Assembly: GCA_903820285.1 (NCBI GenBank)
Contig: CAIJGS010000277.1
Coordinates: 1-40,702 of the forward strand
Source of the DNA: an uncultured Verrucomicrobia subdivision 3 bacterium
GTDB taxonomy: Bacteria > Verrucomicrobiota > Verrucomicrobiia > Limisphaerales > UBA11358
Length of the DNA stretch: 40,702 nucleotides
Direction of reading: 5' to 3'
In this document: positions 1 to 40,702 of the stretch, in pieces
How positions within the stretch are numbered: position 1 is the stretch's first letter
Layout of the letters: the number at the start of each line of letters is the position of its first letter
Translations under genes and position numbers: made by a program
Notes under the pieces: generated by a model
Database searches by the model: none
Seen by the model: the letters and a program-made list of their open reading frames with translations, nothing else
What the model was told of the DNA's origin: nothing

Positions 1-1544
1 ATGCGTTTGACGAAGGCAGCGTTCCCGGCGACCAACAGCAGTGAACATTGTGTGGCCACATCGGTGACCAGCAGCGCGGAAAAGAAATACGCGCACTTTT
101 CACGGTAGGCTTCGAGGGCGGAAAGCAGTTCGTCCTTCCGTTTCCAGAACTGGTCGAAGCCGACTTCCTCGATCTGCGCCACGCTGAAGGCGATGCCGTC
201 CTCGCGGTATTCCTTGCAATCGGTGGTGATGGCCTGGGGCGCGGGCTTGAGGGTGAGCAGGGAGCCGGAGGCAAAGAGTTTCTCGGTGAATTCGCGTGCG
301 TTGACCTCCGAGAGCGCTTCGAGCCGTTTCAGGATCTCAGCATCGCGCGGGGTGGTGGTGGGCGAGGTCAGATTCAGCGTGTCCGAAACGAGGCCGGCGA
401 GCAGCAGCCCGGCGATTTCCTTGGGCAATTCCACGTTATGCCGGAAGAAACAATCCGCCACGATGGTGCTGGTGGAGCCGACCGGTTCGTTGCGGAACAG
501 GATGGGCTGCTGCGTGGAGAGGGAGCCGATGCGATGGTGGTCAATGATCTCGATGACTTCCACCTCGTCCGCGCCTTGCACGGCCTGGGAGAGTTCGTTG
601 TGATCCACGAGGATCAGTTTGCGGGTGACGGTCTTCAGGAAATCCGTCTTGGACAGAATGCCGATGGTCTGGCCGGTGGTGTCCAGTACTGGGAAAACCA
701 GGTAGCCGGAGGAGGTGGCCTCTTCGCGCACGGCGGCAAGGGGCGCGTTTTCGCGGAAGCAGAGGAATTCCTCGTTGACCACGTGCATGACGCCGACAGC
801 TGCCCGGCAGAGTGCCGCCGTGGTGGCGGTATCGTGGGGCGAGGTGATGACGCTGACATTCTTTTTCTTCGCAGAATCGATGGTTTTGGGTTCCACCTTG
901 ATGCCGCCGGTAACGATCAGCACGCGCACGCCTTCGCGAATGGCAATGTTCTGAATGTCCCAGCGGTCGCCGACGACCACGCACAGTTTTTCCGGGGGAT
1001 ATTTTTCGAGGCGGGCGGCAAAAGATTCCAAGCCCATCGCGCCGATCATCAGGATCAGATCCTGTTCGCGGTCGGGATCAATACCCACAAGAACCTCGCC
1101 ATCCAGGGTTTTGGCGAGGCTGTTCAGGGAGGCGAGCACTTCGCGGGAACTGCGGCCATTATGGGCGGAGGGAAACAGGAATTTACTGAGCTTGAAAAGG
1201 GAGATCAGGCCGCGGCAGCGCAAGGCCTCATCCATCACGGGCAGGATGCGAAGGTTTTTTTCATCCATCAGGCGAAGGGCTTCCGAAGCCGTGGCATCCG
1301 GGCGCACGCTCAGGATGCGGCGTTGCATGACATCGGACACCTTGGGGGAGACGTCGGCGACAAACTTCGGGGCGGGCACCCCAAACGTATTCAGGACGAA
1401 ATCGATGCGGTCATTCGTGTCCCCGCAGCGGGCGGCCACGGCCTCGGCCATGCCGGTGCGGCGTTTGAATTCCGCGTACCCGATGGCAGAACAGATGGCA
1501 TCCGTGTCCGGGTTACGATGGCCGATTACTAAAATTTCACTCAT
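1..1544 (-). CDS. ppaC: Manganese-dependent inorganic pyrophosphatase with CBS and DRTGG domains (3' end outside window)
   Basis: Predicted cytoplasmic family II pyrophosphatase that hydrolyses PPi to two phosphates using Mn2+. The reverse strand is open from an ATG at 1544 to the window edge, about 514 codons. The start reads MSEILVIGHRNPDTDAI; the HxNPDTDA motif (residues 9-16) is the metal-binding signature of DHH phosphoesterases, and IDHHRIG (DHH at 335-337) is the second one. Between them lie a CBS-like segment, a DRTGG-like segment and another CBS-like segment, the known architecture of nucleotide-regulated (AMP/ADP/ApnA-responsive) clostridial-type enzymes. The visible C-terminus (VAGNAAFVKR) is close to the family end, so only a few dozen residues are probably missing. 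A 494-codon opposite-strand reading frame is its shadow. Confidence 0.9.
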   Translation of the reverse strand, partial: MSEILVIGHRNPDTDAICSAIGYAEFKRRTGMAEAVAARCGDTNDRIDFVLNTFGVPAPKFVADVSPKVSDVMQRRILSVRPDATASEALRLMDEKNLRILPVMDEALRCRGLISLFKLSKFLFPSAHNGRSSREVLASLNSLAKTLDGEVLVGIDPDREQDLILMIGAMGLESFAARLEKYPPEKLCVVVGDRWDIQNIAIREGVRVLIVTGGIKVEPKTIDSAKKKNVSVITSPHDTATTAALCRAAVGVMHVVNEEFLCFRENAPLAAVREEATSSGYLVFPVLDTTGQTIGILSKTDFLKTVTRKLILVDHNELSQAVQGADEVEVIEIIDHHRIGSLSTQQPILFRNEPVGSTSTIVADCFFRHNVELPKEIAGLLLAGLVSDTLNLTSPTTTPRDAEILKRLEALSEVNAREFTEKLFASGSLLTLKPAPQAITTDCKEYREDGIAFSVAQIEEVGFDQFWKRKDELLSALEAYREKCAYFFSALLVTDVATQCSLLLVAGNAAFVKR

Positions 1545-1808
1545 GCAAAACAGGCGGGAGGCTAGCCGTATTTTGCGCTCACAGCAAGCCAGTTAAAGCG
1601 CCGGATGTAACCTTTGGTGGCCATCTCGAGCTGGCGGTCTGGTTGGAAGGGTGGTTGGTAACAAGTTGAATATCATGACACTAAACGGCCAAATTCAGAT
1701 CGGGGTTTTCACCGGCTTGTAACCTGCCCTTCATGCGTTTGTAAATAACCTGCGCCAGACTGTGCAAACAAGGGATTAACCATTCTCAAGAATTTGCGGC
1801 AAATATAC
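1545..1808. other. Intergenic region between divergent genes, no gene seen
   Basis: These 264 bases separate the pyrophosphatase start from the prepilin start, so both promoters should be here. I see no convincing -35/-10 pair, RNA gene or strong hairpin. Confidence 0.5.
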
Positions 1809-2666
1809 ATGAAAAGACCATTCAGAAAAGCAATGACGGGAAAGTTGGCGCGGCGGCATTCAGGGTCGGGCTTTACGCTGATCGAATTGCTGGTGGTGAT
1901 TGCGATCATCGGCATCCTGGCGTCGATGCTGCTACCGGCCTTGAGCAAGGCCAAGGCCAAGGCGCAAAGCATCAAATGTATGAGCAACCTCCGCCAATGG
2001 AGCATTGCCTTTTACATGTATGCGCAGGATAACAACGAAGCGGTACCGGATGAGGGTAATGTGGGTGCAGGTATCAATGATCTTGGTTCGGCCACCAGTA
2101 CGGATAATTTTCACAGTGCCTGGTATAACCTGGTGCCCACCACCATCAATCAGCCATCGCTGATCACTCTCTACGCGCAGAACCGGCCGCCGCTGCCATC
2201 CTCTTCCTCGATTTTTTCCGATCCGGCCGCGCCGGTGCCCAGTGCGGCGGCGAATTTTTCGAATCCCCTCAACGTTACCCGCGCATTTTTCATGTACGCG
2301 GAAAACGCCCGCCTTTGTATCAACACGGCGGCCCGGCTGGCAGGTTTCAAACAAACCACGCTGACCTCGATCGTCAAACCCACGGACACGGTGTTTCTGG
2401 CCGAGGTGAACGCCAATGATACGAATTCAGGGTCAGTCACCGTCTCCCAATCCAATGTGACCGGCTTTTATGCCGTGGCCCAGCACGGCAAACTCGGGAA
2501 TTTTGCCATGTGCGACGGCAGTTGCCGTTCCGCGCGGACGAATGAATTCTGGCGGACGCAGGGGGTGGCAAATGGCGGATTTGATCCTGCAACCGGTACG
2601 ACCGCATTGGAATGGCAGCAGCCGCAATCCATCTATTGGTATCCCTCGCCAAACACGCCGAACTGA
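1809..2666 (+). CDS. Prepilin-type protein with N-terminal methylation motif and H-X9-DG motif
   Basis: Type IV pilin-like / type II secretion pseudopilin-like protein of the DUF1559-related H-X9-DG class common in Verrucomicrobiota and Planctomycetota. After a short basic leader the sequence reads [20 protein letters not shown], the prepilin peptidase site (cleavage after G) followed by the hydrophobic alpha-helix with the conserved Glu at +5. The C-terminal part contains [14 protein letters not shown], which fits H-X9-DG exactly. ATG at 1809 gives 285 residues; an in-frame TTG at 1794 and an ATG at 1833 are alternatives, and none has a clear ribosome binding site. It precedes two other exported proteins. 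The function of these proteins is largely unknown; they may be minor pseudopilins or surface fibres. Confidence 0.88.
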
Positions 2667-2704
2667 GCCTTTTGCCTCCGAACCAACCTTAACTCCAACG
2701 CAGT

Positions 2705-5700
2705 ATGAAAATGAATCTGATGAAGCCATTCTTAAAACCGGCCGTCATGGCCGTCGCCATCGCCGTGTCATGTTTTTGCTCCGGCCGGGTTTCCGCCCAG
2801 ACGGTCCTCGCCGGGTGGGATGTGAGCGGCCTGACCGCCAGCGGGTCATCCCCATACACGCCTACGGCCAGCAACCCCAACCTGACCATTGTGGGGCTGA
2901 CCAAGGGCGCGGGCATTACCAATACCACGACGGCTAATGTGTGGGGAGCGAACAGTTGGACCAATGTCGGGGTGGCCGACAGCGAATCGCAGGCCATCAC
3001 GGGAAACAAGTTTGTGACCTTCACACTCAAGCCAAACCCAGGGTACAACGCGTCCGTTACCACGATCAGCAAGTTTTACGTCACCAAATCGGCCACGGGG
3101 CCGGGCAGCGGTGTTTTGCAATGGTCCACGAACGGCAGCACGTTTACGGATGTCACCACGCTCGCCTATGGGGTTCAGGGCGTGGCGATCTCCGCGGCGA
3201 GCATCGGCACGGTTGATCTTTCGAGCGTTCCGGCGCTGCAAAACGTCAGTTCCAATATCACGGTTACGCTGCGGATTGTGAACTGGGGCGCCACCGGTTT
3301 CGCCGGCACATGGTATCTGGGGAATGGCAATACCAGTGGTTCCGATCTGGAAATTCAGGGGACCGTGGCGTCTTCCGGGGTGGCTCCGGCCATCACCGGC
3401 ATCGCGCCCTCCAGTGTAACCACCAATGCGGGGAGCACGGTGAACATAGCCGTGACCGCCACGGGGGACGCGGCCTCGTACTATTGGTATAAAGTGGCGG
3501 GCGGGGTGACCAATCTGATCACGGGGGCCACCACGGGCACGCTGACTTTGCCAAGTGTGCTCGGGGGTGATACGGCCGGTTACTTTGTGGTGCTATCCAA
3601 TGCCACGCCGCCCACGGCCACCAGTGCCGTGGTGAATGTGACGGTGGTAAATGATCCCAACCTCGCCTTGCAACCCAACAGCATTTATGGTTTGGTCGGC
3701 GGCACCGTGCAATTTGTTGCGGCTGCCGCCGGCACTTCGCCGGGGTATCAATGGTATCAATTTGACGGCGTCTCTACCTACACCCCCATGAGTGACGGGC
3801 CGCAGACGTCCGGGTCTGGCGTCACCGGGTCCGCGACCGCCACGCTGACTTTAACCAACTTGCAATATGCCGATCCCACGAATTTTGTGGTAGTGGTCAC
3901 CAACCTGTATGGATCCGTGACCAGTTCGGTGGTATCGCTTATTTCCGTGGACACCTCCGCCACGCTGGCGTTCTGGAATTTCAACAACGTGCCGCTCAAT
4001 TTCAACAGCCCGGCCCCTTGGTATGGCGCGGGCACGGCGGTGCCGGTGGGTTCCACTCTGCTGACCGGGACCTCGCCGTTTGCCGGTGTGGTGGACCCGC
4101 TGGACGGCGTGCCGTTCGGTCTCGGAACGACGAATGTGGCCTGGGGAACAGATAACTATCCGCTGAGCGGCGGCAACAAGCAGAACGGTGTGCGGTTCAA
4201 TGTCAGCACCGTGGGAGCAAAAAACATCACGGTTTCGTATGACTCCCGGGTTTCGGGTACGGCCAGTGATTACGAGCGCCTGCAATACACCACCAACGGC
4301 TCAATCTGGACGGATTATCCCACCAGCTCCACCTTTGGCGGCCATGCCACCACTTATTACAGCTTCAATTACAATCTGACGGGCTTTCCCGGGGTGGACA
4401 ACAACCCCAATTTCGGTTTCCGGGTGGTGACCGAATTTGCCAGCACGGCGACGTACGGCATCAGTTCCTCAAACAGTTATCTGGGCACCGCCAATACTTA
4501 TGGCACGGCGGGTACGGTGACTTATGACCGCGTGGCCATCGCGGGAAATGCCTTAACCAACAGCGCGCCGCCGCCGGTGATCCGCGGGTTGACGGATGCG
4601 AGCACACCGGATTATATCCCGCTGACGCTCAACTTCACCGTCACCGACACCACGGTTTCACCGGATGCCCTGATTTATTCGGCGGTTTCGTTGAACACCG
4701 TCACGGTAAATCCCAACTTCACCTTCGGCGGCAACGGCAACAACCGCACCCTGACCATCTCGCCCAACTACATTCCGGATGCGGTGGATGCCGCGCCGAT
4801 TTTGATCACCGTAACCGATCCGAGCGGTAATTCCGCCGCCGCGTGGTTTACGCTGACGCTGACTTCGATCAATCTACCGCCCACGAATTCACTGACATCC
4901 GTGAGTGCGACCAACACGCTGGCCAACCAGGCCATCGTGATTCCGTTCAACGTCAGTGACGACCGCACGTCGGCCAGCGGTCTGACCTATACGGCGGTCT
5001 CGGCCAATAATACCTTGGTGCCATCTGCCAACATTGTCATTACCGGTCAGGGCACGGCCAATCCCACGGTGACGATCCTGCCGGCCACCAACCAGCTGGG
5101 CGTGGCGAGCATCAGTATTACCGTGAACGACAATGATGCATTGGAGCCGCGCAGCACCACCGCCAACATTGCCTTCATGGTCCGGCCCAATACGAATGTG
5201 GTGGCGATTGATTATTTCAATTATGACTCGGCGGGTCCGCTGGATGCGCTGTCCGACGGGTACTGGCAGCATTTGAGCGGTGTCTTCGGCCAGTTGCAGG
5301 TGAATGGCGGCATTGTCACGGTGGACACCTTGGACAACACCGAGAATCTGCAGGCCGTGTTGTTGGGCGCTCCGTACAAAACCAACAGCGGGGCGGTTTT
5401 GTATTCCAGCTTCATTGTGAATCTTGACCCGGCCAAAATGCCGTCCAGCACGGGCACCTATTTTGCGCTGTTCAATGATGGCTCGGGCGTCACGGGGCCT
5501 TATGAAGGCCGGGTGATCATTGCCACCAACGGGGCGGCGCCGGGCTTTTTCCGGCTTGGCATTAATAACTTTGGTGCCACCTCCTCCAGCGGTCAGATGT
5601 ATCCGGTGGATTTGACGCCCGGCAGCAATTATATCGTGGTCACTTCGCTCGTCCTGTCCAACGGCTATTCGACCCTATGGATCAATCCCAATGGAGTGTC

Positions 5701-6022
5701 ATCGTCCAGCATTACAGATACCACAGCCGCCACGACGAACCTCTACAATATCTCCGACTATGAATTGCGCGAGTCGGGCTCGGTAGGTGGCTCCGTGCGG
5801 GTATCCAACCTCAAGGTGGGGACGACGTTTGATTCGGTATTGCCCGCCTTGCATGTGCTGCCAGCCGGCGGCACTGTCGTGATCAGCTGGGCGGATCCTA
5901 CCTTGTCCATCCAGGCTACGCCTGATCTCACTCAGCCATTTGTGGATGTGAGCGGGGCGACTTCCCCTTACACCAACAATATCCTGACGACTCCGGCCTT
6001 GTTCTACCGTTTCGCACGGTAA
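2705..6022 (+). CDS. Large secreted protein with Ig-like domains
   Basis: Exported 1105-residue protein of unknown role. Residues 1-32 are a classical signal peptide ending at a VSAQ-like cleavage site. An N-terminal beta-rich domain follows (AGWDVSGL...). Two Ig-like modules lie around residues 225-315 and 320-415, with the typical SYYWYK and GYQWYQ tryptophan strands and the phrase TAGYFVVLSN. A second beta-sandwich begins at LAFWNFN, and cadherin/Ig-like strands cover about 640-840. The last 55 residues (ending ALFYRFAR) are a short module with the pattern Q-T-x-L...Y/FYR, also found at the end of the next gene. There is no PEP-CTERM, LPXTG or obvious type IX sorting tail. A strong terminator follows. 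It is rich in Thr, Ser, Asn and Gly, as expected for an extracellular protein. Surface adhesion or polysaccharide binding is inference only. Confidence 0.8.
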   Translation: MKMNLMKPFLKPAVMAVAIAVSCFCSGRVSAQTVLAGWDVSGLTASGSSPYTPTASNPNLTIVGLTKGAGITNTTTANVWGANSWTNVGVADSESQAITGNKFVTFTLKPNPGYNASVTTISKFYVTKSATGPGSGVLQWSTNGSTFTDVTTLAYGVQGVAISAASIGTVDLSSVPALQNVSSNITVTLRIVNWGATGFAGTWYLGNGNTSGSDLEIQGTVASSGVAPAITGIAPSSVTTNAGSTVNIAVTATGDAASYYWYKVAGGVTNLITGATTGTLTLPSVLGGDTAGYFVVLSNATPPTATSAVVNVTVVNDPNLALQPNSIYGLVGGTVQFVAAAAGTSPGYQWYQFDGVSTYTPMSDGPQTSGSGVTGSATATLTLTNLQYADPTNFVVVVTNLYGSVTSSVVSLISVDTSATLAFWNFNNVPLNFNSPAPWYGAGTAVPVGSTLLTGTSPFAGVVDPLDGVPFGLGTTNVAWGTDNYPLSGGNKQNGVRFNVSTVGAKNITVSYDSRVSGTASDYERLQYTTNGSIWTDYPTSSTFGGHATTYYSFNYNLTGFPGVDNNPNFGFRVVTEFASTATYGISSSNSYLGTANTYGTAGTVTYDRVAIAGNALTNSAPPPVIRGLTDASTPDYIPLTLNFTVTDTTVSPDALIYSAVSLNTVTVNPNFTFGGNGNNRTLTISPNYIPDAVDAAPILITVTDPSGNSAAAWFTLTLTSINLPPTNSLTSVSATNTLANQAIVIPFNVSDDRTSASGLTYTAVSANNTLVPSANIVITGQGTANPTVTILPATNQLGVASISITVNDNDALEPRSTTANIAFMVRPNTNVVAIDYFNYDSAGPLDALSDGYWQHLSGVFGQLQVNGGIVTVDTLDNTENLQAVLLGAPYKTNSGAVLYSSFIVNLDPAKMPSSTGTYFALFNDGSGVTGPYEGRVIIATNGAAPGFFRLGINNFGATSSSGQMYPVDLTPGSNYIVVTSLVLSNGYSTLWINPNGVSSSSITDTTAATTNLYNISDYELRESGSVGGSVRVSNLKVGTTFDSVLPALHVLPAGGTVVISWADPTLSIQATPDLTQPFVDVSGATSPYTNNILTTPALFYRFAR

Positions 6023-6038
6023 CCATCAGGCTTGTATC

Positions 6039-6070
6039 GGGCGTGGGACGGAATCGTCCCACGCCTTTTT
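6039..6070 (+). terminator. Intrinsic terminator after the Ig-like protein gene
   Basis: GGCGTGGGACG (6040-6050), a GAAT loop, then the perfect complement CGTCCCACGCC (6055-6065) and five T. This 11 bp GC-rich stem lies 17 bases after the stop codon, so transcription probably ends here and the next gene has its own promoter. Confidence 0.9.
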
Positions 6071-6261
6071 GTACCCGGTTAGTGCCGGCTGTAGCACGCT
6101 GATGCCGCCGGGGCGGCGGCGGTCTGTTGGCACCATTTGTTTTTCAAGCAACTGGATTTTTATCCGCCATGGTGTATATTTATGGCTGTCTTCTTAGATC
6201 AGGTGGGAATTCTTGCTGAAGCAAGCTAGCAAAAACGGTTTGGGGGGAAATACAAGTCACC

Positions 6262-9228
6262 ATGAATATTTATTTTCCATTCTCACCATTGCCTTGCCGG
6301 AACCCCGGCAACTTTTTAAAAGCTGCCGGGCGTTGGTCTGGCGTCAACCCTGGCTGGCGGCGCTGGTGGCTGGTGGTTTTGCTAGCCCTGACGGGGTTGG
6401 CCCGGGGCCAGGACAATCAGGGGGTTGAAGGTGATTTCGACTGGCAGCAGTTCGGCAGTACCATGGATATCTACTACTATGCCGGCAGCGGTGGCAACGT
6501 CCAGATTCCCACCGCCATCAACGGTCTGCCGGTAACCAGTATCGTCAATACGAACTCACCCTTGATCTCTGCCTTTTACAATTGCCCCAATCCATTTCAA
6601 GTGGTTATTCCCAGTACCTTTACCAGTCTGGAAGCCGGCACCTTTGAAAATTGCAGCACGCTGGTGGGAGCGACTCTGCCGGAGGGCATGACGAACATCG
6701 GAGCGCTGGCCTTTTCCAATAGCAGTCTGCCGGCCATCACCCTGCCTGCCAGTCTGGTCGGCATTGGCCAGCATGCGTTCGATTCCTGCGGCAGTATCTC
6801 GGATCTGGTCATTCCTGACAATGTCACCACCATTGGCGATTTTGCCTTCAACCAGGATGTGAGTTTGCTAAACCTGACCTTGGGGGCCGGAGTGGTCACC
6901 GTTGGGCAGCACGCCTTTGACAGTTGCTGGATTTACAGCCTGAACTTGCCGTCCACCCTGACCAGCATTGGCGATGGGGCCTTTAACGGCTGCCGGTTCG
7001 GCACGGTAACCATACCCGCCGGCGTGACGAACATTGGGGCCGCGGCTTTTGCCAACTGCGGCGGTCTGACGAATGTCTGTTTTCTGGGCAATGCCCCGGC
7101 TGAAGGCGGCGGTTTGTTTGCCGGCACGGCGGTCAGTGTCATTTATTATCTCGCCGGGACTACCGGTTGGGGCAGCCAGTTTGACGGGATTCCGACCGAA
7201 CCTTGTGCCGCCTGCGGGGATGACTCCGGATCATTGCAGGTGAACATCACGCCGGACGCGGTCGCCACCAACGCCGCCATCGGCGCGTTCTGGGAATTGG
7301 ATTACAATGGCACCTGGCAGACCAATGCCGCCTTGCTGACGGGGCTGGCTGGCGGAGTTCATACCGTGACCTTTACCAATGTGCCCGGCTGGCAGACACT
7401 GCCCGATCAGACCATCACGATTACGAACGGTTTGCTGACCGTCATTGCCGGCAACTATACGCCAGTTTCCAAGAGCGCCGTTAGGGTCGTTATTTTTCCC
7501 GCTGGCGCTGCCACAAATGGCGCCCAATGGCAGTTGGATGCCGGCCCTTGGTTGAGCAGCGGCGACCTGGCCAATGATGTGGTGCCTGGAAGCCACACGG
7601 TAAACTTCTCCTCAATCAATGGCTGGTTTGCGCCGCCGTCGCAGACCGTGAGCGTGACTGCGGGGCAAACGAATCTTCTGAATGTGACTTATCAGCAAGC
7701 GGCCTGGATGCAGGTGGTATTACATCCGGACAATGCCGTGGTGGCCGGGGCGGCTTGGGCCGTGGATGGCGGGTCCTGGTCGGCCAGCGGTACTGCCTTG
7801 GCCCTGACTAATGGCACCCATATCATTTCCTTTTTGCCGGTGGCTTGGTGGACGACCCCGGCAAATATTACGGTCACCTTGATCGCCGGTGAGACCAACC
7901 GGCTCGATGTGCCCCTGTCGTTGGGAGGAGGGGATTCCTATAGTTCGACCCTGGCTACCTATGATCAGCAATCACTTTACGATTTCACCACCCTGGCGGG
8001 TTTACCGGGATCCGAAGGCACGGCCGATGGACCAGGGACCGACGCAACTTTTAACCTGCCCATATCCGTGAAACTGGGGGCGGGCAACGTTCTGTTCGTG
8101 GCGGACTTCTTCAATTCCACGGTGCGGGAGCTGACACCGGTGGGAACCAACTGGACGGTCAGCACCATCGCCGGCCAGGCGGGCGTGACCGGCCATGCCG
8201 ATGGCACGAACGCTGATGCCTTGTTTGACAATCCCATCGGCCTGGCGGCGGATACGGCCGGCAATGTTTATGTGGCGGACTTTTATGCCCAAGCCATTCG
8301 CCAGTTGACACCGCTGGGGACGAATTGGGTGGTCGGTACCATTGCCGGCCAGCCGGGAGTCAGCGGTCATGCTGATGGCACCAACACCGCCGCCACTTTT
8401 TCCGCCTTGGCGGATATGGCGTTCAGTGGGGGCAATCTTTTTGTGTGCGATGGCAATGCCATCCGGGAACTCACGCCGGTGGGAACCAACTGGGCAGTCA
8501 CGACCATTGCTGGCCAGGTGACGGTGGTCGGTTCGGCTGATGGCACCAACATCAGCGCCTTGTTTAACCAGCCGGAATCCGTCACCCCGGACAATCAGGG
8601 CGGTCTGCTGGTGGCGGATTATGGCAATGATACCATCCGGCGCCTGACCCCGGTGGGCACGAATTGGGTGGTAACCACTGTGGCGGGAACCGCGGGGACG
8701 GCCGGTGCCGCCGATGGCCTGAACAACCGTGCCACCTTTGCCAATCCCTTCGGTGTGGCGGTGGATGGCACGGGGAATATTTATGTCACCGATGCCAGCA
8801 ATGCCACCGTGCGCAAGCTGGTAGTGCAGGGGACCAATTATGTGGAAACCACTATTGGTGGCCTGGCCCGGAATACCGGCAGCACCGATGGCCTGGGCGG
8901 TTTGGCGCGTTTCAATGAACCCTTCGGTCTGGCGGTGGATGCACCCGGGAATATTTACCTCGCAGATTCAAGCAATAATACCATTCGCGAAGGTGCCGTC
9001 CTGCCAGTGCCCGCCATTACCGGCATCACCAATGGATCCGGTGGAGTGACGGTTTATTGCCAGGCCGGTGCCGGCCGGCAGTATCAAGTCCAATTCACCA
9101 CCAATCTGGCTGCGGCCAGTTGGGTGAATCTAGGCAGCCCCGTAACGGCGGTGACCAATTACTTGGCCATCCCGGATGCCGGCAATACGGATGCGAGCCG
9201 GTTTTATCGGGTGCTTTTGGTGCCTTGA
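6262..9228 (+). CDS. Secreted mosaic protein: BspA-type LRRs, PEGA-like repeats, six NHL repeats
   Basis: Exported 988-residue protein. A long N-terminal leader ends in a hydrophobic stretch (WWLVVLLALTGLARGQ, about 35-50). Residues 60-300 are BspA-type leucine-rich repeats (LRR_5), recognisable from IGxxAFxxCxxL, LPxxLTSIGDGAFNGC and similar phrases. Residues 315-555 hold three ~75-residue PEGA-like beta repeats (AQWQLDAGPW, AAWAVDGGSW). Residues 565-900 hold six NHL repeats with blade signatures such as NVYVADFYAQAIRQLTP and IYVTDASNATVRKL, enough for one six-bladed propeller. The last ~80 residues are the same kind of end module as in the upstream gene (YQVQFTTNLAAASW...FYRVLLVP). The ATG at 6262 follows a GGGGGGAAA purine run about 12 bases upstream. 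Surface binding or carbohydrate recognition is inferred; no catalytic motif is visible. Confidence 0.82.
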   Translation: MNIYFPFSPLPCRNPGNFLKAAGRWSGVNPGWRRWWLVVLLALTGLARGQDNQGVEGDFDWQQFGSTMDIYYYAGSGGNVQIPTAINGLPVTSIVNTNSPLISAFYNCPNPFQVVIPSTFTSLEAGTFENCSTLVGATLPEGMTNIGALAFSNSSLPAITLPASLVGIGQHAFDSCGSISDLVIPDNVTTIGDFAFNQDVSLLNLTLGAGVVTVGQHAFDSCWIYSLNLPSTLTSIGDGAFNGCRFGTVTIPAGVTNIGAAAFANCGGLTNVCFLGNAPAEGGGLFAGTAVSVIYYLAGTTGWGSQFDGIPTEPCAACGDDSGSLQVNITPDAVATNAAIGAFWELDYNGTWQTNAALLTGLAGGVHTVTFTNVPGWQTLPDQTITITNGLLTVIAGNYTPVSKSAVRVVIFPAGAATNGAQWQLDAGPWLSSGDLANDVVPGSHTVNFSSINGWFAPPSQTVSVTAGQTNLLNVTYQQAAWMQVVLHPDNAVVAGAAWAVDGGSWSASGTALALTNGTHIISFLPVAWWTTPANITVTLIAGETNRLDVPLSLGGGDSYSSTLATYDQQSLYDFTTLAGLPGSEGTADGPGTDATFNLPISVKLGAGNVLFVADFFNSTVRELTPVGTNWTVSTIAGQAGVTGHADGTNADALFDNPIGLAADTAGNVYVADFYAQAIRQLTPLGTNWVVGTIAGQPGVSGHADGTNTAATFSALADMAFSGGNLFVCDGNAIRELTPVGTNWAVTTIAGQVTVVGSADGTNISALFNQPESVTPDNQGGLLVADYGNDTIRRLTPVGTNWVVTTVAGTAGTAGAADGLNNRATFANPFGVAVDGTGNIYVTDASNATVRKLVVQGTNYVETTIGGLARNTGSTDGLGGLARFNEPFGLAVDAPGNIYLADSSNNTIREGAVLPVPAITGITNGSGGVTVYCQAGAGRQYQVQFTTNLAAASWVNLGSPVTAVTNYLAIPDAGNTDASRFYRVLLVP

Positions 9229-9258
9229 AATTGGCAGGGAAAACCTCTTCCGGATGAA

Positions 9259-9891
9259 CTACTCCCGGATGAAGTAACTGAGGTTTTCGAGTTCAATGGC
9301 CAGGTTGACGTTGTTGGCCATGACATCCTCGGGTACGGTCAGGACGATGGGGGCAAAATTCAGGATGCCGGCCACGCCACATTCCACCAGATGGTTGGCC
9401 ACTTCCTGGGCGGAGGGGGCGGGCACGGAGAGGATGGCCATTTTCACGCCATGTTCGGCGATGAATTTGGGCATGACGTCCATGCCCAGAATAGGTTGGG
9501 CGATCTGTTTGTTCCGGGGGCGGCGCGGGTTGGCATCAAAGGCTGCAATGATTTCAAAGCCTTCCTTTTCGAAGCCGCGATAGGAGAGCAGGGCCAGACC
9601 GAGGTTGCCCACGCCCACCAGAATGACGGGTTGGAGCCGGGAGGTGCCGAGCTCATCGGCGATGCGGCTGGAGAGTTCGGTGACGTCATAGCCGAGTCCG
9701 CGGGTGCCGAAGGTGCCGAAGCAGGCGAGGTCTTTGCGGAGTTGGGTCGGTTTCACGCCAGCAGCCTTGGCCAGCGCCTCGCTGGACACGGTATCGAGGC
9801 CGTTTTCCTTGAGGCGGGCCAGGCAGCGCAAATAAATCGATAAGCGATAAATGGTTTTGCGCGGAATGATGATTCTGCCGCTTTTCTTCAC
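9259..9891 (-). CDS. rex: Redox-sensing transcriptional repressor Rex
   Basis: Homodimeric repressor that senses the NADH/NAD+ ratio; NADH binding releases it from DNA. An N-terminal winged helix (KTIYRLSIYLRCLARL, then the AKAAGVKPTQLRKDLACFG recognition segment) precedes a Rossmann fold with the dinucleotide loop VGVGNLGLAL. The central SVPAPSAQEVAN and the C-terminal NFAPIVL and NLAIELENLSYFI motifs are all Rex hallmarks. The frame is open further to a GTG at 9948, but that codon lies inside the Rex operator; the GTG at 9891 gives 210 residues, the usual family length, so I prefer it (a TTG at 9900 is also possible). It is convergent with the LRR gene, 30 bases away. Rex typically represses respiratory and fermentative genes and itself. 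Confidence 0.93.
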   Translation of the reverse strand: MKKSGRIIIPRKTIYRLSIYLRCLARLKENGLDTVSSEALAKAAGVKPTQLRKDLACFGTFGTRGLGYDVTELSSRIADELGTSRLQPVILVGVGNLGLALLSYRGFEKEGFEIIAAFDANPRRPRNKQIAQPILGMDVMPKFIAEHGVKMAILSVPAPSAQEVANHLVECGVAGILNFAPIVLTVPEDVMANNVNLAIELENLSYFIRE

Positions 9892-9932
9892 GCGAGGCAA
9901 AATTAAGCCAGCACCGGGCGCGGGGCAAGCGT

Positions 9933-9950
9933 TTGTGAAATATTTCACAA
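9933..9950. promoter_or_regulatory. Rex operator (ROP), perfect palindrome upstream of rex
   Basis: TTGTGAAATATTTCACAA is an 18-base perfect palindrome and matches the known Rex consensus TTGTGAA-N4-TTCACAA at every position. It sits just upstream of the preferred rex start, which implies autorepression. A weak -35-like TTGCCG with a -10-like TGAAAT inside the operator can be read on the minus strand. The divergent ATP-grasp operon starts 220 bases away and might also be affected. Confidence 0.93.
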
Positions 9951-10170
9951 TATTTCTTTCCGGTCGGCAAGCCGTTTGCTTTTAATTAGGTGATGTTCAA
10001 TTCAGGCGCTGTCTTGGTCCGGACGTCACAGCGGTGGGGATTCGCATTAATTGCGAAAAACGCTGTGATGCAGGATGCTTCATGGTTATTCTTTGTCGTC
10101 CACCCCAATGGTGGCTGGAACAGCGTTTGTTTAAAAGTGAGCACCCCGTACAAAAAACAACTGTCTTAAT

Positions 10171-11607
10171 ATGTTGCAAGATTATCTGCTCAATGGTGGA
10201 TTTGACGAAATGCTTGACCAGCACAAGGGTGTGCGCGGGCATTATAAGAAGTTTCATAAGCTGTTCAAATCCGTCAGCCAGGCGGAATACGATGCCAAGC
10301 GCCAGGCGGTGGATACCGCTTTTTTGCGGCAGGGCATCACCTTTAACGTTTACGGCGATGCCGCCGGCGCGGAGAAGATATTTCCCTTCGACATGATTCC
10401 GCGCATCATTCCCGCCAAGGAATGGGAATATCTGGAGCGTGGTCTGGCCCAGCGCATCACTGCCCTGAACCTGTTTCTGCATGACATCTATCACGAGCAG
10501 AAGATTCTCAAGGACGGGGTCATTCCGGAATTCTATGTGCTGTCCGCCCGGCATTTTCGTCGCGAGTTCGTCAATTTTGAGGTGCCCAAGGGCATATACA
10601 TCCATATTTGTGGCACGGATCTGATTCGCGACAAGGATGGCAATTATCTTGTCCTCGAGGACAATGGCCGGTGCCCGTCCGGGGTCAGTTACGTGCTCGA
10701 AAACCGCCGGGCCATGAAGCGTGCCTTTTCGGGCATGTTCGAGAGCATCAGCGTTCGGCCGGTGGAAAACTATGCGCAGGAGCTGTTGAAAACCCTCAAA
10801 TACATCGCGCCCGCCGGCGTGGCGGATCCCACCGTGGTGCTGCTCACCCCCGGGGCCTACAACAGCGCCTACTTTGAACACACCTACCTGGCCCGCCAGA
10901 TGGGCATTGAAATCGTGGAAGGCCGCGATTTGTTTGTGCGCGATTCGCGCGTATTCATGCGCACTACCAAGGGCCTCCAGCCGGTGCATGTGATCTACCG
11001 CCGACTGGACGATGATTTTCTGGATCCGACGGTCTTCCGGCGTGATTCCATGCTCGGCGTTCCCGGGCTGGTGCATGCTTACCGCGCCGGCAATGTGTCC
11101 CTGGCCAATTCCATCGGCACCGGCATCGCGGATGACAAGGTGATGTATTATTTCGTCCCGCGGATGATCAAATACTACCTCGATCAGGAGCCGATCCTGC
11201 CGAACGTGCCGACGTATCTGGCCAGCGAGGAGCAGGACATGAAATACATCCTCGAACATCTGCCGGAGCTGGTCGTGAAGGCGGCCAACGAATCCGGCGG
11301 CTACGGCATGCTGATGGGGCCGAAGGCATCCAAAGAGGAAATTGCCATCTTCCGCGAGAAGATCATTGCCGAACCCCGCAATTACATCGCGCAGCCGATG
11401 ATCTTCCTTTCACAGCATCCGACCTATTGCGACGGTAATTTTGACGGCCGGCACGTGGATCTCCGGCCTTTCATCCTGTCGGGCGAGCGCATCAGCATCA
11501 TTCCCGGCGGGCTCACGCGCGTGGCCCTGCGCAAGGGATCGCTGGTGGTCAACTCCTCCCAAGGCGGGGGCAGCAAGGACACCTGGGTGTTGTACGGGGA
11601 TGAATGA
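10171..11607 (+). CDS. Circularly permuted ATP-grasp type 2 protein (DUF404/DUF407)
   Basis: Predicted cytoplasmic ATP-dependent carboxylate-amine ligase of the circularly permuted ATP-grasp family, 478 residues, full family length. Recognisable blocks are [34 protein letters not shown], the [16 protein letters not shown] loop, [27 protein letters not shown], the [17 protein letters not shown] nucleotide-binding segment and VDLRPFIL near the end. It is the first of three same-strand genes (alpha-E, transglutaminase) that recur together in many bacteria. Comparative genomics has linked that cassette to synthesis and processing of a ribosome-independent peptide tag, but the substrate is not established. 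ATG 10171 is the only reasonable start. Confidence 0.92.
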
Positions 11608-11675
11608 AATGCCCGGATTTTATAAATGGACATTAAAACCCGCGTTTCAATTTCGCCACAATTTTATCTGTTAAC

Positions 11676-12710
11676 ATGTTAAGCCGCGTCGCAAATTCAT
11701 TGTACTGGATGGCCCGTTATATCGAACGGGCCGAGAACATCGCCCGCATCGTGGACGTCAACCTCCAGTTGCTCCTCGACATCCGCAACCTGGACGAGAA
11801 ACGTCTCGTCGCCTACTGGCTGCCCATCGTGCAGGCCACCGGAGACGAACAGGCGTTCTTCAAGCTGTACCCGCACGCCACCGGTCTGGCGGTCACGGAA
11901 TTCCTCGTGTTCCAGATGGACAATCCCAATTCACTTGTGCAATCCATCTGCCAGGCGCGGGAAAACGCCCGCATGGTGCGCGACCAGATCACCCTCGAAC
12001 TGTGGGAGGAATTGAACCGCCTCTATCTGTTTGTGCGGTCGCCGCAGGCCCGGGAAGTGTGGCATCACAGCCCGAGCGATTTCTTTCATGAAATCAAGGC
12101 CAGCTCGCTGCACATCATCGGCATCATCAATGCCACGCTCATTCACAACGAAGGCTGGTGGTTTGTCCAGGTGGGCCAGTTTCTGGAGCGCGCCGACAAG
12201 ACTACGCGCATTTTGGATGTGCGTTACCAAAGCCTGCCGGAAAAGGGCGTGCCGGAACGCATCAGTCCCGACGAGGCGCTGGAGTGGTCCGCTGTGCTGC
12301 GTTCCTGCAGTGCCTGGGATGCCTATAAATCCATCCACGGTGCTGACATTCATCCGCGTCAGGTGGCGGAATTTTTGCTGTTGCGGGACGATTTCCCGCG
12401 CTCGGTCCGCTTCTGTGTGAACGAACTCAACCGTTCGCTCCGCCGGATTTCCGGCGTGACCGATGGGCACTTTACCAATGATGCCGAAAAGCTGACCGGC
12501 CGGTTCCTGGCGGATCTCCAGTTCAGCACCATTGATGAGATTTTCGAGCATGGCCTCCACCGTTATCTGGATGAGGCCCAGACCAAGTTAAACAACATCG
12601 GTGGTGAACTGTTTAACGCCTACATTTTCCAACCGTTCCAGGCTGCCGACGAGGTACACATGGTCCAGCAGGAGGAACAGCAACAGCAGACCACCCATTC
12701 CCGATACTGA
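11676..12710 (+). CDS. Alpha-E domain-containing protein (DUF403)
   Basis: All-helical protein of 344 residues, of the alpha-E family that accompanies circularly permuted ATP-grasp enzymes. The N-terminus MLSRVANSLYWMARYIERAE is the family signature, and the conserved ENARMVRDQIT and VGQFLERADKTTRILD helices follow. Alpha-E proteins have been suggested to act with the ATP-grasp enzyme in peptide-bond formation, possibly binding the peptide or substrate; no catalytic activity is proven. The gene starts 68 bases after the ATP-grasp stop and is followed after 31 bases by the transglutaminase, so one transcript is likely. A polar Gln/Glu-rich tail (EEQQQQQ-type) ends the protein. Confidence 0.92.
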   Translation: MLSRVANSLYWMARYIERAENIARIVDVNLQLLLDIRNLDEKRLVAYWLPIVQATGDEQAFFKLYPHATGLAVTEFLVFQMDNPNSLVQSICQARENARMVRDQITLELWEELNRLYLFVRSPQAREVWHHSPSDFFHEIKASSLHIIGIINATLIHNEGWWFVQVGQFLERADKTTRILDVRYQSLPEKGVPERISPDEALEWSAVLRSCSAWDAYKSIHGADIHPRQVAEFLLLRDDFPRSVRFCVNELNRSLRRISGVTDGHFTNDAEKLTGRFLADLQFSTIDEIFEHGLHRYLDEAQTKLNNIGGELFNAYIFQPFQAADEVHMVQQEEQQQQTTHSRY

Positions 12711-12741
12711 TTCGGGAGCAACAACCGCGGTTTTTTGCCGG

Positions 12742-13575
12742 ATGAAATTTGACATTCATCATCGTACTCGCTACGTCTACGCCTCGCCGGTTCGTGACAG
12801 TTTCAACGACATCCGGCTGCAACCCATGCCCATCCCGGAGCAGACGGTGGAGTCTTTTCTCCTCCGGGTTTTGCCGGCGGCGCGGATGACCCACTTCAAG
12901 GATTTCTACTCGAACTGGGTGAACCATTTTGAAATTCCGGAATCGCACGGCTACCTTTCCATTGAGGCCCAGTCGCGGGTGATCACGCGTCCGCCCGCGC
13001 CATTGCCGGTGGATCAAAACCTCTGTTCCTTTGCCGATATGCGCGGCGCGCTGAGCATAGAACGCTGCTTTGATTATTTGCAGAGCAGCCGGTTTGTAGA
13101 GCTGACCCCGGAAGCTTGGAAGCTGGCGGTGGACGCCACGCATGGCATTGATGATGCCTGGCAGGCTATCCTGGCGCTGATGAAATTTGTCCACGGCTTC
13201 CTGAAGTATGAATCCAATTCCACGAACGTGCATACCCACATGCGCGAAGTCATTGCCGACCGGCGCGGTGTTTGTCAGGATTTTGCCCATCTCATGCTGG
13301 GGCTGTGTCGCGTAATGAAGATTCCCGCGCGATATGTCAGCGGCTATCTCGCTACGGAAACCGCCAGCGCCATGCACGCGTGGGTCGAGGTCTATCTGCC
13401 CGGCCACGGCTGGCGCGGCTTGGATCCCACGCACAATTGCCAGCTGGGTGAGACCTATGTGAAGGTCGCCAATGGCCGTGATTACGCGGATGTCTCACCC
13501 ATCAATGGCAATTACCGGGGCACCCAGCAGCGCACCATGGAAGTGGATGTGAAAATTACGGTCCTGCAGGATTAG
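12742..13575 (+). CDS. Transglutaminase-like cysteine peptidase family protein
   Basis: Papain-fold transglutaminase-like protein of 277 residues. An N-terminal beta domain (MKFDIHHRTRYVYASPV) precedes the transglutaminase core: GVCQDFAHLMLGLCR holds the catalytic Cys, HAWVEVYLPGHGW the catalytic His, and GLDPTHN the Asp. The ATG at 12742 matches the family N-terminus; the reading frame is open upstream to 12601 but that part overlaps the alpha-E gene and has no homology. As the third member of the ATP-grasp/alpha-E cassette it probably cleaves or transfers the peptide product. In several genomes an Anbu-type proteasome-like protease is next to this cassette; here it is absent and the following gene is convergent. 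Confidence 0.93.
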   Translation: MKFDIHHRTRYVYASPVRDSFNDIRLQPMPIPEQTVESFLLRVLPAARMTHFKDFYSNWVNHFEIPESHGYLSIEAQSRVITRPPAPLPVDQNLCSFADMRGALSIERCFDYLQSSRFVELTPEAWKLAVDATHGIDDAWQAILALMKFVHGFLKYESNSTNVHTHMREVIADRRGVCQDFAHLMLGLCRVMKIPARYVSGYLATETASAMHAWVEVYLPGHGWRGLDPTHNCQLGETYVKVANGRDYADVSPINGNYRGTQQRTMEVDVKITVLQD

Positions 13576-13630
13576 TGGGTGTCTTCAATCAAAGGTGCCG
13601 TTCCTCATCAGCCGATCCGGCAGGGCGGCA

Positions 13631-15379
13631 TCATCCCCGTTTCAAACCATCCTGAAACAGGTCCTTGCGGACGCGTTCGCGTTCGCGGGTGATTTGTTCC
13701 TCGGTGGCGCCGAGTTGTGCCATTAGGAAGCTGGCCATGGAGAGAGCGATTTCGCCTTCGCTGGCAAAGATGGCGTCGGCCCCGGCCTGGCGGAGGGCAG
13801 CGGTCTCGGCGAGGTAGTTGGTGCGGGTGATAATCCGGATGCGGGGATTGAGTTCGCGGGCAGCTTGGACGATGTCTGCGGCGGGCACGCCGGAGGCGGC
13901 GATGACCAGTCCCCGGGCGTGTTCGATGCCGGCAAGGTGGAGAATTTCCCGCTGGGTGGCATCGCCGTAGATGGCGGTCTGGCCAGCGGCGAGCAGTTTC
14001 TGGACGGTATCCAGGTTTAGTTCAATGATGACGGTTTGCAGGCCATTTTCTTTCAGGATGCGGCTGACCGTCTGGCCGACGGGACCGTAACCGATGACGA
14101 CCACTTGGTCAGTGGTGGGCGAGTGCTCGATCGGAACCCCGGCGCTGACGGGCGCGGGTGCGCAAAGCCATTGATGGCGTTCCAGCCAGTTCATAAGCGG
14201 ATTTACGGACTGATACAGCAGCGGATTTAAGGTGATCGATACGATGGCACCGAAGACGAGAGCGTTCATGGCTCCGGCGGGGAGCAGGTGGAGTCCGCCG
14301 GCAACGGTGGCGAGGATGAAGGAGAATTCGCCGATTTGGGCCAGGGCAAAGGCGATGCCCAGGGCGAGCCGTAGCGGCTTTTTGAGCAGCCACATCACTA
14401 GCAGGGCGGCGAGCGGCTTGCCGAAGAGGATGATGCCGAGCGTGATGAGCATGAGCGGCCACTCGGTGAGGAGGGCGGCGGGGTCGAATAACATGCCGAC
14501 GGAAACGAAAAAGAGCACCGCAAAAGCATCACGCATGGGGAGGGCATCGCTGGCGGCGCGGGCGCTAAATTGGGATTGGCCAGCGACCATGCCGGCGAGA
14601 AAGGCCCCGAGCGCCATCGACGCACCAAAGAACTCGGCCGCACCCACGGCGATACCCAGGGCCAGCACGAGTACCGCGAGGGTGAACAATTCGCGCGAGC
14701 CTGTGCGGGCCACGTATTCCAGCACCAGGGGAATGACGCGGGCACCGATGGTAAAGATGAAGGCGACGAGGGTGGCCAGTTTAAGCAGGGCGATGCCGAG
14801 GATGATCCAAATACTGCCAGCCGATTCCCCGGCCTGGCCGGAGCCATGGCCGGCAAGGGCGGGCAGCAGGACGAGGACAATGACGGTGAAGATATCCTCG
14901 ACCACCAGCCAGCCGACCGCGATGTGGCCGGCCGGGGTGTGCAGGGCGCGATTATCCACCAGCACGCGGGTGAGTACCACGGTGCTGGCCACGGAGATGG
15001 CGATTCCGAAGACAATGCCCTGGCTCCATGACCAGCCGAGGAAATGCGTGGCGAGGGCACCCAGGCCGGTGGCGATGGCGCTTTGGACCAGCGCGCCGGG
15101 AATGGCCACCGCCCGCACCGCCAGGAGATCTTTCAGATGGAAGTGCAGGCCCACGCCGAACATGAGCAGGATCACGCCGATTTCGGCGCTTTGGGAAGCG
15201 ATATTCTGATTGGCGACAAAGCCGGGCGTGAACGGACCCACGAGAATGCCAGCCAGCAGGTAGCCGACGATGGGCGAGAGCCGGAGTTTCTGGGTGATGA
15301 ATCCCAGCACCAACGCGGCGGTCAGGCCTCCCGTGAGCGTCAAAATCAAATCCAGCTCGTGTGGCATGTGCGCGGGCAT
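13631..15379 (-). CDS. CPA2-family cation:proton antiporter with C-terminal TrkA-N domain (Kef/YbaL type)
   Basis: Inner-membrane antiporter of 582 residues, likely K+ or Na+ efflux coupled to proton entry. Residues 1-395 contain about 12-13 transmembrane helices, including the CPA2 signatures LSPIVGYLLAGILVGPFTPG, IGVILLMFGVGLHF and VEDIFTVIVLVLLPAL, and FFVSVGMLFDP. Residues about 415-530 form a Rossmann-type TrkA-N domain starting VVVIGYGPVGQTVSRIL, with the GDATQREIL element; this binds nucleotide (NAD(H) or AMP-type) and gates transport. The tail resembles E. coli YbaL. Start at 15379 is preceded by a GGGA purine element; ATG 15367 is equally possible. Downstream it converges with the transglutaminase gene. 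Confidence 0.9.
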   Translation of the reverse strand: MPAHMPHELDLILTLTGGLTAALVLGFITQKLRLSPIVGYLLAGILVGPFTPGFVANQNIASQSAEIGVILLMFGVGLHFHLKDLLAVRAVAIPGALVQSAIATGLGALATHFLGWSWSQGIVFGIAISVASTVVLTRVLVDNRALHTPAGHIAVGWLVVEDIFTVIVLVLLPALAGHGSGQAGESAGSIWIILGIALLKLATLVAFIFTIGARVIPLVLEYVARTGSRELFTLAVLVLALGIAVGAAEFFGASMALGAFLAGMVAGQSQFSARAASDALPMRDAFAVLFFVSVGMLFDPAALLTEWPLMLITLGIILFGKPLAALLVMWLLKKPLRLALGIAFALAQIGEFSFILATVAGGLHLLPAGAMNALVFGAIVSITLNPLLYQSVNPLMNWLERHQWLCAPAPVSAGVPIEHSPTTDQVVVIGYGPVGQTVSRILKENGLQTVIIELNLDTVQKLLAAGQTAIYGDATQREILHLAGIEHARGLVIAASGVPAADIVQAARELNPRIRIITRTNYLAETAALRQAGADAIFASEGEIALSMASFLMAQLGATEEQITRERERVRKDLFQDGLKRG

Positions 15380-15453
15380 TATCGCGGTTCCCGGATTTCA
15401 CCCAAGCTTTTTTCGCGGGGATGACGGGCTGGCGGACTGATTTGTGGCAGGAT

Positions 15454-15915
15454 TTACTTTTTGCGCGGAATGGCGATGGTCACTTCGTAAGCCGCCGAAC
15501 CATTGGGGGAATCGGAGAGATAAAGGTCGCAGCCGTTCGTGGTGGTTTCGAGTGCGATGACGTCGCGGCCTTCGCGCTTCACAATCCAGGCATGGGACAG
15601 GTCCAAGCCTTTGGTGAAATCCCGCCAGCCCGCCGGGGTGCGATCGAGCTCGGTCCAGGGTTTGCCATTGATGGACACGTTGGTCGGGAGCCCCCAGTTC
15701 TTGTGCTCATAATGGGCGTCCTGACTGGTGAAAACCATCACGCCGCTGCCATCCACCGTGGCGGAAACGTGCAGTAACTTCACATAGGCCCGGGCCGATT
15801 CATCGGTGGGATTGGCGAAGTTGACCGTGACCGGACCGGCGTTCTTGGTGTAGATGATGCAACCGCACAGGTTGAGGCAAATCGTCAGGGCCAGACCGAG
15901 CTTGAGAAATTTCAT
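15454..15915 (-). CDS. Small predicted lipoprotein, function unknown
   Basis: Putative lipoprotein of 153 residues. The start MKFLKLGLALTICLNLCGCI has a basic n-region, a hydrophobic core and a lipobox ending at Cys19 or nearby, so the protein should be lipidated and face the periplasm. The remaining sequence is a beta-rich domain with no motif I recognise (NVSINGKPWTELDRTPAGW). The frame extends upstream to 15954, but the lipoprotein signal fixes the start at 15915. It lies on the same strand between lutC and the antiporter, 29 bases from lutC, so it could be co-transcribed with lut; a link to lactate metabolism is not supported. Confidence 0.72.
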   Translation of the reverse strand: MKFLKLGLALTICLNLCGCIIYTKNAGPVTVNFANPTDESARAYVKLLHVSATVDGSGVMVFTSQDAHYEHKNWGLPTNVSINGKPWTELDRTPAGWRDFTKGLDLSHAWIVKREGRDVIALETTTNGCDLYLSDSPNGSAAYEVTIAIPRKK

Positions 15916-15944
15916 TAGGGATGAATACGTCCGTTGGTGGCGGA

Positions 15945-16637
15945 TTACACGCAAAAAATCGTCAACTTCTTCGGCCCATGCGCGCCGAGGACGAGGATGC
16001 GCTCAATATCACCCGTGCGGCTCGGGCCGGTGATGAACGAAATCATGCTGGGAAAATCGGGCGTGTATTTTTGCTGCAACAGCGCGAAGGCGGCTGGCAG
16101 GTCGGCCACAAGCTGGTCGCGGCGGGCAATGACAATATGGTGCGGCGGCAGCACGGACAGGGCGCGTCCGCCGGCGCTCCGGCTGGTTACGGCCACGCCG
16201 CCGGTCTGGGCAATGAGCGCGTCGCATTCCGTGATGCCGGCATCGCACTGTTCCATGGCCTGGACATCGTAGCCGGTATCAGTCCACAGTACGGGCAGGC
16301 CAAGCGCGTTCGCGGCGAGGCTGCTTAATTCACCCTGGTGGCTGGCGATGCGCTGCCAGTTTTCGGCATCGCGCAGGCGGAGTAGGGCGGGTTTTAAATC
16401 AGCACGGCTGGCGAGCGGTTGGAAATCCGCCTTCAGGTCGGCGGCGTTTTTGGCGAAGAGGGCGATTTGTTCCACCGGGGTGGCGCCGACCAAGGGCAGC
16501 CATTCGCGGGCCTGGGCGGCCGGGGAATCGCTGATGGCGTGCGTGGTGCTGCCGCCGGCGGTATGGGAGCCGGGCAGGGGAGCTTTCGTTTGCAAGGCCT
16601 CGCGGATGCGGCCGAGAATGTTTTCGCGTTCGCTCAT
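15945..16637 (-). CDS. lutC: Lactate utilisation protein C (LutC/YkgG, LUD domain)
   Basis: Third subunit of the LutABC L-lactate oxidation system, which converts lactate to pyruvate; cytoplasmic, 230 residues. It begins MSERENILGRIREAL, the usual LutC start, and is a single LUD domain with the motifs ECDALIAQTGGVAVTSRS, GGRALSVLPPHHIVIA and the C-terminal FITGPSRTGDIERILVLGAH. The ATG overlaps the lutB stop by four bases (ATGA), which indicates translational coupling. The gene order lutA-lutB-lutC is canonical. Confidence 0.92.
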   Translation of the reverse strand: MSERENILGRIREALQTKAPLPGSHTAGGSTTHAISDSPAAQAREWLPLVGATPVEQIALFAKNAADLKADFQPLASRADLKPALLRLRDAENWQRIASHQGELSSLAANALGLPVLWTDTGYDVQAMEQCDAGITECDALIAQTGGVAVTSRSAGGRALSVLPPHHIVIARRDQLVADLPAAFALLQQKYTPDFPSMISFITGPSRTGDIERILVLGAHGPKKLTIFCV

Positions 16638-18040
16638 GGTTGGGTCGGTTTCCGGTTCTTCCACCAGTCTTTGAAGGTCTCCTGCGGCAGGGGCGGCAGA
16701 TCGCGGGTTTTGGTCCAGGCTTTGGCCGGGTCCAGCGCGGAACCTTTCACCAGTTTTTGCAGGGGCTGGGTGAGCCAGCCGATTTTTTTGGCCAGCCACC
16801 ATAATCCGGGTTCATTGGCCAGGAGGCCGAACGCCTTGTATGACAGCCGTTCAAAGAAGGCGGGTTCGCTAGTGCTCGCGTTGCGGCGGTTGTGCAGCAA
16901 GTGATGGTGCAGATCAATCTTTACCGGACACGCTTCCGTACATCCGCCGCACAGGGATGAGGCATTGGAGAGATGCTTCCAATCCTGCAATCCACGCAAA
17001 TGGGGCGTGATCACGGAGCCGACGGGGCCGCTATAGGTGGTGCCATACGTGTGTCCGCCCACGTTGCGGAAGATGGGGCAGACGTTCAGGCACGCGCCGC
17101 AGCGGATGCAATGGAGCGCATCGCGTTGCTCGGGATCGGCCAGCAGTTCGGTGCGGCGGTTGTCGAGCAGCACCACGTGCCATTCTTCCGGGCCATCCAC
17201 TTCGCCGGCCTGGCGCGGACCGGAGTACATGGTGTTGTAGCAGGTCATCGGCTGCCCGGCGCCGGCCGTGGCGAGCATGGGCAGGAAGAGGGCGAGATCG
17301 GCAAACTTCGGCAGCACTTTTTCAATGCCCAGCAACGTCACCATGGTCTTGGGCAGCGCGGCGGTGAGCCGGGCGTTGCCTTCGTTTTCGGTGATGGAAA
17401 TCATGCCCGTCTCGGCGATGGCAAAATTCGCGCCGGTGAAGCCGACATCTGCGGTGAGATATTTCTGGCGCATTACGCGACGGGCCACCATGGTCAGATC
17501 TTCCGGGCTGTCGGACGGGGCATCGCCCAGTTCACGTTGGAAAAGCTCCTTGATCTCTCCACGCGTCAGGTGCATCGAAGGAAAAACAATATGATACGGC
17601 GGCTCATGCCGGAGTTGCACGATGAACTCGCCCAGATCGGATTCCACCACGGTGAAGCCCGCTTTTTCCAAGGCGTCATTCAGGTGAATTTCCTCCGAGG
17701 TCATCGCCTTGGACTTGATGATGGAGCGCGCCTTTTTATCCTGCAGAATCTTGGTGATGATTTCGCGGGCTTGCGCGGCGTTACTGGCCCAATGGACCTT
17801 GGTGCCGCGCGCCTCAAGTTTTGCGGTAAGCGCTTCGAGATGCGTATCCAGATGGTTGACGGCTTCCCATTTGGTTTCGGCGGCCGCCTGCCGGGCGGAT
17901 TCCCAGCTTTGAAACGAGGCCTTGCGTTTGTCGCGGACCACTTCGTAACTCCGCAGGGCCGTGCGGATGACTTGCCGATGCCGGAGGTCAGCCGTCTTGA
18001 CGCTGGCCGCCGCTTTGAATTGGGAAACGAAACTGCTCAT
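16634..18040 (-). CDS. lutB: Lactate utilisation protein B (LutB), iron-sulfur protein
   Basis: Iron-sulfur subunit of the lactate oxidation complex, 468 residues, full family length. The N-terminal two thirds are a LUD domain (KSKAMTSEEIHLNDALEKAG, GANFAIAETGMI). A ferredoxin-like domain follows, with CIRCGACLNVCP at about residues 311-322 and CGGCTEACPVKI about 50 residues later; these bind two [4Fe-4S] clusters. The C-terminus includes a Trp-rich helix typical of LutB (LWWLAKKIGWLTQPLQ). It starts 116 bases after the lutA stop, a gap occupied by an inverted repeat, and overlaps lutC by four bases. Confidence 0.93.
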   Translation of the reverse strand: MSSFVSQFKAAASVKTADLRHRQVIRTALRSYEVVRDKRKASFQSWESARQAAAETKWEAVNHLDTHLEALTAKLEARGTKVHWASNAAQAREIITKILQDKKARSIIKSKAMTSEEIHLNDALEKAGFTVVESDLGEFIVQLRHEPPYHIVFPSMHLTRGEIKELFQRELGDAPSDSPEDLTMVARRVMRQKYLTADVGFTGANFAIAETGMISITENEGNARLTAALPKTMVTLLGIEKVLPKFADLALFLPMLATAGAGQPMTCYNTMYSGPRQAGEVDGPEEWHVVLLDNRRTELLADPEQRDALHCIRCGACLNVCPIFRNVGGHTYGTTYSGPVGSVITPHLRGLQDWKHLSNASSLCGGCTEACPVKIDLHHHLLHNRRNASTSEPAFFERLSYKAFGLLANEPGLWWLAKKIGWLTQPLQKLVKGSALDPAKAWTKTRDLPPLPQETFKDWWKNRKPTQP

Positions 18041-18049
18041 GACAAAAAG

Positions 18050-18154
18050 TTAACCACGAATGGACTCGAAGGAACACGAATGGAAACAGGGCTTGCTTTG
18101 AAACGTGCCACTATTACGGTCATTGGTGTTCATTCGTGTTTCTTCGTGGTTGAA
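18050..18154. repeat. Interspersed inverted repeat (AACCACGAA type) between lutA and lutB
   Basis: AACCACGAA at 18052-18060 pairs with TTCGTGGTT at 18143-18151, and AACACGAATG at 18073-18082 pairs with CATTCGTGTT at 18131-18140. The arms flank about 50 bases of unpaired sequence, and the left arm has 12 extra bases between its blocks. The element almost exactly fills the lutA-lutB gap. It is of the same general design as the one at 34338-34482, so I treat both as members of a mobile or REP-like non-coding family. Confidence 0.8.
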
Positions 18155-18156
18155 AT

Positions 18157-18873
18157 CTAACGTTGGTTCAATACCTCGGCGAGGTGGATAGTTTTCAGGG
18201 GCTTGCCCTGACGCGTGAGCAAACCTTGCAGATGCATCAAGCAGCTTGAATCGTTGGAGACGATATATTCGGCGCCGGTCTCGATGGCGGAGGCGCATTT
18301 CACATCGCCCATGGCGGTGGAGATCATGGGGAACTTTGCGGAGAAAGTGCCGCCGAAGCCGCAGCACGTTTCGGCTTCGCCCATTTCCACCAGCTCCAAG
18401 CCCTGCACTTTGGCCATCAGCGCGCGTGGTGATGTTTTTACCCCCAGTTCGCGCAAACCATGGCATCCGTCATGAAAAGTGACTTTGTGCGGAAACTTCG
18501 CGCCCAGTTCGGTCACGCCCAGTTTGCTGGCAATGAAATCGGAAAATTCCCATGTGCGGGCGGCGACCGCCTGGGCGAGCGCTTCCTCCGGGCGGCCGGC
18601 GAATAGTTCTGGATAAAACTTTTTAACCATCGCACCGCAGGAGCCGGAGCCAATGACCACGGCCTCGGCATTCACCAGTTGTTGCAGCACCTTGGCGGCG
18701 ATGGGTCGGGCCTCGTCCCAATAACCGGAGTTGAACGGCGGCTGACCGCAGCACGCGGCTTCCTCGGGGCATTCGACCCGGTGGCCGAGGCGTTCGAGAA
18801 TTTCCACCATGCTGATGCCCGCGCGCGGGTAAACAGCGTCGATAAAACAGGGAATGAACAGCGTGACAGTCAT
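18157..18873 (-). CDS. lutA: Lactate utilisation protein A (LutA), CCG-domain Fe-S oxidoreductase subunit
   Basis: First subunit of LutABC, 238 residues. It has two cysteine-rich CCG domains: one around CPEEAACCGQPPFNSGY with the partner GSGSCGAMV, and a second around TFHDGCHGLREL, ETCCGFGGTFSAKF and SNDSSCLMHLQG. CCG domains bind [4Fe-4S] clusters or interact with quinone or flavin partners, as in GlpC and HdrB. The gene lies upstream of lutB on the same strand. Transcription probably starts in the 350-base region upstream, shared with a divergent gene. No LldP-type permease is in the window. Confidence 0.93.
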   Translation of the reverse strand: MTVTLFIPCFIDAVYPRAGISMVEILERLGHRVECPEEAACCGQPPFNSGYWDEARPIAAKVLQQLVNAEAVVIGSGSCGAMVKKFYPELFAGRPEEALAQAVAARTWEFSDFIASKLGVTELGAKFPHKVTFHDGCHGLRELGVKTSPRALMAKVQGLELVEMGEAETCCGFGGTFSAKFPMISTAMGDVKCASAIETGAEYIVSNDSSCLMHLQGLLTRQGKPLKTIHLAEVLNQR

Positions 18874-19223
18874 GCGATACGGTTCAATGTCAGAAACAAG
18901 TTCAAGTCCTCATTTTCCACGCTGCAAGGCAGAGTGTCATTAAAAAAACAGCGGGAAATTTATGGCCGGCGGATTGATCTGGCCGGCAAGTTTGCCGGTT
19001 GGCGGGCGGCAAAAGATGCATGGCAATTGGCAAAACTGGACGGGCCGCGCCGATGATTTTGTCTTAAACCATATTCGTTCAATCAGACAAGTCGGCTAGC
19101 AAACAAGCATGATCGCATGAAATCATTTGGGCAATTTCCGGGAGCCGCTGAATCGGCGGCAGCTGAAGAGACGGCCATGGCCGGTCCGGCTTTTCATGGT
19201 GGGACCTGCCGATTGCAACTGCC
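18874..19223. other. Intergenic region between divergent lutA and the orphan membrane protein
   Basis: These 350 bases hold no credible gene; a 70-codon frame at 19127-19339 is out of frame with, and runs into, the next gene and looks spurious. A GGCCGGC-rich hairpin (around 18963-18998) is visible but has no T-run. Both divergent promoters are expected here. Confidence 0.5.
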
Positions 19224-19865
19224 ATGAGCCGTCACGAGCCATCCCCGCCGGTACCGGACGCCGCCGCCCGCTTTGCGGACGGGATCCGGCACGCCGAAAG
19301 TGGTTATCGCAACGCGCAGGACGTCATCCGGTTCATTGACACCAAGGCTGGTGCCATTGCGGGCTTTACCTCGGTATGCATTGGCGTGGTGCTGCAGGGG
19401 ATCAAGGAGTTTTTGTGTCTAAATAAAGACATCCAGGAATCAATTGTGGTGGCCTTCAAACAGCACCCGGCTTGTGCCCTGGTTTTATTCGGCTTTTGCG
19501 TGGTTTCCATCGGGCTGGGCATCGCCTGCATCTGGTTTGTGGTGCAATGCGTGGCCGCCCGTGCGCCTCGCATCGGTCTGGAGAAGCGTCATTCCATGCT
19601 GTTTCCGTGTTACGATGCGGCGCATGAAGCCGGTCTGGCCCACGAACATTATCAAAAGCTGGAACGGGGGCTGACGCACGAGGAAATCGCGGAAGAATAC
19701 GAGATGCAGCTGCTCAATGTGGGGGCGATTTTGGAGAAAAAAATCCGGTTCCAGCGCCGCGCCGCGAACGCCTTTCTCGGCCAGCTAACCCTCATTGCGT
19801 TGAGCGGCGCCATTCTGTTTTTTTACGCCTATGTGTACATGATTATTCCCGAGGTGATTAAATAA
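19224..19865 (+). CDS. Membrane protein resembling Pycsar-type effectors (DUF5706-like), orphan
   Basis: Protein of 213 residues with three likely membrane segments (about 45-63, 84-112 and 183-207). Its N-terminus has the block YRNAQDVIRFIDTKAGAIAG. A helix ending in a D-x-KA-G motif that runs straight into the first membrane helix is typical of the PycTM/DUF5706 and related SLATT-like effector families, which act in nucleotide-signalled anti-phage systems by damaging the membrane. The middle cytoplasmic part (HYQKLERGLTHEEIAEEYEM) could be the ligand or oligomerisation region. No cyclase or nucleotidyltransferase is next to it, so a defence role is inference. It could instead be a general small-membrane protein. 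The start at 19224 has no clear ribosome binding site. Confidence 0.5.
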   Translation: MSRHEPSPPVPDAAARFADGIRHAESGYRNAQDVIRFIDTKAGAIAGFTSVCIGVVLQGIKEFLCLNKDIQESIVVAFKQHPACALVLFGFCVVSIGLGIACIWFVVQCVAARAPRIGLEKRHSMLFPCYDAAHEAGLAHEHYQKLERGLTHEEIAEEYEMQLLNVGAILEKKIRFQRRAANAFLGQLTLIALSGAILFFYAYVYMIIPEVIK

Positions 19866-19937
19866 AGCGGCTGAGCTGGCAGGGAGCCGTAAAGTTTGTG
19901 ACCGGTGCGATCCGTTCCGTAACGGCACTGGGCCGGC

Positions 19938-22877
19938 TTATTTCGGGTGTCCATTGCCCAGCTGCCGGATCTGTTCCATGATCAGGTCGTGCGCGGTGGA
20001 ATGGGCCGGCGATTTGGCCAGGGCGATTTGAAACTGGCTGACTGCCTGGACCGAATCGTGCCGCGCCATGGCAACCAGCGCGAGGCCAAAATCCGGGCGC
20101 CAGGAATCCGCCATCACTTCCCTAAGGTGCTGATAATCGGATGCGGCCCCCGCCAGATCACCGGTCACCACTCGGTCGCCGGCGCGCTCCAGTTGCAGGC
20201 TGGGGAGATTGGTGAGCGTCAAGACATGATCCAGCGTCTGCACGGCCTCGGCATATCGTCCCATTTTTTGCTGCAGCGCGGCCTGGCTGGTCAGGAGCCT
20301 GAGATCATCCGGGATTTTCAAGAGCCGGCCGCTCACCAGCTGGAGGGCATTGGTCAGCTGTCCGGCGGCGGAATAGCCATCCACCACTGCGTCCAGCAAG
20401 GTCGCATCCTCGGGGTGTTGATGAACTATGGTCTGCAATATCGAATCCGCCCGGGCCTGGTTGGTGGTGCCCAGCCAGATGCTTGCCTCCAGCAGGTCCA
20501 ATCCGGTTTGATCAAAGCCTGCCAGCGTTCCGGCGGCATATTGCTGACGCATTTGCCGGAGGAGATCAGCGGCCTGGTCATTGAACCGGGCGCGCGTATA
20601 AAGTCCGGCCAGAAAAATCCGGGGAGGGGTGGAATGCGGGGCGAGGTCGGCGGCGCGTTCCGTGTATCGGATGGATTGCCGCACCATGCCCAGCCTGGAA
20701 AAGAACTGGCCCAAGGCAAAATCCATCGCGGGTTCATCAATCAATCCGCTGCTGCTGAGCATGGATTTGATGACATTCACATTACCCTGAAACTCCGCCG
20801 CCAGATCGTCGGTAATGGTCAGGTTCGGGGTTGCGCCTGCTAGCTGGTTGCTGTTGCCGGTGAGCGTCAGCAGGGCGCCAGAATTGTTGGGGTTCAGAGC
20901 GAGCGCCTGTTCCAGCCGGTGCCGGGCGGGCAGCCATTGATCCGCGTATTGCAAATGAACCGCCCAACTGTCCAAGGCGATCGAATACCACTGGCCGAGG
21001 ACCCGGCTTTGCTCCGCCTCGGGCGTGCTGAAGCCCAAACGGTGGTGACGTGGGCGGGGACTGACTTGGTCGGCGGGGGTAATGTTTTTTTGAATGGCCG
21101 GCAAGTCGGTGGCCCACGGCTGATTCCAAAACTGTTCGTTTTCTTTGATCAAGGCGGCGGTCGGTCCGGGCCTGGTGGTGGGCGCACCGCTGGCAGGGCT
21201 GATTTTGTAGACCAAGCCATGCGGTTCCGCGTCCAGGAATTCAAAATAAACTCCAAAGCTGGGGTGCAGGTAATAAACCGGTCTGGTCGCGGTCAGCTGG
21301 CTGAGAAATTGGGCGGTGGTCTGCATGGCGCGCGCTGGCTCCGGGCTCAGGACCGGCCAGCCCAATGGCTGTTGCCGTTCCAGTCGGGCGCGGTACCTGG
21401 CTTCAGTCAGTCGGGTGGTGTCAACAACGACCCATTGGTGATAATCGGTCCGCTGAGCCAGGGCGGCTTGTAATACATGCAGCCGTTCCGGGTCATCCCC
21501 CAACACGATGCCGCCTCCCGTTGGCAGACTGGCAGAGGCCAGTTGGCCGAACTGGACCAACGGAATCCGGTTCAGGTCCCGGATGGGGCCCTGATTATGC
21601 GTGAACAGCATCACCAGCATGACGGCCGGCAGGACATAAAAAGCTGGCTTGAGCGCGTACTGGAGCCATTGCGGGACAAATACGGGACGGCGGAACTGCG
21701 GGTTGCGCTTCTGCATGGCTTGGATGTCGGCACCCCAGATCAGCAAAAAGTGACTGGCCAGGTAGCCGATACCCAGCGCCGTAAGATAAACAAAACTCAG
21801 CATGGACTGATTCACATTGAGATGCTGGGCCAGGATGTTCTGCGGCCCCAGGATGGGGTGCAGCGTGAGCCACAGGCACGTTAGCAGACTGAACAGGTAC
21901 CACGCCTGAATGACCAGCAATTGGATACGCGCCTGCACGGAAATCTGAAAGCTGCCTTCATTCTGGAGGCGCATGAGGATGGGCAGCACCGGCGCCAGAT
22001 AATATGTGACCAGCATGATGCCATATTCGCTATGCGAGCTCCGCAACAGCCAGCGAACGAATTGCCAGGACGAGCCGAGGTCGCTGCCGGATTCCCACAA
22101 AGCATGTTTCAAGGTCCAGGGTGCCCCCGGTAGCAGGCTGTTCACGAGCGGCAGCAGCAAGACCAAGGAGCTGCCGACAGCACCCAGTATCGCCATGCGC
22201 ACGGCAAATCGACACCACTGTATCAGATTGGTAACCGCCCGTCCCCGAATCCAAAACAGGGTGACAATGTATACCGGCAGGAGCAGCTGCAAGGCCCAAT
22301 TTTCCGCGAGGCCCAGCCCCCAGATAAGTGTGGCGGCATCCAGCCAGCGGCGGCCGCCGCCAAACCGGTACTCCAGCAGGCACCACACCGGCACCGCCAG
22401 CAACAGCACATCCAGCATTTCCCCCGAGTTGGCCACCGCTTCCTGCCAGAATCTGGCTTCCAAACCACACCCCGCCACGGCCAATACCACCGGCAGCCAG
22501 GCATCCTGACGGATGAATATGCCCAGGGAATTCCGCCCGAACATGGCCTGCACCCGCAGACGGTTCAGGGGCAGCAGTTGCACGGAACGGGCCAGTACGG
22601 TGAGGACCAAGCTGGCGAGCAGCGCTGATTGCAGATTGAGCGCTAGCGGCACCCAGCCGTCCGGCAGCAGTTTGAGCGAGGCGGTAACCAGCCAAAGCAG
22701 GGGATGGCCGACGGTTGGTTCCCCCGTCCAGCCGGTCACCTGTACGGTTAGTGGCAGGTTGTTCAGACTGATGCTATGGCACAGTGTTACCCCGTAAAAT
22801 AGCAGCGCCAGGGCGCCGACGAGCCATGGCAGGTGCGGCTGTTTGAGTTGAATGGGCTTCGTGACGGTCATAGACAA
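19938..22877 (-). CDS. Multi-spanning membrane protein (DUF2723/GT-C-like) with C-terminal TPR repeats
   Basis: Protein of 979 residues with about 10-11 transmembrane helices in residues 15-430, then a soluble region and a TPR-like helical region (about 640-970: QSIRYTERAADLAPHSTPPR, AEAVQTLDHVLTLTNLPSLQ). The first periplasmic loop, WTGEPTVGHPLLWLV, resembles the HPPGYPL motif of DUF2723 GT-C-like proteins, but the usual acidic and PPGYP residues are partly lost. Such proteins with TPR tails are frequent in Verrucomicrobiota and Bacteroidota and are assumed to be lipid-linked sugar transferases or their degenerate relatives. The start at 22877 is ATG; ATG 22871 is also possible. No operon partner is apparent. 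Confidence 0.65.
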   Translation of the reverse strand: MSMTVTKPIQLKQPHLPWLVGALALLFYGVTLCHSISLNNLPLTVQVTGWTGEPTVGHPLLWLVTASLKLLPDGWVPLALNLQSALLASLVLTVLARSVQLLPLNRLRVQAMFGRNSLGIFIRQDAWLPVVLAVAGCGLEARFWQEAVANSGEMLDVLLLAVPVWCLLEYRFGGGRRWLDAATLIWGLGLAENWALQLLLPVYIVTLFWIRGRAVTNLIQWCRFAVRMAILGAVGSSLVLLLPLVNSLLPGAPWTLKHALWESGSDLGSSWQFVRWLLRSSHSEYGIMLVTYYLAPVLPILMRLQNEGSFQISVQARIQLLVIQAWYLFSLLTCLWLTLHPILGPQNILAQHLNVNQSMLSFVYLTALGIGYLASHFLLIWGADIQAMQKRNPQFRRPVFVPQWLQYALKPAFYVLPAVMLVMLFTHNQGPIRDLNRIPLVQFGQLASASLPTGGGIVLGDDPERLHVLQAALAQRTDYHQWVVVDTTRLTEARYRARLERQQPLGWPVLSPEPARAMQTTAQFLSQLTATRPVYYLHPSFGVYFEFLDAEPHGLVYKISPASGAPTTRPGPTAALIKENEQFWNQPWATDLPAIQKNITPADQVSPRPRHHRLGFSTPEAEQSRVLGQWYSIALDSWAVHLQYADQWLPARHRLEQALALNPNNSGALLTLTGNSNQLAGATPNLTITDDLAAEFQGNVNVIKSMLSSSGLIDEPAMDFALGQFFSRLGMVRQSIRYTERAADLAPHSTPPRIFLAGLYTRARFNDQAADLLRQMRQQYAAGTLAGFDQTGLDLLEASIWLGTTNQARADSILQTIVHQHPEDATLLDAVVDGYSAAGQLTNALQLVSGRLLKIPDDLRLLTSQAALQQKMGRYAEAVQTLDHVLTLTNLPSLQLERAGDRVVTGDLAGAASDYQHLREVMADSWRPDFGLALVAMARHDSVQAVSQFQIALAKSPAHSTAHDLIMEQIRQLGNGHPK

Positions 22878-23386
22878 GCAGGACTGCCCGGTTCCAGCCG
22901 GGAGCAGTCATATAAAGTCAATTTTTCCAATTCCGAATCTGAGTAAAACATGTCCGAGGCCGCAGGCTACCGTTTTTAATCCGGCTTGGCCAGCTTTCCG
23001 GAAGGCCAAACTGGTTGACAATTTCCGATGAGTTGACCTGGACAAAATCGCTAGGGCAGGGCTGCCTGCAAAACAAGCGCCCAAATGGAGATGAGTCACG
23101 CCGGAACATGCATATCGGCGTTGATTCCGCTGGTAAACAAGACTCAGGGTCTGCCGGGTTGCGCCAGACTTGCGGGGGCAGGCAATTGCGGTTTAAAAAA
23201 ACACAACGGGATGCTTGAATTTCGTCCGCCTGCCACCTTCGTCTTTGGCGGTGAATGGTCTATTACGTGAAATTTTTCACAAACTTTTCTTGCGGAGAAG
23301 CCCCGCTATTGCTAAATAAATGACTCAACTTTGCGGTGCGGTGGACAATTTTTGACACACCGCTTTTTAATCCCTTATTTGCTGAA
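22878..23386. other. Upstream region of the ACIII operon
   Basis: About 500 bases without a supported gene between two divergent transcription units. It contains a TTGGCC...GGCCAA hairpin near 22986-23010 without a T-run, and the Rex-type operator at 23265-23282. A weak promoter-like pair (TTGCGG at 23290, TAAATA at 23313) lies just downstream of that operator, but the match to consensus is poor. Short open frames here look random. Confidence 0.5.
23265..23282. promoter_or_regulatory. Rex-type operator upstream of the ACIII operon
   Basis: ACGTGAAATTTTTCACAA matches the Rex consensus TTGTGAA-N4-TTCACAA at 12 of 14 fixed positions, with a perfect right half and GTGAA in the left half. It lies 104 bases before the preferred actA start (53 before the alternative start). 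With rex encoded 13 kb away, this supports NADH-responsive control of the respiratory operon; binding itself is inferred. Confidence 0.78.
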
Positions 23387-24049
23387 GTGATTTTTCCGAA
23401 GTGGACAAATTGGTTGCCGCTGGTGCTTGGCCTTGGAGCCGCACTGGCAGGCGGTGGCGTGGTCGCCGGTGTGACGGTTTACCTCACGCCCAAATACACC
23501 CGTGCCGGTTACCAACCCGTGCAACCCGTGCCGTTCTCGCACCGCATTCATGCGGGGCAGTTAGGCGTGGACTGCCGCTATTGCCATAATGGCGTGGAGA
23601 AATCCTGGTTTTCCAACCTGCCCGGCGCCTCGACGTGCATGAACTGCCATAATCAGGTGTTGAAAGATGATGCCCGGTTGCAGATCGTCCGTGACAGCGC
23701 AGCCAATAATACCCCCATTCCTTGGGTTCAGGTCCACAAGGTTCCTGATTACGTCTATTTCAACCATTCCGTGCACGTCAGCCGCGGCATCAGTTGCGTG
23801 GAATGCCATGGGCGCGTGGATCAGATGGATGAAGTGAAGCATGTCAAACCATTCAGCATGAGTTTCTGCCTCGATTGCCATCGCGACCCGGCCTCGCATA
23901 TCCGTCCCACGGACAAGGTTACGAACCTGGGCTGGCAATGGAGCACCAACGCGGCGGAAGCGGCGACGTTGCAGCAGGTGAACGGCCAGAAGTTCGTTCA
24001 TGACTGGAAGGTGGAATCGCTTCAAAGTTGCTCGGCCTGTCATCGATGA
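23387..24049 (+). CDS. actA: ACIII subunit ActA, pentahaem cytochrome c
   Basis: Membrane-anchored periplasmic multihaem subunit of alternative complex III, the quinol:electron acceptor oxidoreductase that replaces bc1. One N-terminal membrane helix (WLPLVLGLGAALAGGGVVAG) precedes five CxxCH haem motifs: CRYCH, CMNCH, CVECH, CLDCH and CSACH, the number expected for ActA. The GTG at 23387 begins MIFPKWTNWLP, which matches family N-termini; an upstream GTG at 23336 would add 17 unconserved residues. Neither has a good Shine-Dalgarno. The stop overlaps the actB ATG by four bases. First gene of the operon, downstream of a Rex-type operator. Confidence 0.9.
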   Translation: MIFPKWTNWLPLVLGLGAALAGGGVVAGVTVYLTPKYTRAGYQPVQPVPFSHRIHAGQLGVDCRYCHNGVEKSWFSNLPGASTCMNCHNQVLKDDARLQIVRDSAANNTPIPWVQVHKVPDYVYFNHSVHVSRGISCVECHGRVDQMDEVKHVKPFSMSFCLDCHRDPASHIRPTDKVTNLGWQWSTNAAEAATLQQVNGQKFVHDWKVESLQSCSACHR

Positions 24050-27000
24050 AAAATTTGAATCATAATTCTGGATCCCCCGTCACCGGCCGCCGTTATTGGC
24101 GCAGTCTGGATGAACTGGCCGAGACGCCGGAGTTCAAAGACTGGCTGCATCGCGAATTTCCGCAGGGTGCCAGCGAAATGGAAGACGGCACGTCCCGCCG
24201 ACATTTCCTGAAGATTATGTCCGCCTCGTTCGCCTTGGCGGGCGTGGCCGTGATGGGTTCGGGTTGCCGCCGGCCGGAAGAGGCGCTGGTGCCGTATGGC
24301 AAGCAGCCGGAAAATTATATTTATGGCACGGCGCAATATTTCGCCACCGCCATGCCCACGCGCACGGGGGCCGTACCGTTGGTGGTTAAGTCCTACGATG
24401 GCCGACCGGTCAAGGTGGAAGGTAATGCCTTCTTCCCCAACAGCAACGGCGGTACCGACCGCTACGTGCAGGCCTCGATTCTTGGTCTGTATGATCCGGA
24501 TCGCGCCCGCCTCTTTAAGCAGGCTGGCAAGAAGGTTTCCCGCGACGAAGCACTCGCTTTTCTGGACACGCTGTCCACGAAGTTTGCCGCCAACCAAGGC
24601 GAAGGTCTCGCCATACTCTCGGAAAGCAGCACCTCGCCGTCCCGGGCGCGGTTGCAGAAGCTGATCGCGACAAAATTTCCCAAGGCACAATGGTTTACGA
24701 GCGACGCCATTGACTCCGCCATCCATCAGCGCGCGGCCACGCTGGCCTTTGGTCAGCCGGTCCGCCCGGTGTTCAATTTCGACAAGGCGCGGGTGATCGT
24801 TTCGCTGGATGCCGATTTCCTCGGCGGCGAAGATGACGCGCACAATCATATTCGAAAGTTTGCGGCCAGCCGTAAGCCGGGCGAAACCATGAACCGCCTG
24901 TACGTGGCGGAATCCCTCTTCACGCTTACGGGCGCGGGCGCGGATCACCGGTTACGCCTAGCGGCCAGTCTGGTGGCACCGCTCGCGCAGTCCTTGCTCG
25001 CCGCCATCAATGGTGGTGCGGTGGCTGCGGTTCCGGGTGTTGACGCCAAGTGGATCGCGGAATGTGCGAAGGATCTCGCGGCCAATCACGGCAATTCGCT
25101 GGTGGTGGCCGGTCAGCGCCAGCCGCTGGAAGTGCATTTGCTCGCGCAGGCGATCAATTCCGCCCTCGGTGCCATTGGCAACACGGTGAGCTTGCTCCCC
25201 GCTCTGGAATCCGCCAGTGGTGACCTTAAGAATTTTGACGGCACCGGTACGGACACGTTCGTTATTCTCGGTGGCAACCCGGTTTACAACCTGAGCTGGG
25301 CGCCGAAGGCCAAGCCTGCCAACGTGGTGCGCCTCGGCTATTACGAGGACGAAACCGCGCTCAAGTGCGACTGGACTTTCCCGGCCACTCATTATCTTGA
25401 ATCCTGGGGTGACGCGATCACGAGCGATGGCATTACCGTTGCCGTGCAGCCGCTCATCCAGCCGCTGTTCGGCGGCTTGACGGAACTGGAATTTCTCGCC
25501 CGGCTCGCGGGTGAATCCGTTACGAATCCCCATGACATTGTCCGGGCCACGCTCGGGGCAGGGGATGAGGCGTGGAAGAAGATTTTGTTCAACGGCTATG
25601 TGGTGGATTCCGCCTCGGCCGGTATCGCCGCGAAATTCAGCGCCACCGCGCCGGAAGTCAAAGCGGTTGCGCCTTCCGCCAGCAGCCTCGAAGTGGTTTT
25701 CTACCGCGATGCGAAGGTGGACGACGGTCGTCTCGCCAACAATGGTTGGATGCAGGAACTGCCTGATCCCATCACCAAGATGACGTGGGACAACGCTGTT
25801 CTCGTGAGCCGCAAAACGGCGTCCGATCTCGGCGTGGCGAATGGCGACATTGTTGAAATTTCCCTGAAGGGACGCACCGTTTCCGGTCCCATCTGGGTGC
25901 AGCCTGGCATGGCCGATTATTCGCTCGGCTTGGCGCTGGGCTATGGCCGTGAAAACGCCGGCCGCGTCGGTACGGGTGTCGGTTTCAACGCCTACAAGAT
26001 TTTCAGCGGCAGCTACGTGGAAAACGGTGCGGCCATTCGCAAGACCGGTGGTACCTACACGCTGGCCTGCACGCAGCATCACTGGTCCATGGAAGGCCGT
26101 CCGGCCGTGCGCGAGGGCAACCTCGAGCAGTTCGCGCAGGACTTCGACTTTACCAAGGGCTATTCCGAAGCGGCACCGCCGGTCGTGAAGTCGCTCTATC
26201 CCAACCCGCTCGATGAAGCCAAGAAGACGGCGCTGCATCAGTGGGGGATGACGATTGACCTCAACTCCTGCGTGGGTTGCGGCACTTGCGTGGTGGCCTG
26301 CCAGAGCGAAAATAACATTCCGATCGTCGGCAAAGACCAGGTCAGCCGCGGCCGCGAAATGCACTGGCTGCGCATTGACCGTTACTTCACCACCGAACCC
26401 TCCCGCCGCAAGCCGGCCGACGCGTTCCAGAAGGATGAGGACCAGCAATTTGAGCAGTGGATTGACGACGTGCAGGCGGTGAACCAGCCGATGCTGTGTC
26501 AGATGTGCGAAACGGCTCCTTGCGAAAGCGTTTGCCCCGTGAATGCCACGGTGCACGACCAGGAAGGTTTGAACGTGATGGCGTACAACCGTTGCATCGG
26601 TACGCGCTATTGTTCAAATAACTGCCCGTACAAGGTTCGTCGCTTTAACTATCTCGATTACAACAAGCGTCCGCTCACCGAACTCAAGGGCACACTGTAC
26701 TCGACCACCCTCACACACAAGACCGACGGCAAGTGGGACTTGTTGCGCTGGTGGAACGATCCCAACAGCGGGATGCGCTCGGAAGATGAATGGGATCTCA
26801 TCAAGCTCTCGAAGAATCCCGATGTGACCGTCCGCATGCGCGGTGTCATGGAAAAGTGCACCTATTGCACCCAGCGCATCGAGCAGGCCAAGATTTCGCA
26901 GAAGGCCAAGGCGGGCGCCTCGGACAACGTGCGGCTCAAGGAATCGGAAAAGACCGTGCCCAAGACCGCGTGCCAGCAGGCGTGCCCGGCCGGAGCGATT

Positions 27001-27231
27001 GTATTCGGCGATGTCAGCGACCCGGACAGCCAGGTGTCGCAATTGAAATTGCAGAAGCGGAATTACTCCGTGCTGGAAGAGCTTCTGACGAAGCCCCGCA
27101 CGACGTATCTGGCCCGCATTCGCAATCCCAATCCGGACATGCCGGATTATCGCAACTGGCCTTACAGCCACGACGAATACGAACAGTTGAATGGCGGCTC
27201 CGCGGAAACTGAAAAGAAAGGGAACAGCTAA
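24046..27231 (+). CDS. actB: ACIII subunit ActB, molybdopterin-oxidoreductase-like / Fe-S protein
   Basis: Large peripheral subunit of ACIII, 1061 residues, a fusion of an MPT-oxidoreductase-like domain lacking the cofactor (ActB1) with a four-cluster ferredoxin domain (ActB2). Near the N-terminus TSRRHFLKIM is a twin-arginine signal followed by a hydrophobic stretch and GSGC (Cys74), so the protein is probably Tat-exported and lipidated. Residues about 90-700 are the MPT-like part. The C-terminal third has the cluster motifs CVGCGTCVVACQ, CQMCETAPCESVCPVNAT, CIGTRYCSNNCPYKVRRFNY and CTYCTQRIEQAK...CQQACPAGAIVFGD, for three [4Fe-4S] and one [3Fe-4S] clusters. ATGA overlap with actA and one-base overlap with actC. 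The frame is open 18 bases upstream of 24046, but ATG 24046 is clearly preferred. Confidence 0.94.
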   Translation: MKNLNHNSGSPVTGRRYWRSLDELAETPEFKDWLHREFPQGASEMEDGTSRRHFLKIMSASFALAGVAVMGSGCRRPEEALVPYGKQPENYIYGTAQYFATAMPTRTGAVPLVVKSYDGRPVKVEGNAFFPNSNGGTDRYVQASILGLYDPDRARLFKQAGKKVSRDEALAFLDTLSTKFAANQGEGLAILSESSTSPSRARLQKLIATKFPKAQWFTSDAIDSAIHQRAATLAFGQPVRPVFNFDKARVIVSLDADFLGGEDDAHNHIRKFAASRKPGETMNRLYVAESLFTLTGAGADHRLRLAASLVAPLAQSLLAAINGGAVAAVPGVDAKWIAECAKDLAANHGNSLVVAGQRQPLEVHLLAQAINSALGAIGNTVSLLPALESASGDLKNFDGTGTDTFVILGGNPVYNLSWAPKAKPANVVRLGYYEDETALKCDWTFPATHYLESWGDAITSDGITVAVQPLIQPLFGGLTELEFLARLAGESVTNPHDIVRATLGAGDEAWKKILFNGYVVDSASAGIAAKFSATAPEVKAVAPSASSLEVVFYRDAKVDDGRLANNGWMQELPDPITKMTWDNAVLVSRKTASDLGVANGDIVEISLKGRTVSGPIWVQPGMADYSLGLALGYGRENAGRVGTGVGFNAYKIFSGSYVENGAAIRKTGGTYTLACTQHHWSMEGRPAVREGNLEQFAQDFDFTKGYSEAAPPVVKSLYPNPLDEAKKTALHQWGMTIDLNSCVGCGTCVVACQSENNIPIVGKDQVSRGREMHWLRIDRYFTTEPSRRKPADAFQKDEDQQFEQWIDDVQAVNQPMLCQMCETAPCESVCPVNATVHDQEGLNVMAYNRCIGTRYCSNNCPYKVRRFNYLDYNKRPLTELKGTLYSTTLTHKTDGKWDLLRWWNDPNSGMRSEDEWDLIKLSKNPDVTVRMRGVMEKCTYCTQRIEQAKISQKAKAGASDNVRLKESEKTVPKTACQQACPAGAIVFGDVSDPDSQVSQLKLQKRNYSVLEELLTKPRTTYLARIRNPNPDMPDYRNWPYSHDEYEQLNGGSAETEKKGNS

Positions 27232-28661
27232 TGTCTGACTCCCTGAACCAATTGAAGGCCTTGGCAGCGCCGGCGGAATTGCGCCGCGCACCGGTGGTCG
27301 AAAACAATCAAGGCCTCGGCTGGCTCACGGACAAGCTGTCCGCGTTCGCCGAAGGCAAGACGCCGCTGTGGTGGTGGATTCTGTTCATCCCCGCCGCGTT
27401 TGCCGCCACGGTCATATTCCCGACCTGCCTGTTCTATCAGGTGTTTACGGGCGTCGGCGTCTGGGGCAACAACCACCCGGTAATGTGGGGCCTCGACATC
27501 GTAAACTTCATCTGGTGGGTCGGTGTGGCTCACGCCGGCACATTGATTTCTGCGCTGCTGTTTCTTACGCGTCAGCATTGGCGCACCACCATCGGCCGCA
27601 TGGCTGAGGCGATGACCGTGTTCTCCGTCATGATGGCGGGCCTGTATCCGGCCATTCACGTCGGCCGCGCCTGGTTCGACTGGTTCATGTTTCCCGTGCC
27701 GAACTCCAACGGACTCTGGCCGCAATTCCGTTCGCCGCTGATGTGGGACGTGTTCGCCGTTAATACCTATCTGACGGTTTCGACCCTGTTCTTTTTCATG
27801 GGCATGATCCCGGATTTTGCCGTGCTGCGGGACCGTTCGACCACCCGCGTCCGCAAGGGGATTTTCACCTTCCTGGCGATGGGTTGGACCGGTTCTGCCC
27901 GTCAGTGGCATCATTATGAAAAGGCCTACCTCGTGCTCTGCGGTTTGTGCACGCTGCTGGTCTTTACCGTGAGTTCCATCGTCGGTCTGGATTTTTGTAC
28001 GGCGCAGATCGCCGGCTGGCATGCGACGATTTTCCCGCTGTATTTTGTAATCGGCGCCGTGTTCTGCGGCTTCGGCATGGTGTTGGTGATTCTTATTCCG
28101 CTCCGCAAATGGTGCGGTCTGGAACAGATCATCACCATGAGCCACATCGACAAGGTCGCCAAGCTGGCCTTGGTCAGCGGCTTGATCATTGATTACATCT
28201 ACCTGATGGAGTTCTTCATCGCCTGGTACAGTGGCGATCAGTATGAACGCTGGGTGTTCGGTCATCGTCTGTTTGGTCATACCTATATGGTGTTGGGCTG
28301 GATGCTGATTGGCATCAACGTGGGTGTCACCCAGTTGCTCTGGTTCAAGAAAGTCCGCTCAAATTTGCTGTGGCTGTTTATCATCGGCGTGCTGATCAAC
28401 ATCGGCATGTGGTGCGAACGCTTCGTCATCGTGGTTGGTTCACTGTATCAGGAATTCCTGCCGTCGAACTGGGGCAAGTATATGCCTACCATGTGGGACA
28501 TCGGTCTCTACATCGGCACGCTCGGCGCGTTTTTCATGCTCTATTTGCTGTTCGTGAAATTCCTGCCCATGATTGCGATTTCCGAAGTCAAGGGCGTCAT
28601 GCCCGAAGCCGACCCGCATCACCGCCTTGGCGGTGCGCAGAAGGAGGACGGCCATGAGTGA
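27231..28661 (+). CDS. actC: ACIII subunit ActC, NrfD-like quinol-interacting membrane protein
   Basis: Polytopic membrane subunit of ACIII of the NrfD/PsrC family, 476 residues, with about ten helices. It is proposed to form the quinol oxidation site and, with ActF, the proton-translocating half-channels. Typical segments are FPTCLFYQVFTGVGVWGNNH, VNFIWWVGVAHAGTLISALL, WRTTIGRMAEAMTVFSVMMA with GLYPAIHVGR, and MWCERFVIVVGSLYQEFLPS. Its ATG shares one base with the actB stop (TAATG) and its end overlaps actD by eight bases, so it is translationally coupled on both sides. Confidence 0.95.
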   Translation: MSDSLNQLKALAAPAELRRAPVVENNQGLGWLTDKLSAFAEGKTPLWWWILFIPAAFAATVIFPTCLFYQVFTGVGVWGNNHPVMWGLDIVNFIWWVGVAHAGTLISALLFLTRQHWRTTIGRMAEAMTVFSVMMAGLYPAIHVGRAWFDWFMFPVPNSNGLWPQFRSPLMWDVFAVNTYLTVSTLFFFMGMIPDFAVLRDRSTTRVRKGIFTFLAMGWTGSARQWHHYEKAYLVLCGLCTLLVFTVSSIVGLDFCTAQIAGWHATIFPLYFVIGAVFCGFGMVLVILIPLRKWCGLEQIITMSHIDKVAKLALVSGLIIDYIYLMEFFIAWYSGDQYERWVFGHRLFGHTYMVLGWMLIGINVGVTQLLWFKKVRSNLLWLFIIGVLINIGMWCERFVIVVGSLYQEFLPSNWGKYMPTMWDIGLYIGTLGAFFMLYLLFVKFLPMIAISEVKGVMPEADPHHRLGGAQKEDGHE

Positions 28662-29193
28662 TAAAATCTACGGCCTGATGGCTGAATTCAATACGCCCGG
28701 CGACGTGCTGCGGGCCGCGAAGAAAGTCCGCGCCGCCGGTTACCACCGGTGGGACGTGTTCTCCCCGTTCCCGATTCACGGAATCGACAAGGTGATGGGG
28801 CTGAAGAATTCGCTGGTCGGCTGGGTCTCGCTTGCCATGGGTGGCGGGGCGTTCGTTTCCGGCTTCGTGCTGCTCTGGTTCAGCAATGCCTTTGATTATC
28901 CCCTGATCGTCGGCGGTAAGCCGATGTTCAGCGTGCCCATGACCTTTGTGCCCTCCTACATCCTCATGGTGATGGGTGGCGCGATCGGCGCACTCGTAGG
29001 CATGCTCGCCTTGAACCAGTTTCCACGCTTGCACCATCCGCTCCTGAACAAGGCACGGTTTGAGCTGGTGAGCCGCGACAAGTTTGTGATTGTGATCGGT
29101 TCCACGGACCCCGGGTTCTCCCTCACCGAAACGCGCAAGCTGCTGGAATCCGCCGGCGGCCAGAACGTTGACATTGTGGAGGACAAAGACTGA
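28654..29193 (+). CDS. actD: ACIII subunit ActD (DUF3341)
   Basis: Small ACIII membrane subunit of 179 residues with two transmembrane helices (about 55-80 and 95-120). The soluble N-terminal part, IYGLMAEFNTPGDVLRAAKK and GYHRWDVFSPFPIHGID, is the DUF3341/ActD signature. The C-terminal FVIVIGSTDPGFSLTETRKL is also conserved. ATG 28654 has the best ribosome binding site of the operon (AAGGAGG, 7-8 bases upstream) inside the end of actC. Its stop shares one base with the actE start (TGATG). ActD packs against ActC in known structures; no redox centre. Confidence 0.95.
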   Translation: MSDKIYGLMAEFNTPGDVLRAAKKVRAAGYHRWDVFSPFPIHGIDKVMGLKNSLVGWVSLAMGGGAFVSGFVLLWFSNAFDYPLIVGGKPMFSVPMTFVPSYILMVMGGAIGALVGMLALNQFPRLHHPLLNKARFELVSRDKFVIVIGSTDPGFSLTETRKLLESAGGQNVDIVEDKD

Positions 29194-29852
29194 TGCGCTA
29201 CATCCTCTCCATCCTTTTGATCGGTGCCGCCTTGGGTGCGGTCGCAGTGGGCATTCTTGGCTTTCAAGGCCGGATGTCGCGCAAGCCGCCATTTGAACTG
29301 TTTCCGGACATGGACCGGCAGGCCAAACTGCGTCCCCAGGAACCGAACCACTTTTTCCCGAACGGCGTCAGCTCCCAGCTGGCTCCGGAAGGAACCGTCG
29401 CGCAGGGCACCCCCATCCAGACCGTGGACGGTCCGGTGTATGCCTTCGAAAATTCCCCGGTGAACACCGGTTGTGTCGCCGGTACGACCAACTTTGTGGA
29501 AACCAATCCGCTGGCGGTGAATGAAGCCCTGATTCGTCGCGGTCAGGACCGGTTTGATATCTATTGCTCGCCGTGCCATGGCCGGTTGGGTGATGGCAAT
29601 GGCATTACCAAGAAATTGGGCGTGATGCCGGCCGTGGCCAACCTGCATGACAATCGCATCGTCAAACTGACCGATGGCGAGATTTTTAACACGATTACCC
29701 ACGGCAAGGGTGTGATGGGCGCGGCGGGGCCGCTGATTCCCACCGCTGACCGTTGGGCTGTGGTCGCCTATGTGCGCGCCTTGCAATTGAGCTGGCTGGG
29801 CACGACCAATGACCTCTCGGCGGCCGAATCTGACCAATTGACGAAGCACTGA
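29193..29852 (+). CDS. actE: ACIII subunit ActE, monohaem cytochrome c
   Basis: Periplasmic monohaem cytochrome c of ACIII, 219 residues. A single N-terminal hydrophobic segment (YILSILLIGAALGAVAVGIL) is followed by the RKPPFELFPDMDRQAKLRPQ motif seen in ActE proteins and one haem site, CSPCHG (125-130); GVMPAVANL and GVMGAAGPLIP follow, providing candidate Met ligands. The segment has no cysteine lipobox, so the protein is probably held by an uncleaved helix and not by lipidation. One base lies between its stop and the actF start. Confidence 0.93.
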   Translation: MRYILSILLIGAALGAVAVGILGFQGRMSRKPPFELFPDMDRQAKLRPQEPNHFFPNGVSSQLAPEGTVAQGTPIQTVDGPVYAFENSPVNTGCVAGTTNFVETNPLAVNEALIRRGQDRFDIYCSPCHGRLGDGNGITKKLGVMPAVANLHDNRIVKLTDGEIFNTITHGKGVMGAAGPLIPTADRWAVVAYVRALQLSWLGTTNDLSAAESDQLTKH

Positions 29853-29853
29853 A

Positions 29854-31083
29854 ATGACCAACGATTCCAATCAACCGGCTCCTTTGAACCTGTCCCGCTG
29901 GCAGGCCGCTCCCGGCCTGCTTATGGTCGTCGGCACGGTACTCTCTGCGTTCGGCCTATTCGCCAGCCCGCAGGAATTCGGTTTCTCCTGGCTGTTTGCC
30001 TTCATTTTCTACTACACCATCGCCCTCGGTGCGCTGTTCATGGTGCTCGTGCATCATCTGACGGACGCCGGCTGGTCCGTGGGTATCCGCCGTTTCTCCG
30101 AACATCTGGCCTCCTTGCTGGGCTGGCCTCTGGTAGCCATGTTCCTTCCGGTGGCGGCGCTGGCTCCGAAAATCTATTCCTGGATGTCGGTTCCCGCCAA
30201 GGAACACCTCATCGCCGCCAAGGCACCGGTGTTTACCACTCCCGGCTTTTATATCACCTCCGCGGTTTTCCTGGCCATCCTGTGGTTTCTGAGTTCCCGT
30301 CTGGCCAGCCTCTCGCTGGCGCAGGACAAGACGGGCGAGGCCAAGTTCACCCATAAGATGCGGTTTCATGCAGGGTGGGGGATTGTAGCTTTCGCGCTGG
30401 TCCTGACCTTCTCCGGCGCTCTGTGGGTCAAGGCCCTGCAATATCAATGGTACTCGGCCATGTATGGCGTATATTTCTTCGGCAGCAGCGTGTGGATCGG
30501 TTTGGCGACCATCTATGTGCTCACTGTCATTCTCCAGCGTCAGGGCTATCTGAAGGGTTTGGTGAAGGAGCATTATTATTACTACATCGGCGTGCTGCTG
30601 ATGGGCTTCACCGTGTTTCAGGCGTATATCGAGTTCGCCCAATATTTCGTGGTGTGGAACGCCAACATGCCGGTGGAAACCTTCTGGTACCTTATCCGTG
30701 AAAACGGCAACTGGTGGACGATCAGCATCATTCTGATTTTTGGTCATTTCCTCCTCCCGTTCTTTCTGCTCCTGCCGCAGAAGATCAAGTCCAATGTCCG
30801 GGTGGTGGTGCCGATCTGCCTGTGGATGTGGTTGATGCACGCGCTGGATCTTGCTTATAACATTTTCCCGGCTTTGCACCCGCAAGGTTATCCGCTCAAA
30901 TGGATCTGGCTGCCGCTCGCGGCGCTCGCTTTCCAGGGCGGTTTCCTGGGTCGTATTTTTGTGAAAAAACTGCACGCGAATCCGCCCTATCCCGCGAAGG
31001 ATCCCCGCCTGCTGGAGGCAATGGGTGTGAACCCGCACCTCGCCAATGAACTGGCCGGTGCTGATGTGGGAGGTGCCCGATGA
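29854..31083 (+). CDS. actF: ACIII subunit ActF, NrfD-like membrane protein
   Basis: Second NrfD-like polytopic subunit of ACIII, 409 residues with about ten membrane helices, a paralogue of ActC. It contains FYYTIALGALFMVLVHHLTD, GWSVGIRRFSEHLASLLGWP and AYIEFAQYFVVWNANMPVET with WYLIRENGNWW, all well conserved in ActF. It lacks redox cofactors and is proposed to take part in proton conduction. Its stop overlaps the next gene by four bases (ATGA). With it the six-subunit ActABCDEF core is complete. Confidence 0.94.
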   Translation: MTNDSNQPAPLNLSRWQAAPGLLMVVGTVLSAFGLFASPQEFGFSWLFAFIFYYTIALGALFMVLVHHLTDAGWSVGIRRFSEHLASLLGWPLVAMFLPVAALAPKIYSWMSVPAKEHLIAAKAPVFTTPGFYITSAVFLAILWFLSSRLASLSLAQDKTGEAKFTHKMRFHAGWGIVAFALVLTFSGALWVKALQYQWYSAMYGVYFFGSSVWIGLATIYVLTVILQRQGYLKGLVKEHYYYYIGVLLMGFTVFQAYIEFAQYFVVWNANMPVETFWYLIRENGNWWTISIILIFGHFLLPFFLLLPQKIKSNVRVVVPICLWMWLMHALDLAYNIFPALHPQGYPLKWIWLPLAALAFQGGFLGRIFVKKLHANPPYPAKDPRLLEAMGVNPHLANELAGADVGGAR

Positions 31084-31448
31084 ATTATAAAACCGCGAAT
31101 AGCGCCTCCGGCGCCGCGCTGGGACTCATCATCGCCAGTGTGATTTTTGCCGTGCTCGCCGTGGTCGTCAAACTGGCCGTGGCGGTACCTGATATTGATG
31201 CCGACCGCGCTGACGCCCGCAGTCAGGCGTTGGCCGAAATTCACACCAACGAAATCGCTTCCCTGGCCAATGTCGGCTGGGTCGATGAATCCCGCGGCCT
31301 TGTCCGTTTGCCCATTGACTCCGCCATCCGTCTCGCCGCCCAAAAATGGCAGAACCCGGCTGCCGCCCGCGCCGACCTGAATGCGCGTGCCGAAGCTGCC
31401 GCTGCGCCCGCTCCCGCGGCCGCGCGCAAACCCAGTGCTTTTGAATGA
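31080..31448 (+). CDS. Small ACIII/oxidase-operon membrane protein, unknown function
   Basis: A 122-residue protein between actF and the CcoN-like gene, overlapping both by four bases (ATGA). Residues 12-36 are one membrane helix. The periplasmic part carries the block GWVDESRGLVRLPIDSAIRL, a W-x-D...G-x-V-R-x-PID-x-A pattern that I recall from small proteins beside oxidase and SCO genes in other bacteria. An Ala/Pro-rich tail (AAAAPAPAAARKP) follows. No haem or metal motif is present. It may be an assembly or linker subunit joining ACIII to the cbb3-like module; that is inference from position. Confidence 0.75.
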   Translation: MNYKTANSASGAALGLIIASVIFAVLAVVVKLAVAVPDIDADRADARSQALAEIHTNEIASLANVGWVDESRGLVRLPIDSAIRLAAQKWQNPAAARADLNARAEAAAAPAPAAARKPSAFE

Positions 31449-32887
31449 ACCCGATCGACAACAAATCCCCGGCCGCCTGCTCCAGCGAGATTGACGCCTC
31501 GTTGCGTGTGCCGCTGCTGGCGCTCTTTGGCGGTGCCGCCCTTTGGCTCGTCGTCGGTCTGGTGTTCGGCCTCCTTGCTGGCATCAAGTTTCATGCCCCC
31601 GACTTTTTGGGAGCCTGTCCGCTCATGACCTACGGCCGGCTCGCTCCGGCGGCCAATGATGCCGTCCTTTACGGTTTTGCGATCCCGGCCGCGCTCGGCG
31701 TGATCCTCTGGATTCTGTCCCGCCTCAGCGGCATGCCGGTGGCTTTACCCATTGTGCCCGTCGTGGCGGCCAACATCTGGAACCTCGGTGTGCTTGTTGG
31801 CACGGTTGGCATTCTGATCGGTGAAAGCACCGGTTACCCTTGGCTTGAATATCCCCGTGCGGCGGCCGTGCTGCTGTTTGCCGCTTTCCTGCTCATCGCA
31901 GTATCGGCGGCGGCCACCTTCGGCTGGCGCCGTCAGCGCGAGCTGTTCCCGGCCCACTGGTTCCTGTTTGCCGCCTTGCTGTGGTTTCCTTGGATTTACT
32001 CCAGCGCCAATCTGTTCCTGACCGCCGTGCACGTGCCGCGTGGCATGGTACAGGCTGTGATTGACTGGTGGTTTGGTAACAACCTCTTGTTCGTCTGGCT
32101 GTCGCTTGCCGGTATCGGCATTGCCTTCTATTTCCTGCCTAAAATCGGCGGCCGTCCGCTGGCCAGCTCCGGTTACGCGTTGTTTGGCTTTCTCACCCTG
32201 ATGTTCTTCGGTTCTTGGGTTGGCATTCCAGTGGGGGCTCCAGTGCCTGCCTGGCTGCCGACCGTCAGCTCCGTTGCCGCCATGCTTTCCATACCGGCGG
32301 TGATCGCCATTGTGATTGTTGGTCTGCGCACCGCCTGCGGTGCCAAGGCGGTTTGCCGTGGCGGACCGTTTTGCTTCATGTGGTTCGGTCTCGTGAGCTT
32401 TTTCCTCGGCAGCATCCTCTATCTGATCACTGGTTGCCCACACTTCGGCCATCTGGTGCAGTTCACCTGGTACGGGGTTGGCCAGACGCAACTGACGCTG
32501 CTCGGTTTCTTCGTGATGGTTGTCTTGGGCGGCATCTATGAAATTCTGTCCAATACCACCGGCTTGGAACTGCCTTTCCCGAAACTGGGCAAGGCTCATT
32601 TCTATCTGGCCATGCTCGGTGTGCTGCTGTACGCCGTACCGTTGCTGATCGGCGGGGTGGAGCAGGGGATTCGATTGCAAAATCCGGCCGTGCCGTTTGC
32701 CGACGCCAATACGGCCGCGTTGCTCTGGCTGCGCATCAGTTCCACGGGGCAGCTGTTGCTTATCCTGGGTTCGCTGTTGCTGGCTCTCAATATTTTCGTC
32801 ATGACGATCAAGTGGAAAATCGCGCTGGGTAAATCCCTGTTCGCAGCGGTCACCGCGCCCCTGCCGGTCACGGAGGTGAAAGCGTGA
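31445..32887 (+). CDS. CcoN-like cbb3-type oxidase subunit I paralogue lacking all haem and copper ligands
   Basis: A 480-residue, 12-helix membrane protein that aligns along its whole length with CcoN (cbb3 subunit I), for example YGRLAPAANDAVLYGFA, VIDWWFGNNLLF...FYFLPKIGGRPL and AHFYLAMLGVLLY. Compared with Pseudomonas stutzeri CcoN from memory, every ligand is replaced: low-spin haem His to Ala70 and Gln349, haem b3 His to Gln347, CuB His to Asn212 and to Gly260/Ile261, and the cross-linked active-site Tyr to Phe254. It therefore cannot be a working oxygen reductase by itself, although it would be annotated as one. The helices and loops are otherwise intact and the frame is clean, which argues for a selected structural role. 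ATGA overlap upstream, GTGA overlap with the CcoO-like gene. Confidence 0.88.
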   Translation: MNPIDNKSPAACSSEIDASLRVPLLALFGGAALWLVVGLVFGLLAGIKFHAPDFLGACPLMTYGRLAPAANDAVLYGFAIPAALGVILWILSRLSGMPVALPIVPVVAANIWNLGVLVGTVGILIGESTGYPWLEYPRAAAVLLFAAFLLIAVSAAATFGWRRQRELFPAHWFLFAALLWFPWIYSSANLFLTAVHVPRGMVQAVIDWWFGNNLLFVWLSLAGIGIAFYFLPKIGGRPLASSGYALFGFLTLMFFGSWVGIPVGAPVPAWLPTVSSVAAMLSIPAVIAIVIVGLRTACGAKAVCRGGPFCFMWFGLVSFFLGSILYLITGCPHFGHLVQFTWYGVGQTQLTLLGFFVMVVLGGIYEILSNTTGLELPFPKLGKAHFYLAMLGVLLYAVPLLIGGVEQGIRLQNPAVPFADANTAALLWLRISSTGQLLLILGSLLLALNIFVMTIKWKIALGKSLFAAVTAPLPVTEVKA

Positions 32888-33672
32888 AAACCGGTATCGG
32901 AGTATTTATTGCGGCCTTTGCCGCGCTCGGGGCCTCCTGGGCCGGCTTCGTGCTGGCACCGGCCCTGCAACTCGGCGGCACCAAGGTGACCACCGTGCTG
33001 AATTCCACCGACGCGTATCCCGTCCAGCGGCCTGGTGAGGCCGCCCTCGGCTTGCAGGTCTATCGCGCCAATGGTTGCGCCGCCTGCCATACCCAGCAGG
33101 TGCAGCAGGATGGCACGTCCTTTGAAGTTGTGCTGACCGGCGCGGGCAAAGACCCCGTTTCCGTCAGCAATCTGGCCGCCGGTTTGAAACTCACCGGCCT
33201 GACCAAGGAAGCGGCCGACGCCGCGGCCAAGTCCCTCGCCGATGCCGGTGGCAAGACCGAGACGCATCTGAGCGGCACCGGTGCTGATATTTCACGCGGC
33301 TGGGGTTCCCGTCACAGTGTGGCGGTGGATTTCCTTTACGACGCCCCGGTTCAGCCCGGCAGTCTGCGCGCCGGTCCCGACCTGACCAACATCGGCGCCC
33401 GGGCGGCCGATGCCAACTGGCAGCTCGTGCATCTCTACGCGCCGCGTGCCATCGTCAAGGATTCGACCATGCCGTCGTTCGCCTATCTGTTTGAAGTGCG
33501 TCCGGCCACCGGCTCCGCCGAGGCGCTGAAACTGCCCGCCGGTTTTGCCGCCCCGGCCGGTTCGGAAGTGGTTCCCACCCCGGCAGCCAAACAACTGGCC
33601 GCTTACCTTTTGAGTCTGCATGCGGATGCGCCGTTGTACGAAGCCCCGTATTCGCAGCTTGCCAAGCCATGA
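32884..33672 (+). CDS. ccoO: CcoO-like cbb3 subunit II, monohaem cytochrome c, with bL12-CTD-like insert
   Basis: Membrane-anchored monohaem cytochrome c of 262 residues. One N-terminal helix (4-27) is followed by YRANGCAACHTQQ (haem site CAACH at 65-69), RGWGSRHSVAVDFLYD, LRAGPDLTNIGAR, LYAPRAIVKDSTMPSFAYL (Met axial ligand) and a C-terminal AAYLLSL helix, all in CcoO order. Between the haem motif and RGWGSRHS is an extra ~55 residues (78-133) starting SFEVVLTGAGKDPVSV and ending LADAGGKTETHL. This resembles a shortened ribosomal bL12 C-terminal domain; ordinary CcoO has about ten residues here. GTG start at 32884 overlaps the preceding stop; ATGA overlap with the next gene. Confidence 0.86.
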   Translation: MKTGIGVFIAAFAALGASWAGFVLAPALQLGGTKVTTVLNSTDAYPVQRPGEAALGLQVYRANGCAACHTQQVQQDGTSFEVVLTGAGKDPVSVSNLAAGLKLTGLTKEAADAAAKSLADAGGKTETHLSGTGADISRGWGSRHSVAVDFLYDAPVQPGSLRAGPDLTNIGARAADANWQLVHLYAPRAIVKDSTMPSFAYLFEVRPATGSAEALKLPAGFAAPAGSEVVPTPAAKQLAAYLLSLHADAPLYEAPYSQLAKP

Positions 33673-34277
33673 GCGAAGATAACCAAAAAAATTGCGGCGG
33701 GAATTCACCGGGCGAACCCGCGGCCACCCGCTCGAATGCGCCGATGTGGATCATTGTCGCCACCCTGACGCTGCTGTTCCTCGGCGGAGTTTATTTCGAC
33801 CGTCACAGCGGTTGGTTTAATCCCCGCGTTTACGCCCCCTACCAGTCTGCCGACCAGCTCGAAGCCTATCAGCCCAAGTCCGGTGCCGCCGCCGCCTTCG
33901 CCAAGGGCAAGGGCGTTTACGAATCCGTCTGCGGCATCTGCCACGGTGCCGACGGTCTCGGCAAACCCGGCATGGCCCCGCCGCTCGCGGGTTCCGAATG
34001 GGTCATTACCAAAGGCTACAATCGCCTTTCCCATGTGCCGCTCGAAGGCCTCAACGGGGCCATCTCGGTGGAAGGCAAGGACTGGACCATGGCCATGGCC
34101 GCGATGGGCGCCGCCCTTCCCGATGATGATCTCGCCGCCGTGCTGACTTACATTCGCGGTTCCTGGGGTAACAAAGCCGGCGAAGTGACCGGCGACGAAA
34201 TCAAAAAGATTCGCGCCGACCTTGGCAAGAATCCCGCCCCCGCCACCAGCGACCAGCTCAAGGCGATGCCCGAATAA
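33669..34277 (+). CDS. Membrane-anchored monohaem cytochrome c (CcoP-like / ACIII-associated)
   Basis: A 202-residue class I cytochrome c with one membrane helix (27-43) and one haem site, CGICHG (88-93). Around it are KGVYESVCGICHGADGLGKP and GMAPPLAGSEW; the C-terminal MAAMGAALPDDDLAAVLTYI supplies the probable Met ligand and the usual last helix. As the final gene of the operon, downstream of the CcoO-like gene with an ATGA overlap, it takes the place of CcoP, but it has one haem where CcoP usually has two. It probably carries electrons from ACIII (ActE/CcoO) to a terminal oxidase or soluble cytochrome. Confidence 0.88.
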   Translation: MSEDNQKNCGGNSPGEPAATRSNAPMWIIVATLTLLFLGGVYFDRHSGWFNPRVYAPYQSADQLEAYQPKSGAAAAFAKGKGVYESVCGICHGADGLGKPGMAPPLAGSEWVITKGYNRLSHVPLEGLNGAISVEGKDWTMAMAAMGAALPDDDLAAVLTYIRGSWGNKAGEVTGDEIKKIRADLGKNPAPATSDQLKAMPE

Positions 34278-34303
34278 TCCGTCGCGCAATATTCTCTTTC
34301 AAG

Positions 34304-34335
34304 AAAAGTCCCGCATTTATTTGCGGGGCTTTTTT
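34304..34335 (+). terminator. Intrinsic terminator of the ACIII/cbb3-like operon
   Basis: AAAAGTCCCGCA (34304-34315), loop TTTATT, then TGCGGGGCTTTT (34322-34333) form a 12 bp stem with one G-U pair, running into six T. It lies 27 bases after the last stop codon and ends the ~10.9 kb operon. Confidence 0.93.
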
Positions 34336-34337
34336 AT

Positions 34338-34482
34338 TTAACCACAAAGAACGCATAGAACGCAAAGAAGGGAGGAAAGAACCGGTTTCAGAAGTTGGGG
34401 ACTGCACTCTGCCCCAAGTAGCAATGCCGCCAATCCCTTCGGCCTTTCCCATCTCTGTGCTCTCTGCGTTCTCTGTGGTTAA
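34338..34482. repeat. Interspersed inverted repeat (TTAACCACAAAGA type)
   Basis: AACCACAAAGAACGCA at 34340-34355 pairs with TGCGTTCTCTGTGGTT at 34465-34480, 15 of 16 positions complementary, and the pairing extends into TTA/TAA at both ends. Between the arms are about 110 bases without a gene. The left arm begins right after the terminator T-run, and the right arm contains the stop codon (complement of 34479-34481) of the gene on the minus strand, as if the element had inserted there. Confidence 0.85.
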
Positions 34483-37451
34483 TTTCCTGTGTTTTTCGGA
34501 GCAATTCCCGCATCCCCGGCCTTGGTATTCACTGACTGCAATAGCTTTTCCGTGGGCCGCGAGACAATCACACTCTCGAACAGCGTCGAGTTAAGCACGG
34601 CATTGTTATGTCCCGTCACGGCCAGACCGGCCTGCAGGGTTTTACCCATCGGCACTGTTACCGAGCCGGCGGCGATCCAGTTGGTACCATCTGCCGAAAT
34701 ATAGCCGGAGAACAGATCCTTGTTGCGGATGAGTTTTAACCAATGCGGCAACTTGGAGAGCGGACCGTCCGCGCTGAGCGTGCCGTTGTCCGCTTGGGAC
34801 CGGGATTGAAACACCGCCCCCCCCTGGCCCGTCAACGCCAGAAACGCATAGCGTGCACCAGCTGAATTGTTTTCCCGGAACATGATGCCCGCCTTGCACC
34901 ACGGATCCGTATATTGCACGGAAACCACGCGCGCCACGATCACTCCGTCGCCCGCCAATGGTTTGCTCGCGAAATGGAAGGCATCCGCGTTTTCCCAGAT
35001 GTCGCTGCCCGAAGCGAGCAGGTTGAACCGGCCGTTCAGATAACTGGCCTCGCCGGAAACGCCCACCGCGCCGACATCCGTGTCGCTCCAGCCCCGGGGC
35101 AGGGAAGTGGTCACCGGCGGCAGCGACGCTATCCATTTGCCGATCACCGCCACGGCCTTGGCATCTACCACGTTTTTGCCGAGTGGCGGCATCTGGCCTT
35201 CGCCCACAATGCTGATACGGTGAAACAGAATGGACTTGTTCGTGTCCCCGGGAACTATCACCTTCGCGCCGGCAATGCCCAGTTGGTTCGCCACCGGGCC
35301 GTTGATGAGATTCTGTTTCTGTAGCGGCGTGTCGAAGCGCGCGTCAAAGAACGCGCCCGCGCCGCCCGGACGATGGCATTGTGAGCAGTTGGCATCCAGA
35401 TAGGAACGCACCCGCAATTCCATGGCCACGGCGGCATTGGTAATGCTGTAAAGGCGTGGATAGCGGTAAATTTTTCGCTCATCAAATGCCTTGTCGAACA
35501 GGCCGATGTGGCCGAGCGCGCGCAACTGGTTATCCGTAATGCCCGTGGGATATTTGTAATCCCCGTTCAACTGGCGCGTGTTGATGCCCAGCACCCCGCC
35601 GGACGCCGTGGTATGGCACGTCAGACAGTCCTGCCGTCCCGGATAAAACCAGTGCTGCATGCGTGTGCCATTCGTGGTGGCAATGGCAATGTCCTCCGTG
35701 AATCCCGTGGTGACCAGGTCGGCATCTGTGTGATCCTCGCGCCATTTATAAGTGGCGCCATACACCGCGCCATTGGTGTCCCGCACCATGATCCGCGTTT
35801 CCAGCCGGCGCAGGATTTTCGGATTCGTGTCATCCACCGGCAAATCGAAATGTTTGACGAACACCGAGCCGGATGGAAACGCCCATTCACCCGTCGCTGT
35901 AAAGCCAACCACCGTTCCGGCGGGTATGGTCATCCACCGGGTTTTTACTGCGTTATCCGACCACAACATCGAATTGACCCCATAGGGAATCAAGGCGGAC
36001 CCCGGTTGTAGCGTGGCCAGGTCCGCAAACACCCCGGTTTGCGAGAGCAGTTTGGGCAGCGTTCGCGCTGGCGGGGGCGGACCGCCCCGCTTCAGCTTGA
36101 AGATTCCGCCGCCGATGCTGCTCATCTGGCAGAAATAAAGTTCGCCGGCCGCGTCTGTGCCGAAGGACGAAAGTCCCGTGTAATCCGTTCCCGAATTTGG
36201 CCCCGTGCCCTTGGGCATCACGCACAGCACTGTCTTTTTGAACGGCGTCGCCGTTTCATCCAGCGCCCAGATGATGCGCAGGACGTTGTCGCCGAAAATG
36301 TATTTGCCGCCGAGGTCATGCGCAAATTCGCTGCCGCGATACACGTACCCACCAATCACTGCGCGTCCGTCCGTGTGCGGATAATCCAGCACCGGCCCGC
36401 GGCTGATGCCAAGGTACGGTGCCTCCATTTTGCCCAGATTGCCTTCGCAACGGTTCCACTGGAAATTCAGGCCGGACTCGCCTGGCTCAATGGCATCAAT
36501 CTCCTCGCGCGAACTTTCGCCCACATCTCCGATGAAAATCCGGCCCGTCGGCGGGTCAATCGTCATGCGATGCGGACTTCGCAAGCCCAGGCAGAAAAAT
36601 TCCTCCAGCACATTCGTCTGCCCAACGAACGGATTGTCGTTTGGAATGAAATAATTTGCCGTGAATCCGCCCGTCGGCTGGCGCGGAGCTGGATGGCTGA
36701 TGCTCCCACCCCGGCAATCCACATCAATCCGGAACACGCCCGAGTACAGGCTCTTGGTAATGATCTGGTCATTGTCGCCCACTGAATTGTCGCCGTCCGT
36801 CCAGTAAAGAAACCCGTTCTGCGGATGGAAGAAGATGCCGCCGCCGTGATGCCACACGGTCTGGTTTGTGAGATCCACAAAGGTGGCAACTGAAGCGGGC
36901 AGGGCGACCGCATTGGCATCCAGCGTATAGCGTTCCAACCGGTCATGGTAGGTGTCCGGCAGGTTGGGCACCGGCCGGGTCGTTGGACTGCCCGCCACCG
37001 TGCCCGGCTTCACCCAGGTATAATAGACGAACATCAGATGATTCGTGGCAAACCCGGGATGAAACGCCACCCCCAGCAACCCGGAATCATCCCAGCCCTG
37101 ACACTGGTTGCTGACGTCCAGCACCAGCTTCTTTTCGCTCACGTCCGGTGAATTCTTGAACAGCCACACCCGACCCTCGCGTTCCCACACGCATAATTCA
37201 TCCGTACCCGGCACCGAGGTGAGCCCCACGCTGTTGGTAAAGAGCAGATTGGTAAACGCATTCACCGCCGACCAATTGCCCGAAATGGTCGGTGCCACCT
37301 CCGGCAAAACGCCGTTCAGGAAGGCGCCGGTTGGCTGGCGACCGGTCAGCCCATAAGGCCGGGCGAATATGGGGACAGTGAAGCCGGCGAGCAACGCGAT
37401 CAGGACCAGCGTCCGGCACGGCACGAGAAAGAATAAAGACAACTTTTTCAC
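34479..37451 (-). CDS. Secreted GSDH-type dehydrogenase / dihaem cytochrome / jelly-roll fusion protein
   Basis: Exported protein of 990 residues with a signal peptide (SLFFLVPCRTLVLIALLAGF, about 5-25, ending IFA-R). Residues about 50-460 are a PQQ-type glucose/sorbosone dehydrogenase beta-propeller (ELCVWEREGRVWLF, GLLGVAFHPGF, VWHHGGGIFFHPQNGFLYWT, FIGDVGESSREEIDAIEPGE). Residues about 470-765 match the SO2930-type dihaem cytochrome family (LIPYGVNSMLWSDNAVKTRW) with haem sites CLTCH (609-613) and CSQCH (689-693) and GEGQMPPLG as a Met-ligand region. Residues 775-975 are a DUF1349-like jelly-roll (AGIMFRENNSAGARYAFLAL). Sugar or alcohol oxidation feeding electrons through the haems is plausible; the substrate is unknown. 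Its stop codon lies inside an inverted repeat. Confidence 0.86.
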   Translation of the reverse strand: MKKLSLFFLVPCRTLVLIALLAGFTVPIFARPYGLTGRQPTGAFLNGVLPEVAPTISGNWSAVNAFTNLLFTNSVGLTSVPGTDELCVWEREGRVWLFKNSPDVSEKKLVLDVSNQCQGWDDSGLLGVAFHPGFATNHLMFVYYTWVKPGTVAGSPTTRPVPNLPDTYHDRLERYTLDANAVALPASVATFVDLTNQTVWHHGGGIFFHPQNGFLYWTDGDNSVGDNDQIITKSLYSGVFRIDVDCRGGSISHPAPRQPTGGFTANYFIPNDNPFVGQTNVLEEFFCLGLRSPHRMTIDPPTGRIFIGDVGESSREEIDAIEPGESGLNFQWNRCEGNLGKMEAPYLGISRGPVLDYPHTDGRAVIGGYVYRGSEFAHDLGGKYIFGDNVLRIIWALDETATPFKKTVLCVMPKGTGPNSGTDYTGLSSFGTDAAGELYFCQMSSIGGGIFKLKRGGPPPPARTLPKLLSQTGVFADLATLQPGSALIPYGVNSMLWSDNAVKTRWMTIPAGTVVGFTATGEWAFPSGSVFVKHFDLPVDDTNPKILRRLETRIMVRDTNGAVYGATYKWREDHTDADLVTTGFTEDIAIATTNGTRMQHWFYPGRQDCLTCHTTASGGVLGINTRQLNGDYKYPTGITDNQLRALGHIGLFDKAFDERKIYRYPRLYSITNAAVAMELRVRSYLDANCSQCHRPGGAGAFFDARFDTPLQKQNLINGPVANQLGIAGAKVIVPGDTNKSILFHRISIVGEGQMPPLGKNVVDAKAVAVIGKWIASLPPVTTSLPRGWSDTDVGAVGVSGEASYLNGRFNLLASGSDIWENADAFHFASKPLAGDGVIVARVVSVQYTDPWCKAGIMFRENNSAGARYAFLALTGQGGAVFQSRSQADNGTLSADGPLSKLPHWLKLIRNKDLFSGYISADGTNWIAAGSVTVPMGKTLQAGLAVTGHNNAVLNSTLFESVIVSRPTEKLLQSVNTKAGDAGIAPKNTGN

Positions 37452-37544
37452 CCAGAAACGGCAACAATCTTCTCCTTATCATGCCTGCCGTCAAACTGTT
37501 TAATGTGAATTTATGATCATTGGGGTGCCTTTGGTTTTTAGCGT

Positions 37545-37598
37545 TGCCTTGAGGAGGCACGATAAGGCTTGATTGCTGGTGTTTTTGCCTTGATTGGG
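37545..37598. repeat. 54-base TGCCTTGA repeat, copy 1
   Basis: First of four gap-free copies of a unit TGCCTTGA...AGGC...GATTGCTGGGGTTTTTGCCTTGATTGG. Copies 1 and 3 form one subtype (AGGCTTGATTG) and copies 2 and 4 the other (TCATGCACGATTGC), so the pair 1-2 was probably duplicated to give 3-4. Confidence 0.85.
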
Positions 37599-37762
37599 CG
37601 GGTGGGGCAACCGCGAAATGCGCAAACCACGCGAACAAAGAACTCCGCCAAGGAATTTGACCGCGGATTGGCGCAGATGAACGCCGATAGGGAAGGACGG
37701 GAAGCTCCAAATTCCGACCTCCATGCCTCCAACAGACGGGTGCGCGCTGTACTTTCGGCGTT

Positions 37763-37816
37763 TGCCTTGATGAGCCGTGATCATGCACGATTGCTGGGGT
37801 TTTTGCCTTGATGGTG
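37763..37816. repeat. 54-base TGCCTTGA repeat, copy 2
   Basis: Copy of the second subtype, beginning TGCCTTGATGAGCCGTGATC and containing ATGCACGATTGCTGGGG. It is 218 bases after copy 1 and is preceded by ACTTTCGGCGTT, which also precedes copy 4. Confidence 0.85.
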
Positions 37817-38036
37817 CCTTGAGGGAGGGGTGGTGGCCCGAGTTTTAACGCAGAGGCGCAGGCGCAAAGGGGGGGCGGGTAGGTTTTCCGCCGGTTGGTA
37901 AAGAGCAGGGGAGGCGGTGGCAGACCGGGCGCTATTATTCTATATGGTGGTATAACACCTCCAGCCCGGTCGGTTTGCGGGGGCGCGATTCTTGAGTGGA
38001 GGGCCGATGGCATGATGGTGTTTTGTTTTTATCGGA

Positions 38037-38090
38037 TGCCTTGATTAGGCACGATGAGGCTTGATTGTTGGGGTTTTTGCCTTGATTGGG
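38037..38090. repeat. 54-base TGCCTTGA repeat, copy 3
   Basis: Copy of the first subtype (TGCCTTGATTAGGCACGATG), 492 bases after copy 1 and differing from it at only a few positions. Confidence 0.85.
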
Positions 38091-38187
38091 CAGGGGGACG
38101 GAAGCTCCAAATTCCAACCTCCAAGCTCCAGAGGAGTTATAAACACCAAGCCTCCAACAGACGGGAGCGTGCTGAACTTTCGGCATT

Positions 38188-38241
38188 TGCCTTGATGAGC
38201 CTTGATCATGCACGATTGCAGGGGTTTTTGCCTTGATTGGC
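38188..38241. repeat. 54-base TGCCTTGA repeat, copy 4
   Basis: Copy of the second subtype (TGCCTTGATGAGCCTTGATC), 425 bases after copy 2. A further partial motif, CCTTGATTGGC, follows at 38253-38263. Confidence 0.85.
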
Positions 38242-38875
38242 GGTTTGATGATCCTTGATTGGCAGTCTGAGGTTGGTGGTCGTGCGGATGCAATGCGGCG
38301 ATTCGGGCGCAGGGCAGGGGCGCGGGTGACATCGTTGGATTTGGGCAAAGAGGTAGCGCGGCAGAGCGATGGCTCTGCCCGTTCTCGCGTGGCTGGCAAC
38401 CAGATTGCGGGCGGTATGGCAATGTCCAATGCCGAAGGTCAAACGCCAAATTCGGCCCGGTATTTGATGGTCTGGCTTTGGTAACCATGTATACTCATCC
38501 GGAAGCAATATAGCACAGGTTGGGAAAAGTCAAAGGGCGGTACTTGACGGGGTGTACATGCCTTAACGAGGGACCAAAGGACAAAAGTGACCGGCCAGGG
38601 ACAGCGCGGTCTGCTGTTCGACCCGGCGCGGCACGATGGTCCGATTTTGCCCGGTTTTTTGCCCATGGCTGCGGAGTTTTTCCCCGGAATCCCCGGTAAC
38701 TGCCAAGGCCGGGTTCATTGGTGGTGGATGCCCCCCGGCGTATTTTGCTTGCGCTCAGGGCCATAGCGTAGCAGTTTTTGCCACATGAACCGCTCTGCAA
38801 CGAGCCTTCGCGCCAGCCGGCCGACCAATAATCACTGGTTGGGATTCGCAGCCAAGGGTTAGGCGGCATGGCACT

Positions 38876-39235
38876 GTGAAAGCAAAGATCACAAAAATCC
38901 TTTTGCTCCTTTCGGTCATCGTTTTAAGCGGATGCCTCTCGGCAAATCCCGAGAAAGCGCTGCGAATCATCGGGCAGTGGATTCCGCCCGGCACGCCCCA
39001 GGCGGAAGCCATCCTGATCATGAAGCAGCACGGCTATGATGGCGGGCAATGTGGCTCAGCCAGAAGGCAGCCAAAAGGTGAGACGATTTTTTGCTTTTGG
39101 CATGACACCAAAATCCTGAAAAATTCGCGCTATTTCTTCGTTCACTTTAAAAACGGAAAGGTCGCCACCCTCGAGGGTTGGAGAACGGATAACTATTTCT
39201 TCGATTTTTTGGGAAGCCCAACTTCGTCAGGATGA
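38876..39235 (+). CDS. Small predicted lipoprotein, function unknown
   Basis: A 119-residue putative lipoprotein. The GTG start gives MKAKITKILLLLSVIVLSGC, a signal peptide with a clear LSGC lipobox (Cys20). The mature part contains the phrase WIPPGTPQAEAILIMKQHGY, reminiscent of SmpA/OmlA-like lipoproteins in which a G-T/S-P-x-x-E helix follows a short strand, and a second half with FCFWHDTKILKN. I do not recognise the family with confidence. GTTAGGC lies just upstream (38858-38864), but no integron partner site was found. Confidence 0.7.
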   Translation: MKAKITKILLLLSVIVLSGCLSANPEKALRIIGQWIPPGTPQAEAILIMKQHGYDGGQCGSARRQPKGETIFCFWHDTKILKNSRYFFVHFKNGKVATLEGWRTDNYFFDFLGSPTSSG

Positions 39236-39341
39236 TGATGCACTAGATATATTTTCCTTGTGCCAGGATCTCGGGCGGAGTAGGTTTTCCAATGTGAACC
39301 GCTCCCAAACGGGACTTCCGATCGGCCACCATTGCAAACAC

Positions 39342-39779
39342 ATGAATAAGTTTCCAAAGCAGTTTCGCGGTGGTGACGCTGTCACCGAGTATGAGGACCG
39401 TTACCGACGCTCTGATGTTCCACCACTTGAAGTTGCTCCGCCGCTTGACCTGTTTCCATCACTGCCAACACTTGACGGTTTTACTCCACCTCTTAGATGG
39501 GAGCATCCATGGCCATTCGGTGACCGTGCGGGCGTTTACTTGGTTTACTCTAATTCGTTCGACCTGATCTACGTCGGCAAGGCTCAGAGACTCACATCGC
39601 GTCTTTACGACTATTTTGGAGAAGGTGATGTCTGCGAAGTTCGGCACAATAATTGGCCCCAGCCACCTCGATTTGTTATAAATATTGCAGTGCCATCAAA
39701 TATGACATTCGAGGCGCCGGCCCTCGAAGCTTATTTGATAAGAGAACTGCAGCCCATTCGGAATATTAGTGGCAAATAA
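39342..39779 (+). CDS. GIY-YIG nuclease-like domain protein
   Basis: A 145-residue protein. The second half is a GIY-YIG fold: GVYLVYSNSFDLIYVGKAQR (the GIY and YIG strands, here GVY and YVG), then LTSRLYDYF with the conserved Arg, and EAPALEAYLIRELQPIRN with the catalytic-type Glu and final Asn. The first ~60 residues are not recognised. ATG 39342 is preferred; the frame extends upstream to a TTG at 39258 with no homology. It stands alone, with no endonuclease or mobile-element partner. A role in DNA cleavage is likely from the fold, but the biological task is unknown. It sits in AT-richer DNA than the rest of the window. Confidence 0.75.
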   Translation: MNKFPKQFRGGDAVTEYEDRYRRSDVPPLEVAPPLDLFPSLPTLDGFTPPLRWEHPWPFGDRAGVYLVYSNSFDLIYVGKAQRLTSRLYDYFGEGDVCEVRHNNWPQPPRFVINIAVPSNMTFEAPALEAYLIRELQPIRNISGK

Positions 39780-40189
39780 CCGAACCGCATCATAAATAGA
39801 ATGAAAAGGCAGAAACCTGCCGTCAAAAGCAGGTTATTCTCAGAAATTAAGCAGGGCACGTCCGCATAGTATTTTCGGAGTGACGGAATGTGACCGGGTT
39901 ATCACCTTATGCCCTTTCCACACGGCTGCTTCTTTGTAGCTGTTTATAGGAAACGGATATATTAAGCCGATCTAAGCCTGCTCTGCGACGAGTGAACGAT
40001 TCGTGGCTTTGTTGGTATGAACATTTTTTGCCCTTGAACCCTGAACAGGAATAATTGGAGGGCATGTGACGGACTCCATTTTTCTCGCCCTCGCAAAAAT
40101 TCCCGGACGCACGATCAGCGGTCAAACGCTGGCGTACCGGTCATACCGAATGCCGGGTATTTTGTTTGGGATTTTAATTAACAGAAAAT
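39780..40189. other. Intergenic region, AT-rich
   Basis: About 410 bases with no convincing gene. A 7 bp hairpin AACCTGC/GCAGGTT (39814-39835) lies 34 bases after the GIY-YIG stop and could be a weak terminator, though only ATTCT follows it. A 72-codon minus-strand frame (39907-40125) has no recognisable feature and is left out. Confidence 0.5.
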
Positions 40190-40702
40190 TTAATTGATTA
40201 ATTTTACTATGAATCTAGTTTCTAATGGTTTGTCCGCCCCATAAAACACCTGCATTTTACAATTAATTAAGTTGGTGTTCATGGGGTTGAATGAACAACC
40301 CAAAGAATTTTCGAGAGTCCATGTCTCCTTGGCGGAAATAGTTATTCCAAGCCCCCTCCGTGATATTTCTGCCATTTCTAAATAATATGCCACTGGAAAA
40401 TCTTTATCCGCACTGCGAATTGACTGCAGAGCAAACCCAGCCGATGAAAATTCCGCAGTCGAAAAAAAACGAATTGATAATGGTTCGGTAGATTTATCGC
40501 CATCATTCGCTAAGAATAGTGGTTCTGGTGGAAAGGCAGATCCGTTTCGCACCTCATAAACTTTTCCGTCCAGTGGCCCATTGGGCGTAAATATTCGTAG
40601 CATTGGTCTTTTTAATGCTTCTCCTGAAAGAGCTTGGAATTTTCGATCCATATCACTAACTGCAAAATCAACTGTAGCTTGCATGTCCTTTGTCGAATCA
40701 CG
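40190..40702 (-). CDS. Unrecognised protein, 5' end probably outside the window
   Basis: The minus strand is open from the window edge to a TAA at 40190, about 170 codons. An in-frame ATG at 40684 could start a 164-residue protein, but the codons before it are also open (RDSTKD), so the gene may begin outside. Visible text includes MDRKFQALSGEALKRPMLRI and VYEVRNGSAFPPEPLFLAN; it appears beta-rich, soluble and without signal peptide or known motif. Its AT-rich codons (many AAA, ATT, TTT) differ from the GC-rich body of the window, consistent with recent transfer. Confidence 0.6.
   Translation of the reverse strand, partial: RDSTKDMQATVDFAVSDMDRKFQALSGEALKRPMLRIFTPNGPLDGKVYEVRNGSAFPPEPLFLANDGDKSTEPLSIRFFSTAEFSSAGFALQSIRSADKDFPVAYYLEMAEISRRGLGITISAKETWTLENSLGCSFNPMNTNLINCKMQVFYGADKPLETRFIVKLIN

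Follow-up and report, generated by a model that had tools for sequence, protein, structure and literature searches.

Results

The window, by which we mean the whole stretch of 40,702 nucleotides that was analysed (from an uncultured Verrucomicrobia subdivision 3 bacterium), carries on its forward strand the genes of an alternative complex III (ACIII) in the order ActA to ActF. ActA (23336..24049, profile matches) is a cytochrome with five CXXCH motifs; ActB (24046..27231, with the start taken as ATG) combines a Mo-oxidoreductase-like domain with Fe-S domains (QrcC E 3.3e-50, QrcB E 1.1e-19); ActC (27231..28661) is NrfD-like (PF03916 E 1.6e-15); ActD (28654..29193, with the start taken as an internal ATG) matches PF11821 at E 3.6e-55; ActE (29193..29852, profile matches) is a mono-haem cytochrome c; and ActF (29854..31083), which had no Pfam match, was named from its operon position and its phmmer relatives. 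On the same strand there follow a conserved small subunit with one transmembrane (TM) segment that belongs to no Pfam or NCBIfam family and is called smallG here (31080..31448), a CcoN homologue (31445..32887), a CcoO-like mono-haem cytochrome c with one TM peak in which CXXCH and STMPSF are kept (32884..33672; FixO E 4.5e-19), and a membrane-anchored mono-haem cytochrome c in a CcoP-like position (33669..34277; Cytochrom_C E 1.9e-10), the last two genes overlapping by 4 bp. Each of these two cytochromes holds one CXXCH, in agreement with a first-pass annotation of this DNA which stated that the partners of CcoN keep their haem motifs. A profile search of the window operon found no CcoS-like ORF.

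The CcoN homologue is a single open frame of 480 aa with a 4-bp overlap with the gene on either side, bearing out the intact frame and tight operon coupling that had been claimed. In a phmmer search against the PDB, its residues 32-453 match P. stutzeri CcoN (3mk7_A, E 2.4e-20). With 117.7 bits (E 7.7e-34) vs. a cut-off of 34.8, the protein belongs to Pfam COX1 (PF00115), and the first-pass annotation was right to expect that automatic annotation would make it an oxygen reductase; the curated ccoN model TIGR00780, on the other hand, scored 106.4 bits vs. a cut-off of 583.15. None of the six histidines and the cross-link tyrosine that we take to be the ligand and active-site positions of CcoN (H60, H207, Y251, H257, H258, H347 and H349 in P. 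stutzeri numbering) is kept, since the phmmer alignment and our own alignments place Ala70 at H60, Asn212 at H207, Gly256 at Y251, Pro262 at H257, a gap at H258, Gln347 at H347 and Gln349 at H349. The residues previously assigned to H60, H207, H347 and H349 are the same in the 3mk7_A alignment; for the tyrosine and the CuB histidine pair, the loss stands but the residues named (Phe254 and Gly260/Ile261) are one or two positions off, leaving the conclusion unchanged. Migrated histidine ligands were ruled out, as none of the six histidines of the protein (50, 171, 196, 333, 336 and 385) aligns with any ligand position.

Judged by its sequence, this fold would have no site for haem b, haem b3 or CuB and, lacking these, the protein (pseudo-CcoN hereafter) would be unable to reduce O2. 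It has the marks of a pseudoenzyme, with the catalytic residues lost and the fold residues and purifying selection kept. The loss in the window gene is not due to chance because the four nearest relatives found, namely L007 (94% identity), L005 (60-61%), L006 (57-58%) and L038 (50%), all share it. A crude hydropathy scan gave 11 strong TM peaks for the window protein and 9 for the intact relative L041, so that the count of 12 helices rests on homology.

Besides pseudo-CcoN, the window genome encodes three COX1 homologues: 1) an A-type-like COX1 on C124, with coxC, coxB and a sco-like gene as neighbours; 2) a ligand-intact fused CcoNO on C126, adjoined by the FixS match of this genome; and 3) a 770-aa homologue on C269, which is quinol NO reductase-like by eye and received no type from NCBIfam. 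The COX1 homologues to which NCBIfam gave no type are L003, L164 and L167. Next to the ligand-less COX1, the organism therefore possesses intact ones of both A-type and cbb3-type.

A contig search for relatives returned three loci that match the window in operon genes and in ligand loss, two of them titled Verrucomicrobia and one 'bacterium'. In a profile search of 387 genomes from one phylum, the Verrucomicrobiota, 122 genomes had matches at E<=1e-10, some of which are fused or other CcoN; inspection of the surroundings of 106 matches yielded 95 loci with CcoN beside ActF (the window, L005-L007 and 91 others), the usual gene order being ActABCDEF-smallG-CcoN-CcoO-cytochrome c. All seven active-site residues are kept in 27 of the 95 loci. 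The remaining 68, called ligand-less here, display 44 different residue sets, with none of the seven residues kept in 21 loci, one in 40, two in 5 and three in 2; a conserved alternative ligand set was ruled out, given that these sets share no substitute. Tyr251 and His257 are lost in 68/68 ligand-less loci and His347 in 67/68, and in none of the 68 do all three CuB histidines occur together. Both low-spin haem histidines are kept only in L039 and L047, and these two proteins might bind one haem b. Many active-site or cavity columns lose their residue in ligand-less CcoN, and residues kept in at least 85% of the ligand-less and at least 90% of the intact proteins include W34, G64, R65, W112, N113, W172, W183, W209, P232, K233, P266, P268, Y365, H385, G404 and G408. 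Among the literature matches listed, which comprised open-licence papers, we found no report of a ligand-less CcoN.

Intact and ligand-less operons also differ in the gap between smallG and CcoN, with a median of 260 bp (26 intact loci) vs. 13.5 bp (44 ligand-less loci). Each of the 14 intact gaps that were read holds an ORF of 61-91 aa; three gap ORFs matched Pfam FixS at E 1e-4 to 5e-4, with 20-22 bits, slightly below the cut-off of 23.1, and NCBIfam returned no match for three CcoS-like ORFs. Using a CcoS-like profile seeded from six of the 27 intact operons, we found the gene (E<=0.001) in 27/27 intact and 0/68 ligand-less operons, the one weak match among the latter being in L068 (E 0.23); at the same threshold, 4 of 7 other cbb3 loci had no match to this profile. 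When CcoS state was compared with ligand state on the ACIII tree, there were 8 independent pairs, all in the same direction (p 0.0078). A genome-wide FixS search of 26 genomes gave a match by the ACIII-linked CcoN in 5/6 intact genomes, 2 of the 5 being under the cut-off, while among 19 ligand-less genomes matches over the cut-off were confined to the window genome and G295, in each case beside the separate CcoNO, and none was found in the six genomes of family f4. The sensitivity of this search is such that G348 and G172, with a fused CcoNO-like gene, had no FixS match, and its specificity such that at E<=0.05 it also matched in 4/14 control genomes. In R. capsulatus, CcoS is required for haem b insertion into cbb3 oxidase (PMC10588857), and the oxidase of CcoS-lacking mutants is described as fully assembled but inactive (PMC5742617), and a CcoN complex lacking working haem b sites can therefore assemble.

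The dN/dS of ligand-less CcoN (Nei-Gojobori) was 0.05-0.24 over 16 pairs, hand-picked and partly sharing species, and 0.079 for the window vs. L007; among six intact pairs, four gave 0.01-0.07 and in two dS was saturated. These values point to purifying selection that persists on ligand-less CcoN, with a constraint that is somewhat relaxed because the intact pairs have lower dN/dS. The CcoN tree (102 rows) calls for 3 changes between the intact and the ligand-less state, or 4 with the ligand columns removed, while the tree of concatenated ActB, ActC and ActF (86 rows, 60 ligand-less and 26 intact) needs 9, with 8 forced by well supported branches; under midpoint rooting the latter has 11 maximal ligand-less clades, which is the count if loss is irreversible. 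Quick trees constrained to a single ligand-less clade failed the AU test for the ACIII genes (p-AU 3.9e-5) and also for CcoN after the ligand columns and those flanking them had been taken out (p-AU 0.0016), so that one single loss is rejected. How many losses there were is uncertain given that the two trees disagree, and the CcoN tree may group ligand-less rows by attraction of their long branches. A tblastn search on plasmids (371 records), used only as a source of outgroups, returned ligand-intact proteobacterial CcoN; in the four relatives examined, CcoN is intact, 43-47% identical to the intact L041 and not linked to ACIII where annotated. Because the outgroups are ligand-intact, the simplest view is that ligand loss is derived, and pseudo-CcoN would have an intact ancestry.

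As for the cytochrome partners, one CXXCH is found in CcoO and in cytochrome c of 68/68 ligand-less operons each, as in the intact operons (27/27 for CcoO and 25/25 for cytochrome c). The putative axial position of CcoO is occupied by Met in 27/27 intact and 42/64 ligand-less proteins (4 over-long CcoO left out), with 15 Cys, 3 Arg, 2 His, 1 Lys and 1 Ala in the remaining 22; in the lineages where the putative axial Met has gone, CcoO may have an altered or idle haem. The position of smallG, between ActF and CcoN, is taken in 13 operons by a protein that ends in a cytochrome c domain, and each of these operons is ligand-less; the smallG profile matches 6 of these 13 proteins at E<=0.005 and the others weakly or not at all.

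A candidate acceptor, an A-type-like COX1 (E<=1e-60), is present in 64/65 ligand-less genomes, the exception being G384, in which the COX1 match is split over two contig ends; 24/28 intact-group genomes have one too, so a second oxidase alone does not predict ligand loss. By hand count, this COX1 is <6 kb from the operon in 26/65 ligand-less vs. 1/28 intact-group genomes, representing few independent cases because the 26 come from just four families (13 f3, 6 f8, 5 f4 and 2 f16), and it is located away from the operon in the other 39 ligand-less genomes, the window's included. Reading of six operon-near COX1 regions disclosed a CuA motif nearby in four (L177, L179, L182 and L187), in two of which a CXXCH lies within the same protein.

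With regard to the verrucomicrobial methanotrophs, pmoA-type genes (PF02461) were detected in 6/6 f4 genomes and in 0/3 f10 genomes searched; by match, G152 corresponds to Methylacidiphilum kamchatkense Kam1 and G042 to candidate SolV. The ACIII-linked CcoN of Kam1 (L140) is ligand-less, with SESSHFV as its seven-residue set, and no other CcoN or FixS match was found in that genome. Indeed, the ligand-less ACIII-linked protein is the only CcoN-type protein found in G042, G054, G072, G152 and G265. Across the six f4 genomes PF00115 had 30 matches, of which 11 match the A-type reference strongly, 7 are ba3-like by motif and length, 4 are ligand-less CcoN and 8 match none of four references; the ccoN model, run on four of these 8, gave no match. 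ActF and pseudo-CcoN of G072 are separated by a nos cluster (NosZ 957 bits, NosD and NosL), an arrangement that is also described for M. caldifontis IT6. PMC6688271 reads the gene set adjoining ACIII as a cbb3 oxidase, in line with the O2 affinity of SolV, and PMC8498564, PMC10205796 and PMC11102522 count a cbb3 oxidase in verrucomicrobial methanotrophs; the available part of PMC3404531, a methanotroph expression paper, does not name such an oxidase.

Discussion

Pseudo-CcoN, we surmise, is probably a scaffold without cofactors that keeps in place the relay by which electrons pass from ACIII to a separate aa3/caa3 oxidase. That the scaffold is metal-free and conserved is strongly indicated by the sequences, while gene content and adjacency suggest the relay to aa3. 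Pseudo-CcoN would have originated from a working ACIII-linked cbb3-type oxidase and would stay joined to ACIII, smallG, CcoO and the membrane-anchored cytochrome c in one physical module, presumably with no other cofactor in its emptied fold. By positioning the haems of CcoO and cytochrome c at the periplasmic face, pseudo-CcoN would let menaquinol electrons pass from the ACIII haems to CcoO or cytochrome c and on to the separate aa3/caa3 oxidase, for which the candidate genes stand beside the operon in some relatives and on C124 in the window genome. With another oxidase supplied, the binuclear centre and CcoS would become dispensable but the docking surface would not.

The proposal of the first-pass annotation, a CcoN that has lost its ligands and been repurposed as a scaffold within an ACIII operon, is thus supported. 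Its idea that this scaffold may dock ACIII to another oxidase for electron transfer fits the gene content (COX1 in 64/65 genomes and near the operon in 26/65, partner CXXCH in 68/68 operons). Our search of other ACIII operons goes beyond that annotation in three respects: loss is the commoner state among the loci compared (68/95), it occurred in more than one event, and the CcoS-like gene is absent wherever it occurred. For the phylum, we lean slightly toward repeated neofunctionalisation. ACIII of Verrucomicrobiota would at first have worked with a linked cbb3-type oxidase, whose core would then have been gutted together with CcoS in several lineages (state changes numbering 3-4 on the CcoN tree and 8-9 on that of the ACIII genes), leaving a structural bracket that relays electrons from ACIII to whichever acceptor is present, be it aa3, caa3, a separate true cbb3 or perhaps N2O reductase in one methanotroph.

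It seems to us unlikely that pseudo-CcoN has no part in a relay and instead serves ACIII as a subunit for stability, assembly or spacing, at the oxidase-subunit position of ACIII-aa3 supercomplexes. The conserved framework within an ACIII operon, the loss of the putative axial Met from 22/64 ligand-less CcoO and the contact of F. johnsoniae ACIII with the oxidase via CytcO subunit III (PMC8361435) would all be in keeping with such a role, but both cytochrome partners have one CXXCH in 68/68 operons, the axial Met is kept in 42/64 CcoO and 13 ligand-less operons have an extra cytochrome c domain. Since these features are kept, a redox task of the module is favoured.

The proton-channel relic that was also suggested earlier, i.e. 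a proton-conducting or charge-coupling role of the CcoN remnant for ACIII, fits less well and we deem it quite improbable. Among T215, Y223, Y237, S240 and Y317 (numbering of the window genome CcoNO), which we take to be K-pathway residues, the buried polar Y223 and Y237 are found in 60/68 and 51/68 ligand-less proteins, respectively; however, T215 is kept in 10/68, S240 in 19/68 and Y317 in 23/68, vs. 27/27 for each in the intact proteins, and in the window protein these three positions are occupied by Ser, Ala and Phe, respectively, with Phe at 223 and Ser at 237. Even less probable is a pocket that holds a different cofactor, whether by other haem ligation or as a quinone or metal site. The recurring polar or basic replacements (Gln/Gln, Arg/Trp, Lys) and the low-spin ligands surviving in L039 and L047 could be read in this manner, but 44 seven-residue sets in 68 copies leave no common substitute ligand, and the cross-link Tyr and H257 have gone from every copy and H347 from all except one. 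A decaying gene or an assembly artefact is hardly credible, for despite an end branch of 0.59 for L063 in the CcoN tree (vs. 0.02-0.10 in intact f2 relatives) and dN/dS above that of intact pairs, the matches listed have no internal stop, the framework is conserved, dN/dS of 0.05-0.24 rules out decay, and the ligand-less state in single-contig genomes such as G152 rules out an artefact.

In ACIII generally, as far as is known, the Mo-oxidoreductase domain of ActB is degenerate, being a respiratory fold that is kept without its catalytic cofactor; in contrast, the change in CcoN is lineage-specific and repeated. The window system resembles cbb3 oxidase (CcoN/CcoO/CcoP; 3mk7, 6xkw) in a CcoN homology of nearly full length and in the same order of the CcoO-like and cytochrome c genes, but is without the ligands of haem b, haem b3 and CuB, the cross-link Tyr and an operon CcoS-like gene. 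With the ACIII-aa3/caa3 supercomplexes of Flavobacterium johnsoniae and Rhodothermus marinus (PMC8552683 and PMC8361435), it shares ActABCDEF and the delivery to aa3/caa3 proposed here; unlike in those supercomplexes, ActF is separated from the oxidase genes by a metal-free module that derives from cbb3, or this module takes the place of the linked oxidase. The ACIII-linked 'cbb3 oxidase' of verrucomicrobial methanotrophs and Opitutaceae (PMC8498564, PMC6688271) is encoded by the same operon and is in print a high-affinity oxygen reductase, whereas we find it ligand-less in Kam1 (L140). The Nitrospinae 'bd-like oxidases', as described in the available text of PMC8026999, are a partial precedent for ligand-less CcoN, with some haem-copper-type ligands replaced (one CuB His by Gln and the high-spin haem His by Phe); however, only two positions are concerned, the protein is not CcoN, and that text does not describe it within an ACIII operon.

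A haem-copper oxidase subunit I is commonly taken to prove oxygen reduction. Because a widespread subfamily passes Pfam COX1 without a complete haem or copper site, claims about respiration or O2 affinity that are drawn from annotation are at risk. In particular, the printed view that the high O2 affinity of Methylacidiphilum accords with this 'cbb3' oxidase appears to rest on a ligand-less gene, and the cbb3 assignments in these methanotrophs need re-examination. The repeated, paired loss of the ligands and the CcoS-like gene amounts to a natural experiment, suggesting that ACIII needs the scaffold of its linked oxidase and not the catalysis, and the question of how ACIII hands over its electrons becomes testable in cultured strains.

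Organization of the ACIII-linked operons

At three loci (L098, L102 and L105, in genomes G187, G190 and G199), ActE and ActF are the only ACIII genes adjoining the ligand-less CcoN and A-type COX1; ActB lies on a different contig from CcoN in all three genomes, and the ACIII operon is therefore split there. At locus L143 of G072, ActF and the ligand-less CcoN are separated by a cluster of nos genes for N2O reductase (7400-13603), in which family models confirm NosZ, NosD and NosL; this order agrees with what has been described for M. caldifontis IT6. The ActF-CcoN interval of 13 further ligand-less loci (L076, L082, L084, L094, L096, L099, L100, L103, L110, L111, L114, L122 and L125) is occupied by a transmembrane protein with an extra C-terminal mono-haem cytochrome c domain, which was found in this interval in none of the 27 intact operons.

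Convergent with the window operon is a minus-strand gene (34479-37451) encoding a 990-residue protein with CXXCH-like motifs.

Relatives and partner subunits

Plasmids of Paraburkholderia and Azoarcus (L193 and L194) carry CcoN-CcoO-cytochrome c operons with ligand-intact CcoN, and no ACIII genes adjoin them in the stretch shown; their CcoN is nearer to the ACIII-linked family than is the window genome's own CcoNO.

With respect to CcoO, the frames of L075, L086, L107 and L124 are unusually long (451-684 residues) and may represent a fusion or an over-extended frame. In 15 ligand-less copies, at f3-family loci such as L076, L084 and L094, the putative axial methionine of CcoO is replaced by cysteine (SxCPS-like), a substitution which, judged from sequence, suggests altered haem c ligation.
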